Position numbers and translations under genes: made by a program. 64,000 nucleotides of DNA from contig NC_009515.1 in the NCBI RefSeq assembly GCF_000016525.1, positions 1,142,501-1,206,500 of the forward strand, written 5' to 3'. This DNA is from Methanobrevibacter smithii ATCC 35061 (GTDB taxonomy: Archaea; Methanobacteriota; Methanobacteria; Methanobacteriales; Methanobacteriaceae). Below, in pieces: positions 1 to 64,000 of this stretch. The stretch's first letter is position 1; each line of letters begins with the position of its first letter. Below the pieces are notes generated by a model. It did no database searches, was not told the origin of the DNA, and was given only the letters and a program-made list of their open reading frames with translations.

Positions 1-426
1 TACGATTTCATCTTCTAAAAATTCAATATCATCTAAAGGGTCATGAGATCCGGCTTCTACACTTTGTCCTTCAGCATCGGTGGATCCAGAAGCATCAATA
101 ACATGTATTAAAACTTTAGCCTGCATCAAATCATCTAAAAATTGATTACCCAATCCCTTACCTTCATGAGCTCCAGGAACAAGTCCTGCAACATCTATTA
201 ATTCAACAGGCAACAATCTTTTTCCATCAATACATATGGAATTTCTAGGATTACAAGTAACATTCAATTCTTTACAAGGACATTCACTAATAACATGAGC
301 AACTGCTTTATTAGCATCAATAGTAGTAAATGGATAATTAGCCATTTCCACGCTTGAAGAAGTTGCAGAGTTAAAGAATGAAGATTTTCCAACATTTGGT
401 TTTCCAGTAACTGCAATTTGAAGCAT
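1..426 (-). CDS. ychF: YchF-type redox-regulated GTPase/ATPase, N-terminal part
   Basis: The frame opens with ATG at 424-426 and runs leftward off the window, so only about 142 residues are visible. They begin [16 protein letters not shown], a TRAFAC P-loop (GKPNVGKS), followed by a YPFTTIDAN stretch (G2-like) and [16 protein letters not shown] (G3, DxxG), as in the Obg/YchF family. A Cys-containing insert ([11 protein letters not shown]) after the G2 region resembles archaeal YchF proteins. The role in the family is a ribosome-associated P-loop NTPase. It is divergent from the metallophosphoesterase at 511, with an 84-bp AT-rich spacer between. The C-terminal TGS domain would lie outside the window, so that part cannot be confirmed. 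Confidence 0.85.
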
Positions 427-510
427 AATATCACAATAAAAATAAATAATTAATTATATATTTAAGATTTAAATTATATAAATCTAATACAAAAATATAA
501 GTGAAATAAC

Positions 511-1398
511 ATGGATGGCAATAAACCCTCTGCTCTAAAAGTTCGTCAAGGATTACAGGAATTCATGACCCAGTCAAGAGAAATGAGCTTTGGAACAGAA
601 TTTAGCAAAGAATTCTTTGATGTTGTTAATGTTGATGTTGAATTAGACAACTTAGGCCTTGCATTTAACAATTATAAAATAATCAATTTAACAGACATAC
701 ACATTGGCCAATGGTTAAATCCCGAGTATTTGGACGGAGTTGTTGAGTATGTAAACACCTTAAAACCAGATATGATAACACTGACCGGAGATTATGTTTC
801 ATATATTTTAGAAGGCTATGAAACAGATTTAAAAAAATCTTTTAAAAAATTAAAGGCTAAAGATGGAAAATTGGCTGTCTTAGGTAATCATGACCATTGG
901 CTTGGAGCTAGTGAAATGAGAGACATCCTAAAAAAAGCTGATGTTAAAGATTTAAGCAATGATGTCTACACGCTTAAAAAAACTGGAAAAAACGACAACC
1001 ATGAAAAACTGCTCAATATTGCAGGAGTAGACAGCTATACTGTTGGTGCTGATGATTTGAATAGTGTTTTAAACAAATTACCTGATCAAGGAGCTGCCAT
1101 TTTACTTGCTCATGAACCGGATTTTGCTAAAATATCCTGTGAAAGTGGAAGATTCGGACTTCAGATATCAGGACACTCCCATGGCGGACAATTTATTATT
1201 CCCGGAACCAATATAGCACCATTCAGAGGTCCAAAATCAACAAGGTACCCTGTTGGAAAGTATAAAGTTAAAAATATGATTCAATATACAAGCAGAGGCC
1301 TTGGAACAAATATGTTTTGGATGAGAATAAACTGCAAACCTGAAATAACATTATTCCACTTAAAAAGCAATGAAAAACAAAAAATAGAAATTAATTAG
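511..1398 (+). CDS. Calcineurin-like metallophosphoesterase (YkuE-like)
   Basis: A 295-residue protein with the ordered metal-binding motifs of the calcineurin-like phosphoesterase family: LTDIHIG (DxH), LTGDYV (GD), LGNHDHW (GNHD), LLAHEPDF and SGHSHGG (GHxH). The most similar general class is the YkuE/LpxG-like membrane-proximal phosphoesterases, but there is no N-terminal transmembrane segment here, and the substrate cannot be read from the sequence. It starts at ATG 511 and is followed after 6 bp by a membrane phosphodiesterase-like gene and then cbiE, so the three are probably one transcript. A TATA-like stretch lies around 471-480. Confidence 0.85.
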   Translation: MDGNKPSALKVRQGLQEFMTQSREMSFGTEFSKEFFDVVNVDVELDNLGLAFNNYKIINLTDIHIGQWLNPEYLDGVVEYVNTLKPDMITLTGDYVSYILEGYETDLKKSFKKLKAKDGKLAVLGNHDHWLGASEMRDILKKADVKDLSNDVYTLKKTGKNDNHEKLLNIAGVDSYTVGADDLNSVLNKLPDQGAAILLAHEPDFAKISCESGRFGLQISGHSHGGQFIIPGTNIAPFRGPKSTRYPVGKYKVKNMIQYTSRGLGTNMFWMRINCKPEITLFHLKSNEKQKIEIN

Positions 1399-1404
1399 AT
1401 TAAT

Positions 1405-3546
1405 ATGGAAAATACCAACTATTCAAATGTTAATAAAGCTAAAATAATCCTAACTTCAATCATAACCGGAATAATTAACATATTAATAGTCATAGCTATG
1501 CCAATGCTTAGTGCTGATTTTGTTTTAGGTCCCTGGACAAATGCAATAATCATAATTGTTTTATTAACCGTTGCAAACACGATTTTATGGCCCATTTTTA
1601 CCAAAATCCTGATGAGGTTTTTTATCATAACCTTTGGAATAGGAGCTCTTCTTTTAAACGGACTTATGTTTTATGGAGTTGCATATTACCTTCCGGAAGT
1701 TAAAATAGGAATAGGAGGAGCTTTAATTGCAACATTATTCATAAACATAGCTACAACACTTATATTCAATATAGCAAATATTGACTTCTACAATAGCTAC
1801 ATCATCAAAAAGCTTTCTAAAAAAGTTAAAAATAAAAAAAGAGCTGCCAACAAACATCCTGGATTAATAATGCTTGAAATTGACGGATTAGCTAAGGAAA
1901 TCCTAGATGAAGCCATTAAGAAAGGATATATGCCTACACTTAAAAGGTGGATTGAAAATAAAACACATACCCTAAAAGAATGGGAAACCGACCTGTCAAG
2001 TCAAACAGGCGCAAGCCAGGCAGGAATTTTACATGGAAATAACAAAGACATTATAGCTTACAGATGGGTTGAAAAAGAAAACAACAATAAGATTATAGTT
2101 TCATCTAATTTTTCCCATGCCCCACTAATTGAACAGAAAATATCTGATGGTAACGGACTTTTAAGTGATAAAGGAGCCAGCAGAGCAAACATGTTTAGTG
2201 GAGACAGTGATGATTTCATATTTACATCATCTAAAATCATAGAACTTAATAAATTATATAACAAAACATGGTACTCAGTATTTACCACATCCAATAGCTT
2301 TCAGAGAATATTTGTATTATTCTTATGGGACATTCTTAAGGAATTAAAATCCCAGATAGTCCACAAAATTAAGAATATACAGCCCAGAATGAAAAGGGGA
2401 ATTGTATATGCAACTTTAAGAGCTGGAGGAAATGTGTTTTTAAGAGAAGTTGTAACAGAAACCTTGGCCGGAGATATTCTTAATGGAGAAATAAATTCAG
2501 CCTATGCAACTTATGTAGGCTATGATGAAGTGGCTCATCACTCCGGAATACGGGATAATGATGTTTGGAGTGTTTTAAAAGAAATTGATTTGGAAATTAA
2601 TCGCCTGGAAAATGCCGAAAGTATTTCCAAAAGACCTTATGAATTTGTAATTCTTTCAGACCATGGACAGGGAAACGGAGCTACATTTAAACAAAGATAT
2701 GGAATAACTTTAGGAAACTTTGTAAGAAGATTTTTACCTGAAGATATGAAATCATTAAGGACAGATGAAGAATCAGACCACTTCAGAAATTCATATATTC
2801 CTAAAAATGAATCTATTGAAAATATAAGGGAAAAAATGGACAATATAAAAAATCATGACATTTTTGAGGAGTATGAATCCCTACAAAACATAAAAGAAAA
2901 AAGTATTGATTTTTTAAAAATCGACGAATTATACAAAAGTGAACAAATCCAGACACTCAGAAAAAAATATAGTGATAGTCTAGATTACATTAGAGGATAC
3001 GAAGCTTCACAACATACTACTAAAAAAGCATCTGACTCTGAATTGATTGTTTTAGGATCTGGAAACTTAGGTTTAATTTACTTAACACAATGGAAACATA
3101 GATTAACCTACGAAGAAATAATATCATTATTCCCTGATTTAATTCCCGGACTTGTAAAACATCCTGGAATTGGATTTATACTAGTTAATTCACTAGCTAA
3201 TGGAGGAATGGTTATTGGAAAAAATGGTATTTACTATTTGGAAAGTGATGAAATAATCGGAGAAAATCCATTAGCTGATTTTGGAAAAAATGCTTCCAAA
3301 CATCTTAAAAGACACAATACTTTTAAAAATATGCCAGATATTCTTGTAAATAGTTTCTATGACCCTGAAAGTGGAGATATCTGTGCATTTGAAGAACTGA
3401 TAGGCAGCCACGGAGGACTTGGTGGAACTCAAACTAAACCGTTTATATTATATCCTTCTGATTGGGATTGTCCTGACGAGCTTGTTGGAGCTAAATCAAT
3501 ATATGACTTATTAAAAAATGGAATGAAAAAACTAAAAGAGGAATAA
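1405..3546 (+). CDS. Membrane protein: holin-like 4-TM domain fused to alkaline-phosphatase-superfamily domain
   Basis: A 713-residue protein. Residues about 13-130 form four hydrophobic segments resembling the small 4-TM holin-like (DUF/phage_holin_4_2) domain. A basic linker (KKVKNKKRAANK) leads into a type I phosphodiesterase/nucleotide pyrophosphatase fold: EIDGL with Asp160 as first metal ligand, a candidate nucleophile Thr201 in SSQTGASQAG, GYDEVAHHSG, and ILSDHGQGNG as the distal metal site. The catalytic domain is thus anchored to the membrane, on a side that cannot be decided. The substrate is unknown; a phosphodiester of the cell envelope is plausible. It sits 6 bp after a metallophosphoesterase and 1 bp before cbiE. 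Confidence 0.75.
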   Translation: MENTNYSNVNKAKIILTSIITGIINILIVIAMPMLSADFVLGPWTNAIIIIVLLTVANTILWPIFTKILMRFFIITFGIGALLLNGLMFYGVAYYLPEVKIGIGGALIATLFINIATTLIFNIANIDFYNSYIIKKLSKKVKNKKRAANKHPGLIMLEIDGLAKEILDEAIKKGYMPTLKRWIENKTHTLKEWETDLSSQTGASQAGILHGNNKDIIAYRWVEKENNNKIIVSSNFSHAPLIEQKISDGNGLLSDKGASRANMFSGDSDDFIFTSSKIIELNKLYNKTWYSVFTTSNSFQRIFVLFLWDILKELKSQIVHKIKNIQPRMKRGIVYATLRAGGNVFLREVVTETLAGDILNGEINSAYATYVGYDEVAHHSGIRDNDVWSVLKEIDLEINRLENAESISKRPYEFVILSDHGQGNGATFKQRYGITLGNFVRRFLPEDMKSLRTDEESDHFRNSYIPKNESIENIREKMDNIKNHDIFEEYESLQNIKEKSIDFLKIDELYKSEQIQTLRKKYSDSLDYIRGYEASQHTTKKASDSELIVLGSGNLGLIYLTQWKHRLTYEEIISLFPDLIPGLVKHPGIGFILVNSLANGGMVIGKNGIYYLESDEIIGENPLADFGKNASKHLKRHNTFKNMPDILVNSFYDPESGDICAFEELIGSHGGLGGTQTKPFILYPSDWDCPDELVGAKSIYDLLKNGMKKLKEE

Positions 3547-3547
3547 A

Positions 3548-4186
3548 ATGGAAAATAAAATTTATATAATAGGAATCGGCCCAGGATCAAGTGAATATTT
3601 AACTAAAAAAGCTGTAGATACAGTAAAAACCAGCGATTATACTGTTGGAAGTATAAGAGCAATAGATTTATTTGATGATGTTAACAATAAAATTGCATTT
3701 AATGTAAAGGATTTATTAGATAAACTTGAAAAAGGAGTGGATTTAGCTATTGAAGGCAATACCGTGTCAATATTATCTACTGGAGATCCCGGATTTTCAG
3801 GTGTTTTAAATACTGTTTTAAGAATAGCTAATGAAAAAAATTTTCCTGAAGAAAAAATAGAAGTTATTCCTGGAATCAGCTCTCTTCAGCTAGCTGCTGC
3901 CCGTAACCACATTCAGTGGGACAATGCAAATGTTATGACTTTTCACGGTAGAGAAAACATAGAAGACATTTTAAAAGTCATAAATAACGGCAAAACAACA
4001 ATAGCCCTCCCGTCTAAAAAAGTCAGAGACATGGCTCAGTTTTTATTGGATAACGGTGTGGACGAACACCGTGAAGTAGTTGTCTGTGAACGTTTAAGTT
4101 ATGATGATGAAAAAATTGTCCGGTCTACATTAAAAGACATTGCAAACAGTGAATTTACTTACATGTGTATTATGGTAATATATTAG
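3548..4186 (+). CDS. cbiE: Cobalt-precorrin-7 (C5)-methyltransferase
   Basis: A 212-residue tetrapyrrole methylase. The N terminus IYIIGIGPGSSEYLT is the SAM-binding GxGxG loop of the family; LSTGDPGFSG and EVIPGISSLQLAAAR are the other conserved blocks. The size matches stand-alone archaeal CbiE, which methylates C5 of cobalt-precorrin-7 in anaerobic cobamide synthesis; methanogens need cobamides for the methyltransferase Mtr. It starts one base after the preceding stop, so it is co-transcribed with the two phosphoesterase genes, an association with no obvious pathway logic. CbiT (C15 methyltransferase/decarboxylase) is not adjacent. CbiE rather than another methylase is chosen from overall pattern and length. 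Confidence 0.8.
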   Translation: MENKIYIIGIGPGSSEYLTKKAVDTVKTSDYTVGSIRAIDLFDDVNNKIAFNVKDLLDKLEKGVDLAIEGNTVSILSTGDPGFSGVLNTVLRIANEKNFPEEKIEVIPGISSLQLAAARNHIQWDNANVMTFHGRENIEDILKVINNGKTTIALPSKKVRDMAQFLLDNGVDEHREVVVCERLSYDDEKIVRSTLKDIANSEFTYMCIMVIY

Positions 4187-4314
4187 AAATATTTACCCTT
4201 TAAATTCATTTTAAAAACCATTTACCATTTAATTTTAAAATTAAAACTTTTATAATTAGTTAATCATAGTTTATGTGTTAATTTTTTAAAAAAAGTTAAC
4301 AGTTGGTAGATACT

Positions 4315-7300
4315 ATGATTAGAAAAATAAACTTAATAAGTTTCATTTTCCTATTTATTTTTTTGATAGGCACTGTTTCTGCCACAACAATTGAAAATGA
4401 AACTCAAACAATAAACAATGATTTAGAAATCAGTGACGACGAGAACATTCAAGCAATAGATAATATAGAAACATCAAATGAAATACTTTCGACACCAAAA
4501 GCTAAAACACTAACCATAATTAATTCACCACCCGTTGAAATGTATTATAAAGACGGCAGCAAACTTATAGCAACATTGACCGACAATAATAACTATATGC
4601 ACCATCCAATAAGTAATGCCAAAGTTATAATTAATATTAATGGAGTTAACTACACCAAAATTACAGATTCAAGGGGTCAGGTTATGTTATCCCTAAATTT
4701 GGAATCTGGAGAGTATATGGCAAAAATAATATTTGAAGGCTGTGATTTTTATCATCCCTCAAGTTCAAATTCCAAAGTAACAATCAAACCTACAATAAAT
4801 GGTAATGACATTGTCAAATACCATAAAAATGATACACAGTACTATGTTGAATTTAGCGACAAAAAAGGAAACCCCATAATCAATTGCGAAATAACACTTA
4901 ACATAAACGGAGTATTTTACAAAAAAATTACAAATATGGCAGGAATAGCTAAACTAAATATAAATTTGGATCCCGGAAACTACATAATAACTTCGTACAA
5001 TCCAAAAACTAACGAACAGCGTTCCAATAACATAACTGTATTGGCGACAATTAGCTGCAACTATGACCTGGTCAAATACTACAAAAATAAAAAAACATAT
5101 TCAGTTTACCTACACAATTTAGACGGCAGCTATGCCAAATATTCAAAAGTAACCTTCAACATAAATGGAGTATTCTATACCAAAACTTCAGACAATACAG
5201 GTTATGCATTCTTAAATATTAATTTAAACCCAGGCCATTATATAATAACAGCAATGTACAACAGCTGTTTTGTTTCAAATAAAATACTTGTTAAACCTAC
5301 AATTCAGACAAATGATTTAGAAATGAATTTTAAAGACGGGAGCGCTTTTAAAACATTTGTAACAACTAATGAAGGAAAACCTGTAGGAGCTGGAGAAAAT
5401 GTTACATTTAATATAAATGGAGTATTTTACACCAAAACTACAAATTCAAACAGTATTGCATCTCTAAACATTAATTTAAACCCTGGAGAATACATAATAA
5501 CCAGCCATTACAAGAATATTCAAATTGGAAATAAAATAATTATTCACCCTGCAAATTCAACAGTCATATCTGAAAACTTAAACAGAGACTTTACCTATGA
5601 AATAGCTATTCCGAATTATGTAAATGTAACTCTTCCTAAAGTAGAAGCCAAAAATAATTATACAGTTAAACTTGGAGAAAAGGGAATTGTAAAACTGCCA
5701 AAAAAACAGATATTTGAAATCAATAACGGATTGAAAAATTATATTCTTTCAAATTATGAAACAAACGATAAAACAAGTATATTGATTAATGACAAATATG
5801 TTTTCATACCTCTTGGTGAAAATAAAATCAAAACTGGCAAAACCGCAAGAATCCAAAAAGGCAACGGCATTTTAATTTATTCCAGCGAAAATTACACCTA
5901 TATTCAATATTATAATAGTGCTGAGAGAGACATCAGTCAATTCGGAGTCACTATAGATAAAGAAGGCAAAATGGGTGAAAGAATCAATTACATTGAAAAT
6001 GGTGAAATAAGAGCAAGTGTCCTATTTAACACTATTGGATTTGATGAATATGGAATCAGATATAATTTAGCACTAGCTAATGGCTTAGATCCTGAAACTG
6101 AATTAAATTCCAATTATATAATACTTACAAATAATAAAATAAGCCCAATAAAGTTCACATCAACTAATAAAACAATAACATTAAATACAGCTAGAGAAAA
6201 AATCATCGGATACATAACCAATGAAAAAATCAACACTATATTTAAAACAAACAACAATTTAGTTGAAAAAACAGAAACCATAACTTACGGAACCCATCCT
6301 AAGTATAATGCAAACAATAACTTTGAAATAGTTCAGTCCTATGCCATTATCAACTCCAAAATTACCCCAACAGACATAGAAAACTTAGCTTTTGGACTTG
6401 ATTATTTAACTAGCTATAAATTAAAATATGTGCAGGGAATGTTTTTATCCGGACTAAATACTGCTTATTTAAGTGATTTGAATGCTGACAAATATGCTGA
6501 AAAGTTATCCCTTAACTGGCAGCGGACAAAAACAGCAGTTGTTTTAGGCGGAATTGATAATGACAAACTTTATATCCACATAGCCAATCCAAATATGGGG
6601 ATGTCTGTAATTGGAAAAAATGCAACTAAAATAACTGAATTCAACTTCATAACATCTCTACTTCTATCAAAAATAGAACAGCAGGTAATGAACCCTATTG
6701 GAATTATTTACAGCAATGACATGACCAGTTCATTTGATGAAATGATGGATGCCCTTCTAAAATCAGAAGTTAACCTCGTCAATCATGGAGATTCAATATA
6801 TGTATTTTGCAAAAATGGAAACAAATCAGTACTTATCCTAAACACAACAACAGGAATCTGCAAAACTGTTCTGGTTGATGATGATTTTGCATATAAAGGA
6901 GCTACTCAAAAAACAGACAAAGGTGAATGTACAGTCTGCATAATTCCCAAATTGTTTGAAGAAAGCTTAACTAATCAACTAAAAAACATCAGAAAATTTG
7001 TAGACAACGGAATAATCCAAATAAATAAAAATATTGATAATTTTATGAAAAATATCCACCCATCAACTATAATAGGATACAATATTGGTGTTTTATCTCT
7101 AAAAATTCTTGGAGGAGCTGTTTCAGGAATTTCAACAATTGTATTTTTCCCAGCTACCTTTGCAATAGCATTTCAATCAGTGGCCAACAAATACAGAGTG
7201 ACATTTGTTGATGAAGACGACACCCATTATTGGTACAGTCATTTTACACCAAGCAGACCAGGTTATTTTCAGGATACCAAGTTGTTTTTAATTCCTAAAG

Positions 7301-7482
7301 GAAACCAGGAAGTGGACTATGTCGAAGTACATATCAATTCGGACAATTCTTTAAACCGTAGCCAAGCGAAATATATAAGCAGTGGTAATGTAAGAAACTT
7401 AACCAAAGAAGAAACATACCAGTATTTTGATGAAGAATATTGGGATCCACTTAACACTCCTAGAAAATTAGGAAAATATTAA
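4315..7482 (+). CDS. Secreted adhesin-like protein, four Ig-like modules plus unrecognised C-terminal region
   Basis: An open frame exists from TTG 4303, but ATG 4315, preceded by GGTAGA, is the likelier start (1055 aa). A signal peptide with hydrophobic core LISFIFLFIFLIGTV ends near VSA. Residues about 65-420 are four tandem Ig-like modules, each with NINGVxYxKxT and a xPGxYIIT strand, very similar in order to the last four modules of the giant adhesin at 28951-43026. The remaining 600 residues match no family I recognise. They include a run with four cysteines (CKNGN, GICKT, GECTVC) and one hydrophobic segment near residues 918-955, with a charged tail after it. It is probably a surface protein. 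The 72-codon membrane protein follows after 11 bp. Confidence 0.75.
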   Translation: MIRKINLISFIFLFIFLIGTVSATTIENETQTINNDLEISDDENIQAIDNIETSNEILSTPKAKTLTIINSPPVEMYYKDGSKLIATLTDNNNYMHHPISNAKVIININGVNYTKITDSRGQVMLSLNLESGEYMAKIIFEGCDFYHPSSSNSKVTIKPTINGNDIVKYHKNDTQYYVEFSDKKGNPIINCEITLNINGVFYKKITNMAGIAKLNINLDPGNYIITSYNPKTNEQRSNNITVLATISCNYDLVKYYKNKKTYSVYLHNLDGSYAKYSKVTFNINGVFYTKTSDNTGYAFLNINLNPGHYIITAMYNSCFVSNKILVKPTIQTNDLEMNFKDGSAFKTFVTTNEGKPVGAGENVTFNINGVFYTKTTNSNSIASLNINLNPGEYIITSHYKNIQIGNKIIIHPANSTVISENLNRDFTYEIAIPNYVNVTLPKVEAKNNYTVKLGEKGIVKLPKKQIFEINNGLKNYILSNYETNDKTSILINDKYVFIPLGENKIKTGKTARIQKGNGILIYSSENYTYIQYYNSAERDISQFGVTIDKEGKMGERINYIENGEIRASVLFNTIGFDEYGIRYNLALANGLDPETELNSNYIILTNNKISPIKFTSTNKTITLNTAREKIIGYITNEKINTIFKTNNNLVEKTETITYGTHPKYNANNNFEIVQSYAIINSKITPTDIENLAFGLDYLTSYKLKYVQGMFLSGLNTAYLSDLNADKYAEKLSLNWQRTKTAVVLGGIDNDKLYIHIANPNMGMSVIGKNATKITEFNFITSLLLSKIEQQVMNPIGIIYSNDMTSSFDEMMDALLKSEVNLVNHGDSIYVFCKNGNKSVLILNTTTGICKTVLVDDDFAYKGATQKTDKGECTVCIIPKLFEESLTNQLKNIRKFVDNGIIQINKNIDNFMKNIHPSTIIGYNIGVLSLKILGGAVSGISTIVFFPATFAIAFQSVANKYRVTFVDEDDTHYWYSHFTPSRPGYFQDTKLFLIPKGNQEVDYVEVHINSDNSLNRSQAKYISSGNVRNLTKEETYQYFDEEYWDPLNTPRKLGKY

Positions 7483-7493
7483 ATGGTGGTGCT

Positions 7494-7712
7494 ATGGGAG
7501 ATAATTGGAAAAAAATAAAAGAAAATTTTCAAAATAAACCTGCAATATCAAAAGTGCTTTATTTTTTAACACTTGTTGTATTGGTTTTGATTATTCTTGT
7601 AGAACTTTGCGGATTACAGTTCCCAATAGATATTGGAACCCTAAACATGGTCTTTTGGGTGTTAATAGCTATATTTATCCTGGTAGAAATAGTGTATAAA
7701 TTAAAAAAATAA
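7494..7712 (+). CDS. Small two-TM membrane protein
   Basis: A 72-residue protein with a basic N terminus and two hydrophobic segments (about residues 20-42 and 50-68), ending KLKK. GGTGGTGC just upstream of ATG 7494 is a good ribosome-binding site. It lies 11 bp after the Ig-like surface protein and before a terminator hairpin, so the two are almost certainly co-transcribed. No family is recognised; a role as a membrane partner of the surface protein is inference from position only. Confidence 0.65.
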   Translation: MGDNWKKIKENFQNKPAISKVLYFLTLVVLVLIILVELCGLQFPIDIGTLNMVFWVLIAIFILVEIVYKLKK

Positions 7713-7719
7713 AAAATTT

Positions 7720-7750
7720 AAGTTAAAATGTTATATTTTAACTTTTTATT
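7720..7750. terminator. Bidirectional hairpin terminator
   Basis: A perfect 10-bp stem (AAGTTAAAAT at 7720-7729, ATTTTAACTT at 7735-7744) with a 5-nt loop, followed by a T-rich run on the + strand. It lies between two convergent genes (stops near 7712 and 7758) and can serve both. Confidence 0.6.
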
Positions 7751-7757
7751 TCTTTTT

Positions 7758-8789
<1,032 letters not shown>

Positions 8790-8910
8790 TTAATTTTAGT
8801 AACTAAAAGTAATTTTATAATTTTTTCCTATATAAACGTTTACTATCTAATATATAAGTTAAAAAAATCATAATAATTATCATTAAAAATTTTCCAAGGA
8901 GTGTAAAAGC

Positions 8911-9710
8911 ATGAACGAGCTTCCGAAATTAGATACTAAAACAACAAAAGAAAGCATAATTAAATTCATTCAAGACAAAGTATCTGAAGCTAATGCAAAA
9001 GGACTTGTTGTTGGATTAAGTGGCGGAATAGATTCAACATTAACTGCATATTTAGCTACAGAAGCTGTTGGTAAAGAAAACGTATTTGGAATTGTTATGC
9101 CATCTACAACCACCCCAACAGAAGATAAAATTCATGGAACAGACATTGCTAAAATATTAGATATTGATTATAAAGAAATGGCTATTGACAGTGTTTTAAA
9201 CGAATTTCTATATATTACACAATATAAAACAGAAAACGAACAATTAGCTATTGGAAACCTTAAAGCTAGAATTAGAATGTCCATCATATATTATTACGCA
9301 AATTCAAAAGGTTACCTTGTAAGTGGAACCGGCAATAAAAGTGAAATACTAATCGGATACTTTACAAAACACGGAGACGGAGCCTGTGATATTGAACCGA
9401 TTGGAGATTTATACAAAACTGACGTGTTTGAATTAGCCAAATATATGGGAGTTCCTGAAGAAATAATCAATAAACCGCCTCGTGCTGGTTTATGGAATAA
9501 TCAAACTGATGAAGATGAAATAGGAATGACCTATGAAAACTTAGATAAAATTCTCTACCAGTATAACGATAAAGAAACTTCAAAAGATGAAATAGCTAAA
9601 AACTTAGATATTTCAATTGATGAAATTGATATGATTATAAATAAAGTAAAAAGGAATGCTCATAAAAGCAAAGTTCCTGAAAGCCCTGAAAAGACTGTAA
9701 TGGTGATTTA

Positions 9711-9711
<1 letters not shown>
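8911..9711 (+). CDS. nadE: NAD+ synthetase
   Basis: A 266-residue NadE of the ammonia-dependent (no glutaminase domain) type. The PP-loop motif SGGIDS is at residues 37-42, with [18 protein letters not shown] and [13 protein letters not shown] as further conserved blocks. It amidates nicotinate adenine dinucleotide to NAD+. The start ATG 8911 follows AAGGAGTG. The stop codon overlaps the GTG start of leuS by one base (TAGTG), so the two are translationally coupled. Confidence 0.95.
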
Positions 9712-12566
<2,855 letters not shown>

Positions 12567-12644
12567 GGTTAAAAACCTTATTTCATTTACTTATTTTTTA
12601 AATCCGCTAAACAAAATTATATATATACTTATATAATAATAATT

Positions 12645-12935
12645 ATGAACTTCCAAAACTGCAATAAAATTGTTATTTTATTAATTGTTTTAAGTATCAT
12701 CACAATGATTTTACATATAGACTGGATGACATTTCCTATTTCACACTTTATAGAGATAATTTTAATGTTTTTAGTAGCTATTTATCTTATTTTGTGCATT
12801 AAACACCATGAAAACTCAGGAATAATCCTTAGCATAATATGTTTAGTACTACTTTGTGTGCTGCTTTATGAAAACGGACCGTATATGATTCTTCACATAG
12901 AACCTTTCAATATACCTTTAACATTTCCTCTTTAA
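12645..12935 (+). CDS. Small hydrophobic membrane protein
   Basis: A 96-residue protein with three predicted membrane segments (about residues 9-28, 32-52 and 59-77) and a short polar tail rich in proline. No family is recognised. A TATA-like run (TATATATACTTATATAA) lies 20-30 bp before ATG 12645 with no Shine-Dalgarno sequence, so it may be read from a leaderless transcript. It is an isolated gene between leuS and decayed sequence. Confidence 0.5.
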   Translation: MNFQNCNKIVILLIVLSIITMILHIDWMTFPISHFIEIILMFLVAIYLILCIKHHENSGIILSIICLVLLCVLLYENGPYMILHIEPFNIPLTFPL

Positions 12936-12980
12936 TTAAATAACTTTTTGATAAATTTAAATACAACCATCACCATAACT

Positions 12981-13020
12981 CCTATTAAAAAATAGTTATT
13001 ATTTTAAAATTTTTAATAGG
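12981..13020. repeat. 11-bp inverted repeat (hairpin)
   Basis: CCTATTAAAAA at 12981-12991 and TTTTTAATAGG at 13010-13020 are exact inverted copies with an 18-nt AT-rich spacer. The right arm ends in AATAGG-AGAG, the apparent ribosome-binding site of the broken gene that follows. It may be a terminator for the gene at 12645 or a leader element of the broken gene. Confidence 0.5.
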
Positions 13021-13031
13021 AGAGATGAAAA

Positions 13032-13126
13032 TTGAATAAAAAATATAAACTAGCTATATCAGTTTACTAATTTTTCTTTTTGCTCTAACAATCAATTCAG
13101 ATAGTGCAAAGAAATCATATTATTAA
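13032..13126 (+). pseudogene. Frameshifted remnant of a small secreted peptide gene
   Basis: A GGAGAG ribosome-binding site precedes TTG 13032. That frame reads MNKKYKLAISVY and stops at 13068-13070. Shifting by one base near 13062-13064 continues the hydrophobic core as LLIFLFALTINSDSAKKS and stops at 13124-13126. Together these look like a basic start plus signal-peptide core, broken by one indel, with nothing coding after it. I see no other gene in 12936-13218. The alternative is chance hydrophobicity in AT-rich DNA. Confidence 0.35.
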
Positions 13127-13218
13127 TCATTCAAACTGTTATTAACCTAAAATAAATGATACCATATGACGGTTTTAGAAAAAGATTAATTAAAGAGTTC
13201 AATTACCCTTTAATATTT

Positions 13219-13950
13219 TTATAATTTACGGGCAAAGACTAAATACCCAGTATGACCAACCATACGGGTTTTTGGTCTGACTCCCTGAGGTCTAACTTCC
13301 AGACCTCTTTCCAATGTTTCCAATATTTCGATATTGTAAAAATTAAGTTTTTTAGCTACCCTATAAGCTATTTCTGCCTGATCAATATATGGTGCATAAA
13401 CTGCTAACCATCCGCCTACTTTTAAAGACTCATAAACATCTTCAAAAATTTCAAAAGGCTTTGGCAAATCTAAAAAGACCAGATCAATGTTTTGTTCATC
13501 GATTCCTTCCTTAATATCTTTGTTTTTAACTTCAATATTATTGATTCCAAAAGTTTCAATGTTTTTTTGAGCTACTTTAGCAAAATCTTCCCTTATTTCA
13601 TAGGTATAAACCTTACCGGTGCCGCCCACCACATTTCCGAAATTCAGTGCAATAGCTCCAGCACCAGTTCCAGAATCAACAACTCTGTCTCCTGAACCTA
13701 AACCCGTGTAAGCCAGCACAGTTCCAATATCTTTTTTAACTAATATTGAACAACGTCTATCCATTAAATCAATGAAATCATTAACAGTAGGTTTAACAAT
13801 TTTAAATGTGTGGTCCAAGTGACTTTTAAGCTCATCACCTATTTCACAATTAGCTATCTGTTCTTTAGTAACAATACCTAAATCACTTTGAAATTCACAG
13901 TCTTCTTTAAGAAGATACTTCTTACCACGTTCATCTAAAATCATTTTCAA
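13219..13950 (-). CDS. trmI: tRNA (adenine-N1)-methyltransferase TrmI
   Basis: A Rossmann methyltransferase of the TrmI/Gcd14 family, which makes m1A at tRNA positions 57/58 in archaea. The SAM loop is VVDSGTGAGAIAL and the second acidic strand VYTYEIREDFAK; LVFLDLPKP is the family DxP catalytic block. The C-terminal RPQGVRPKTRMVGHTGYLVFARK is characteristic. The frame is open from GTG 13959, but that GTG is part of the GGTGAT ribosome-binding site; TTG 13950 or ATG 13944 is the likelier start. It is 10 bp downstream of htpX on the same strand, so co-transcribed. Confidence 0.9.
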   Translation of the reverse strand: MKMILDERGKKYLLKEDCEFQSDLGIVTKEQIANCEIGDELKSHLDHTFKIVKPTVNDFIDLMDRRCSILVKKDIGTVLAYTGLGSGDRVVDSGTGAGAIALNFGNVVGGTGKVYTYEIREDFAKVAQKNIETFGINNIEVKNKDIKEGIDEQNIDLVFLDLPKPFEIFEDVYESLKVGGWLAVYAPYIDQAEIAYRVAKKLNFYNIEILETLERGLEVRPQGVRPKTRMVGHTGYLVFARKL

Positions 13951-13959
13951 ATTAATCAC

Positions 13960-14919
13960 CTAATTTTCTAATTCAGAAAGTCTTTTTACTCTTTTTAATG
14001 AATCCGGATGTGTTGAGAACAATTCCATAATTTTATTAGATGTAGAAACATCAACATTTCTTTGACTAAGTTCCCTTAACTCTTCTTCGGAAATGGATCC
14101 GTCACCATCGAAATCTATTTGTCTGAAGTCATTTAAATCTCTTGTAGCATTATCTACATCATTAACAAAAAATGCACGAACAGTATTTACATCCTTAATT
14201 GTTTCATCGTCACATCTTGCAGCTCCGTAAGATAATTTATAAAGAGCTGAAACTAAATCTGCTGGACGATTTCCATATTCCACACTAGCTTCATCTGCAT
14301 AATATTCTCTTGTTCTTGATATAAATAATACAAGCAATTGTCCTATAAGATAGAATACATAACCCAATATTCCGATAATAATACCTGCATTGTTTTCGTT
14401 GTTGCGTGAAAACATAAATGATAATGCAATATAATAACAAATCATTGGAACTAAGCTTACAATAGCTGTAACAATCATGTCATTATGTTTAATATGACCC
14501 ATTTCATGACCTAAAACTGCTTTTAACTCATTTCTATCAAGCAAACCTAAAATTGGACGAGTAATAGCTATATGTCCACTTCTTTTAGACCTGCCATATG
14601 CAAATGCATTCGGAACATTTATTTCAGAAAGTTCGATCTGTGGTTTTGGAACACCTGCTTCACATGCAAGTTCTTCAACCATCTGATGAATATTTGGAGC
14701 TTCACTTTCAGACAACGGCCTTACATTCATAGAATGTTTAACTAATGTAGGGCCAAACCAGTACTGTGCAGCTACAATACAAAGACTTATAATTAAGTAA
14801 AATGATGGTCCACCAATTCCCAAATAGCTACCAGCCAATATAACAAGGAAATACACAATAGTGAACAATATAATCATAGTAAGTGCCATTCTTACTTTAA
14901 GTTTCCATGTACCTTTCAT
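13960..14919 (-). CDS. htpX: HtpX-type membrane zinc metalloprotease with EF-hand-like loop
   Basis: A 319-residue M48B protease. Two N-terminal membrane segments (about residues 12-33 and 36-54) precede the zinc site HEMGH at residues 138-142. Two more hydrophobic segments follow, then SRTREYYADEASV with the third ligand. HtpX degrades damaged membrane proteins in bacteria. Unusually, residues 269-280 spell a complete calcium-loop pattern DFDGDGSISEEE, inside a region after the catalytic core that makes the protein longer than the roughly 290 residues usual for HtpX. The C terminus has the usual STHPDSLKRVKRL. It is followed by trmI. Confidence 0.9.
   Translation of the reverse strand: MKGTWKLKVRMALTMIILFTIVYFLVILAGSYLGIGGPSFYLIISLCIVAAQYWFGPTLVKHSMNVRPLSESEAPNIHQMVEELACEAGVPKPQIELSEINVPNAFAYGRSKRSGHIAITRPILGLLDRNELKAVLGHEMGHIKHNDMIVTAIVSLVPMICYYIALSFMFSRNNENNAGIIIGILGYVFYLIGQLLVLFISRTREYYADEASVEYGNRPADLVSALYKLSYGAARCDDETIKDVNTVRAFFVNDVDNATRDLNDFRQIDFDGDGSISEEELRELSQRNVDVSTSNKIMELFSTHPDSLKRVKRLSELEN
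14080..14115 (-). other. EF-hand-like calcium loop inside htpX
   Basis: Codons for DFDGDGSISEEE: Asp at 1, 3 and 5, Gly at 6, Ile at 8 and Glu at 12, which is the canonical EF-hand loop. A single loop is present, flanked by short helical-looking segments (DLNDFRQI before, LRELSQRN after). Confidence 0.6.
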
Positions 14920-14974
14920 TTAATACGCCTCATAATTTTATAAATTTTTTATATATTTTATAACTACCTATTTA

Positions 14975-15352
14975 TTAACCTATTCTTTCTTCAGAAATTG
15001 GTCCGCTTGAAGACCAATATGATTCATATATTCCAGGATTATACTGGCCTCCTGAAGTTGAAAATACACTTCTATAAATTGGATTTCCGTGTTCATCATA
15101 CTCACCAGTTTCATAATCTTCCTGCCAGTCATCATATTCTTTTTGTGAGCCGTAAGATTTGTCAGAATTATCTGAAGAAGTTGAAATCTGATTATCTTCC
15201 TGAGAAACATTAGTAACATTATTAGTTATATTTGTTTCATTTACATGATTATTATCACCTGCAGTAGGCATTGAAACAAAATAAAGACAACCAACAGCAA
15301 TCACAACTAACACAACAGCCAGAATTATAATTATCACATTTTTATTATCCAT
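14975..15352 (-). CDS. Single-TM exported protein, acidic and Ser/Asn-rich
   Basis: A 125-residue protein: a short MDNKN start, a hydrophobic segment (residues 6-29), then a polar low-complexity exterior with many Asn-x-Ser/Thr sites (NETN, NITN, NVTN, NVSQ), acidic stretches (EYDDWQEDYETGEYDEHGN) and a Ser/Gly/Tyr-rich end. This is the look of a membrane-anchored, possibly N-glycosylated surface protein. No family is recognised. It is divergent from rfcS and upstream of htpX on the same strand, 55 bp away. Confidence 0.55.
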   Translation of the reverse strand: MDNKNVIIIILAVVLVVIAVGCLYFVSMPTAGDNNHVNETNITNNVTNVSQEDNQISTSSDNSDKSYGSQKEYDDWQEDYETGEYDEHGNPIYRSVFSTSGGQYNPGIYESYWSSSGPISEERIG

Positions 15353-15467
15353 ATTAACACATCTTAAAATAAATATATAAACTTTATAATTATTAAATTA
15401 TACAGTACCACAATCTTAATTTAATAAAAAATACATAAATTATTAGCATATAACTTACGGTGATTGA

Positions 15468-16415
15468 ATGAGCGGACCTTGGGTAGAAAAATATAGACCA
15501 CAAAATTTAGATGACATTATCGGGCAAAAACAGATTGTAAACAGACTCCAAAAATATGTAGGTGAAGAAAGCATGCCTAATTTAATGTTTACAGGACCTG
15601 CAGGTGTTGGAAAAACAACTACTGCAATAGCTCTTGTAAAAGCTATTCTTGGGGAGTATTGGAGACAAAACTTTTTAGAATTAAATGCATCAGATGCAAG
15701 AGGAATCGATACTGTAAGAAATGACATTAAAAATTTCTGCAGATTAAAACCTGTCGGAGCCCCATTTAGAATAATATTCTTAGATGAAGTAGATAACATG
15801 ACTAAAGATGCTCAGCATGCTCTTCGTCGTGAAATGGAAATGTATACTAAAACTGCTTCATTTATACTTTCTTGTAATTACTCCTCTAAAATTATTGACC
15901 CTATTCAATCAAGATGTGCAATATTCAGATTTGGACCTATTAAAGGAGAAGAAATTGCAAACAGATTAAAATACATTTGCACATCAGAAAGATTTGAATA
16001 CACTGATGGAGGAATTGAAGCTATTGAATACTTTGCAGAAGGAGACATGCGTAAAGCAGTGAATGTACTTCAGGCAGCTGCTTCTGAAGGAAAACAAGTT
16101 GATGAAGATGCAGTTTACGAAGTTGTTTCAAAAGCAAAACCTCAGGATGTTCATAATCTCATAACAAAAGCATTGTCTGGAGATTTTATGGGTGCACGTA
16201 ATCTTTTAAGAGAAACCATGGTTTTGCAAGGAACAAGCGGAGAAGACATGGTTAGTCAAATCTACCAGGATGTTTCCAAAAGAGTATTTGAAGGAAAAAT
16301 GGAAGCAGACATTTATATTGATTTAATTGAAGCAATAGCAGATTGTGATTTTAGAATAAGAGAAGGAGCAAATCCAAGAATCCAACTAGAAGCTCTTTTA
16401 ACCCAATTCTTATAA
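15468..16415 (+). CDS. rfcS: Replication factor C small subunit
   Basis: A 315-residue AAA+ clamp-loader subunit. The RFC box WVEKYRP opens the protein; Walker [10 protein letters not shown] is at residues 43-51, Walker B IIFLDEVD, and the SRC motif (SRCAIFRF) provides the arginine finger. The C-terminal collar follows. With RfcL it loads PCNA onto primed DNA. The start ATG 15468 follows GGTGATT. rfcL begins 9 bp after the stop. Confidence 0.97.
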
Positions 16416-16424
16416 GGTATAGAA

Positions 16425-17903
16425 ATGTTATGGACAGACAAATACCGACCAAAAACACTGGATGAAGTGGTTGGCAATAACAAAGAAAAAGCATTAATCC
16501 AAAAATGGGTGGATAACTGGAAAGCAGGAAATCCGCAAAAGCCATTACTCCTAGTTGGACCTCCAGGAATTGGAAAAACAACACTTGCTCAAGCAATAGC
16601 CCGAGAATTCTCAGAATACATAGAACTAAATGCAAGTGATAAACGTTCTCAGGATGTTATTAAAAGCACTATTGGAGAATCCTCTTCCAGCAAATCATTA
16701 TTTGGAGATGACTACAAACTACTTATTCTTGATGAAGTAGACGGAATTCACGGAACTAATGACCGAGGAGGAGTAAGAGCTATTGGAGACATTATTAAAA
16801 AAGCAAAACATCCAATGATTCTAATAGCTAATGACTTTTATTCAAAACGTATTGCATCACTTAAAACAAAATGTGATGTTTTAAAAATGAGTAAAGTCAG
16901 AAGCCCGAGTATTAACAAATTACTTAAACAAATAGCCATTAATGAAGGAATTAAAGCAAATCCTGCAGCACTTAAAGAACTGGCTAAAAAATCTAATGGA
17001 GATATGCGTTCAGCAATAAACACATTCCAAGCACTGGCTAATCAAAATGAAGTTCTTGAACTAAGTGATATTGAAAACATAACTACAAAAGATGACAGGT
17101 CAACAATAATCAATGGAGTTACTGCTGTTTTAAAAAGTAAAAATCCTAACCATGTTAAAAAAGCATTGATGGTTGAAGAAGACCCGACACTTGTAATGGA
17201 ATACATTGCAGAAAATATTCCCCGTGAATACACAAAGAAAAAGGAAATCAAAAAGGCATATGAAAATATTGCCAAAGCGGATTTGTACTTTGGAAGAGCT
17301 AGAAGCAGCAGATACTACGGCTATTGGAAATATGCAACTGATTTCATGGGAGTTGGAGTCAGTGATGCAAAAGACGAAACTTACAAAAAGTTTACAAGAA
17401 TCACTTCCCCTACAGTATTTACATTAATGGGACGAAACAGAGGAAAAAGAAACCTCAGAGACAGAATAGCTGAAAAAATGTCTCAAAAACTACATATTTC
17501 ACACAGCGTAGCTATTTCAATGTTCCCCTATCTTGAAATCATGTTTGAAAACAATGAACTTGCCTGGGAAATATCTGACTTTTTAGGTTTTGAAGAAGAC
17601 GAAATAAAACGTTTCAGAACCAGAAAAATACCTAAAAAAGTTATTGAAAAAATGGAAAAACAGAAAGCTCAAAAAAGAGTTGAACAAAGAGATGCAAGAG
17701 CTCAGGAAATCCAGGACGGATTAATGGCTACAATCCCACCTCAAAAAGAAGTTAAAGAGGAACCTACTGAGGAAATACAAGAAGAAGTTGTTGATGAAAT
17801 AAAAGAAGAAACTGTTGAGGAAATACAAGAAGAATCTCAAAAAGAAGTTGAAGAAAAACCTAAAAAGAAAACTGACAAACAAGTTTCCTTATTCAACTTC
17901 TAA
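16425..17903 (+). CDS. rfcL: Replication factor C large subunit
   Basis: A 492-residue clamp-loader large subunit: WTDKYRP RFC box, Walker [10 protein letters not shown] at 45-53, Walker [10 protein letters not shown], then the collar. Residues about 410-485 are a charged linker with imperfect acidic repeats ([27 protein letters not shown]), ending [12 protein letters not shown], a PCNA-interacting (PIP-box) motif at the extreme C terminus. It is co-transcribed with rfcS. Its 3' end overlaps the convergent gene at 17889 by 15 bp. Confidence 0.97.
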
Positions 17904-18572
17904 TTCTTTTTCAATATACTCATAAGCTTTTAAAACATTTTCACGATACTGAGGAGCTACATCTTCTAAAAATTCCATAAAAGATGTAGACAAATCATCA
18001 TAATCCTTGGTTTCAATTATTTTTTTACCGTCCATTTCCAAAAATGAATTGATCCAATTAAGAGGTACATTAATCAGCGGATAAATCTCATTGGTTTTAT
18101 TGCTAAATGTCAATCCATTTCCCTTGAAAATATCCGAAAATATGGAGTTTACTTTACTGTCCAAAATAATCGGATTGACAATCAAATCATAACTTCCACC
18201 ATAAACCAATTTTACACCATATTTGCGAGTATATGGTTCCAATATAATTTCAATCAAATCATTATTTTCAGGAATTAAAATTGTGCTGTTCGGTTTTATT
18301 TCATCAGCCAGCACTTTAGAAGATTTGGAACATATTTTTTGAAATAGGGAGTTTCTAACTACTTCAATACCCGGATATTCTTTATTAAATGTAGATTGTC
18401 TTTTTCTTGAGAATTTGGAAAATCTTAGGTTATTAATATAAATTTTTTCAGCAGTATAGCTGACAAAACGTGTATCAACACCAATTATTTTTAAAAATTT
18501 CAATACATCCTTTTTAGATGTTGTAAATTCATCTTCATCCCTTTCAATGGCAAAATTAAATATAGAATCCAT
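17889..18572 (-). CDS. Uncharacterised 227-residue protein
   Basis: I do not recognise this protein. It has no signal peptide, membrane segment or nucleotide-binding loop that I can see. The composition is mixed alpha/beta: a strand-turn-strand stretch [20 protein letters not shown], a central [20 protein letters not shown], and a C-terminal acidic helix ([27 protein letters not shown]). It lies 9 bp downstream of aroE on the same strand, so probably in one transcript with it, and its last codons overlap the end of rfcL. A cytoplasmic soluble protein is the safest description. Confidence 0.6.
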
Positions 18573-18581
18573 TTTATCTAC

Positions 18582-19427
18582 TCATAAATCAAGTGTTTTT
18601 CTAAGTGTTTTTTCCATAACATCAACAGGTGCCTTCTCTCCTGTCCAGATTTCAAAGCTCTCTGCACCCTGATACAATAACATTTTAATTCCATAAACAG
18701 GAGTTGCACCTGCCTTAATAGCTTCACTAAGAAGTACTGTTTCATTAGGATTATAAACAATATCATTAACAACCAAATCAGAATGCATATCCTCTGCTTT
18801 AACAATAGCTTCGTCATTTACATGAGGACTCATTCCTACAGGAGTAGTATCTATTAAAATATCCGCATCACTTACATAACCAACTATTTTATCAATTGAA
18901 TCAAAATCAACATTATCTGTTAATTTAGAGTTTTTAAGATCCTCTGCTAATGATTTTGCTTTATTTATATCCCTATTTAAAATATGTATACTTTGAGGAT
19001 TTTCACGAGCCAGATAAAAAGAAATAGCTCTTGAAGCCCCACCAGCACCAGCCACTACAATATTTTTATCTTTAATCGAAGTTACTTCCCCAATAGCTTT
19101 AATACATCCTATCCCATCAGTGTTATATCCTTTCATTTCTTTAAAATCAATTGTATTTACTGCACCAATTAATTTAGCTATCGGATCCAGTTTGTCCAAA
19201 TACTTCATTACATTGATTTTATGAGGAATAGTTACATTAAAACCTTTTATATTAAGAGATTTTGCTCCCAAAATAGCTGATTTCAAGTTTTCAGGACAAA
19301 CATTAAATGGAACATAAGCATAGTCCAGCCCCAATTCTTCAAAAGCCGCATTGTGCATAGGTGGAGAAAAACTATGTTCTACAGGATGGCCTATCAAACC
19401 TACAATTTTTGTACTTCCATTAATCAT
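18582..19427 (-). CDS. aroE: Shikimate dehydrogenase
   Basis: A 281-residue AroE. The N-terminal substrate domain carries LIGHPVEHSFSPPMHN (the SxS shikimate site) and GFNVTIPHK with catalytic Lys; Asp in YNTDGIG completes the site. The NADP domain has the GAGGASRAI loop followed by LNRDINKA. It reduces 3-dehydroshikimate. It is divergent from the CPBP protease gene with only 55 bp between start codons, and a TATA-like run at 19451-19460 lies about 28 bp from each ATG. Confidence 0.95.
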   Translation of the reverse strand: MINGSTKIVGLIGHPVEHSFSPPMHNAAFEELGLDYAYVPFNVCPENLKSAILGAKSLNIKGFNVTIPHKINVMKYLDKLDPIAKLIGAVNTIDFKEMKGYNTDGIGCIKAIGEVTSIKDKNIVVAGAGGASRAISFYLARENPQSIHILNRDINKAKSLAEDLKNSKLTDNVDFDSIDKIVGYVSDADILIDTTPVGMSPHVNDEAIVKAEDMHSDLVVNDIVYNPNETVLLSEAIKAGATPVYGIKMLLYQGAESFEIWTGEKAPVDVMEKTLRKTLDL

Positions 19428-19447
19428 ATACTAGTGATATTTATTTA

Positions 19448-19462
19448 ATTGTATAAATATTT
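19448..19462. promoter_or_regulatory. Shared TATA-like element between aroE and CPBP gene
   Basis: GTATAAATAT (19451-19460) reads as a TATA box on both strands and its centre is about 28 bp from aroE ATG (19427, minus) and from the CPBP ATG (19483, plus). No Shine-Dalgarno sequence precedes either start, so both messages could be leaderless. Confidence 0.4.
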
Positions 19463-19482
19463 CTTTTTACAGATAATTAATT

Positions 19483-20289
19483 ATGGATTTTAATATCACT
19501 AATTTCAACGAAAGATTAAAATCAATAAAACTTAGAGAGTTGATAGTTGCAGGAATAGCAGCCATAATCCTTGGAGTAATTTTAAGTGAAATATTTCCAG
19601 CTATTTATGATTCTGATGATTTATACTTTGTTGTAATTACAATTTTAATATTAGTATTCTTCATTTATGCTCTGAAAGGCACATATGGATTAAAAACGAA
19701 TATTCATTCTGTTTTTGAAACTGGAAATCAAAAAGAAATCATTTATGTATTTTTAATAAACATATTTTTTGCAATGGTTTTTCTTGCATTATTTTCCAGT
19801 TTAGACATTATGATTGGATTTCTAGACCCCAGCTGGGAAACAGGATTTGAATTTGACTATGTAAGCCTCACACCAATTGCATTTTTTATAGATGCACTTG
19901 GAACAATTATTCTTGCACCAATTGTTGAAGAGCTAGTTTTTAGAGGAGTGCTGCTTAATCGATTAAAACTGAGAATCGGAATTATTCCTGCTATTTTAGT
20001 TTCTTCATTCTTATTTGGAATTGGACATGAATTTGGAGGAATGATAAGTGCATTCCTATTTGGAATTTGTATGTGTATCCTCTATTTAAAAACAGACAAC
20101 ATTTTAATTCCGATAACAGTTCATTTCATTAATAATTTAGTTGTAACTCTCTTAGAATCAACACATATTGACACAATAATGTTAGAATTTCCTTGGATAA
20201 TTCCAACATTAATTATATGTTTAATATCAAGTGTTTTGCTAATTTTATACATTTATAAAGGATTTAAGAAGGTAAAAACCCTTACTTAA
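19483..20289 (+). CDS. CPBP-family intramembrane metalloprotease
   Basis: A 268-residue polytopic membrane protein with the CPBP (Abi/CAAX-protease-like) motifs in order: EELVFRG (EExxxR), GHEFGG (a motif 2 histidine with family spacing) and ITVHFINN (HxxxN). About seven hydrophobic segments are visible. Family members cleave prenylated or membrane substrates, or act in peptide resistance; the substrate here is unknown. No obvious ribosome-binding site is present. Confidence 0.85.
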   Translation: MDFNITNFNERLKSIKLRELIVAGIAAIILGVILSEIFPAIYDSDDLYFVVITILILVFFIYALKGTYGLKTNIHSVFETGNQKEIIYVFLINIFFAMVFLALFSSLDIMIGFLDPSWETGFEFDYVSLTPIAFFIDALGTIILAPIVEELVFRGVLLNRLKLRIGIIPAILVSSFLFGIGHEFGGMISAFLFGICMCILYLKTDNILIPITVHFINNLVVTLLESTHIDTIMLEFPWIIPTLIICLISSVLLILYIYKGFKKVKTLT

Positions 20290-20407
20290 ATTCATACTTT
20301 ATTTATTCAGTCCTCTTTTCTTAACCTGTTAACTGCCACTTATAAATATATTAAATAATAAAATCTATAATATTATGAAATTATTGATAAATTAATGGAG
20401 GGCAATC

Positions 20408-21703
20408 ATGGAATTTACAAGACCTAGAGGAACTAGAGATTTTCTTTTTGATGAAATGAGAGAAAGAAAAAAAGCAGAATCCATATTACGCAATGTATTT
20501 GAAAATTATGCTTATCAGGAAATTAAAACACCTTTATTTGAAGAATTGAAATTATTTACAACAAAATCTGGAGAAGAAATTGTAGACCAATTATACAATT
20601 TCAAAGACAAATCTGATAGAGAATTAACTTTAAGACCAGAAATTACTGCTCCAGTAGCTAGATTATACTTAAATGAGCTTCAAAAAACTGCATCCAAACC
20701 TATCAAACTTTATTATTACGGAAGCTGTTTTAGATATGAAAGACCACAAAAAGGAAGATTTAGACAATTCTGGCAATTTGGCTGTGAATTAATTGGAGCT
20801 AAATCACCGCAAGGAGAAGCTGAAGTTATTGCAATGTGTTCAGAATCCATTGAAAAACTTGGAATCCCTGGTGCAGACGTTAATATAAATCATTTAGGAA
20901 TCATTCGCGGATTATTCAAACATTTCAACATAGATACAGCCACCCAAAGAGAAGTTATGGTTGTTATTGATAAAGGAGATAAAGACCTTCTAAAAGAATC
21001 TTTAACCGGTGAAAACCCTATTATTGACAATGAAGAATTAAACCATGTTTTATTTAAATTAATTGATATGGTTGGAGACAAATCCATTATCAAAGACATT
21101 GAAGAACTAGTTGCACCATATCCTGAATCTCACGATGCTTTAAATGAGCTTGAAGAGCTTATTGATACACTAGCTAGTTTTAAAATGGAAAATTACACTT
21201 TAAACTTAGGTGTGGCAAGAGGACTTGACTATTATACAGGAATTGTATTTGAAGTTTATATCCCATCTCTTGGAGCTCAAAAGCAGGTTTGTGGAGGAGG
21301 AACTTACAGTTTAATTAAAATCTTTGGTGGCGAAGAAGTAGTTTCCACCGGTTTTGCATTTGGTTTTGACAGATTAATGAATGCAATTGAAGAATTGGCA
21401 ACTCCAGAAGAACTTCCATGCCCTATTGACATCTATGTAGCTCCAATTTCTGATGATGTAAGACTTAAAGCTTATGAAATAACCCAAACTTTAAGATCTG
21501 CAGGAATAGCCTGTGATGTTGACTTAAACGGTAAAAAATTCAAGAAAATAATGAATCATGCAAATAAAATCAAAGTAAAACAAGTAGCCATCATTGGAGC
21601 TAAAGATTTAGAAAACAACCAGATTACCATTAAAAATATGGAAAGCGGAAACCAGGAATTAGTAGACCTTGATAATGTAGTGGAATATATTAAAGGTGTA
21701 TAA
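20408..21703 (+). CDS. hisS: Histidyl-tRNA synthetase
   Basis: A 431-residue class II synthetase. Visible are the TRPRGTRDF start, LTLRPEITAPVAR, motif 2 SCFRYERPQKGRFRQFWQFG, the histidine-specific GVARGLDYYTG and motif 3 FAFGFDRL, then the anticodon-binding domain (IDIYVAPI onward). GGAGGGCAATC precedes ATG 20408, and a TATA-like CTTATAAATATATT lies around 20339-20352. It is the first gene of a run hisS-hisI-PIN/ATPase-TIM barrel with spacings of 1-9 bp. Confidence 0.97.
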   Translation: MEFTRPRGTRDFLFDEMRERKKAESILRNVFENYAYQEIKTPLFEELKLFTTKSGEEIVDQLYNFKDKSDRELTLRPEITAPVARLYLNELQKTASKPIKLYYYGSCFRYERPQKGRFRQFWQFGCELIGAKSPQGEAEVIAMCSESIEKLGIPGADVNINHLGIIRGLFKHFNIDTATQREVMVVIDKGDKDLLKESLTGENPIIDNEELNHVLFKLIDMVGDKSIIKDIEELVAPYPESHDALNELEELIDTLASFKMENYTLNLGVARGLDYYTGIVFEVYIPSLGAQKQVCGGGTYSLIKIFGGEEVVSTGFAFGFDRLMNAIEELATPEELPCPIDIYVAPISDDVRLKAYEITQTLRSAGIACDVDLNGKKFKKIMNHANKIKVKQVAIIGAKDLENNQITIKNMESGNQELVDLDNVVEYIKGV

Positions 21704-21706
21704 ACA

Positions 21707-22105
21707 ATGGAAATTAATTTTAGACATGAAATAAATGGTCAAAAAGTCATTACTGCTATTGCCCAAGATTGGAAAACCGGGCAAATACTTATGGTAGCTA
21801 ATATGAACAAAGATGCCCTTCAAAAAACAATTGAAACTGGAAAAGCTCATTATTGGAGCACTTCCCGTAATTCCCAATGGCTAAAAGGTGAAAGTTCAGG
21901 CCACACCCAGGAAGTTAAAGAAATACTTGTTGACTGTGATATGGATGCAGTTGTTTTAAAAGTCAAACAAAACGGAGCTGCATGTCATGAAGGCTACTTT
22001 TCATGTTTCTTTAGAAAACTAAACACTAAAAACATTGAAAACTTTAATGAAGAGGATCTTGAAACAATTTTAGAAAAAGTTTTCAATCCTGATGATGTGT
22101 ATTAA
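21707..22105 (+). CDS. hisI: Phosphoribosyl-AMP cyclohydrolase
   Basis: A 132-residue stand-alone HisI, which opens the purine ring in the third step of histidine synthesis. Family blocks seen: [50 protein letters not shown], with Asp and Cys residues (DCDMDA, ACH) for Mg and Zn. It starts 3 bp after hisS, and the pairing of hisS and hisI suits histidine metabolism. There is no fused HisE domain. Confidence 0.96.
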
Positions 22106-22106
22106 A

Positions 22107-23957
22107 ATGAAAACAATAATACCAGATACAAGTGCCGTAATAGAAGGAGCTATAAGTAAAATAATAGCTGAAGAAGATTTGGATTATCCTGAGATTATTG
22201 TTCCTGAAGCTGTTGTTTGTGAACTTGAACATCAAGCAAATGCCAACAGAAATGAAGGAATAAATGGTTTAAAAGAGCTTCAGAAATTACAGGAAGCCCA
22301 GGACAATGGTGAATTGGCCATTACATTTAAAGGAAAACGTCCAACCAATTACGACATCAAATATGCAAAAAGCGGAGAAATTGACAGTTTAATTAGAGAT
22401 TTGGCCAGAAGCGAATTTGGAACATTAGTTACAAATGATAAAGTTCAGGCCGAAACTGCAAAAGCACAGGGAATATCTGTTTACTACTTTAAACAGGAAT
22501 ATAAACACAAAGAATTATCTATTGAAAAATTATTTGACGACGACACAATGTCAGTTCATTTAAAAGAAAATGTTGTTCCAATGGCTAAAAAAGGAAAACC
22601 TGGACATGTGGAATTTGTAAAAATTGGAGATAAACCTTACACATATTCAGATATTTTAGATATCTATAATGAAATCCTGGAAAAAAGCAGAAGCGACCCT
22701 AAAAGCTATCTGGAATCAGACAAAGACGGATCAACTGTTATTCAATCCAGAGAATACAGAATTTCAATGGCCAAACCACCATTTTCAGAAGCTTTTGAAA
22801 TAACTGCCGTCAGACCAGTAGCTAATGTCAGTCTAGATGAATATAATATTTCCGAAAAGCTAATGGAAAGAATAAGCAAAAGTGCTGAAGGAATACTTAT
22901 TTCAGGTTCTCCAGGAGCTGGAAAAAGTACATTTGTTCAGGCATTAGCTAAATATTATGCTGAAGATTTAAATAAAATTGTAAAAACAATGGAATCCCCA
23001 AGAGATTTGCAACTTCCAGCAGAAATTACGCAGTATGCTCCTTTAGAAGGAAGTATGGAAAATACTGCTGATGTTTTATTACTTGTCAGACCAGACTACA
23101 CAATTTATGATGAACTTAGAAAAAACAGCGATTTTAACATATTTGCAGATATGAGAATGGCGGGAGTCGGAATGATTGGAGTAGTTCATGCTACAAGACC
23201 AATTGATGCCATACAAAGAATTTCATCAAGAGTGGAACTTGGAATAATTACTTCAGTAGTAGACACCAGCATTTACATTGAAGATGGAGATATTAAAGAA
23301 GTATTTGAAACAAAAATGACTGTTAAAGTTCCATCAGGTATGAAGGAAGCAGATTTAGCCAGACCAGTTATTGAAATTCGTGATTTTGAAACTGGAGAAC
23401 TTAAAAATGAAATCTACACATACGGTGAGCAAACAATTGTAATGGACCTTGATTTAGTTAACAATTCTTCAAGCAATCCAACTACTGCCAAATCTGCCGT
23501 AGACAGGCTAGCCGAACAGCAAATCCTTAGAAAAATTAAAAGATTAATTCCTAAATCAAAAGTAGGGGTAGAAGTAATTTCTCCTGAAAGAGCCAATATT
23601 TACATCAATGAAAAATATATTCCAAAAATCATCGGTAAAAATGGAAAAAGAATAGCTGAGATTGAAAAGGATATTGGAATAAGCCTAGGTGTTGAAATTC
23701 TTGAAAACACTCCAGGACATCTGGCCCGCGGTGAAAAATTTGAAGTGGACATTATCCACACAAAAAAACAGCTAATTTTAGATTTGGGAAAAGTTAACGG
23801 TACACAAAACTTTGATATTTTTGTTGGAGGAGAATATTTACTTACAGCTACAACAAGCAGAAAAGGAGAAATTAAAATAAAAAGAGGCATCGAATTATCT
23901 GACATATTGCTCGATGCCATAGAAATGGGTTTAGATATAACTGCAGTTAAAAAATAG
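22107..23957 (+). CDS. PIN domain-ATPase-KH protein (PilT/VirB11-like)
   Basis: A frame is open from 22092 but ATG 22107, one base after the hisI stop, gives MKTIIPDTSAVIEG, the proper start of a PIN domain (acidic residues D, E and D in the first 130 residues). Residues about 220-400 form a secretion-type ATPase: ISGSPGAGKSTF Walker A and DVLLLVRPDYTIYDELR. A KH domain with IIGKNGKRIAEIEKDIG lies at about 510-530. This fusion is conserved in archaea; an RNA-related role is inferred from PIN plus KH. It is in the hisS operon. Confidence 0.88.
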   Translation: MKTIIPDTSAVIEGAISKIIAEEDLDYPEIIVPEAVVCELEHQANANRNEGINGLKELQKLQEAQDNGELAITFKGKRPTNYDIKYAKSGEIDSLIRDLARSEFGTLVTNDKVQAETAKAQGISVYYFKQEYKHKELSIEKLFDDDTMSVHLKENVVPMAKKGKPGHVEFVKIGDKPYTYSDILDIYNEILEKSRSDPKSYLESDKDGSTVIQSREYRISMAKPPFSEAFEITAVRPVANVSLDEYNISEKLMERISKSAEGILISGSPGAGKSTFVQALAKYYAEDLNKIVKTMESPRDLQLPAEITQYAPLEGSMENTADVLLLVRPDYTIYDELRKNSDFNIFADMRMAGVGMIGVVHATRPIDAIQRISSRVELGIITSVVDTSIYIEDGDIKEVFETKMTVKVPSGMKEADLARPVIEIRDFETGELKNEIYTYGEQTIVMDLDLVNNSSSNPTTAKSAVDRLAEQQILRKIKRLIPKSKVGVEVISPERANIYINEKYIPKIIGKNGKRIAEIEKDIGISLGVEILENTPGHLARGEKFEVDIIHTKKQLILDLGKVNGTQNFDIFVGGEYLLTATTSRKGEIKIKRGIELSDILLDAIEMGLDITAVKK

Positions 23958-23966
23958 GTGAAATAA

Positions 23967-24713
23967 ATGAAAATAGGTGCATCAACATTATCAGGATTTA
24001 AAGATGATATAGGAACAAATTTAGAATATTTTGAAGAATTAGGATTGGATTATGCAGAAATATTGCATCAATATCCAAATCAGGATTTAGATACCAGTAT
24101 TTTTGAGAATTACAGTTTAAAATACAGTGTTCATTCCCCTATTATCAATTTAAATATTGCATCATTGACTGAAAACATCAGACAAGCTTCAATAGCTGAA
24201 ATTAAAAAATCTATTGACCTTGCAAATGAAATTGATGCAGAAATTGTTGTTGTTCATCCAGGATCAATTCCTTTTTTAGGCAGAGACTTTAAAGATAAAA
24301 TTTTTGAATTAAATAAACAGTCCATTGAAGAAATTGGAGAATATGGAAAAGAATTAGGTGTAAATGCAGCTATTGAAAATATGCCTACTTTTGAGGGATA
24401 TATGTACTCAAATCCCTATGAACTAAACGAATTAGTTACTTCTCTAGATATGTCTATGACACTGGATATCGGTCATGCCAACCATGCAGGATATGGGCCG
24501 GAGGACATGTACTTTGATTCCATTAAACACATACATGCCCACGATAATAATGGTGATGATGACTCACACTATGCATTAGGTGATGGCTCTATTGATTTAA
24601 AAAGCATCATCTCTACTTTTGAAGATAAAAAGTATGATGGCACATATATCATAGAAGTAAATGAGAAGGATTGGGTTAAAAAAAGTTATAATTATTTAAA
24701 AAATAACTTTTAA
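23967..24713 (+). CDS. TIM-barrel protein, sugar-phosphate isomerase/endonuclease IV superfamily
   Basis: A 248-residue AP_endonuc_2 fold protein. Metal-site signatures: YSVHSPIINLN, IVVVHPGS, AAIENMP, LDIGHANHAG, HIHAHDNNGD and a final IIEVNE. This can be a xylose-isomerase-like epimerase or an endonuclease IV relative; the short length and lack of the full EndoIV pattern favour the isomerase-like side. GGTGAAATAA precedes the start. It is the last gene of the hisS run. Its end overlaps ogt (opposite strand) by 18 bp. Confidence 0.8.
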   Translation: MKIGASTLSGFKDDIGTNLEYFEELGLDYAEILHQYPNQDLDTSIFENYSLKYSVHSPIINLNIASLTENIRQASIAEIKKSIDLANEIDAEIVVVHPGSIPFLGRDFKDKIFELNKQSIEEIGEYGKELGVNAAIENMPTFEGYMYSNPYELNELVTSLDMSMTLDIGHANHAGYGPEDMYFDSIKHIHAHDNNGDDDSHYALGDGSIDLKSIISTFEDKKYDGTYIIEVNEKDWVKKSYNYLKNNF

Positions 24714-25205
24714 ATCCCTTATTTTTACACCTTCCAATTCTAATAATTTAACCTTATTTTCCAAACCTCCCGCATAACCAGTTAATTTACCATCAAAACC
24801 AACAACCCTATGGCAAGGAACGATAATTGAAATAGGATTATGGCCTACAGCACCACCAACTGCCTGAGAAGACATATCATAACTTATCTTTTTTGCAATA
24901 TCTCCGTAGGTAACCACTTCACCATAGGCAATCCCTTCAAGTATTTTCCAAACTTTTAATCTAAAATCCGTTCCCTGAAGATTTAAATCTAAATTTTCAA
25001 TTGAAGGGTTTTCTCCGTTAAAATAGCTATCTAACCATTTTTCAGTTTTTCTAAAAATAGCCAAATCATCATTTTTCTTTGTTTTATCTTTAAAATTTCC
25101 AAAAAAGTGTTTTTGACCTTCAATCCACAAACCAATCAGTTTATTGTTTTTACCAGCCAGTGTTAACTTTCCCAAAGGAGAATCATAGCAAGTCGTATAA
25201 ATCAT
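24696..25205 (-). CDS. ogt: Methylated-DNA-[protein]-cysteine S-methyltransferase
   Basis: A 169-residue Ogt/AGT. The acceptor motif IIVPCHRVVG with the active Cys, followed by GYAGGLENKVKLLELEG, is diagnostic; KVWKILEGIAYGEVVTYGDIA is the helix-turn-helix DNA-binding part. It removes O6-alkyl groups from guanine. It is divergent from the antiporter and its riboswitch, and its 3' end overlaps the TIM-barrel gene. Confidence 0.95.
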   Translation of the reverse strand: MIYTTCYDSPLGKLTLAGKNNKLIGLWIEGQKHFFGNFKDKTKKNDDLAIFRKTEKWLDSYFNGENPSIENLDLNLQGTDFRLKVWKILEGIAYGEVVTYGDIAKKISYDMSSQAVGGAVGHNPISIIVPCHRVVGFDGKLTGYAGGLENKVKLLELEGVKIRDLKVIF

Positions 25206-25243
25206 AATAAAAGTTTTAAATAATAAAATATTTAAAATAATAA

Positions 25244-25302
25244 CTTGGTGATGGGGTTCACCAGAAACTTATTTTCAAACCGCAATTGCTGATAACTCCT
25301 AT
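25244..25302 (+). promoter_or_regulatory. Fluoride (crcB) riboswitch
   Basis: The leader contains the crcB motif in full order. A P1 hairpin GGTGATGGGGTTCACC lies at 25247-25262. An A/T-rich joiner follows, then AAACCGC at 25277-25283, a very short P3 (GC-AATT-GC) and GCTGATAACTCCTA at 25288-25301. The P1 loop GGGGTT can pair with AACTCC (25294-25299), the pseudoknot of known fluoride riboswitches. The ATG of the antiporter is at 25335. Bacterial crcB elements control fluoride exporters. Confidence 0.88.
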
Positions 25303-25319
25303 GTTATATAAAAAATACT

Positions 25320-25326
25320 TAGGAGG
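25320..25326 (+). promoter_or_regulatory. Ribosome-binding site that can be sequestered by the riboswitch
   Basis: TAGGAGG ends 8 bp before ATG 25335. Its TAGGAG (25320-25325) is an exact complement of CTCCTA at 25296-25301, most of which is also the 3' strand of the riboswitch pseudoknot. Confidence 0.6.
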
Positions 25327-25334
25327 ATAATTTA

Positions 25335-26468
25335 ATGGCTGATGTATTTCCATTAATTTTAGGGATAATAATACTTCTAGCTAGTGTAATTTCTATTAAA
25401 ACTGGAATTAGTGTAACAGTAGTTGAAATTGCAATAGGAGTAATAATAGGAAATCTAGGATTCTTCCACAGCGAATCTTGGATGATTTATATAGCTAGTT
25501 TTGGAGGAATATTGCTTACATTTCTAGCTGGAGTCGAAATTGATGTTGACTTAATGAAAGATAATTTTAAAGAAAGTTTTACAATAGGATTTTTATCATT
25601 TCTAATTCCTTTCGTAATCGTGTTTTTAGTAACTTATTACATTATAGGATGGGAATTAAATCCTGCACTATTAACAAGTACGGCATTATCTGAAACAAGT
25701 ATTGCAGTTGTTTATTCCGTTTTAACTCAAAAAGGACTATTTAAATACAAAATCGGAAAATTAATAATGGTTGCAACATTTATAACAGACATATGTACTG
25801 CAATAGCTTTAAGTGTTTTATTTACAAAATTTGACATTTATACATTATTATTTTATGTAGTGTCTTTAGCAGTTCTTGTAATGGCTTATTATAAATCTGA
25901 TTTATTTTTCGAAAATCCATTATTTAAAAATAAAATAGGAGAACTGGAAATAAAATATGTTTTTGTCTTACTTTTAGGATTTATATTCTTTGGAAGTCTT
26001 GGAGGCGGGCAAGCCATATTACCTGCATTTATACTAGGAGTAATACTTTCCGATCACTTTAAAAACACACAAAAAGGAGAAGTTAAAGCCAGATTCAAAA
26101 CCGTTGCATTTGCTATTATAACTCCAATATTTTTCATAATTGGAGGAATGAAAGTTTCCATACCTTTAATATATAGCTGTTTTGGAATCTTTTTAACATT
26201 ATTTGTATTACGTCAACTAAGCAAATACATTGGAGTTTATTATCCAAGTAAAATCTTTTTAAAACAAAACTATAACTATGTTACAATGATGATGAGTACC
26301 GGTTTAACATTTGGGCTTGTCGCTGCAGTATTCGGACTAAATAATGCATTAATCAATCAGACAGAATATAGTGTAATAACTGGAATACTTGTATTAAGTG
26401 CTATTTTACCTACATTTGTAGCTGAAAAATATTATACTCCAGTACATAGTGAAGATTTGGGAGATTGA
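25335..26468 (+). CDS. Cation/proton antiporter family (CPA2) transporter, fluoride-riboswitch-controlled
   Basis: A 377-residue integral membrane protein with about 11-12 hydrophobic segments and the CPA2/Na-H exchanger layout: GGILLTFLAGVEIDVD early, TALSETSIAVVYSVL (discontinuous helix with acidic residue), FITDICTAIAL, LGGGQAILPAFILGVILSDH and FFIIGGMKVS. There is no C-terminal TrkA domain. It would exchange a cation for H+. Its fluoride riboswitch suggests it helps cells survive fluoride, directly or by ion homeostasis; that is inference. It has no neighbour in its transcript. Confidence 0.85.
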   Translation: MADVFPLILGIIILLASVISIKTGISVTVVEIAIGVIIGNLGFFHSESWMIYIASFGGILLTFLAGVEIDVDLMKDNFKESFTIGFLSFLIPFVIVFLVTYYIIGWELNPALLTSTALSETSIAVVYSVLTQKGLFKYKIGKLIMVATFITDICTAIALSVLFTKFDIYTLLFYVVSLAVLVMAYYKSDLFFENPLFKNKIGELEIKYVFVLLLGFIFFGSLGGGQAILPAFILGVILSDHFKNTQKGEVKARFKTVAFAIITPIFFIIGGMKVSIPLIYSCFGIFLTLFVLRQLSKYIGVYYPSKIFLKQNYNYVTMMMSTGLTFGLVAAVFGLNNALINQTEYSVITGILVLSAILPTFVAEKYYTPVHSEDLGD

Positions 26469-26486
26469 AGGTTAAATTACCTTCAA
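26465..26486. terminator. Hairpin between convergent genes
   Basis: TTGAAGGT (26465-26472) and ACCTTCAA (26479-26486) form an 8-bp stem with a 6-nt loop. The left arm contains the antiporter stop codon, and the hairpin sits 5 bp from the end of hef on the other strand. Confidence 0.5.
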
Positions 26487-26491
26487 GTTTC

Positions 26492-28810
26492 CTACAATAA
26501 TTTTTTTTCTTTAATTTCATTTTGGAAATATAAATACTTGGAATCAACTACCTTACGAATATTGGCTGCTGTTTTTTTACCAATACCTTCAACTTCCTGA
26601 AGCTGACTCTCAGACGCGTTAATAATATTAGCTACTGTTCCAAAATGCTCCAATAAGTTTTTAGCATTAACAGGACCTATATTTGGAAGGGATTCTATTA
26701 TAAACAGCTGCTGCTCCCACAAGTTAACAGGTTTTTTGTCTGTTCTTATTTGAATTGGTGTTTTTTCACCACTTTGCTCCCTAATAGCTATTCTTTTAAT
26801 CATTGCTGCAGTGTCCTGAGCATTTCTTGTTGGTATAATACTAATTCCAAAGTCCAGAGCTATTGAAGCTATCGAACCTCTAATTGCATTCGGATTAATC
26901 ATACCATTATACAAGTCATCTCCTTCAAGAATAATTAACGGACGTTTAAATTCCTCCATTAAAGATCTTGCCTGTTTAAATAGTCTTTTGTCAACAATTG
27001 AATCAACAAAGTCCTTAGCTGTTTTACGTTCTATAACAACTTCATCACTTACCTGATAATCACCAACAGCCATTGCCTGAACTTTAACATCAATTTCCAT
27101 TTCAGATAAATGACGTATAACCTTTGAATTACCTTCACGAGTATCTGCAAAAACAACCGGAAGTTCTTCTTTTTTAGGAGTAGGATCTAAAACCTTTACC
27201 CTTTTTTCATTTTCCATTCTTTCAATAGCATTGGAATTTAACTCTTCCAATACATCAGGATCAATTAACTGATGTTTCATCCTGCGTTCCTTATTAACTG
27301 AAGCCCAATAATAACCTTCATCTCTGGTTCCATTTGTAATAAGAACTTTCACACGACCTGAACGTTTACGGCCAGTCCTTCCCCTTCTTTGGATCATTCT
27401 AACTTCAGACGGAACAGGTTCATAAAGAATAACCAAATCAACAGCAGGAATATCAATTCCTTCTTCAGCTACACTTGTTGAGAGAAGTACATCATATTCA
27501 CCAATTTTAAAGGCTTTAATGATTTCTTTTTGTTCCTTTTGAGTTAATCCTTTTTCACCATCTCTTGAAGCCTGACCAAAGAACTTGGCGGATTTAATTC
27601 CTTCTTTTTCAAGTTTCTGATGAATCATTTCAAGTGAATCCCTATACTGAGTAAAAACCATTATTTTTGAGGATTTTTGGTCAGCATCTTTAACATATCT
27701 GTCAGACTGCAATTTAGTTTGACCGTTTTGTCCCAATTCTTTTTTAATAATGTCAGTTACCTTTTTAAGTTTAGGATGTTCCAAACCATGTTTTTCAGCC
27801 TCCCTTGCAAGATAAATAGCCTTACCAAAATTAGGATCCTGAATTAATGATTTGGCAGCTTTTGTTTTCTTCTTACGCAATCTTGCCACATATTTGTTAA
27901 ATGTAACTACTCCTTGTGTTTCAATAAGTTCCTGAGAATGCTGTATATTAATAACCGCACTTAAAATAGAAATAGCTTGGAAACATTCCTTTTTAGGATT
28001 TACAGACCTTGCAATTGCACTTTGAACTCTTCCTCTTGCTTTTAATATATCCAATTTGTTAACGGAAACTGTTCTAATAACTCCCATATTTTTAAGGCCT
28101 TTAAGACGAATCTTAAGAGCTTTATCAACATGTGTTTTAATTTTTTCCAACTCAGAACTCATTTTAACCCTAACCCAATCTATTGCAACCGGATTAAAAT
28201 AAGGTCTTACATCATTATCCTCTTCAGTTTTAACTACAATACTTTGAATATATAAATTATCACAAACTTCTTTTATTTTTTCCTTATCAGAACCTGGAGA
28301 AGCTGTCAGTCCTAAAATTAAGTTAAATTTGGATTCTTTAACATATCTTGAAGCCAAATATACGTAAGAATAAGAGCCAACACCGTGATGACATTCATCA
28401 AAAACAACTAAAGACACATCTTTTAGAGAATATCTTCCTTTTAATAAGTCAGATTCAACAGTTTGCGGAGTTGCACAGATTATTTGAGATTCTTCCCACC
28501 TTTTAACCCTTTCATCAGTTTTAACAGCACCAGTAATTGATGAACAAGGAACAGTCAAAAATTCTTTAAAAGTAGATTCATGCTGTATAGCTAATGGTTT
28601 ACTTGGAGCCAATACCAATATTTTAGAGTTTTTAACTTTTTCCAATCTATCTGCCGCTACTAAAGTAGCTACTATAGTTTTACCTAATGCTGTAGGTGCA
28701 ACAATCATTGTATTTCCTTTTTTTAAAACATCAGCAGCTAAAACCTGTTGATATAACCTGGCCTCGATAGCATTAGATTTTATTAAAGGGTGGTCAATAT
28801 AATGTGCCAT
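26492..28810 (-). CDS. hef: Hef helicase-nuclease
   Basis: A 772-residue protein in two halves. The SF2 helicase has Walker A APTALGKTI near residue 38-46, VFDECHHG (DECH), LTASPGS and the C-terminal IQRRGRTGRKRSGRV motif VI. The XPF-type nuclease has FADTREGNS and VVIERKTAKDFVDS (ERKxxxD), followed by helix-hairpin-helix repeats (LPNIGPVNAKNLLEHFG, VEGIGKKTAANIR). Hef acts on stalled replication forks in archaea. No ribosome-binding site precedes ATG 28810; ATTTATAAAC about 28 bp upstream suggests a leaderless message. Confidence 0.95.
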   Translation of the reverse strand: MAHYIDHPLIKSNAIEARLYQQVLAADVLKKGNTMIVAPTALGKTIVATLVAADRLEKVKNSKILVLAPSKPLAIQHESTFKEFLTVPCSSITGAVKTDERVKRWEESQIICATPQTVESDLLKGRYSLKDVSLVVFDECHHGVGSYSYVYLASRYVKESKFNLILGLTASPGSDKEKIKEVCDNLYIQSIVVKTEEDNDVRPYFNPVAIDWVRVKMSSELEKIKTHVDKALKIRLKGLKNMGVIRTVSVNKLDILKARGRVQSAIARSVNPKKECFQAISILSAVINIQHSQELIETQGVVTFNKYVARLRKKKTKAAKSLIQDPNFGKAIYLAREAEKHGLEHPKLKKVTDIIKKELGQNGQTKLQSDRYVKDADQKSSKIMVFTQYRDSLEMIHQKLEKEGIKSAKFFGQASRDGEKGLTQKEQKEIIKAFKIGEYDVLLSTSVAEEGIDIPAVDLVILYEPVPSEVRMIQRRGRTGRKRSGRVKVLITNGTRDEGYYWASVNKERRMKHQLIDPDVLEELNSNAIERMENEKRVKVLDPTPKKEELPVVFADTREGNSKVIRHLSEMEIDVKVQAMAVGDYQVSDEVVIERKTAKDFVDSIVDKRLFKQARSLMEEFKRPLIILEGDDLYNGMINPNAIRGSIASIALDFGISIIPTRNAQDTAAMIKRIAIREQSGEKTPIQIRTDKKPVNLWEQQLFIIESLPNIGPVNAKNLLEHFGTVANIINASESQLQEVEGIGKKTAANIRKVVDSKYLYFQNEIKEKKLL

Positions 28811-28911
28811 GATAGAACATAGTAATTAAATGTTTATAAATGTTTAATAAGAGCACATGAAAACTAATTATAAAAACAGCACGATTTAATTTTAAAGTAA
28901 AAAAACTTGTT

Positions 28912-28947
28912 AAAAAAAGAAAAAGAAGAGATTAATTAAAATCTCTT
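28912..28947 (-). terminator. Terminator of the giant adhesin gene
   Basis: An 8-bp stem (AAGAGATT at 28926-28933, AATCTCTT at 28940-28947) with a 6-nt loop, 3 bp after the stop codon of the adhesin, followed on the minus strand by a T-rich run at 28912-28925. Confidence 0.55.
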
Positions 28948-28950
28948 AAA

Positions 28951-29970
28951 TTAAGATATTATTATGTTGTTTCCTGTTTGGAAATCGTTCCAAGAAGATG
29001 TAATGATGTATTTTCCACTCATTAACCTGATAGTTAATGAAGCAAAACCATTATCATCAGTTACTTTGTGATAGAATACGCCGTTTACATTAAATGATAC
29101 GTTTTGATTAGCTAATGGATTACCTTGACCATCTAATGTCTGTGCAGTAAAGTTACTGCCATCTCCATAAGTCATATTAAGGTCACTAGTAACTAAAGTA
29201 GGTAAAACAGTTACAGTATTACCTAAGTCTAATCCTTCGTACATTGTTGTAATGACATATTCTCCAGGTCTTAAACTGATTCCTAAACTTATTACACCAT
29301 TTTCATCAGTAGTTCTGGTGTAAAATACTCCATTGATGTTGAAGGTTACATTTTTATTTACTGCTAAACTTCCGTTTTTATCATAGATAGTTGCTTGGAA
29401 CTTAGATGCATTCATGTAATACTTAGTTAAGTCATTTTGTACTATTAATGATTTTACAGTTATGTTAAATCCTTGTTGTTCACCAGTTACAGGGTTGTAA
29501 GCTGTTAAAATATATGTTCCAGGTCTTAACATAATACCTAAATCCGCTACACCATCATTGTTAGTAGTTTTAGTGTAGAAAACACCATTAATGTTAAATT
29601 TAACCTGAGTATTAGCTAATACTTTTCCATCACTGCCCATGAATTTAGCATAGAATCTTGTAGCATTTTGATACATTTTAACTAAATCATCAGCTATAAT
29701 ACTTGAATTAATAGTAACAGTAATATTTTTAGAGATTTTACTATAGAAAGCAGATCCGTTATAAGTTACGGTTACTGGATATACATTGGAATCTAAATTA
29801 AGACCCATGGAAGCAGTACCATTAGCATCAGTTGTTTTAGCATATATTACACCATTAATACTGAAGTATATAGTAGCATTGACTATTGGTTTACCTTGGA
29901 AATCTGTTAATTTGGCAATTAAACGAGTTCCATCATGGTAAAACATTTCAACATCACTAACATCCAAGTT
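28951..29970 (-). repeat. Four-module C-terminal cassette of the adhesin
   Basis: Four consecutive modules of about 80 residues, each with a xDLxxxYxxxxxF start, FNINGVFYxKTT core and PGxYIIT strand. They align in the same order with the four modules at the N terminus of the protein at 4315-7482, including a shared YNPxTxEQ insertion in module 2. Confidence 0.7.
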
Positions 29971-32900
29971 TACATTTATATTTGGAATTACAGTTACGTT
30001 TCCTTTTTTAGTCATGGAATCATATTTAGCATCACCAGAGTAAACAGTAGTGATATTATAATCTCCAGCACTTAAACCAGAAACAATTACATTTGCAGTT
30101 CCGTCAATTACATTTGCAGTGTATTTTTTACCGTCAATTTCAACAGTAACTGTTCCGGTTGCATCTTTAGGTAAATCTACACCAATAGTGGAATTTACTC
30201 CCTCTTTAATTTCAGGAACAGAAATATCCATATTGTAATCAGATATTTTGGATACACTAAATTCAGCATCAGCAGTTGCTTCATTATAATTGTTATCTCC
30301 AGCGTATTTAACAGTTACAGTATAATCATCTGCTTTAAGGCCAGATATTGTTTTAACTGCTTTACCATTTTCAATAGCTGCAGTGTAATCTTCACCATTA
30401 ACAGTAATAACTACTTCACCAGTAGCATCACTAGCTAATTTAACACTAATAACAGCATCTTCGCCAACTTTAATATTATTAACATTAACCACAACAGATG
30501 AATCTATTTTATTAACTTTGAAATCACCGTTTTCAGTAACAATATTGTAATTATCATCTCCTGCCCAAACAGCAGCAAATGCATAAGTACCAGCAGCTAA
30601 TTTATCACCAGTAGCAATACCTTTACCGTCAGTAACTTTAACAGTGTATTCTTTACCATTAACAGTAACAATCACATTACCAGATAAAGGAGCACTGTTA
30701 ACACCAGTTAAGGTAGCTTCAATAACAAATCCGTTACCATAATCCACATCAGCAATAACAACACCTAAAACAGGTTGTGCTTTAGCAACATTAACACCTT
30801 TAGCAATTTCAACAGCAGTGTATTTATCGTCACCAGCATATTTAACAACAACCACATGACTGCCAGCAGTTAAATCTTTAACAACTTGTGTTGCTTTACC
30901 ATCATTAATACCTGCAGTGTAAGAAGTTCCATCAACAGTAATAATTACTTCACCAGTAGCATCATCAGGTAAAACCGCATCAACAGTTAAATCTCCACCA
31001 AATACAATGTCATTAACAGTTACATCCATAGTAGAATCAACTTTAGACACAGTAAAGCTGGAAGTAGCAACTGCAGCATTATAATTGTTATCACCAGAAT
31101 ATTTGGCAACTACATCATAATTGCCTGCTTTAAGATCAGATACAGATACAGTAGCCCTACCGTTAACAACATTCGCAGTATAATCTTTACCATTTACAGT
31201 AACAGTCAATTCACCAGTAGCATCACTAAATAATTTAACAGTAATAACAGCATCTTCACCAACATTGATATCTTTAACAGTTATACCAATAGCAGAATCT
31301 ACTTTATAAACATTAAATTTACCGGAATCACTAACTTCATTATAATTATTGCTTCCTGCGAATCTAGCATTGAAGTTATAAGATCCAGCAGCTAATTTAT
31401 CAGCATGGAAAGTACCTTTACCATTAACAATAGCTACAATGTAGTTTTTACCATTAACTGTTACAATTATATTAGTATCTAAAGGAGCATTGTTAACACC
31501 AGTTAAAACAGCATTAATAGTAAATACATTACCATAATCCACACTGTCGATAATAACATTTAAAGCTGGATTTGCTTTAGCAACATTAACACCTTTAGTA
31601 ACTTCAGCAGCATTATAATTATCATCACCAGCATATTTAACCGCTACAGTGTAATCACCAGCTTCAAGACCGGATACAGTTACAGTAGCTTCACCATTTT
31701 CAATAGCTACATGGTAATCTACACCATTAACAGTAATAACTACTTCACCAGTAGCATCAACAGGTAAAACCGCATTAACAATTAAATCTTCACCAAATAC
31801 AATATCCTCAACAGTTACATCCATTTCAGGAGTTATTTTAAGTACACTAAATTCAGCACTGCCAGTTGCTTCATTATAATTATTATCTCCAGTATATTTA
31901 ACCGCTACAGTGTAATCACCAGCTTTAAGATCAGATACAGTTACACTAGCTACACCATTTTCAATAGCTGCAGTGTAATCTTCACCATTAACAGTAATAA
32001 CTACTTCACCAGTAGCATCACTAGCTAATTTAACACTAATAACAGCATCTTCACCAACTTTAATATCACTAACAGCAACATCAATAGCAGAATCTATTTT
32101 ATTAACTTTGAAATCACCGTTTTCAGTAACAATATTGTAATTATCATCTCCTGCCCAAACAGCAGCAAATGCATAAGTACCAGCAGCTAATTTATCACCA
32201 GTAGCAATACCTTTACCATCAGTAACTTTAACAGTGTATTCTTTACCAGCAACAGTAACAATCACATTACCAGATAAAGGAGCACCATTAACACCAGTTA
32301 AGGTAGCTTCAATAACAAATCCGTTACCATAATCCACATCAGCAATAACAACACCTAAAACAGGTTGTGCTTTAGCAACATTAACATTTTCAGCAACTTC
32401 AACACCAGTGTATTTATCATCACCGACATATTTAATAGCTACAATGTAATCACCAGCAGCTAAACCACTAATAGTTCCAGTAGCTTTACCATTTTCAATA
32501 GCTACATGATAATCTACACCATTAACAGTAATAACTACTTCACCAGTAGCATCACCAGGTAAAACCACATCAACAGTTAAATCTCCACCAAATACAATGT
32601 CATTAACAGTTACATCCATAGTAGAGTCAACTTTAGATACAGTAAAGCTGGAAGTAGCAACTGCAGCATTATAATTGTTATCACCAGAATATTTAACAGC
32701 TACATCATAAGTACCTGCTTTAAGATCAGCCACTTTTACATTAGCTACACCATTAACAACAGTTTCAGTATAATCTTTACCATTTACAGTAACAGTTACG
32801 CTACCAGTAGCATCACTAAGCAATTTAACACTAATAACAGCATCTTCACCAACATTGATATCTTTAACAGCAACATCAATAATTGAATCTACTTTAGCAA

Positions 32901-35900
32901 CACTAAATTTACCAGAATCACCAACAGCATTGTAATTATCATTTCCTGCCCAAGCAGCAGTAAAGTCATAAGTACCAGCAGCTAATTTAACACCAACAGC
33001 AGTACCTTTACCATTAACGATATTTACAGAGTAATCTTTATTATTAACAGTAACAATCACATTACCATTTAAACCAATAGCATCAACACCAGTTAAAGCA
33101 ACATTAATGTTAAATACTCCATCATAACCAACATCTGAAATAAGCACATTTAATGCAGGGTCTGCTTTAGATACAGTTAATAAAGCATTGCTTACACCAG
33201 GCAAGTATTTATCATTACCTGCAAATGCTGCAGATATAGTATAATCACCTGCATCCAATTCACGTAATGGAAGTTTTCCAAATCCGTTTTCAATATCTAC
33301 AGGATAAACTTTACCATTTACATTAACAGTAACTATTGAACCGTCAATATCAGAAGGTAAAGTGATTATGACAAGTCCGTTTTCACCAAAAGTAATATCT
33401 TCAACATGTATATTTAAGTTAGCTAAAACTTTATCTACTTTAAAGACTGTTGAGTTTTCAGCAGCAACATAATGATTATCACCAGAATAACTTGCAGATA
33501 CATCATAAGTACCATAAGCTAAATCTTGGAAGTAGAATTTAGCTTCACCATTGTAAATCGGCAATATATAATCAATACCATTTAAAGTTAAAGTTATAAG
33601 ACCAGTTGCATCTTTAGGTCCGGTTACAGTAATTATTTCAAGATCTCCAACAGTAATATTCAATGCACCAACAGTTAAATCAGGAGTTGCTTTTGATACA
33701 TTTAAGATACCTGTGTTAATATGAACTTCAGGTCCATCATAAACAATACTAACTGTTTTATTAATAACATCATTTATTTTGTAAGTTGCAACATAAGAAC
33801 CATTTAACAAGCTATTTGCTTTACAAACAACAACATCCTCACCATTATAAACTGAAAATGATAAGTCCTGATTAGCTACAAGAACACCATCAACTGTAAT
33901 AATAGCATGTAAAGTTACAACATCACCGTAACAAACATTTACAGTTTTATTATCTAAAACAGTTATAATTACTCCACCATCACTTGAAATAGTTTCTATA
34001 CCAGCCAAATTAATAATTGGAGCTTTATTTTCAGTGTAATTACTATAATTATTACCATTAATACTCAATAAGCCATTTATATTGCTGTAAATAATATCAG
34101 CTTTTTGTGCTTTATTATTATCAAAGTCTGAATCACTAATTCTTAAATCACCATTACTATAAATAGCACCACCATCAACACCAGCAGTGTTGTTTATAAA
34201 GTTAGTAGCATAAACAGTAGCAGTTATTTTAGTATATGCAGGTTCAAATCCAATAGCTCCCGCTTTAACAGTAGCTGTGTTGTTTATAAAGTTAGAATTG
34301 CTAATATCAACGGTTCCTTCATTAATCCAAGCTGCTCCACCATATTGAGCTTTGTTATTAGTAAAGTTGGAATTTATAATGGTACCTGAAATAGGTATAT
34401 TACCCTGAGTTACTACAAGAGCTCCACCATTGTTATTATTAGGAGTCATATTACCTTTACCAAATGCTAAATTATTATCAAATACAGAGTTGGAAATAGA
34501 GTAATTAGATCCCCATACAAACATTGCTCCACCATATAAAGCAGAGTTATTAACAAATTTAGTTCCATCTATGTCGATGAAATTTGTAGCACTACTAGAT
34601 TCTCCACCCATTACAGATAAAGCTCCACCCCAACGGCCAGAGTTATTAACAAAATAGGAATCAGAAATAGTAGCATCACCAATAGTAGCTACAGCACCAA
34701 CTAATAAATTACCGTTTTTATAATTTTTAATGTTGTTTGTAAAGTTAGATTTTGAAATATCCAATTTACCATTTTTCCAGTTGTAAATAGCTGCTCCACC
34801 ATGATCAACATTATCCATAGCACGGATGTTACGAACAAGGATATCGTTTCCATCAAATGCAGAGTTAGTAACTTGTAAATCATCCCAGTTAAAGATAGCT
34901 CCACCATAATAATTAGCAGCATTATCTTCAAATGCAGAATTATCAACTACTAATTTACCATTATTAATTATAGCTCCACCTATTGAAGTTGCAGTATTAT
35001 TAACAAAAGTAGAATTACCTACAACAGAGTTATCACCCTCATTATAAACTGCACCAGCATCTTCTGCAGTGTTATTAGCAAAAGTAGAATTACCTACAAC
35101 AAAACCAATACCATAATTATAAATGGCACCACCTTTACTTGTAGCAGTGTTATTAGCAAAAGTAGAATTACCTACAACAAAACCACGGCCACCATTCAGG
35201 ATTGCACCAGCACCGTCTGCAGCACTATTATTCACAAAAGTAGAATTACCTACAACAAAACCAATACCATAATTAAAGATTACTCCACCATTACTTGTAG
35301 CAGTGTTATTAGCAAAAGTAGAATTACCTACAACAAAGCAATCAGCAGAGTTATAAATTGCACCACCAATCTTAGCAGTGTTATTAGTAAAAGTAGAATC
35401 ATCTAAAACTAAACCATAAGCATCGTTCATGATTGCTCCACCATATTTTGCAGTATTATTAACAAAATTAACATGCACTAAATCTAAATTACCAAAGTTA
35501 TAAATAGCTCCACCATTATCAGCTTTACCATTAGTTAAAGTAACATTAGTTAAAGTAACAGCAAATCCTCCATCAATCTCGAAAATTCTTCCTAAATTCT
35601 TAGCATCAATAGTATGACCTTTACCATCAATTCTAATATTTTTATTAATAATTACACCATTTACAAAATTAGCAGCTTCATCATCAGTCATTACAACATT
35701 TTGATTAAGAGTTAAAGTACCAGTAACAAGACCAATAGCATTTTGTAAATCAGTAAAATTCTCAATACCTAAATCAAGGTTGCCTCCAAATCCAACATAA
35801 TTAAATATGGCATCAGGAGTATTGTTAACAAATTCAGTATTTCTAACAGTTAAATCTTTCACATTAACTATAGCACCACCATAGGATGCACTATTGTTAA

Positions 35901-38900
35901 TGAATTTAGAACCGGAAATTGAAACTTCAGGATTACCCTTAACAGTACTAATATCAATAGCTCCACCTTCAACATCAGCAGAGTTATTAACAAATTCTGA
36001 ATCTGTAATTTTAATGTTACCTTCACAAATATCAATAGCTCCACCATATTGAGCTTTATTATTAGTAAAGTTAGAACCAGTAATAATTCCAGCAATAGCT
36101 TTATTAGTATCAGTTACTACAATAGCTGCTCCATTGTTATTATTTGGAGTCATATTACCTTTACCAAATGCAGTATTCTTATCAAATACACAATCAGACA
36201 CAGTAAAGTCAGATCCCCATACAAAAATACCTGCACCATATAATCCACCATTCTCTTTAAAAGTAGAACCAGATACAGTTAAAGTATTTACATCATCACC
36301 AGCAATCAAAGCACCAGAAGTAGTAATAGCTCCACCCCAACGGCCAGCATTATTAACAAAGTAAGAATCGGAAATTGTAGCATCACCAATAGTAGCTACA
36401 GCACCTACTAAACGGTCACCATTCTTATAATTCTTAATATTATTAGTGAAATTAGAACCAGATACAGTTAAAATACCGTCATACCAGTTATAAATCGCTG
36501 CACCACCATAATCAACACTAGCAGAACCACGATTAACAATATCATTAGAATCAAATACAGAATCAGAAACAACCAATTCACCATTGTTAAATACAGCACC
36601 ACCATAACCATCAGCAGCATTATCACTTAATTTAACATCACTTAAAGTTAAAGAACCATCATTATAAATAGCTCCACCCTTATCAGCTTTACCATTAATC
36701 AAAGTAGCATTAGTTAAAGTAACAGCAAATCCTTCACCAATACTGAAAATCCTACCTAAATTCTTAGCATCAATAGTATGGCCTTTACCATCAATAACAA
36801 TATCCTTATTAATAGCAACACCACCTACAAATCCAGCAGCTTCATCATCAGTCATTGCAATATCAGAATCAAGAGTTAAAATACCATCAACAAGATCAAT
36901 AGCATTTTGCAAATCAGTGAATGTTTCAATACCTAAATGTAATTCTTTAGAGTTATGAATAGCTTGTGGAGTATTATTAACAAATTTAGAATCTTTAACA
37001 GTAACTACAGGATTATTTATTGCAGAATCAATATCAATAGCTCCACCTTCAACATCAGCAGAGTTATTTTCAAATAATGAATCAGAAATTGCAATATTAC
37101 CCTCACAAATATAGATAGCTCCACCATATTGAGCTTTATTATTAGTAAAGTTAGAACCAGTTATAGCTCCAGTAATATCTTTACCAGTATCAGTTACTAC
37201 AATAGCTGCTCCATTGTTATTATTTGGAGTCATATTACCTTTACCAAATGCAGTATTCTTATCAAATACACAATCAGACACAGTAAAGTCAGAGCCAGCT
37301 ACAAAAATACCTGCACCATATAATCCACCATTTTCTTTAAAAGTAGAACCAGATACAGTTAAAGTATTTACATCATCACCAGCAATCAAATAACCTGAAG
37401 CTGAGATAGCTCCACCCCAACGGCCAGAGTTATTAACAAAGTAAGAATCAGAAATTGTAGCATCACCAATAGTAGCTACAGCACCAACTAAACGGTCACC
37501 ATTCTTATAATTCTTAATATTATTAGTGAAATTAGAACCAGATACAGTTAAAATACCGTCATACCAGTTATAAATCGCTGCACCACCATAATCAACACTA
37601 GCAGAACCACGATTAACAATATCATTAGAATCAAATACAGAATTACCGACAACTAAATGACCATTGTTGAATACAGCACCACCATAACTATCAGCAGCAT
37701 TATCACTTAATTTAACATCACTTAAAGTTAAAGAACCATCATTATAAATAGCCCCACCCTTATCAGCTTTACCATTAATCAAAGTAGCATTAGTTAAAGT
37801 AACAGCAAATCCTTCACCAATACTGAAAATCCTACCTAAATTCTTAGCATCAATAGTATGGCCTTTACCATCAATAACAATATCCTTATTAATAGCAACA
37901 CCACCTACAAATCCAGCAGCTTCATCATCAGTCATTGCAATATCAGAATCAAGAGTTAAAATACCATCAACAAGATCAATAGCATTTTGCAAATCAGTGA
38001 ATGTTTCAATACCTAAATGTAATTCTTTAGAGTTATGAATAGCTTGTGGAGTATTATTAACAAATTTAGAATTTTCAACAGTTAAATCATTTACATTACA
38101 TATAGCTCCACCTATTTTAGCAGCAGAGTTATTAATGAAGTTTGAATTTGTAATCTTTGAATCAACATTTGTAAAAATAGCTCCAGCAACAGGTGCTTTA
38201 TTACCTACAAATGAAGAATTATTTATGGATACAACTAAATCTTTAACACTTGCATGAGAAAAGCCAACAGCTCCACCTTCAGCAGTAGCTATGTTATTTT
38301 CAAATACAGAATCAGTAATAGTTACAAATCCTTTATTGAAGTAAGCAGCACCACCATATTGAGCTTTATTATTAGTAAATTTAGAACCGGAAATAGTACC
38401 AGTGATTGGTTCATTGAATCTACTTACTTGAGATACAACAAGAGCACCACCATTATTATTATTTGGAGTCATATTACCTTTACCAAATGCAGTATTGTTA
38501 TCAAATACACAATCAGCTATATTGTAATTAGATCCCCATATGTAAACAGCACCCGCATATAAAGCAGAATTATCTTTAAATATAGTATTAGATACTGTTA
38601 AAGTACTTGAATTTTTCCTTAATTCAGCACCAGTAGCTGAAATAGCTCCACCCCAACGGCCAGAGTTATTAACAAAGTTAGAACCACTAACAGTAGCATT
38701 ACCAATAGTAGTAATAGCACCAACTAAATTATCCCCATTCTTATAATTCTTAATATTATTAGTAAAATTAGAATTAGTTACTTTTAATGTGCCCTCTTTC
38801 CAATTATAAATCGCTGCACCACCATAATCAACACTAGCAGAACCACGATTAACAATATCATTAGAATCAAATACAGAATCAGAAACAACCAATTCACCAT

Positions 38901-41900
38901 TATTGAATACAGCACCACCATAACTATCAGCAGCATTATCACTTAATTTAACATCACTTAAAGTTAAAGAACCATCATTATAAATAGCCCCACCCTTATC
39001 AGCTTTACCATTAATCAAAGTAGCATTAGTTAAAGTAACAGCAAATCCTTCACCAATACTGAAAATCCTACCTAAATTCTTAGCATCAATAGTATGGCCT
39101 TTACCATCAATAACAATATCCTTATTAATAGCAACACCACCTACAAATCCAGCAGCTTCATCATCAGTCATTGCAATATCAGAATCAAGAGTTAAAATAC
39201 CATCAACAAGATCAATAGCATTTTGCAAATCAGTGAATGTTTCAATACCTAAATGTAATTCTTTAGAGTTATGAATAGCTTGTGGAGTATTATTAACAAA
39301 TTTAGAATTTTCAACAGTTAAATCATTTACATTACATATAGCTCCACCTATTTTAGCAGCAGAGTTATTAATGAAGTTTGAATTTGTAATCTTTGAATCA
39401 ACATTTGTAAAAATAGCTCCAGCAACAGGTGCTTTATTACCTACAAATGAAGAATTATTTATGGATACAACTAAATCTTTAACACTTGCATGAGAAAAGC
39501 CAACAGCTCCACCTTCAGCAGTAGCTATGTTATTTTCAAATACAGAATCAGTAATAGTTACAAATCCTTTATTGAAGTAAGCAGCACCACCATATTGAGC
39601 TTTATTATTAGTAAATTTAGAACCGGAAATAGTACCAGTGATTGGTTCATTGAATCTACTTACTTGAGATACAACAAGAGCACCACCATTATTATTATTT
39701 GGAGTCATATTACCTTTACCAAATGCAGTATTGTTATCAAATACACAATCAGCTATATTGTAATTAGATCCCCATATGTAAACAGCACCCGCATATAAAG
39801 CAGAATTATCTTTAAATATAGTATTAGATACTGTTAAAGTACTTGAATTTTTCCTTAATTCAGCACCAGTAGCTGAAATAGCTCCACCCCAACGGCCAGA
39901 GTTATTAACAAAGTTAGAACCACTAACAGTAGCATTACCAATAGTAGTAATAGCACCAACTAAATTATCCCCATTCTTATAATTCTTAATATTATTAGTA
40001 AAATTAGAATTAGTTACTTTTAATGTGCCCTCTTTCCAATTATAAATCGCTGCACCACCATAATCAACACTAGCAGAACCACGATTAACAATATCATTAG
40101 AATCAAATACAGAATCAGAAACAACCAATTCACCATTGTTGAATACAGCACCACCATAACTATCAGCAGCATTATCACTTAATTTAACATCACTTAAAGT
40201 TAAAGAACCATCATTATAAATAGCCCCACCCTTATCAGCTTTACCATTAATCAAAGTAGCATTAGTTAAAGTAACAGCAAATCCTTCACCAATACTGAAA
40301 ATCCTACCTAAATTCTTAGCATCAATAGTATGGCCTTTACCATCAATAACAATATCCTTATTAATAGCAACACCACCTACAAATCCAGCAGCTTCATCAT
40401 CAGTCATTGCAATATCAGAATCAAGAGTTAAAATACCATCAACAAGATCAATAGCATTTTGCAAATCAGTGAATGTTTCAATACCTAAATGTAATTCTTT
40501 AGAGTTATGAATAGCTTGTGGAGTATTATTAACAAATTTAGAATTTTCAACAGTTAAATCATTTACATTACATATAGCTCCACCTATTTTAGCAGCAGAG
40601 TTATTAATGAAGTTTGAATTTGTAATCTTTGAATCAACATTTGTAAAAATAGCTCCAGCAACAGGTGCTTTATTACCTACAAATGAAGAATTATTTATGG
40701 ATACAACTAAATCTTTAACACTTGCATGAGAAAAGCCAACAGCTCCACCTTCAGCAGTAGCTATGTTATTTTCAAATACAGAATCAGTAATAGTTACAAA
40801 TCCTTTATTGAAGTAAGCAGCACCACCATATTGAGCTTTATTATTAGTAAATTTAGAACCGGAAATAGTACCAGTGATTGGTTCATTGAATCTACTTACT
40901 TGAGATACAACAAGAGCACCACCATTATTATTATTTGGAGTCATATTACCTTTACCAAATGCAGTATTGTTATCAAATACACAATCAGCTATATTGTAAT
41001 TAGATCCCCATATGTAAACAGCACCCGCATATAAAGCAGAATTATCTTTAAATATAGTATTAGATACTGTTAAAGTACTTGAATTTTTCCTTAATTCAGC
41101 ACCAGTAGCTGAAATAGCTCCACCCCAACGGCCAGAGTTATTAACAAAGTTAGAACCACTAACAGTAGCATTACCAATAGTAGTAATAGCACCAACTAAA
41201 TTATCCCCATTCTTATAATTCTTAATATTATTAGTAAAATTAGAATTAGTTACTTTTAATGTGCCCTCTTTCCAATTATAAATCGCTGCACCACCATAAT
41301 CAACACTAGCAGAACCACGATTAACAATATCATTAGAATCAAATACAGAATCAGAAACAACCAATTCACCATTATTGAATACAGCACCACCCATAGTAGC
41401 AGCAGTATTGTTTATAAAATTAGTGTTATATGCATATACAGAACCAGTGTTATATATTGCACCACCTATATCTGCATTACCATTAATTAAATTAGCATTA
41501 TATATATTTAATTTATCAGCTGTTGAGGTAACATTAAATATTCTACCTAAATTATTAGCATTAATAGTAAAACCATCACATTTAAGATTAACAAGATGGT
41601 CTACAACAATACCATTTACAAACTTATCAGCTTCACTAGCCAACATAGTTACATTAGAACTTAAATAGATATCACCTTCAACCATGTTTATAGCTTTTTG
41701 CAAATCAGTAAAGGTTTTAATTTCACCCATATTTAAAGTACCCCTATAATAGCTGTAAATCCTATTATTAGTAAATGTTGAATCAGCATCAATAGTTAAT
41801 GTATATTCATTATAAATAGCACTGCCTTCTTTTGCAGAGTTATTGGTAAATATGGAATTTTTAATATCCAAAATAGCATTACCTGTTGTTCCACCTTCAT

Positions 41901-43026
41901 ATACAGCACCACCCTGATTGGATGCAGTATTGTTTATAAAAGTACAGCTGTCAACACTGGCACTGGAAACACCATTATTATCATCTCCTAATTCATAAGC
42001 AGCACCATTATCTGCAGTATTGTTTATAAAATTACAATCAGATATTGTACCTTCACAGCCATACCATGTAAGAAGAGCACCGACATTAGGATTTCCACTT
42101 CCATAACCAACACCTTTATTGTTGGTGAAATTGGTTCCGGATATTTTGAAAGTAGAACCTATGACATTTACAGCTGCCCCTTGGAATGCTCTATTTGAAT
42201 CAAATACTGAATTTTCAATGATAATCTGATTTTTACCAGCATTAGTGTAACCTAAAGAAGTTACAGCTCCACCATAACATCCACTGTTATTTCTAAAGTA
42301 AGATTTTGAAATTTTAGTATATCCTGTTACGACTACTACACCAGCTACAAGATCTCCAACATTATTGTCACGAATAACCATATTTTTATGGTTATTGATT
42401 ATTTGTGAATTAGAAATTAATAATGAAGCACCATTATCTGCATAGATAGCTGCACCACCATTGCCAATATTTTGACTTCTGAATTGCACATCATTTCCAT
42501 CAAAAACAGAACTGTCTACAATACAAGTTCCAGTAGTGTAAATTGCACCACCATATTTATAGACAGTATTGTTTTTGAAATTCACATTATTTACTATTAA
42601 AGTAGAACCATCAAAGTAAACAGCCCCACCATTACTTACAATTCCTGAACTATCAGAAACAGGATTTGCATTAATCAAAGTCAAATCATTTAATGTTAAT
42701 GTAACAGAAGAATCTTTTACTACAAAAATACTTCCATGACCATTAGCATCAATTGTATGACCATTTCCGTTAATTATAGTATTCTTTGTAATAGAAATAC
42801 CATAATTATCTATTTCATCATCTCCATGTTTGACATCATAAGTAAGCTCAAATACATTTTGAGAATTATCAATGTCTGTTTGTAAAGATGTGAAATCTTT
42901 TTGAATTTCATTTGGCGTTTGGTAAGTATCATCAGCATTAATAGATACGTCTTCAGCAGAAACTGCAGACATACTTAAAAGTACTAATAAAAGAACTAAC
43001 ACACCAATATTCTTTTTTAGACTCAT
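28951..43026 (-). CDS. Giant adhesin-like surface protein (beta-helix plus Ig-like repeats)
   Basis: A 4691-codon gene. It begins with signal peptide MSLKKNIGVLVLLLVLLSM...VSA. Residues about 60-3000 are parallel beta-helix (Pmp/pectate-lyase-like) repeats rich in NNTA..GGAI and FxNN. They include three nearly identical 412-residue units and two related 360-residue units. Residues about 3010-4350 are Ig-like domains (TVNGxxY, AGTYxxxxxYxGDxxY) in a repeating three-domain order. The last 340 residues are four NINGVFYxKTT modules shared with the protein at 4315. GGAGAATAATATC before ATG 43026 is the ribosome-binding site. There is no transmembrane anchor or sorting signal at the end. ISM1 lies 35 bp upstream. 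The likely role is attachment to cells or host surfaces, as proposed for M. smithii adhesin-like proteins. Confidence 0.9.
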   Translation of the reverse strand: MSLKKNIGVLVLLLVLLSMSAVSAEDVSINADDTYQTPNEIQKDFTSLQTDIDNSQNVFELTYDVKHGDDEIDNYGISITKNTIINGNGHTIDANGHGSIFVVKDSSVTLTLNDLTLINANPVSDSSGIVSNGGAVYFDGSTLIVNNVNFKNNTVYKYGGAIYTTGTCIVDSSVFDGNDVQFRSQNIGNGGAAIYADNGASLLISNSQIINNHKNMVIRDNNVGDLVAGVVVVTGYTKISKSYFRNNSGCYGGAVTSLGYTNAGKNQIIIENSVFDSNRAFQGAAVNVIGSTFKISGTNFTNNKGVGYGSGNPNVGALLTWYGCEGTISDCNFINNTADNGAAYELGDDNNGVSSASVDSCTFINNTASNQGGAVYEGGTTGNAILDIKNSIFTNNSAKEGSAIYNEYTLTIDADSTFTNNRIYSYYRGTLNMGEIKTFTDLQKAINMVEGDIYLSSNVTMLASEADKFVNGIVVDHLVNLKCDGFTINANNLGRIFNVTSTADKLNIYNANLINGNADIGGAIYNTGSVYAYNTNFINNTAATMGGAVFNNGELVVSDSVFDSNDIVNRGSASVDYGGAAIYNWKEGTLKVTNSNFTNNIKNYKNGDNLVGAITTIGNATVSGSNFVNNSGRWGGAISATGAELRKNSSTLTVSNTIFKDNSALYAGAVYIWGSNYNIADCVFDNNTAFGKGNMTPNNNNGGALVVSQVSRFNEPITGTISGSKFTNNKAQYGGAAYFNKGFVTITDSVFENNIATAEGGAVGFSHASVKDLVVSINNSSFVGNKAPVAGAIFTNVDSKITNSNFINNSAAKIGGAICNVNDLTVENSKFVNNTPQAIHNSKELHLGIETFTDLQNAIDLVDGILTLDSDIAMTDDEAAGFVGGVAINKDIVIDGKGHTIDAKNLGRIFSIGEGFAVTLTNATLINGKADKGGAIYNDGSLTLSDVKLSDNAADSYGGAVFNNGELVVSDSVFDSNDIVNRGSASVDYGGAAIYNWKEGTLKVTNSNFTNNIKNYKNGDNLVGAITTIGNATVSGSNFVNNSGRWGGAISATGAELRKNSSTLTVSNTIFKDNSALYAGAVYIWGSNYNIADCVFDNNTAFGKGNMTPNNNNGGALVVSQVSRFNEPITGTISGSKFTNNKAQYGGAAYFNKGFVTITDSVFENNIATAEGGAVGFSHASVKDLVVSINNSSFVGNKAPVAGAIFTNVDSKITNSNFINNSAAKIGGAICNVNDLTVENSKFVNNTPQAIHNSKELHLGIETFTDLQNAIDLVDGILTLDSDIAMTDDEAAGFVGGVAINKDIVIDGKGHTIDAKNLGRIFSIGEGFAVTLTNATLINGKADKGGAIYNDGSLTLSDVKLSDNAADSYGGAVFNNGELVVSDSVFDSNDIVNRGSASVDYGGAAIYNWKEGTLKVTNSNFTNNIKNYKNGDNLVGAITTIGNATVSGSNFVNNSGRWGGAISATGAELRKNSSTLTVSNTIFKDNSALYAGAVYIWGSNYNIADCVFDNNTAFGKGNMTPNNNNGGALVVSQVSRFNEPITGTISGSKFTNNKAQYGGAAYFNKGFVTITDSVFENNIATAEGGAVGFSHASVKDLVVSINNSSFVGNKAPVAGAIFTNVDSKITNSNFINNSAAKIGGAICNVNDLTVENSKFVNNTPQAIHNSKELHLGIETFTDLQNAIDLVDGILTLDSDIAMTDDEAAGFVGGVAINKDIVIDGKGHTIDAKNLGRIFSIGEGFAVTLTNATLINGKADKGGAIYNDGSLTLSDVKLSDNAADSYGGAVFNNGHLVVGNSVFDSNDIVNRGSASVDYGGAAIYNWYDGILTVSGSNFTNNIKNYKNGDRLVGAVATIGDATISDSYFVNNSGRWGGAISASGYLIAGDDVNTLTVSGSTFKENGGLYGAGIFVAGSDFTVSDCVFDKNTAFGKGNMTPNNNNGAAIVVTDTGKDITGAITGSNFTNNKAQYGGAIYICEGNIAISDSLFENNSADVEGGAIDIDSAINNPVVTVKDSKFVNNTPQAIHNSKELHLGIETFTDLQNAIDLVDGILTLDSDIAMTDDEAAGFVGGVAINKDIVIDGKGHTIDAKNLGRIFSIGEGFAVTLTNATLINGKADKGGAIYNDGSLTLSDVKLSDNAADGYGGAVFNNGELVVSDSVFDSNDIVNRGSASVDYGGAAIYNWYDGILTVSGSNFTNNIKNYKNGDRLVGAVATIGDATISDSYFVNNAGRWGGAITTSGALIAGDDVNTLTVSGSTFKENGGLYGAGIFVWGSDFTVSDCVFDKNTAFGKGNMTPNNNNGAAIVVTDTNKAIAGIITGSNFTNNKAQYGGAIDICEGNIKITDSEFVNNSADVEGGAIDISTVKGNPEVSISGSKFINNSASYGGAIVNVKDLTVRNTEFVNNTPDAIFNYVGFGGNLDLGIENFTDLQNAIGLVTGTLTLNQNVVMTDDEAANFVNGVIINKNIRIDGKGHTIDAKNLGRIFEIDGGFAVTLTNVTLTNGKADNGGAIYNFGNLDLVHVNFVNNTAKYGGAIMNDAYGLVLDDSTFTNNTAKIGGAIYNSADCFVVGNSTFANNTATSNGGVIFNYGIGFVVGNSTFVNNSAADGAGAILNGGRGFVVGNSTFANNTATSKGGAIYNYGIGFVVGNSTFANNTAEDAGAVYNEGDNSVVGNSTFVNNTATSIGGAIINNGKLVVDNSAFEDNAANYYGGAIFNWDDLQVTNSAFDGNDILVRNIRAMDNVDHGGAAIYNWKNGKLDISKSNFTNNIKNYKNGNLLVGAVATIGDATISDSYFVNNSGRWGGALSVMGGESSSATNFIDIDGTKFVNNSALYGGAMFVWGSNYSISNSVFDNNLAFGKGNMTPNNNNGGALVVTQGNIPISGTIINSNFTNNKAQYGGAAWINEGTVDISNSNFINNTATVKAGAIGFEPAYTKITATVYATNFINNTAGVDGGAIYSNGDLRISDSDFDNNKAQKADIIYSNINGLLSINGNNYSNYTENKAPIINLAGIETISSDGGVIITVLDNKTVNVCYGDVVTLHAIITVDGVLVANQDLSFSVYNGEDVVVCKANSLLNGSYVATYKINDVINKTVSIVYDGPEVHINTGILNVSKATPDLTVGALNITVGDLEIITVTGPKDATGLITLTLNGIDYILPIYNGEAKFYFQDLAYGTYDVSASYSGDNHYVAAENSTVFKVDKVLANLNIHVEDITFGENGLVIITLPSDIDGSIVTVNVNGKVYPVDIENGFGKLPLRELDAGDYTISAAFAGNDKYLPGVSNALLTVSKADPALNVLISDVGYDGVFNINVALTGVDAIGLNGNVIVTVNNKDYSVNIVNGKGTAVGVKLAAGTYDFTAAWAGNDNYNAVGDSGKFSVAKVDSIIDVAVKDINVGEDAVISVKLLSDATGSVTVTVNGKDYTETVVNGVANVKVADLKAGTYDVAVKYSGDNNYNAAVATSSFTVSKVDSTMDVTVNDIVFGGDLTVDVVLPGDATGEVVITVNGVDYHVAIENGKATGTISGLAAGDYIVAIKYVGDDKYTGVEVAENVNVAKAQPVLGVVIADVDYGNGFVIEATLTGVNGAPLSGNVIVTVAGKEYTVKVTDGKGIATGDKLAAGTYAFAAVWAGDDNYNIVTENGDFKVNKIDSAIDVAVSDIKVGEDAVISVKLASDATGEVVITVNGEDYTAAIENGVASVTVSDLKAGDYTVAVKYTGDNNYNEATGSAEFSVLKITPEMDVTVEDIVFGEDLIVNAVLPVDATGEVVITVNGVDYHVAIENGEATVTVSGLEAGDYTVAVKYAGDDNYNAAEVTKGVNVAKANPALNVIIDSVDYGNVFTINAVLTGVNNAPLDTNIIVTVNGKNYIVAIVNGKGTFHADKLAAGSYNFNARFAGSNNYNEVSDSGKFNVYKVDSAIGITVKDINVGEDAVITVKLFSDATGELTVTVNGKDYTANVVNGRATVSVSDLKAGNYDVVAKYSGDNNYNAAVATSSFTVSKVDSTMDVTVNDIVFGGDLTVDAVLPDDATGEVIITVDGTSYTAGINDGKATQVVKDLTAGSHVVVVKYAGDDKYTAVEIAKGVNVAKAQPVLGVVIADVDYGNGFVIEATLTGVNSAPLSGNVIVTVNGKEYTVKVTDGKGIATGDKLAAGTYAFAAVWAGDDNYNIVTENGDFKVNKIDSSVVVNVNNIKVGEDAVISVKLASDATGEVVITVNGEDYTAAIENGKAVKTISGLKADDYTVTVKYAGDNNYNEATADAEFSVSKISDYNMDISVPEIKEGVNSTIGVDLPKDATGTVTVEIDGKKYTANVIDGTANVIVSGLSAGDYNITTVYSGDAKYDSMTKKGNVTVIPNINVNLDVSDVEMFYHDGTRLIAKLTDFQGKPIVNATIYFSINGVIYAKTTDANGTASMGLNLDSNVYPVTVTYNGSAFYSKISKNITVTINSSIIADDLVKMYQNATRFYAKFMGSDGKVLANTQVKFNINGVFYTKTTNNDGVADLGIMLRPGTYILTAYNPVTGEQQGFNITVKSLIVQNDLTKYYMNASKFQATIYDKNGSLAVNKNVTFNINGVFYTRTTDENGVISLGISLRPGEYVITTMYEGLDLGNTVTVLPTLVTSDLNMTYGDGSNFTAQTLDGQGNPLANQNVSFNVNGVFYHKVTDDNGFASLTIRLMSGKYIITSSWNDFQTGNNIIIS
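30210..33400 (-). repeat. 795-bp (265-residue) super-repeats, four copies, of three Ig-like domains
   Basis: Equivalent positions (ACCATAATCC and its counterparts) recur at 30736, 31531, 32326 and, diverged, about 33121, a spacing of 795 bp. Each unit carries three domain types in fixed order, recognisable as xDVDYGNxF, DIxVGEDAVI and DIVFGxDL. Boundaries are approximate. The period is a multiple of three. Confidence 0.75.
35520..37682 (-). repeat. Two 1080-bp (360-residue) beta-helix units
   Basis: Matching landmarks at 36049 and 37129 are 1080 bp apart. These units share their start with the 1236-bp units but carry a YDGILTVSGSNF variant and a shorter second half. The right-hand boundary to the 1236-bp units is near 37683; the left one is approximate. 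Confidence 0.7.
37683..41390 (-). repeat. Three nearly identical 1236-bp (412-residue) tandem units
   Basis: Landmarks recur at exactly 1236-bp steps (38605, 39841 and 41077, for example). I saw only isolated differences between copies, such as ATTATTGAAT near 38902 versus ATTGTTGAAT near 40138. The array starts near 41390, where the upstream sequence diverges. The period is a multiple of three, so gain or loss of a unit keeps the frame. Confidence 0.85.
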
Positions 43027-43061
43027 GATATTATTCTCCTTTTTTAAAATTATAATTTAAA

Positions 43062-43090
43062 GAGTCTGTAAAATTTTATAGGCTTATTTG
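43062..43090 (+). repeat. Left terminal inverted repeat of the insertion sequence
   Basis: 29 bp, an exact inverted copy of 44414-44442. The transposase stop codon (43084-43086) lies inside it. Confidence 0.93.
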
Positions 43091-44289
43091 ATTTTAATGT
43101 GTTTTTCAGTCCAATTTTGCATTTGATAGTCTAAAAATGTCAGGATTCCATTTTTGGTTTTGTATATTTTCTTTATTTTTTCAGGATTGGTTTGTCTGTA
43201 GTAATTTTCGACTTTATTTGATGTTTTTTCTATATTTTCATCATCAAGATATTCTACGTATCTGTGGAAGTGATTTATGATATGTTTTCTTATGAAATCT
43301 TTTAAAACAACTGGTATGGCCGTATATTTTTGTAAATATTGTTTAAATTGTTCTATTGCTTCTTTTTTTGAGTTTTGTCTGAAACAGTTTTTTAATTCTT
43401 GTGCATTTTCGTAAATATGGTCTCTTTGTTTTCCATTAATCTTGTTTCTTCTACAATATACTTTTAATTTATGGTTTATTGTTTGAAACAGATGAAATAT
43501 GCACAATTGATGTTTTACTTCTATTTCATCTGCTACATTACGATACATTGGGAATAAATCGGTTGTTAGGCAAATGAATGGTTTATTTTCTGTTGATTCT
43601 AAGATAAATTTTTTCGTGTTTTTTGGTATTCTGCGACGTACTATTCGTTCTGTGACTGGAATATTGAGTATTGCATCAAATAAAGTTAATCTGTAGTGTC
43701 TAGTTCCATTAAGTCTTAAAAATTGCTCATCATATAAATAATAGCCAGAATATTCAAATTTTTCATTGCTGATGCTTTCTTCGTGATTTTTGTCAGACCA
43801 GTTCTTGATTGTTTGATGAGATATTCTGATTCCAAGGAATATTTCAAAGTATTTACTTATTTTACGAAGTGATTGGTACCCTATTTTCATTATTCCTGGA
43901 ATTTTATCCATTATTTCTTGTAAAAATTGTTTATTTTCACCAATTAATGGATTATTGTATATTCCGAATTTTTTTCCACATTTTTTGCATTGATATTGCT
44001 GTTCTTTGAATTCTGTTGTTTTTCCATTAGTATTTTGTTTGTTTTTCTTTATTGTGCCTTTTTTGATTATTTTGTGGCTTCCACAAACTGGACAAATGGG
44101 ATTATCATATTTAAAAGTATTATTTTCATCTAAAAATAGTTTATGATTAGTATTTTCAAAATTAGGTGTTTTATTCAATCTTTTTGAAATAATTTTTTCT
44201 TGATCAATTTTTTCATCAAAAAAATCATAAAGTTTAAGTTGTATGAAGTCTATATTACTATTGAGGGCAGATTTGTTTTGTTTGGTCAT
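43084..44289 (-). CDS. DDE transposase of ISM1-type element
   Basis: A 401-residue protein. An N-terminal zinc ribbon (CPVCGSHKIIKKG ... YQCKKCGKKFG) at about residues 70-110 is followed by a helix-turn-helix-like region (YQSLRKISKYF ... HQTIKNW) and a DDE core. Candidate acidic residues are Asp in YLYDEQFLRL, Asp in LTTDLFPMYRN and Glu in NKVENYYRQTN. A CIFHLFQ segment after the second Asp resembles several zinc-ribbon transposase families. It is intact and has its own AT-rich start region inside the element. Confidence 0.9.
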   Translation of the reverse strand: MTKQNKSALNSNIDFIQLKLYDFFDEKIDQEKIISKRLNKTPNFENTNHKLFLDENNTFKYDNPICPVCGSHKIIKKGTIKKNKQNTNGKTTEFKEQQYQCKKCGKKFGIYNNPLIGENKQFLQEIMDKIPGIMKIGYQSLRKISKYFEIFLGIRISHQTIKNWSDKNHEESISNEKFEYSGYYLYDEQFLRLNGTRHYRLTLFDAILNIPVTERIVRRRIPKNTKKFILESTENKPFICLTTDLFPMYRNVADEIEVKHQLCIFHLFQTINHKLKVYCRRNKINGKQRDHIYENAQELKNCFRQNSKKEAIEQFKQYLQKYTAIPVVLKDFIRKHIINHFHRYVEYLDDENIEKTSNKVENYYRQTNPEKIKKIYKTKNGILTFLDYQMQNWTEKHIKIK

Positions 44290-44413
44290 AAAATATTATT
44301 TGTCCTCACTTATTAAAGTATTTTACTATTTTTAAATCATTTATATTAAAATTAAAGAAAAATTAGAATGAAATTTCATCAAAATGAAAGTTCAACTGTA
44401 AAAAATTAAAAAA

Positions 44414-44442
44414 CAAATAAGCCTATAAAATTTTACAGACTC
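44414..44442 (-). repeat. Right terminal inverted repeat of the insertion sequence
   Basis: 29 bp, an exact inverted copy of 43062-43090, adjoining the target duplication AATTTAAA at 44443-44450. Confidence 0.93.
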
Positions 44443-44450
44443 AATTTAAA

Positions 44451-44815
44451 TAAATAATTATAATTTTAAGTGAACTAACAATTAGTTAGACAGTATGTAT
44501 ATTTTTAACACATCTTATATAAACTTACCTATCCCATATTGAATAAAATAAAATATAATACTACAAAATAAAAATACAGTCCATCTAATTAAATTATCAA
44601 TTAAACAAAAAAGATATATTAAAAAATAAAACTGAACAAAATTAAAATAAATCAAAAGATAAAAATAAGCAAAAAAAAGTATTCAAATCAATAAATAAAA
44701 AGGAAATTGTGTATAAAAAATAATAAAAATAATAATAATACATAAACAAAATAAATATTTAGAGTATTAAATATAGTTAAAATTTAGAAAGAATAATTAA
44801 ACATAAATATTTAAT
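44451..44815. other. AT-rich intergenic region, probable original adhesin promoter
   Basis: Almost pure A/T with no open frame I can support. On the minus strand GTTTATATAAG (44514-44524) is a good archaeal TATA box, with a second weaker one just inside it (44498-44510). Before ISM1 inserted, transcripts from it would have begun about 70-80 nt upstream of the adhesin ATG. CTAAC-AATTA-GTTAG is a small inverted repeat around 44475-44489. Confidence 0.45.
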
Positions 44816-46351
44816 TTACAAATTATTGACACATTTTTTAAATTTTGTAGCCGCTTCGCCAATAGCTACTATCTTATTACAATCTAAATTTAATGCCTGA
44901 TTAATTCCTTCTTGAACTTCATCAAAGGTTGCGCCAAGTGTGCCTTTTTTGACAAAGTTATCAACACCATGATTCAATATAATTTTTTCCTTAAGTTCAG
45001 GACATTCACTTATTTTATCACTAGCTATTTTTTGAGAAGCACTGGATGCCGGAACAATGTATTTAGAAAACTCTAAAACTTTATTAAATATTTCCAAATC
45101 TCCTTCAGCACCGGATTCAGAGGAAATTGTAATAACTGTAGTGATATCACCATATAATTTTTTAAATTCACGTAAAACCGTTTCAACACCTGCCGGATTA
45201 TGTGCAAAATCTACAACAACATCTTTTTCGCCAATTGTGGCTACTTTCTCCATCCTTCCAGAAACCCCACCAAAAGTAGCTATTGACTCCAATATTTTAT
45301 CATAAGGTAATTTTAGAAATTCATGAGCTGCAACAATTACTCCAACAACATTATAGACATTATGAATTCCATCAAGAAGCATTTTAACTTCTAATTTTTC
45401 TTCCGGAGTATGTAATTCAAAAGTTCTGTTTTTTAAATTAATGTTGGTTGCAATATAATCTAGCTGAGGAGTTGTCAGACCACATTCACATAAATAATAG
45501 CCGGAACCTGAAATAATCTCTTTAACATCAATGGTTTTACCGCAAACACATTCTTTAGAAGCTACACCTACAGGCATTTCATCTACCCCAAAAGTAATTA
45601 TTTCACCTGCAAAGTTCAATTCCCTTAAAAGCCCCATGATTGTTGGATCCTGACCGTTTACAATAAGTTGTTTTCCAGCCAATCCTTTTATAAATTCTGC
45701 TTTAACATGCGCATACTCCATAAATCCTCCCAAATCATTTAAATGATCAGGAGTTATGTTTGTTATTAATCCGGAAGTTAATTCAGAATTTCCAACTATT
45801 CTTTCAATAGTGCCCGGAACTCCAAATGTGCCCACTTCCAATATTCCAACATCCCCATTTAAACGAGACTGTAAAATTGGAATATATTCAGCATTCCCCT
45901 GCATTTTTTCTAAATTATGTTCAACAGGTGCAATATTATTATCATAAGCTATTTTTTTCAGAAGGGTTGTGGTAGTTGTCTTACCATTAGTTCCGGTTAT
46001 TCCAAATACCGGTTTATTTACTTTAAAAATATCAATAATATCACTAACTTCCAGAACTGGAATGTTTTTTTCCTGAATAATATCAAATACTTCAGCTGTT
46101 TTAGGTAAACTTATTGGAGGAATTATATAATCTGCTTTTTCAAAAAACTCTTCAGGATGAGATTCATAAAATACTTCAATGTCATATCCTTCCAAAGATT
46201 TTTTAAACCTGCAATCATCACCAGAGGACATATCTGTTCCAATAACATCAAATCCACGGTCTTTAAGAATTCTAGCTACCAGATTACAATTAGCTCCACA
46301 AATTCCAATTACTCCAAATGTTGTATCTTCCGGAAAATCAGACTCATTCAT
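44816..46351 (-). CDS. Mur-ligase-type enzyme, pseudomurein peptide ligase candidate 1
   Basis: A Mur ligase of about 511 residues. A Rossmann-like N-terminal domain (FGVIGICGANCNLVARILKD) precedes the ATP domain with GITGTNGKTTTT. LITNITPDHL and the C-terminal VVDFAHNPAGVE block follow. A Cys4 knuckle (ECVCGK ... YLCECG) interrupts the ATP domain, as in bacterial MurT. The frame opens at TTG 46372, but ATG 46351, overlapping the stop of the upstream ligase, is preferred. In methanogens with pseudomurein such ligases add amino acids to the peptide stem; which residue cannot be told. Confidence 0.82.
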   Translation of the reverse strand: MNESDFPEDTTFGVIGICGANCNLVARILKDRGFDVIGTDMSSGDDCRFKKSLEGYDIEVFYESHPEEFFEKADYIIPPISLPKTAEVFDIIQEKNIPVLEVSDIIDIFKVNKPVFGITGTNGKTTTTTLLKKIAYDNNIAPVEHNLEKMQGNAEYIPILQSRLNGDVGILEVGTFGVPGTIERIVGNSELTSGLITNITPDHLNDLGGFMEYAHVKAEFIKGLAGKQLIVNGQDPTIMGLLRELNFAGEIITFGVDEMPVGVASKECVCGKTIDVKEIISGSGYYLCECGLTTPQLDYIATNINLKNRTFELHTPEEKLEVKMLLDGIHNVYNVVGVIVAAHEFLKLPYDKILESIATFGGVSGRMEKVATIGEKDVVVDFAHNPAGVETVLREFKKLYGDITTVITISSESGAEGDLEIFNKVLEFSKYIVPASSASQKIASDKISECPELKEKIILNHGVDNFVKKGTLGATFDEVQEGINQALNLDCNKIVAIGEAATKFKKCVNNL

Positions 46352-47726
46352 ATTTTTTACTTCCCTCTTCAAGTCCTTTCATGATTTTTTCAACAGTGGT
46401 AATTCTATCATAAGCTATAAGTGGCCCCATATGCAGAATAATGTCTCCAGGTTTGGAATATTTGAATGTAAGTGCGGCTGCTTCAGTAATATCCCTAGTA
46501 GCTACTTTAATTGCACTTGGATTTTCAATAGCATCTAAAACTTCATATGCAGCATCCATCTCAACTGTTTGGTTAACCTCATTAAATCCACTAGCTATTA
46601 TAACATCCACATACTGTCCAACAAGCTGACCGACTTCTGTCTTATCCCTTTTAGATAATGTATCAAAATGATCTAGAAACAGTACAACATTGTCGTCTTT
46701 AAAGTACTCAAGAGTGATTTTCATTCCATCATATAAAAATGCAGAATCCAAAATAACTTTTCTTCCATTATACTCACCAACATCTTCCATATGTGCAGGA
46801 AGTCCTTTAAATTCAGATAATGCATCAGTAATATCTTCCGGAGAAACACCATAAGTTAAAGCAACACTGCTGGCCCCTACAGAGTTTTCAAAGAAATAGC
46901 TGACCATGTGGAACGGTGTTGTAAATTCCCCTTTAGAATATTTGAGGGTTAATTTTTCATCACCGGCAGTTCCAATAAAATCACAATCATCATCTAAAGC
47001 ATAATAAAGAGCATTGCCCCTTACCGGAGCTATAATATCCCTGCAGGAATTATTTGCAATAAATGTTTCACTCATTTTTTCCAAAATCAATTTACGTTGC
47101 TGATATTTCTCAAGAGAACCTCCAAATTCAGACAGATGGTCTTCAGCAATATTGGTTAAAAGACCAATTTTAATATCCAATTCATTTAGAAGCCCTATAG
47201 TTCCATGAGGAAGTTCAAAAATAGCTATATCACAATTTTGAGCTTTACCTTTAACTATACCATCAATAATAGCTTCACTAACTAAATTATTAACTAAAGA
47301 AGAGCAGGACCATACTTTATAACCTGCCTGTTTAAAAATGCTTGTTGTAATAAATGTAGTAGTTGTTTTACCCATAGTTCCCGTGATTCCAATAATATCA
47401 ACAGGAATTAAATCATTTACCATTTTTGAGAAATCTTCATTAGTAATAACCTCTAAATTAGCTTCAGCAACTTTTTTTGCAATAGGTGCACTGTCAGGCA
47501 AACTTGGAGCCTTATAAACTTTATCAATACCATCAATAGAAGGATTATCATTACCTAAATCTAAAATAACTCCCTCTTTTTCCATTTGTTTTAAAATACT
47601 TTGCACATCTTGTTTAAAATCAGATAACTGTTTTGGATCAGTTATAATAACCTTATGATTTTGATTATTAAGTAACCTTGCAACAGGCCTACCAGCATTT
47701 CCTGCACCAATAACTAAATAATTCAT
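46344..47726 (-). CDS. Mur-ligase-type enzyme, pseudomurein peptide ligase candidate 2
   Basis: A 460-residue Mur ligase. The N-terminal domain MNYLVIGAGNAGRPVARLLN resembles MurD/MurC UDP-binding folds. IIGITGTMGKTTTTF is the P-loop, and LLTNIAEDHLSEFGG and VILDSAFLYDGMK the later blocks. The last has Asp-Ser in place of the usual DxAHNP, a divergent Mur motif. GTG 47738 extends the frame but belongs to the AGGTGA ribosome-binding site; ATG 47726 is the likely start. It overlaps the next ligase by 8 bp, so the two are coupled and probably act in succession. Confidence 0.82.
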   Translation of the reverse strand: MNYLVIGAGNAGRPVARLLNNQNHKVIITDPKQLSDFKQDVQSILKQMEKEGVILDLGNDNPSIDGIDKVYKAPSLPDSAPIAKKVAEANLEVITNEDFSKMVNDLIPVDIIGITGTMGKTTTTFITTSIFKQAGYKVWSCSSLVNNLVSEAIIDGIVKGKAQNCDIAIFELPHGTIGLLNELDIKIGLLTNIAEDHLSEFGGSLEKYQQRKLILEKMSETFIANNSCRDIIAPVRGNALYYALDDDCDFIGTAGDEKLTLKYSKGEFTTPFHMVSYFFENSVGASSVALTYGVSPEDITDALSEFKGLPAHMEDVGEYNGRKVILDSAFLYDGMKITLEYFKDDNVVLFLDHFDTLSKRDKTEVGQLVGQYVDVIIASGFNEVNQTVEMDAAYEVLDAIENPSAIKVATRDITEAAALTFKYSKPGDIILHMGPLIAYDRITTVEKIMKGLEEGSKKYE

Positions 47727-47960
47727 AAATTTATTCACCTATAATTATTATATGATTTTATTAAATTTAAAGTTGAAGACAACACCCTAAAAAGTTGATT
47801 ACATTTCGACTAAGTATTAAAAACAACCTAATGAGTGTCTTATAGAATACCCTATCAAATTATTTACATAAATAGTTTCTTATAAAATACACTTTTAAGA
47901 AAAATAGCTAAAAACATTCTATAGAAATACTGAAATTTAAAAAAAAAGTAGTAGAAAAAA

Positions 47961-49148
47961 TTATTCAAATTGAATCAAGTTTTCTACATCATTATAAACA
48001 ACATCAAGTCCACACATAGACGGAACATAATTAGCTGCTTTTGCTGAATTTACACCAATTACTTCAAAGCCCCTATCTTCAATAGGTGCTACGACCATAC
48101 AGGTATCACAGACCACATTACCACCTGCATCTTCAATAACTTTTGTATACCCCATTCTATCAGCTGTTGCTTTTACACTAACTGATGTGCAAATCCATAA
48201 TTTGTTTTTAATTGATTTTCCTTTGACAATATTTGCAACTTCTTTTATTTCTTCCAAGGAAGCATGAGGACAGCCCAAACAGATTAAATCCGGTTCATCA
48301 GTTGTAGTAGATAGTTTGTTACGGGTGTCTAAAATGTCGTCTTCAGAGATTGCAATATGATCATCAGCTTCACTTTTAGCAGCCACATCATATTCCGGAG
48401 TAACATTCTCCATATGATAAAGAGCTACTGAACCTGATGACGCAAGTGCTGCTCCTAATGTTTTTAAATTATTATTATCAGGAATATTTTTAAGAGTAAA
48501 GTAAGGCACTCCACCACCGACAATTTTCCCAACAACATATCCGAGAGCTCCGAAATCAGCACCTGCGAGTTCGGTTTCAACATCCACTACTAAATTAGCC
48601 GTCCTATTTTCATCTAAATGGAATCCATAAAGAGGAGTTTTACCAACAATAGCTGCTGCTAATGCTGCAGGACCGCCTTCACGATTAGTTTTAGCACCAA
48701 TTACAGAATTAACATATGCTACTGCTGAAGATTCAGACCATGATACATGGTCTCTAAATCTAGGAACATTTCCAACAAGATAAGGAGTACAAGTACATGT
48801 TTTTGAGATTCCAAGTTTACCGTAAGCTTCTACAATTTGATTTTGTTTAATTGAAAATTCCTTTGGAAATCCTAGAGCTTCCCAATTATCCAAATCAGTT
48901 CCAGGAGGATTTAGGGAAGAATTAACACTAGCTACCCCTTTATCATCACTGGCCAAATCTTGAAGATAATCCAAACCTGCATCACCAATAGTTTTATAAG
49001 AAACTCCGGAAACCTGTGCTGAAGTGATATCCACTAATTTAGAAGCACCATAAATATCTCCTAAAGCCACTAATATATCCATGCTTTTTCTAATAGTTTC
49101 TCCAAACTCCCCATCACACATTTGTTCTTCTTTTTTTGTTAAAAACAT
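47961..49148 (-). CDS. Aconitase X catalytic subunit, probable phosphomevalonate dehydratase large subunit
   Basis: A 395-residue AcnX (DUF521) protein. Cysteines for the iron-sulfur site and its surroundings: [22 protein letters not shown], and [11 protein letters not shown]. In archaea with the modified mevalonate pathway, AcnX pairs with a small subunit to dehydrate 5-phosphomevalonate. ATG 49148 (MFLTKKEEQ) fits the family start better than 49157, and lies one base after the recJ stop. The small subunit is not in the window. It is the last gene of the rdgB-rpsO-recJ-acnX run. Confidence 0.85.
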
Positions 49149-49149
49149 A

Positions 49150-50484
49150 TTAATCATTATTTATTTGATATTCAACCATATCATTAACTAAGTTTAAAAA
49201 GTTATCCTTACTATCAAATGGAATCATAGCCCCTGCAGCAATATCATGACCTCCACCCTGACCACCGAAATTGTTGGAGCTATCCTGTAAGGCTTTTCCC
49301 AAATTAACTCCTTTTTCAACTTGTTGTCTGGTTGTTCTTCCAGAAACTTTAATATCCTTATGAAGTCTAGATAATCCTAAAACAGGTTTTGAATCATCCA
49401 ACAAGTTAATAGACAAACCTATACTAGCTATTGTACCCATTACAGATTTCAACACTTTATCCTCACTGTATAAATATTGAATATTAGAAAGATTAACTGA
49501 ACCTTCCCTTTTAATCCATTCCAATCCTTTAACAAGTTGATCACGGTATTTGCGTTGCAAATCAGTAGCTGTTTTTAAGGCTTTTTCACGTTCTCCAAGA
49601 GCTATGCTTAAACCTAATCCAAACTTCTTATTTTTACCGCATGCATCAAGAATATATGAATACTCTTCCAAATCACGAAGCAAAGGTATTTCTTTTGGAA
49701 CTGTGTAACAATCCCCGAAGATATCCGGATTGATTTTAATAAGTTCATCTTTAAGAATATCTTTTTCCTCTTCACCTAAATCAGTGAATTTAATTCCATA
49801 AGACAAATTCATCTTTTCTAAAAACTCAGTTGAACCTTCCAAATCCCCAGTTATTCCTGGAAGCGGAGGAGAAAAAGTGTAAGCTAAAGATTTAAAAAGT
49901 GGTTCAGATGATTTAGAAACTATTTTCAAACCATCATGAATTTCCAAATTACCACTTTGTTTAGCATCATCAACAATAAGTTTATTAACTCCAGTAAATC
50001 CATCTTGACCTTGCATATCACCAAAAGCACCAATTAAAGCAAAATAAGCTAAATGTTTTTTATCAAGATCCCTAACTGCCAAATAGCTGGAACCAGCCCC
50101 ACTTAAATCCCTGCTTCCATCAATGTCAAATAAATGAGGATTTATGTGAACCACATTGCTTTCTGCTTCAACATCACTAACCTGATGATGATCAGCTATA
50201 ATAACATCACATTTAAAAGAATTGAGTTCCCCTACAAAAGAACTTCCCATATCTGAAAAAATGACCAAATCATGTTTTTCATGCCTTAACTGATTTATTA
50301 AATCTTCCTTAAGACGAGGAACAATCGTAGTATGAAACTGAACATTTTCTTCTTTTAAAGCATTAGCTAATACAGCTGCCGCTGAAATTCCATCAGCATC
50401 ATTATGAGAAATAATTCTTATAACGTTATTGTTTTCTATATGCTTCTTAAGCACATTACTAGCTTCACTAGCTCTATTTAACAA
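49150..50484 (-). CDS. RecJ-like single-strand exonuclease (archaeal DHH phosphoesterase)
   Basis: A DHH-family protein with [16 protein letters not shown] (DxD), [16 protein letters not shown] (DHH) and a C-terminal DHHA1-like [13 protein letters not shown]. The open frame reaches 50538, but those first 18 codons overlap rpsO in another frame. TTG 50484 gives [16 protein letters not shown], which looks like the usual start; the choice is uncertain. Archaeal RecJ homologues (such as GAN) join the replication machinery. It lies between rpsO and acnX on the same strand. Confidence 0.85.
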
Positions 50485-50872
50485 GGAGTGCTGCTTCTTT
50501 TGGATTGTATCTCCATCCTTCAGGTAATGCACCTTCATTTACATAATATGAAGCTAATCTCCTGATTCTAGATTCAATGATAGTTAAACCTCTTTTAGAG
50601 TGTAAATCTTTAGGATTTTCAGCTAAGTGATCTCTTATATTTACTGCTCTTTTGATTAAGTTCATTAAATCTTCAGGGTATTTTCCAGCTTGATCATTTC
50701 TTTTTAAGATTTGAGTGATTCTTTCACCGGTTACTTCTTTAACACTAGGAATACCGTATTGGTCTCTTAAAATAATACCGATTTCACTGGTACTTTTTCC
50801 TTCTTTGTTAAATTTTAAAATCATTTCTTCAATTTCTTCATCACTGTAAGTTACCCATTCTGGTCTTGCCAT
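50474..50872 (-). CDS. rpsO: Ribosomal protein uS15
   Basis: A 132-residue archaeal S15 (S13e type): [40 protein letters not shown], and [17 protein letters not shown], which is the rRNA-binding core. GAGGTAATT precedes ATG 50872. It is followed within a few bases by recJ and preceded by rdgB on the same strand. Confidence 0.97.
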
Positions 50873-50928
50873 AATAATTACCTCTTAATATTAGTTATAA
50901 AGTAAGCCCATAATAATAAATTAGAAAA

Positions 50929-51477
50929 TTATTGAATAGAATACCATTTAATAAATTTTTCTAAAGAATTTTTTCTATGTGAAAACTGGTTTTTTTCTTC
51001 AGTTGTAAGTTCTCCAAAAGTTTTACCTTCAGCTGGAACATAGAAAATAGGATCAAAAGCAAAACCTAAATCTCCTTTTTCTTCAACTGCGATTTCACCT
51101 ATGACCTTACCTAAAAAGATCTTGGGCTCAGAATTGGGGGCGCAGTACCCAATAACTGACCTGAATTCGGCATAACGGTCATTGACACCATCTAAAAGCT
51201 TTAATATTCCCTGATTTCCAAGAGTTTCTTGAACATAAGAAGAATATGTTCCAGGAAAACCTTTTAAAGCTTTTATGAATAAACCAGCATCTTCAACAAT
51301 CACAGGTTTATTAAGTTTACGACTGGCATATTTTGCACCTGATATAGCTACTTCCTCAAGAGTTCCCTGAGGTTCACAGTAACCTAAATCAATATGCTCT
51401 AAGTTAATGTCATAATCTTTAAATATATTCTCTGCTTCTATAACTTTATGTTTGTTACCAGTTATAAATGTTATCAT
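50929..51477 (-). CDS. rdgB: XTP/dITP diphosphatase
   Basis: A 182-residue HAM1/RdgB protein: [17 protein letters not shown] at the N terminus, [23 protein letters not shown] (metal and substrate site) and [14 protein letters not shown]. It hydrolyses non-canonical purine nucleotides. No Shine-Dalgarno sequence is seen before ATG 51477, but a TATA-like AATTTTATAAAAAA lies about 30 bp upstream, so it may start a leaderless transcript at the edge of the accessory region. In several archaea kae1 neighbours this gene. Confidence 0.96.
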
Positions 51478-51792
51478 AAAATTAATTATGAATTAAATTT
51501 TTTATAAAATTAACTCATAATCAGTTAAAAGATTTAAATGAACAATTCATTGTTTAGGAAAGCTCAGCTGGTCTAAAGTAATTATATATTATCATCAATC
51601 TTCAATAATGGTTTCCAATAGTTTTATCATTTCCCAATATGTAAAAAAAACTTGAACATTATTCTTTTATTTGCTTTTCTTACAAACTTAATCCTTTAGC
51701 GAATACTCTTATGAAAATTGATACTTTTTATTTTATGACTTAAAAAATTATTAGAATAGCAGTTATTATATGTAAATTTCAAAATTCTTGAG

Positions 51793-51846
51793 AAACATAA
51801 GAAACATAAGAAACATAAATTTTTTTTATGTTTTTTATGTTTTTTA
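51793..51846 (+). repeat. 54-nt hairpin repeat, copy 1
   Basis: Three AAGAAACAT-type units, a T run, then three TTTTTATGT-type units. As + strand RNA the arms pair over about 22 bp including G-U wobbles; on the minus strand those become A-C mismatches. It is identical over 54 nt to 52115-52168. Confidence 0.7.
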
Positions 51847-52015
51847 ATAAAACACATATCATCAACCTTAATCATCAACCAACATGAATTTTTTTATTTT
51901 TAATTAAAATAGCTTAAATCATAAAATAAGTAATTTAAAGAATTTTAAAAAATTAATCGTCAACTACTGAATATTCTTTAATCAAATAATAGATAATTTA
52001 AGATTCTAATTTTTA

Positions 52016-52069
52016 AATTTTTTCGGGATTGATTTGTCAGCAGCAGTTATCTAATTTGTTAGATGTTTT
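52016..52069 (-). pseudogene. Remnant of an ISM1-type transposase
   Basis: On the minus strand these 18 codons read KTSNKLDNCC-stop-QINPEKI. The intact transposase at 43084-44289 has KTSNKVENYYRQTNPEKI: 12 of 18 positions are identical, and the internal stop (TGA for AGA) and two Cys (TGC for TAC) differ from it by one or two bases. Flanking sequence is only faintly similar. Confidence 0.7.
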
Positions 52070-52114
52070 TTATGGAATTTATGTTTTCTAATGAGAATTT
52101 TTAAATATTCTGAA

Positions 52115-52168
52115 AAACATAAGAAACATAAGAAACATAAATTTTTTTTATGTTTTTTATGTTTTTTA
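52115..52168 (+). repeat. 54-nt hairpin repeat, copy 2
   Basis: Identical to 51793-51846, with the stem extended to about 24 bp by the following TG. It ends 27 bp before ATG 52196 of the AAA ATPase gene, so it would lie in that gene's leader or promoter. Confidence 0.7.
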
Positions 52169-52195
52169 TGAAATGTATTATCAGAGGTTATAAAC

Positions 52196-53356
52196 ATGAA
52201 AAATAATCCTTTTAGAAAACGAACTGGAATTTTGCCTTCGTATTTCACTGGCCGTGAAAATGAATTAAATGAACTTAAAAAAATATATAACTCAACTAAA
52301 ATAGGAATTCCCGGCCATTTAATATTATATGGACCAAAAGGTATTGGAAAAACATCTTTATTATTAAAATTTCAAGAGGAAATAACTAATCTTGATGATG
52401 TATATTCAGTTAGAATTCCATTAATGGAAGGAAATTTTGAAGACATTTACTCATTAATAATAGAAAAATGTTCTGACACGTTAAATATTAATATTGGCCA
52501 TTTTTGGGAGAAAATAAGTTCATTAGGTATTAATATACCATTTATCGGAGGCATATCTGTATCACGTGAAATTCCCCAAACCAGCCCTGCAGTTGCATTT
52601 GAAAAAATTTTAAATGTGATTTATGATGAGCTAGGCTCTGACAATCCTGTTTTAATCCTATTGTTTGATGATCTTCAAAGGATTATGGGCAATGATGAAA
52701 CAATGAAGATATTGAGTATCTTGCAGAATGCTCTTGTAGAATTAAATCTAAAAGGAAAAAACATAATGTTTGTAGCTACTGGTTCAGAAGACATTTTCAA
52801 CAAAATACAAGATAAACTTGACTCAGCAGTACGGATATTCGAACCTTACTTAATTGGACCATTATCCTACGGCGAAGTATATGATGCAATCAATATTCCT
52901 ACTAAAGAACAAAATGTGGCCTTTGAAGAGAATGTCATAAAAGAAATATATGAATTATCAAACGGAATTCCATATTACATGCAAATCCTAGCTTACAGCT
53001 GTTTTGAAGAAACAAATGAAGATGATAAAGTGACTATGGATGAGTTTAAAAAGGCATCTGTGTATTCCTTAAACATTTTGGCCCAACGTGAATTTAAATC
53101 ATTATTCTCTAAATCCACTACGGAAGAGCGAAAAATACTATGCTTAATGGCTGAAAGCAACGAAACAATTTTATCATATTCCTATATCAAAGATAATGCT
53201 CACCTAAACTCAGAACCCTCAGCATTGCTAAAAAGTTTAATTAACAAAAACATGATAATCAAACCAGCAAGAGGCAAATACAAATTAAAAAGTAATCTTT
53301 TTAAATTATACCTGCAAAATTTACGTATAAATCAGGATACTGGATTAATTAGATAG
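52196..53356 (+). CDS. AAA ATPase, archaeal STAND/ORC-like (AAA_16)
   Basis: A 386-residue protein. YFTGRENELNELKKIY is the box before the P-loop GPKGIGKTS (near residues 46-54). Walker B is LILLFDDLQR and a sensor-like MFVATGSEDI follows. The C-terminal 100 residues look like a winged helix (EERKILCLMA ... PARGKYKLKSNLFKLYL). Such ATPases occur in variable numbers in archaeal genomes and their roles are mostly unknown. AGAGGTT precedes the start. It is in the accessory segment between rdgB and kae1-bud32. Confidence 0.75.
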   Translation: MKNNPFRKRTGILPSYFTGRENELNELKKIYNSTKIGIPGHLILYGPKGIGKTSLLLKFQEEITNLDDVYSVRIPLMEGNFEDIYSLIIEKCSDTLNINIGHFWEKISSLGINIPFIGGISVSREIPQTSPAVAFEKILNVIYDELGSDNPVLILLFDDLQRIMGNDETMKILSILQNALVELNLKGKNIMFVATGSEDIFNKIQDKLDSAVRIFEPYLIGPLSYGEVYDAINIPTKEQNVAFEENVIKEIYELSNGIPYYMQILAYSCFEETNEDDKVTMDEFKKASVYSLNILAQREFKSLFSKSTTEERKILCLMAESNETILSYSYIKDNAHLNSEPSALLKSLINKNMIIKPARGKYKLKSNLFKLYLQNLRINQDTGLIR

Positions 53357-53383
53357 TGATAAACTTACCTAAGTTACACTATC
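53352..53383 (+). terminator. Hairpin at the end of the AAA ATPase gene
   Basis: GATAGTG (53352-53358) pairs with CACTATC (53377-53383), and an inner TAACTT/AAGTTA stem with one small bulge adds to it. The stop codon TAG lies in the left arm. There is no strong T-run after it, so termination is uncertain. Confidence 0.35.
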
Positions 53384-53539
53384 CAATATTATTTAAAACA
53401 AACATATTCAAAAAACAAAAAATGAAAATGAACCAAAATGATGAAACAATCGATATGACAAGAAAACATACCTATTTTTCGAAAAAAATATTGCTTTTCA
53501 AAATGCTCTAAATAAAATAAGTAACAGATTTTTGTGTTA

Positions 53540-53646
53540 GAAAAATTGTAAAATAATATACTGAAAAAATGTAAAATAATATATGGAAAAATTGTAAAAT
53601 AATATATGGAAAAATTGTAAAATAATATATGGAAAAATTGTAAAAA
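53540..53646 (+). repeat. 23-bp tandem repeat, about 4.6 copies
   Basis: Units GAAAAATTGTAAAATAATAT plus a 3-nt tail start at 53540, 53563, 53586, 53609 and 53632. The last runs directly into the AAGGAG ribosome-binding site of the gene at 53662. The first two copies differ slightly and the later ones are identical. The rest of 53384-53661 is AT-rich with nothing else seen. Confidence 0.85.
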
Positions 53647-53661
53647 TAAGGAGTAATCACT

Positions 53662-54936
53662 ATGGTTGTTAAATATTTACCGAGAATATTGGATAAAGAT
53701 TTGGAAAAATATCTTACAATGATTGGTGCGATTCTCATTGTTGGACCGAAATGGTGTGGCAAAACAACTACTGCCGAACAGCATGCTAAAAGTGTATTAA
53801 AACTACAAGACAAAGATAATTATAAAACAAATATGATGTGGGCAGACATAGAACCTTCCAGATTATTGAAAGGAGAGAAACCACGATTAATTGATGAATG
53901 GCAGGTGGCTCCTGTATTGTGGGATTCCGTCAGAACAAGCGTGGATGAAAGCGAAGGATATGGACTATATATTTTAACCGGTTCAACAGTGGTCGATGAA
54001 GACAGCATCATGCACTCAGGAACCGGAAGAATCCATAGAATGCTGATGAGGCCTATGAGTTTGTATGAAAGCGGTGAATCAAACGGGCAAATTTCAATTA
54101 TGGACTTATTTGACAATCCCGACATTAACATTAATAACTGCGAATCCAGTTTAACAATAAACGATTTGATATTTGCTGCATGCCGCGGAGGCTGGCCAGA
54201 TTCATTGAATCAAAAAACCAGAGAGGGCAAACTTTTCGTTGCATATAATTATTTGGAAAACATTTGTAACACAGATGTTTCTGCTGTTGATGGGGTTAAA
54301 AGAGACCCTGATAGGGTAAGAGTATTATTACGTTCGCTTGCAAGAAATAATTCCACACTGGCTAAAGACCAAACCATTATAGATGATATTAATGCTAATT
54401 TTATGGATATAAGTAGACCCACATACTATTCATATGTTGATGCCTTGAAAAAATTATTTGTAATTGAAGACAACCGAGGATGGTCCCCAAACATCAAATC
54501 CAAATCAGCAATCAGATCAGGAAATAAAAAAGTATTCATTGATCCTTCAATTGCCGTAGCAGCATTGAATGCAAATCCTAAATCAATGGCGAATGATTTG
54601 GAAACATTCGGATTTATTTTTGAAAATTTATGCATTCGTGACTTAAGTGTTTATACAAATTCCCATGGCGGAAAAGTTTCATATTACCATGACAAGTCAG
54701 ATTTAGAAATTGACTGTGTTGTTCACTTGAGGGACGGAAGATATGCATTAATAGAATGCAAGCTTGGAAGTGAAAGAATAAACGAAGGTGCCCAAAATCT
54801 CCTTAAAATCAAGGAGTTAATTGAAAAGAATAAAAAATTGGATAATCCTACATTTCTTGCAGTGCTTACTGGTGGAAAATATGCATACACTCGTCCGGAT
54901 GGCGTTAAAGTAATTCCAATCGGCTGTTTAAAATAG
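53662..54936 (+). CDS. ATPase with C-terminal nuclease-like DUF4143 domain
   Basis: A 424-residue protein of the widespread AAA_14/DUF4143 family. GPKWCGKTTTAEQ is the Walker A (near residues 29-37), RLIDEWQVAPVLW is the Walker B region, and LTGSTVVDE the sensor. The C-terminal half has a winged-helix region (RPTYYSYVDALKKLFVIED) and ends with a nuclease-like core: DLEIDCVV and ALIECKLG (DxE-ECK spacing as in PD-D/ExK folds). Function is unknown in this family. AAGGAGTAATCAC precedes the start. It lies in the accessory segment. Confidence 0.85.
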   Translation: MVVKYLPRILDKDLEKYLTMIGAILIVGPKWCGKTTTAEQHAKSVLKLQDKDNYKTNMMWADIEPSRLLKGEKPRLIDEWQVAPVLWDSVRTSVDESEGYGLYILTGSTVVDEDSIMHSGTGRIHRMLMRPMSLYESGESNGQISIMDLFDNPDININNCESSLTINDLIFAACRGGWPDSLNQKTREGKLFVAYNYLENICNTDVSAVDGVKRDPDRVRVLLRSLARNNSTLAKDQTIIDDINANFMDISRPTYYSYVDALKKLFVIEDNRGWSPNIKSKSAIRSGNKKVFIDPSIAVAALNANPKSMANDLETFGFIFENLCIRDLSVYTNSHGGKVSYYHDKSDLEIDCVVHLRDGRYALIECKLGSERINEGAQNLLKIKELIEKNKKLDNPTFLAVLTGGKYAYTRPDGVKVIPIGCLK

Positions 54937-55240
54937 CATTTAATATTTATTTAAAATTAAAACAATTGGAGAGTTATAATAAATTTACGAAGTGAAAAGC
55001 AATATTCAAATATCAAACTACATTTATTTTTTAATTTTCAACAGTTCCAAAAAATTTAATTATAACTACAAAAGAAATTTTGTATCATAAGTTCTGGTGC
55101 TTAAAATCTATAAGCACCGGAACTTTTTTATAAGTTTTATGCAAACGGATTTAGAAATTTGTGTCAATCCCACATTCAATACACTAAAAAAAAGAGGTTC
55201 TCACATATATAAAAATAAGGTCGGCACAACCTGTACTTTT
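54937..55240. other. Intergenic region with one strong hairpin
   Basis: 304 bp without a gene I can support. Apart from the hairpin at 55089-55130 it is plain AT-rich sequence; a short open frame from 55097 overlaps the end of kae1-bud32 and has no protein-like features. Confidence 0.5.
55089..55130 (+). terminator. Strong hairpin with T-run
   Basis: AAGTTCTGGTGCTT (55089-55102) and AAGCACCGGAACTT (55112-55125) make a 14-bp stem with one G-U wobble and a 9-nt loop, followed by TTTTTA. It is about 150 bp after the stop of the DUF4143 gene. It resembles an intrinsic terminator and could instead be a small structured RNA. Confidence 0.55.
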
Positions 55241-56848
55241 CTAATGAGTATAACGCCCTCTAGATTCTATTTCTTTTATTTTTTCAATTATTTTATCTTT
55301 ATTTTTTCCATATGATTCTGCATAACCCTCCAAGACATTATCAAAGTATTTGCTAGCTGTAGTGTTGTCTATACTTTGCAATGATTTTTTCAACACAAGC
55401 AAATCAACTGCCTTATCTTCAAATAAATCAGAATGTCTCCCAAGACCAAAATCTAAAAATACTAATTTTCCGCCTCTAAGCATCATATTGGAAGTTGTAA
55501 TATCCCCATGAATAATATCCAAACTATGTATTTTAGCTATCTCAACTCCAATTTTATAAGCTAAATTGTCATCAATAACTTCTTTAAGCATTTTACCTTC
55601 AATAGCTTCCATCAATATAGATTTATTTTCCAAATCAACATCATACAATACAGGAGTAATTACACCTGATTTTTTAACATCAGACAGCAATTTGGCTTCA
55701 AGTTTAGTTCTTGACTTTCTTATTTTGGAATCAATCTCAGCAATTCTGTAAGCTTTCGGAATTCTACTTTTCAATACTGCATTTTTACCTAAATATGAAC
55801 TTTTAATAATATCCGATTCAGCACCTTTAGCTATTAAATTATCAGGTAATTTTAAATGAGAATCATTATTATTAACCCATGGTGCCTCCACTTCATCAGT
55901 TCTGAAACGCTGAATAATTCCAGTATCTTTAATATCCAAAGGACCAAATTGATTATGCATAATTAATCCCAACCATGCAATCATTACTCCATTATCACCG
56001 CACAGTTTCATCTCAGGCATGCAAAATTTGGCTCCGTGTTCTTCAGCCATTACCTTAAGCATTTCCCTGAGTCTGGAATTTGCAGAAACTCCCCCACATA
56101 ACATGACCTCATCTTTTTGTGTATGAGACAGTGCCCTTTCTGTTACTTCAACAAGCATTGAAAAAGCGGTTTCCTGCAGTGAAAAACAAACATCTTCAAT
56201 TGGAGTGCCTTTTTTAACTTCCCTTAAAGCTGCAGACAATAATCCTGAAAATGAAAAATCCATTCCCTTTACAACATATGGCAAATCAACATAAGACCCT
56301 TTTTTAGCCAATTTTTCAATTACCGGACCTCCCGGATGACCCAAACCAGTTTCACGGCCAAAATGATCAAGACAGTTTCCTGCAGCAATGTCTAATGTTT
56401 CACCAAAAATCCTATATCTTCCGCTTTCATGAGAGATTACCTGACTATTTCCACCACTTACATAAAGTGTTACCGGATTAACTGCACCAGTATCTAATTT
56501 TCCCACTTCAACATGCCCAATACAATGATTAACACCAATTATCGGTTTATTTAATGATAGTGCCAGTGTTCTTGCAGAAGTAGCTACAATTCTTAAAGCA
56601 GGCCCAAGACCAGGACCCTGTGAAAAAGAGATCAAATCCAAATCATCGTAAGAAATTCCCGCTTCATCAATAGCTTTTGGAATTAGCTTTGGAATCCAAT
56701 ATCCATGATGTTCGGCAGCTATTCTAGGATGAATACCTCCTTTTTCAGGAAATAATTGTTCTCCCGCCATAGCCAATATATTTCCGTCACTATCAACTAT
56801 TCCTACACCTGTTTTTTCAGCAGTTCCTTCAATTCCTAAACATATCAA
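55241..56848 (-). CDS. kae1-bud32: Kae1-Bud32 fusion (tRNA threonylcarbamoyladenosine synthase/kinase)
   Basis: A 535-residue fusion. Residues 1-330 are Kae1: ICLGIEGTAEKTGVGIV, HCIGHVEVG (metal His pair) and VMLCGGVSANSRLREM. The rest is the Bud32 kinase: HSLDIIHGDITTSNMML (HGD catalytic loop) and LVFLDFGLGR (DFG). It makes t6A in tRNA within KEOPS. The frame opens at TTG 56857; TTG 56848 gives MICLGIEGT, the usual family start. It is on the same strand as rdgB-rpsO-recJ but separated from them by accessory DNA. Confidence 0.95.
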   Translation of the reverse strand: MICLGIEGTAEKTGVGIVDSDGNILAMAGEQLFPEKGGIHPRIAAEHHGYWIPKLIPKAIDEAGISYDDLDLISFSQGPGLGPALRIVATSARTLALSLNKPIIGVNHCIGHVEVGKLDTGAVNPVTLYVSGGNSQVISHESGRYRIFGETLDIAAGNCLDHFGRETGLGHPGGPVIEKLAKKGSYVDLPYVVKGMDFSFSGLLSAALREVKKGTPIEDVCFSLQETAFSMLVEVTERALSHTQKDEVMLCGGVSANSRLREMLKVMAEEHGAKFCMPEMKLCGDNGVMIAWLGLIMHNQFGPLDIKDTGIIQRFRTDEVEAPWVNNNDSHLKLPDNLIAKGAESDIIKSSYLGKNAVLKSRIPKAYRIAEIDSKIRKSRTKLEAKLLSDVKKSGVITPVLYDVDLENKSILMEAIEGKMLKEVIDDNLAYKIGVEIAKIHSLDIIHGDITTSNMMLRGGKLVFLDFGLGRHSDLFEDKAVDLLVLKKSLQSIDNTTASKYFDNVLEGYAESYGKNKDKIIEKIKEIESRGRYTH

Positions 56849-57001
56849 AACAATCAACTTAAAAAATAATTTAATTTAATATTGGTCATTTGAAATATAA
56901 ATAAGATACAGTTCACGACTATTTTAAAATTTGCAAAAACACACATTTTATAATATCACACTTCCTACAAATATTTAAATTTCAAAAATAAATTACTAAC
57001 C

Positions 57002-57463
57002 ATGGGATTTTATAGCACAAAAACTTCTGAAGAAAAAAGAGTTAAACAATTAACGGGAGACATACATCTTAGTGAGGAATTTAAAGAAGAAATCAAAAAT
57101 AGAGACATCCCAATTTATCAGGGATATAATATCCAAAAAAGATTAAGATTTGAAGTTGAACAGGGACAGCTTAAAGGTGATGAAGTAGATTCCAGATTAA
57201 TGGAACTGTTAGAAGAAAACAGTAAAAATAATGTTTCAAATATCTACACACAGGAAATTAAAAAAGATTCCGACAGTCCGAACAGAATCCCCCCAAGACC
57301 TCAAACAAATGAATTTAAAATACCTCCAAGAGCCAGAGACGGAAAAACATTCAGCACGGATTTGACTCAAAAAGAGATGTTGGAAAAAATTATTAAGCAA
57401 AATCAAAAAATTATAAATCAAAATAAAATTATTATTGAAGAATTAAAAAAGGTGAATAAATGA
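57002..57463 (+). CDS. Uncharacterised protein upstream of cobT
   Basis: A 153-residue soluble protein I do not recognise. The first 80 residues are mixed helical and charged, the middle is Pro-rich (IPPRPQTNEFKIPPRARDG), and the end is a Lys/Ile/Asn-rich coiled coil (EKIIKQNQKIINQNKIIIEE). Its last four bases overlap cobT (ATGA), so they are coupled. No ribosome-binding site is seen before ATG 57002; a TATA-like AAATATTTAAATT about 28 bp upstream suggests a leaderless message. Confidence 0.6.
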   Translation: MGFYSTKTSEEKRVKQLTGDIHLSEEFKEEIKNRDIPIYQGYNIQKRLRFEVEQGQLKGDEVDSRLMELLEENSKNNVSNIYTQEIKKDSDSPNRIPPRPQTNEFKIPPRARDGKTFSTDLTQKEMLEKIIKQNQKIINQNKIIIEELKKVNK

Positions 57464-58527
57464 TTGACGGAATAACAACATACGGTTCTGAGGAATTAAT
57501 AAACCAGATAAAGTATGCAGAACCTGTATTTATATGTATGATAGGTACAACTGAAACTTCCAAAATACCTGGAATATCCGGAGCTGGAGCAACCCCCGAA
57601 TTAACTGAATATACACCTGCAGCAGATGCTGAAATAATGGTTCACGGAAGTGTTCATTGTATGGACGAAATCCCCCAAACAGTAGTTGGAGAAACTGCTG
57701 CACCAACACCATCAATGCTAACTAAAGCATCCCTACAACTTGCTGATATCCCATTTGTTATAGTAGATGCAGGTTCCAAAATTACTCCTGATTTAGAATG
57801 CAACAGACTTGGAAAGGAATACGGAAGAGATATCAGAACTGGAAAAGGAGTTTTAAATCCATTGGAAATTTATGAAAATGCAAAAGAACTTGGATCAAAG
57901 CTTTCAATGATGCATGACTATCTAGTAATCGGAGAAAGTATAGCTGCAGGAACAACTACTGCTCTTGGAGTCTTAAGAGCTCTTGGATATGATGCTAATG
58001 AGAAAGTCAGTGGAAGTATGCCTACAAATCCTCATGATTTAAAAACAAAAGTAGTGGATGAAGGATTGAAAAATGCAGGTCTTAATCCTGAAACTGATGA
58101 AATTGATGCAATGCAAGCTATTGGAGCGGTTGGAGATCCAACCCTTGCAGGAATGGCTGGACTTGTAATTTCTACAGACATCCCAATAATTTTAGGCGGT
58201 GGAACACAAATGGCTGCTGTTTGTGCAATTGTAAAATCCATAAACCCCAATTTTGATTTTTCAAGGATAAACTTAGCTACTACAGTTTTTGTAGCCAATG
58301 ATGAAACCGCTGATTTATTTGACCTTATAAAACAGATTGATGAAGACATCACAATCAATATTGTAGACCCTAATTTTGAAGATGCAGAGTACCCTGGATT
58401 AAAAAATTACCTTGACGGTTTTGTTAAAGAAGGTGTTGGGGCCGGCGGTGCAATGTTTACAGCATTAATTAGAGGAAACTCTGTTGAAAGATTAAGAAAA
58501 AAAATAGAAAAGGTTTGCAGTGAATAG
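57460..58527 (+). CDS. cobT: Archaeal CobT-type nicotinate mononucleotide phosphoribosyltransferase
   Basis: A 355-residue protein of the archaeal CobT (UPF0284/TIGR00303) family. Conserved glycine-rich blocks: GISGAGATPELTEYTPAADAE, GESIAAGTTTALGVLRALGY, and PIILGGGTQMAAVCAIV. It prepares the lower-ligand base for cobamides by phosphoribosyl transfer. AAGGTGAATAA precedes ATG 57460. Its stop is 3 bp from the end of uppP on the other strand. cbiE, another cobamide gene, is at 3548. Confidence 0.85.
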   Translation: MIDGITTYGSEELINQIKYAEPVFICMIGTTETSKIPGISGAGATPELTEYTPAADAEIMVHGSVHCMDEIPQTVVGETAAPTPSMLTKASLQLADIPFVIVDAGSKITPDLECNRLGKEYGRDIRTGKGVLNPLEIYENAKELGSKLSMMHDYLVIGESIAAGTTTALGVLRALGYDANEKVSGSMPTNPHDLKTKVVDEGLKNAGLNPETDEIDAMQAIGAVGDPTLAGMAGLVISTDIPIILGGGTQMAAVCAIVKSINPNFDFSRINLATTVFVANDETADLFDLIKQIDEDITINIVDPNFEDAEYPGLKNYLDGFVKEGVGAGGAMFTALIRGNSVERLRKKIEKVCSE

Positions 58528-58530
58528 TAT

Positions 58531-59364
58531 TTAGAATAAATGGGTTATTGAACCCATAAATACTATTATTCCTACAATCCAACAATAATATGCAAAAATA
58601 TCCAAACTTCTTTTTTGAATTAATTCAAGTAACCATTTAATAGCCAAATAACCAGATATTAATGCTGCTAAAAATCCGAATAAAATAGCTAAAGCATTGA
58701 AATCTGTGATTGTTCCAATATCTTTAAGTTGAACTACAAATGCTCCCAAAATAGCTGGAATAGATAATATAAAACTGAATTTAGCAGCAAATTCTTTATC
58801 TAATCCTATTACAAGTCCTGCAGCTATTGTAGTACCTGAACGTGAAAGCCCCGGCAATATAGCACATGCCTGACCTAATCCCATAAATATTGATTCTTTA
58901 AGTGAAAGATTTGATAAATCAACCTCACCAGAATTCATTCTTTGAGATAAGTAAAGAATAGTACCTGTTACAAATAAGAAAAATGCCGGAACATATAATG
59001 CACCTGCAAACAATGACTCTACCTGACTTTCAAATAATACACCAACTAAACCTACAGGAATAGTAGCTATAATTACATACCAGACCAATCTTTTATAAGG
59101 ATCAGAGTAAAATCCTTCCTTAAATCTGTGCTGAATAATATCTCCAATACTTAATAAGAATGCCTGAATCATTCTGATAATATCTGCACGGAAGAACCAT
59201 AATACAGCTATTAAACTTCCTAAATGAAGAAAAACATCAAAAGCAAGAGAGGATTCTACCCCTAATGCATTTTGAGCAAAGATTAAATGAGCTGAACTAC
59301 TTACAGGTAAGAACTCAGTTAATCCCTGAACAATACCAATAATAATTGCCTGAATTATATCCAT
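58531..59364 (-). CDS. uppP: Undecaprenyl-diphosphatase
   Basis: A 277-residue polytopic membrane protein with both UppP (BacA) signatures: GLTEFLPVSSSAHL near residue 15 and LPGLSRSGTTIAAGL near 170. It recycles polyprenyl diphosphate carriers, here plausibly for pseudomurein or glycan export. GGTGTGAG precedes the ATG. It lies 12 bp after ilvE on the same strand, so they share a transcript. Confidence 0.93.
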   Translation of the reverse strand: MDIIQAIIIGIVQGLTEFLPVSSSAHLIFAQNALGVESSLAFDVFLHLGSLIAVLWFFRADIIRMIQAFLLSIGDIIQHRFKEGFYSDPYKRLVWYVIIATIPVGLVGVLFESQVESLFAGALYVPAFFLFVTGTILYLSQRMNSGEVDLSNLSLKESIFMGLGQACAILPGLSRSGTTIAAGLVIGLDKEFAAKFSFILSIPAILGAFVVQLKDIGTITDFNALAILFGFLAALISGYLAIKWLLELIQKRSLDIFAYYCWIVGIIVFMGSITHLF

Positions 59365-59376
59365 TTCTCACACCAT

Positions 59377-60300
59377 TTAAACGTAATCCAACCAGCCAAA
59401 TTTATCTTCTTTTTTGCCTTCAACAATGTCAAAGAAAGTTTTTTGTAATTCTTCTGAAATTGGACCTCTTTTACCTGCACCAATGATTTTATGATCAATT
59501 GAACGGATAGGAGTAACTTCAGCAGCAGTTCCGCTGAAAAATACTTCATCAGCAAAATATAATCTTTCTCTTGAAATTCTTTCTTCAACTACTTCATAGC
59601 CTAAATCATTGGCCAATTGTTTAATAGATTCCCTTGTAATTCCTTTAAGATTGGAAGAATCCATTGAAGGAGTGTATAATACTCCATCTTCAATAATGAA
59701 AATGTTTTCCCCACTACCTTCAGAAACATGCCCTTCATAATCAAGCATGATAGCTTCCTCATAACCATGGTCAATAGCTTCCAGTTTAGCTAATTGAGAA
59801 TTCATATAATTAGCACCACATTTAGCTAATGTTGGGAAAGTATCCGGAGCTGGTTTTCTCCAGGATGAAACTCCAACATCTACACCGTTAGCCATTCCTT
59901 CCTCACCTAAATAAGATCCCCATTCCCAAGCAGCAATTACAGTATTAACAGGACAGGATAACGGATTAACTCCTAACTGACCATATCCTCTAAATACAAT
60001 AGGACGTATGTAACAGGAAGCTAACTCATTGATTTTAACAGTATCCCTAATTGCCTGTGCAATTTCTTCTTGAGTATAAGGAATATCAATTTTATAAACT
60101 TTTGCTGAATTAAATAAACGTTTTACATGTTCATTTAAACGAAAAATACAAGTGCCTTTTTTATTGTCATATGCTCTAATACCTTCAAAAACACTTGTAC
60201 CATAATGGACTACATGTGAAAGAGCATGAATTTTTGCATCTTTCCAATCAACCATGTTTCCGTCCATCCATATTTTACTAGCAGAATCGTCCCATGCCAT
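59377..60300 (-). CDS. ilvE: Branched-chain amino acid aminotransferase
   Basis: A 307-residue fold-type IV PLP enzyme. [15 protein letters not shown] and [14 protein letters not shown] form the start; [16 protein letters not shown] contains the PLP lysine; EGSGENIFI and [14 protein letters not shown] are the PLP phosphate-binding blocks. It makes Val, Leu and Ile from the keto acids. It is upstream of uppP and divergent from the M48 peptidase gene. Confidence 0.94.
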
Positions 60301-60455
60301 TTATATCACTTTCAATTAATAATTCATTAGTGTATATTATAGTGTTATTTTTATTTATAACTTACTTATCAGACAGATGCGAATTTTATACACAAAGTAA
60401 ACCCATGATTTTATAAAGTATAAAAAATAAACTAATAATAGAATATGGTGGTAAA

Positions 60456-61598
60456 ATGAGTAAAGATGACAGAAGTGGCCTTAACCCTTTTACTGGAAAA
60501 TCTCATTATGACAATATAGATGATGACAAATTCTTAAATGAATGTTATAATGAGTATTACAATAAGATAGATGGCCATGAAATATTAGACCAGACACAAG
60601 AAGGCCAATTAATATTAAAGGTTACTTCAAATCTAATAACTGCTGTTGAAGATTATTTAGCTAAAATTGGAAGATCAGATTATACAGCAGATTATTATGA
60701 CTGGGAAGTCCATTTAATTGCAGATGAGGACGAAAATGCAATGTGCATCCCTGGAGGAAAAATCATCGTACTTTCAGGAATTCTGCCAATAGCCAATACT
60801 GAAGAAAAAATAGCATTTATCCTAGGTCATGAAATGGCACATGCTCTTTTAGACCACAGCAGAACCCAGTCCAGTGTTCGAAATACAAAAAATACAATAA
60901 CAACCCTTTCCAGAATTGGAAGCCTCGGACTTATTCTTTTAGGTGAAGAAGAATTAGGACTTGCTACAAGTGCAATTACAAATATAGCAGATATCGGATC
61001 TGAACTTTTTTTAATACAACCATTTGGAAGATCCCAAGAAATAGAAGCAGACAAACTTGGAATGATGATAATTCATTGGGCAGGTTATAACATAAGGAGA
61101 ATTCCGGCATTCTGGCAATCAATGAGTGAAGAAAATGCCAATAATTTTGATTTCTTTTCTACCCACCCCTCTGATGATAAAAGAATTGCTGCAATGAATG
61201 AAATGATATTTGAAATAGAAAACAGAACAGACTTTTATAGTCAGCCAGTTTTATCCAACAGTACATCAACAAGTTCAAATATACTTGAAAAAGTACCTAC
61301 ATTCGAAACACCCAGTGCAGGAGTGTCTGGAATAGCTGCAACTAAAAATAGCCATTCTGCAAATACCTGCAAATATTGTGGAAATATTGTAAAAATAGAT
61401 GATATATTCTGCACCAACTGCGGAAAAAAAATAAAAACGGAATTAAGATGCAATAAGTGCGGACATCCAGTAAATGATGATGATATATTCTGCACCAACT
61501 GCGGAAACAAATTAAATCATGAATTAAAATGCAGCAATTGCGGAAGTACAGTAAATAAAGATGATACTTTTTGCTTCAATTGTGGAAATAAAATCTAA
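60456..61598 (+). CDS. M48 metallopeptidase with three C-terminal zinc ribbons
   Basis: A 380-residue protein. The M48 zinc site HEMAH is at residues 125-129 (ILGHEMAHALLDH), with SQEIEADKLG as the third ligand and FFSTHPSDDKRI near the end of the domain. There is no N-terminal signal or clear membrane segment apart from a short hydrophobic stretch near 150-180. From Cys305 on there are three double-CxxC ribbons in a row (CKYCGN..CTNCGK, CNKCGH..CTNCGN, CSNCGS..CFNCGN). GGTGGTAAA precedes the start. The substrate is unknown. Confidence 0.88.
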   Translation: MSKDDRSGLNPFTGKSHYDNIDDDKFLNECYNEYYNKIDGHEILDQTQEGQLILKVTSNLITAVEDYLAKIGRSDYTADYYDWEVHLIADEDENAMCIPGGKIIVLSGILPIANTEEKIAFILGHEMAHALLDHSRTQSSVRNTKNTITTLSRIGSLGLILLGEEELGLATSAITNIADIGSELFLIQPFGRSQEIEADKLGMMIIHWAGYNIRRIPAFWQSMSEENANNFDFFSTHPSDDKRIAAMNEMIFEIENRTDFYSQPVLSNSTSTSSNILEKVPTFETPSAGVSGIAATKNSHSANTCKYCGNIVKIDDIFCTNCGKKIKTELRCNKCGHPVNDDDIFCTNCGNKLNHELKCSNCGSTVNKDDTFCFNCGNKI

Positions 61599-61618
61599 AT
61601 TACTTAAAAAACCAAAAG

Positions 61619-61629
61619 CTTTATATATG
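61619..61629 (+). promoter_or_regulatory. TATA box of tRNA-Val
   Basis: CTTTATATATG lies about 30-38 bp upstream of the tRNA, the usual position of an archaeal box A for a tRNA gene with a short leader. Confidence 0.6.
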
Positions 61630-61657
61630 ATAATATCAATAAATAATGATGTACTAT

Positions 61658-61729
61658 GGTTCCGTGGTCTAGTGGTATGATACCTCCCTTACAAGGAGGG
61701 GATCACGAGTTCGAATCTCGTCGGAACCA
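61658..61729 (+). tRNA. tRNA-Val(UAC)
   Basis: A 72-nt cloverleaf: acceptor GGTTCCG/CGGAACC plus discriminator A, anticodon stem CCTCC/GGAGG around loop CTTACAA (anticodon TAC), and a T-loop GAGTTCGAATCTC. The CCA end is not encoded and there is no intron. Confidence 0.96.
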
Positions 61730-61915
61730 CTTCTTAACTATTTTTAAAAATTTAACTATTATTATATGAATATTTTATCGTTTTCTAACTACTTTTTCTA
61801 AAATTTTTGAATAGAATTATGGAAAATATTCAATTTATTAAACAGAGCTAAATCAAAAGATTAATAAATATACAATTCTATAAACAAAAGTATAGAAATT
61901 AATAGGTGAACCAAA

Positions 61916-62743
61916 ATGGTTGTAAAAATAGGAATTATAAAAAGTGGAAATATTGGAACTTCTCCAGTATTAGACCTTCTTTTAGATGAAAGAGCAGACA
62001 GACCAAATATTGATGTAAGAGTATTCGGATCTGGAGCAAAAATGAATCCTGAACAAGTAGAAGATGTTGTACCAAAAGTTGATCAATTTGACCCAGATTT
62101 CTGTATCTTCATTAGCCCAAACCCAGGAGCACCTGGACCAGCTAAAGCAAGAGAATTGTTATCTGAAAAAGACATCCCGGCTATTATCATTGGTGATGCA
62201 CCAGGTAAAGGTAAAAAAGATGAAATGGATGAACAAGGATTAGGATACATTATTGTAATGTCTGACCCTATGATTGGTGCAAAAAGAGAATGGTTAGACC
62301 CAACTGAAATGGCTATTTTCAACGCAGATATTCTCAAAGTGCTTGCAGAAACCGGAGCTTTAAGATTAGTTCAAAACACAATTGACGGTGTAATTGACGG
62401 AGCTGCAGCAGGAAATATCGAATTACCTAAACTTATAATTACTGCTGAAAAAGCTGTTGAAGCAGCTGGATTTGAAAACCCATATGCAAAAGCAAAAGCT
62501 ATTGCAGCATATGAAATGGCTGGAGCTGTTGCAAACTTAGATATGAAAGGATGTTTCATGACCAAAGGTTTCGAAAACTTCATCCCATTAGTAGCAGCAG
62601 CACATGAAATGGCAGCATCTGCAGCAGCATTAGCTGATGAAGCTAGAGAAATTGAAAAAGGAAACGATTCTGTTTTAAGAACCCCTCACATGAAAGAGGG
62701 TAACACTGGTTGCAAAACCGACTTAATCAGTAAACCAGAATAA
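61916..62743 (+). CDS. mtd: F420-dependent methylenetetrahydromethanopterin dehydrogenase
   Basis: A 275-residue Mtd: VVKIGIIKSGNIGTSPVLDL at the N terminus, FISPNPGAPGPAKAREL, IIGDAPGKGKKDEM, MIGAKREWLDPTEMA. It reduces methenyl- to methylene-tetrahydromethanopterin with F420H2 in methanogenesis from CO2. AATAGGTGAACCAAA precedes ATG 61916. Codon use looks smoother than in the neighbours, as expected for a highly expressed gene. A terminator follows. Confidence 0.97.
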   Translation: MVVKIGIIKSGNIGTSPVLDLLLDERADRPNIDVRVFGSGAKMNPEQVEDVVPKVDQFDPDFCIFISPNPGAPGPAKARELLSEKDIPAIIIGDAPGKGKKDEMDEQGLGYIIVMSDPMIGAKREWLDPTEMAIFNADILKVLAETGALRLVQNTIDGVIDGAAAGNIELPKLIITAEKAVEAAGFENPYAKAKAIAAYEMAGAVANLDMKGCFMTKGFENFIPLVAAAHEMAASAAALADEAREIEKGNDSVLRTPHMKEGNTGCKTDLISKPE

Positions 62744-62756
62744 ATATAAAAATTAA

Positions 62757-62791
62757 AAGTAGCTTTTTAGCTACTTACATTATCTTTTTTT
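62757..62791 (+). terminator. Terminator after mtd
   Basis: AAGTAGCT (62757-62764), a TTTT loop and AGCTACTT (62769-62776) form an 8-bp stem; a T-run follows near 62784-62791. Confidence 0.55.
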
Positions 62792-62816
62792 AGACAACAA
62801 AATTTTTTAAAAAAAA

Positions 62817-63452
62817 TTAATTCTTTATAAATCTTTTAGCTATTTTTTTTATCATTGTTGCAAAAAGCACAATAACATAAACATACATACCTGCTAAAGG
62901 ATTGAACAATGCCAATACTATTGATATCAAAGCCAACACTGGTGGAATACTTAATTCAATAAGCATAATCCTTTTATGAGGTTCTATAAACTTATAAATC
63001 CTTTCTTTAACTAAATTTTCTTTAAATAAATAAATATATAAAATCAGATAAAGCAATCCAACCAACAGGATAATCAAACTAAAAATAATTACGCTTTGAG
63101 AGTAATGATAAAAAGACAATACAAAAGAAGTTGAAAACGGTATTAAAACCACCAATGCCAAAATAGCCAAATTTATTGTAAGAATAGTATTATCCACTTT
63201 TTTATACATCGGAATAGCATTAGTAGATGCCCAAAAATTTGAAAGAATAATAAAACTAATTAAATACAGGGATAACTGCGGCAACAGATTATTAACCATG
63301 TAATCATTTAATTGAGCAGAAGAATGTATTGAATTAACTGACGGAACAACAATCTCCAAAGCAAGCAAAGTCAAAGCTACAGCATAAACTCCATCAGTTA
63401 TTGCACTTAAACGATCATGAGATGCCCGTTGAGAGAAATCTTCACCTGCCAC
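62817..63452 (-). CDS. TMEM175-family (DUF1211) membrane protein, putative potassium channel
   Basis: A 211-residue membrane protein with about six hydrophobic segments. The family motif appears in RLSAITDGVYAVALTLLALEI near the N terminus; the usual FSDGVFAIA has ITDGVYAVA here. Family members studied elsewhere are K+ channels. It starts with GTG 63452 immediately after the hisB stop codon, with AAGGTG upstream inside hisB, so it is co-transcribed. The pairing with histidine synthesis has no obvious meaning. Confidence 0.75.
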   Translation of the reverse strand: MAGEDFSQRASHDRLSAITDGVYAVALTLLALEIVVPSVNSIHSSAQLNDYMVNNLLPQLSLYLISFIILSNFWASTNAIPMYKKVDNTILTINLAILALVVLIPFSTSFVLSFYHYSQSVIIFSLIILLVGLLYLILYIYLFKENLVKERIYKFIEPHKRIMLIELSIPPVLALISIVLALFNPLAGMYVYVIVLFATMIKKIAKRFIKN

Positions 63453-64000
63453 TTATAAAACACCTTTTGTACTAGGAATCTCATCATGCTCTATCTTTAT
63501 TGCTTCTTTTAATGATTTGGCAAAAGCTTTAAAGACCGCTTCAGCCTGATGATGATCATTTGCTCCTTTTGAAACCCCGTAAATATTTAATTTAGCCGAA
63601 GATACAAATGACTCAAAAAAGTGAACAACAATTTCAGAAGTCATGTCTCCAATTTTTTCATTAGTAAAATCAAATTCCATATTGCAATAGCTGCGCCCAC
63701 TAATATCAATAGCTACTTTAGCTACTGATTCATCCATAGGTACTGTAGCATCAGCCATTCTTTTAATTCCCCTTTTATCTCCAATAGCTTGCCTGAAAGC
63801 TTCACCCAATAATATACCGACATCTTCAATAGTGTGATGGTCATCAATTTCAATGTCTCCTTTTGCATCAACAACCAAATCAATCATTGAATGTTTTGAA
63901 AATGCCTCCAGCATATGATTAAAAAAATTCACACCAGTTGAAATATTATATTTTCCCTTTCCGTCAAGATTCATTTCTATTTGTATATCTGTTTCAGATG
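63453..64000 (-). CDS. hisB: Imidazoleglycerol-phosphate dehydratase, N terminus cut by window edge
   Basis: The frame runs to the right edge without a stop: codons before ATG 63974 read SETDIQIE, so the true start lies beyond 64000. Visible motifs: [25 protein letters not shown] (metal His residues), [20 protein letters not shown] (second His pair) and DIPSTKGVL at the end. The enzyme catalyses the seventh step of histidine synthesis. It is followed directly by a TMEM175-like gene. Confidence 0.95.

What the first reader, a model, noticed from the sequence alone, without database searches (positions are those of the whole stretch)
37683..41390. Nearly identical in-frame 1236-bp array: likely copy-number variation in adhesin length
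Three copies differ by only isolated bases while the adjoining 1080-bp copies are clearly diverged, so the array was expanded or homogenised recently. All periods (1236, 1080, 795) are multiples of three, so recombination would give shorter or longer intact adhesins.
Basis: partly seen in the sequence, partly recalled or inferred. Interest (0 to 1): 0.55.

Follow-up and report, generated by a model that had tools for sequence, protein, structure and literature searches.

The report
Freshly tripled domain in archaeal adhesin
A gut methane-making archaeon carries a giant surface protein in which one 412-amino-acid domain sits three times in a row as practically identical DNA, while its sister species has that domain once and in another place, so the protein seems to grow, shrink and reshuffle its domains by recombination.

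Summary
Inside one intact 4691-aa ORF, window 37660-41391 (-) is four 24-bp boxes separated by three 1212-bp spacers. The spacers are 100% identical; the only variable site is a synonymous Asn codon in the boxes (T,C,T,C). The gene matches the longest known adhesin-like protein (ALP) of Methanobrevibacter smithii (YP_001273761; PMC11532034 reports seven beta-helix and 18 Ig-like domains). AlphaFold models each 412-aa unit as a capped beta-helix. A syntenic ortholog in the nearest relative held (single contig; probably Ca. M. intestini) is 4963 aa and has this module once, at a different position. The copies are therefore recent, and module number and order differ between sister species. The longest exact in-gene repeat (1260 bp) is far above any other of 125 sampled ORFs from ALP loci of four single-contig genomes (next 463 bp). 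Best explanation: unequal homologous recombination between beta-helix units, with seams in a conserved GGAVFNNG box, changes adhesin length in whole domains. Variation among M. smithii strains, and an assembly artefact, could not be tested. It works like bacterial Periscope Proteins but multiplies beta-helix domains rather than the stalk. Ordinary in principle.

The parts
28951..43026 (-). ORF of the adhesin-like protein, 4691 aa
   Evidence: length equals YP_001273761, the largest M. smithii ALP, in PMC11532034
41716..43026 (-). unit 1: N-terminal hydrophobic segment and first beta-helix-like part, unique
   Evidence: 94.5% identical to the ortholog in G011; hydrophobic segment seen by eye
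41392..41715 (-). cap of unit 2, native to this position (95.1% to the cap in G011), about 63% to the other caps of the gene
37660..41391 (-). array of period 1236: box-spacer-box-spacer-box-spacer-box
41368..41391 (-). box 1 (24 bp, GGAVFNNG), Asn codon AAT
40156..41367 (-). spacer copy 1 (1212 bp): core X, tail, next cap
   Evidence: all three spacers identical
40132..40155 (-). box 2, Asn codon AAC
38920..40131 (-). spacer copy 2 (1212 bp)
38896..38919 (-). box 3, Asn codon AAT
37684..38895 (-). spacer copy 3 (1212 bp)
37660..37683 (-). box 4, Asn codon AAC; followed by the diverged core of unit 5
36925..38004 (-). unit 5 (360 aa), orthologous by position and sequence to unit 4 of G011 (94.4%); overlaps the end of the array by its cap
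35761..36924 (-). unit 6 (388 aa), orthologous to unit 5 of G011 (95.0%)
34990..35467 (-). 78-bp (26-aa) repeats, 6.3 copies, in unit 7: they stand between cap and end piece, where G011 carries its single X module
29707..33669 (-). Big_3_5 Ig-like stalk with older superrepeats (lags 795 and 1590)

Best explanation
The array is a recent amplification of one beta-helix module (core X + tail + next cap, 1236 bp = 412 aa) inside a long M. smithii adhesin-like protein. Units that share a cap and a conserved 24-bp box (GGAVFNNG) misalign during homologous recombination; unequal exchange or gene conversion then adds, removes, homogenises or moves whole modules without breaking the frame. The result would be a surface protein whose number of beta-helix domains, and so its reach and number of binding surfaces, changes in steps of 412 aa. 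Shown: identity, frame, seam in the box, domain prediction, different number and order of modules in the sister species. Inferred: the recombination mechanism, that copy number varies within M. smithii today, and that the domains bind a ligand.
For: Three identical 1212-bp spacers and one synonymous variable site. On a star tree, zero changes in 3 x 1212 sites bounds divergence per lineage below about 0.0008, about 3% of the divergence per lineage seen in unit 1 between the two species, if no homogenisation took place. The syntenic ortholog in G011 (4963 aa, frame open) has unit 1, cap 2 and units 5 and 6 as orthologs but only one X core, placed before the end piece, and a different core in unit 2. 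Breakpoint in unit 2: cap 2 is native (95% to G011) up to the box and X follows. Homogenisation: caps 3-6 of the window are 99.4-100% identical to each other but at most 92.8% to any cap of G011, while the mid-cores of units 5 and 6 each find their G011 ortholog at 94.2 and 96.8%; G011 shows the same among its own units (unit 3-4 mid-core 97.8%, unit 4-5 start of core 98.6%). Each unit starts with a helix cap followed by beta-helix strands (mean pLDDT 82.6). The T,C,T,C pattern of boxes is not what a single triplication would leave (T,T,T,C or T,C,C,C): it fits at least two exchanges (reasoning).
Against: No second M. smithii strain was available, so present-day variation is not shown. Identical copies can also be kept by conversion at constant number. 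T,C,T,C could also come from one recurrent synonymous change. X core is 98.35% identical between the species against 94-95% around it, so X may have arrived from outside before it multiplied; the order of events is not resolved.
Confidence: 0.74

Rival explanations
1. Homogenisation at constant number: the three units are old and are kept identical by gene conversion, so copy number does not vary in M. smithii.
For: Conversion-like homogenisation is visible in caps and cores of both species.
Against: In G011 the module occurs once and elsewhere, so number and place changed at least once since the split; identity covers the whole 1212 bp and stops at the seam.
Confidence: 0.16
2. Assembly artefact: reads of one or two real copies were laid out as three, or a longer array was collapsed to three.
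For: Three copies are exactly identical except one base; a 3.7-kb array exceeds single reads of the early platforms (established knowledge); PMC6868369 (abstract seen in the listing) warns of such errors in tandem repeats.
Against: Frame kept, single closed contig, a variable site that distinguishes the copies; PMC11532034 counts seven beta-helix domains in the database entry, but that is the same genome.
Confidence: 0.08
3. The X module is a mobile cassette with a dedicated recombinase acting at the 24-bp box.
For: Seam in a conserved box and a different position in the sister species.
Against: No recombinase or transposase family among the ten neighbouring proteins scanned; the box is part of the beta-helix coding consensus and lies in ordinary homology; no X sequence outside this gene above 67% identity in the own genome apart from short matches.
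Confidence: 0.02

Closest known systems
Periscope Proteins (SasG, Rib, Sgo_0707, CdrA; Whelan et al. 2021, PMC8201768, passages read)
   Same: Surface protein with long, highly identical in-frame tandem repeats that should allow change of length by intragenic recombination.
   Different: Bacterial in that paper (the word archaea does not occur in its text); there the repeats form a stalk of small globular domains under an N-terminal ligand domain. Here the repeats are 412-aa beta-helix units in the N-terminal half and the Ig stalk shows no fresh repeats; number variation among strains is not shown.
M. smithii adhesin-like proteins, subgroup IA, YP_001273761 (Gupta and Seedorf 2024, PMC11532034, Results parts 1-2 and passages read)
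   Same: It is that protein by length (4,691 aa, largest ALP), with seven beta-helix repeats followed by 18 Ig-like (ABD) domains.
   Different: In the passages read the paper does not speak of near-identity at DNA level, the seam, the sister species or recombination ('recombination' occurs 0 times).
Right-handed beta-helix polysaccharide lyases and adhesins (PL6 alginate lyases, chondroitinase B, PfbA, Ag43)
   Same: Fold: best Foldseek hits of the two-unit model.
   Different: 10-12% identity and low TM-scores over the two-unit model (0.19-0.24 by query for the 11 hits with E up to 0.001); enzymatic residues not examined.

Membership tests
[quoted passage not shown]
   412-aa units, DNA 1235-1236 of 1236 identical
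Periscope Proteins | repeat number varies between strains of a species | not testable with these tools
   only one M. smithii genome held; between sister species three against one
Periscope Proteins | repeats form a stalk that projects an N-terminal ligand domain | tested here: inconclusive
   repeats are beta-helix units above an Ig-like stalk; whether they project or bind is unknown
Periscope Proteins | cell-surface protein | tested here: inconclusive
   hydrophobic N-terminus by eye; PMC11532034 assigns ALPs a membrane anchor
M. smithii ALP, subgroup IA | N-terminal anchor, then beta-helix domains, then repeats of Ig-like domains | tested here: met
   (by eye); length match
site-specific cassette or mobile element | recombinase gene nearby and copies elsewhere in the genome | tested here: not met

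The most novel reading that the evidence does not exclude
M. smithii and its sister species hold their ALPs as one recombining pool: beta-helix modules with common seams are swapped between positions and between species and then multiplied, so that this giant adhesin is an archaeal variable-length and variable-content receptor, the beta-helix counterpart of Periscope Proteins.
Probability: 0.3. Interest if true: 0.55.

Novelty: new member of a known kind. Interest (0 to 1): 0.34.

Why it matters
ALPs take up about a tenth of the M. smithii genome (PMC11532034) and almost nothing is known of how they change. This gene offers a countable marker: the unit number could be read in isolates and in long-read stool metagenomes, to ask whether a human-gut archaeon tunes adhesin length as bacteria do.

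Tried and rejected
Phage origin: no match of the array in 50,697 phage records, none in viral contigs. Plasmid origin: only distant beta-helix proteins in 4 plasmid records, 29-31% identity. Named relatives in genome contigs: 14 loci, 29-41% identity, none close, so the sister genome could not be named by this route. X as a uniquely transferred block: its 98.35% identity to G011 is above its surroundings, but 217 of 813 overlapping 666-bp windows in 37 reciprocal-best ORF pairs of the ALP loci reach that value too, mostly in a few whole genes; so such similarity is common at ALP loci and I do not rest the case on it. Selection for protein sequence alone as the cause of identity: rejected, since synonymous sites are identical too. 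A pair of 99.9% repeats in G004 (L090, lag 1679, not a multiple of three) was set aside because an ORF there runs into a stretch of N. The first repeat comparison by BLAST underrated the array (91% because the match ran on into diverged flanks) and was replaced by longest exact repeats. Literature: searches found no paper on copy-number change in this gene; the library lacks most subscription journals, and the M. smithii pan-genome paper (PMC3063581) is not held.

Limits of the samples: the ORFs compared (31 from G000, 39 from G011, 27 from G014, 28 from G029) come only from stretches chosen by Big_3_5 matches, include some non-ALP neighbours, leave out a few small matches (e.g. G000 near 91 kb, 885 kb, 920 kb and 1510 kb), and in G014 and G029 cover only part of the listed matches; overlapping stretches there (L100/L101, L111/L112, L114/L115, L117/L118) can count one ORF twice, cut by stretch ends; ORFs with N were dropped.

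Full report
Where it lies. The window is part of a single-contig genome of 1,853,160 bases, which in size and in the 4691-aa ORF agrees with Methanobrevibacter smithii NC_009515 (1.853 Mbp, longest ALP 4,691 aa; PMC11532034, Results part 1 and passages read). The strain name ATCC 35061 is recalled. The finding lies in the ORF 28951-43026 (-), translated without a stop. Pfam finds 13 Big_3_5 (Ig-like) stretches in it and nothing over its cut-off in the asparagine-rich N-terminal half. The paper gives YP_001273761 seven beta-helix domains and 18 Ig-like domains.

The array. With lag 1236 the sequence agrees from 37660 to 41391 except at one site. The tract can be written as four 24-bp boxes, each coding for GGAVFNNG, separated by three spacers of 1212 bp that are letter for letter the same. 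The one variable site is the third base of an Asn codon in the box: AAT, AAC, AAT, AAC in the direction of translation. On both sides similarity drops at once: upstream to cap 2, about 63% identical to the other caps, downstream to the core of unit 5. The claim of 'isolated bases' reduces to one synonymous base.

How unusual. I took ORFs of at least 600 aa from stretches with Big_3_5 matches in four single-contig genomes of the genus: 31 in G000, 39 in G011, 27 in G014, 28 in G029. The longest exact repeat inside an ORF has a median of 18 to 29 bp per genome. This gene has 1260 bp; the next are 463 and 462 bp (G029, G014), and in the own genome 277 bp. The six longest per genome all lie at lags that are multiples of three. 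Fresh in-frame repeats thus occur in other ALPs, but this one is an outlier. The sample is partial (see Tried and rejected).

The sister species. Of 67 genomes of the genus, 2 (this one and G011) carry the unique N-terminal 1600 bp at E up to 1e-20. G011 is a single contig of 1,951,395 bases. From the literature the nearest relative of M. smithii is Ca. M. intestini, ANI 93.95% between the two representatives (PMC8727293, passages read); G011 is unnamed and its identification is inferred. Its ortholog lies between the same two neighbour genes and codes for 4963 aa. Order of units in the window: U1, cap2-X, X, X, U5, U6, U7 with 26-aa repeats and end piece. Order in G011: U1, cap2-W, U3, U4, U5, U6 with X and end piece (X and W are my names). 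U5 of the window corresponds to U4 of G011 (94.4%), U6 to U5 (95.0%), U1 to U1 (94.5%), cap 2 to cap 2 (95.1%). The X core is present once in G011, in front of the end piece, at 98.35% over 666 bp (dS 0.040 against 0.12-0.14 around it). So number and position of the module both changed after the split.

Homogenisation. Caps 3 to 6 of the window are 99.4-100% identical to each other and at most 92.8% to any cap of G011; the mid-cores of units 5 and 6, in contrast, find their best match in the G011 ortholog (94.2 and 96.8%) or nearly so (units 5 and 6 of the window are 94.9% to each other). In G011, units 3, 4 and 5 are partly homogenised among themselves. The tail and cap of the X units return in unit 5-6 at 99.0% over 393 bp. 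The X unit of the window looks like a mosaic of X core, a stretch like the tail of unit 2 of G011 (FINNSA..GGAICNV.DLTV, seen) and the tail of unit 5.

Mechanism. Long homology, an intact frame and seams in a conserved coding box point to ordinary homologous recombination between misaligned units (established for bacterial repeat adhesins, PMC8201768). The T,C,T,C boxes are not what a single triplication of a T-X-C precursor gives; two unequal exchanges, one of which carried box 1 inward, would give it. This is an inference from four letters. No recombinase family was found in ten neighbouring proteins; they include a helicase with an ERCC4 domain, Mur ligases, a DHH protein, a Ham1-like protein and two ATPases.

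Structure. Two consecutive units (824 aa, five related stretches of the window as alignment) were modelled with mean pLDDT 82.6 and pTM 0.69; each unit begins with a helix of ten residues followed by regular short strands. Foldseek finds PL6 alginate lyases first, all right-handed beta-helices, with low TM-scores over the two-unit model. This supports one capped beta-helix per unit, so that a gain or loss changes the protein by a whole domain. Ligand binding is not shown. ALPs are abundant in vesicles of M. smithii and M. intestini (PMC12134236, passages read), but I did not see this protein named there.

Strain variation. Nothing held here tests it. One hint in print: the AlphaFold model B9AFH2 was matched to this ALP at 78% identity and has only two beta-helix domains (PMC11532034, passage); its source strain and completeness were not checked.

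Verdict. The finding is real, recent and probably variable. It is a new member of a known kind: intragenic domain amplification in surface adhesins, here in an archaeon and with beta-helix units.

Noticed in passing
L051, L054, L061, L063, L067 (G000) against L073, L076, L082, L081, L089 (G011): Some ALP orthologs of the two sister species are 97-100% identical over long stretches while others are 80-90%: 217 of 813 overlapping 666-bp windows of 37 pairs are at least 98.35%. This looks like exchange of ALP genes between the species.
   Followed up: partly
L079 (G011, 1951-aa ORF) and L081 (G011, 2063-aa ORF): Two ALPs about 111 kb apart in G011 give identical Big_3_5 scores at corresponding places, suggesting a recent dispersed duplication.
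   Followed up: no
34990-35467: 78-bp, 6.3-copy array (26 aa per copy) in unit 7 of the same gene, standing where G011 carries its X module.
   Followed up: partly
51791-52170: Intergenic AT-rich 9-bp tandem repeats that recur in two clusters (51791-51846 and 52115-52170).
   Followed up: no
53540-53645: 23-bp tandem repeat, 4.6 copies, just before the ORF 53662-54936 of a DUF4143/AAA_14 ATPase.
   Followed up: no
61380-61594: 81-bp coding repeat, 2.7 copies, at the end of ORF 60456-61598; the unit spells a CxxC pair like a zinc ribbon (motif read by eye).
   Followed up: no
43084-44289: 401-aa ORF directly upstream of the adhesin gene without any Pfam match at 1e-5.
   Followed up: no
38254-38562, 39490-39798, 40726-41034 (+): Three antisense ORFs of 102 aa, one per repeat copy: a by-product of the repeats.
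   Followed up: no
L045 (M. filiformis DSM 11501), about 2574-3610: In-frame-sized repeats of 351 bp at 97% identity, about three copies, within the 1157-aa ORF at 447-3917.
   Followed up: no
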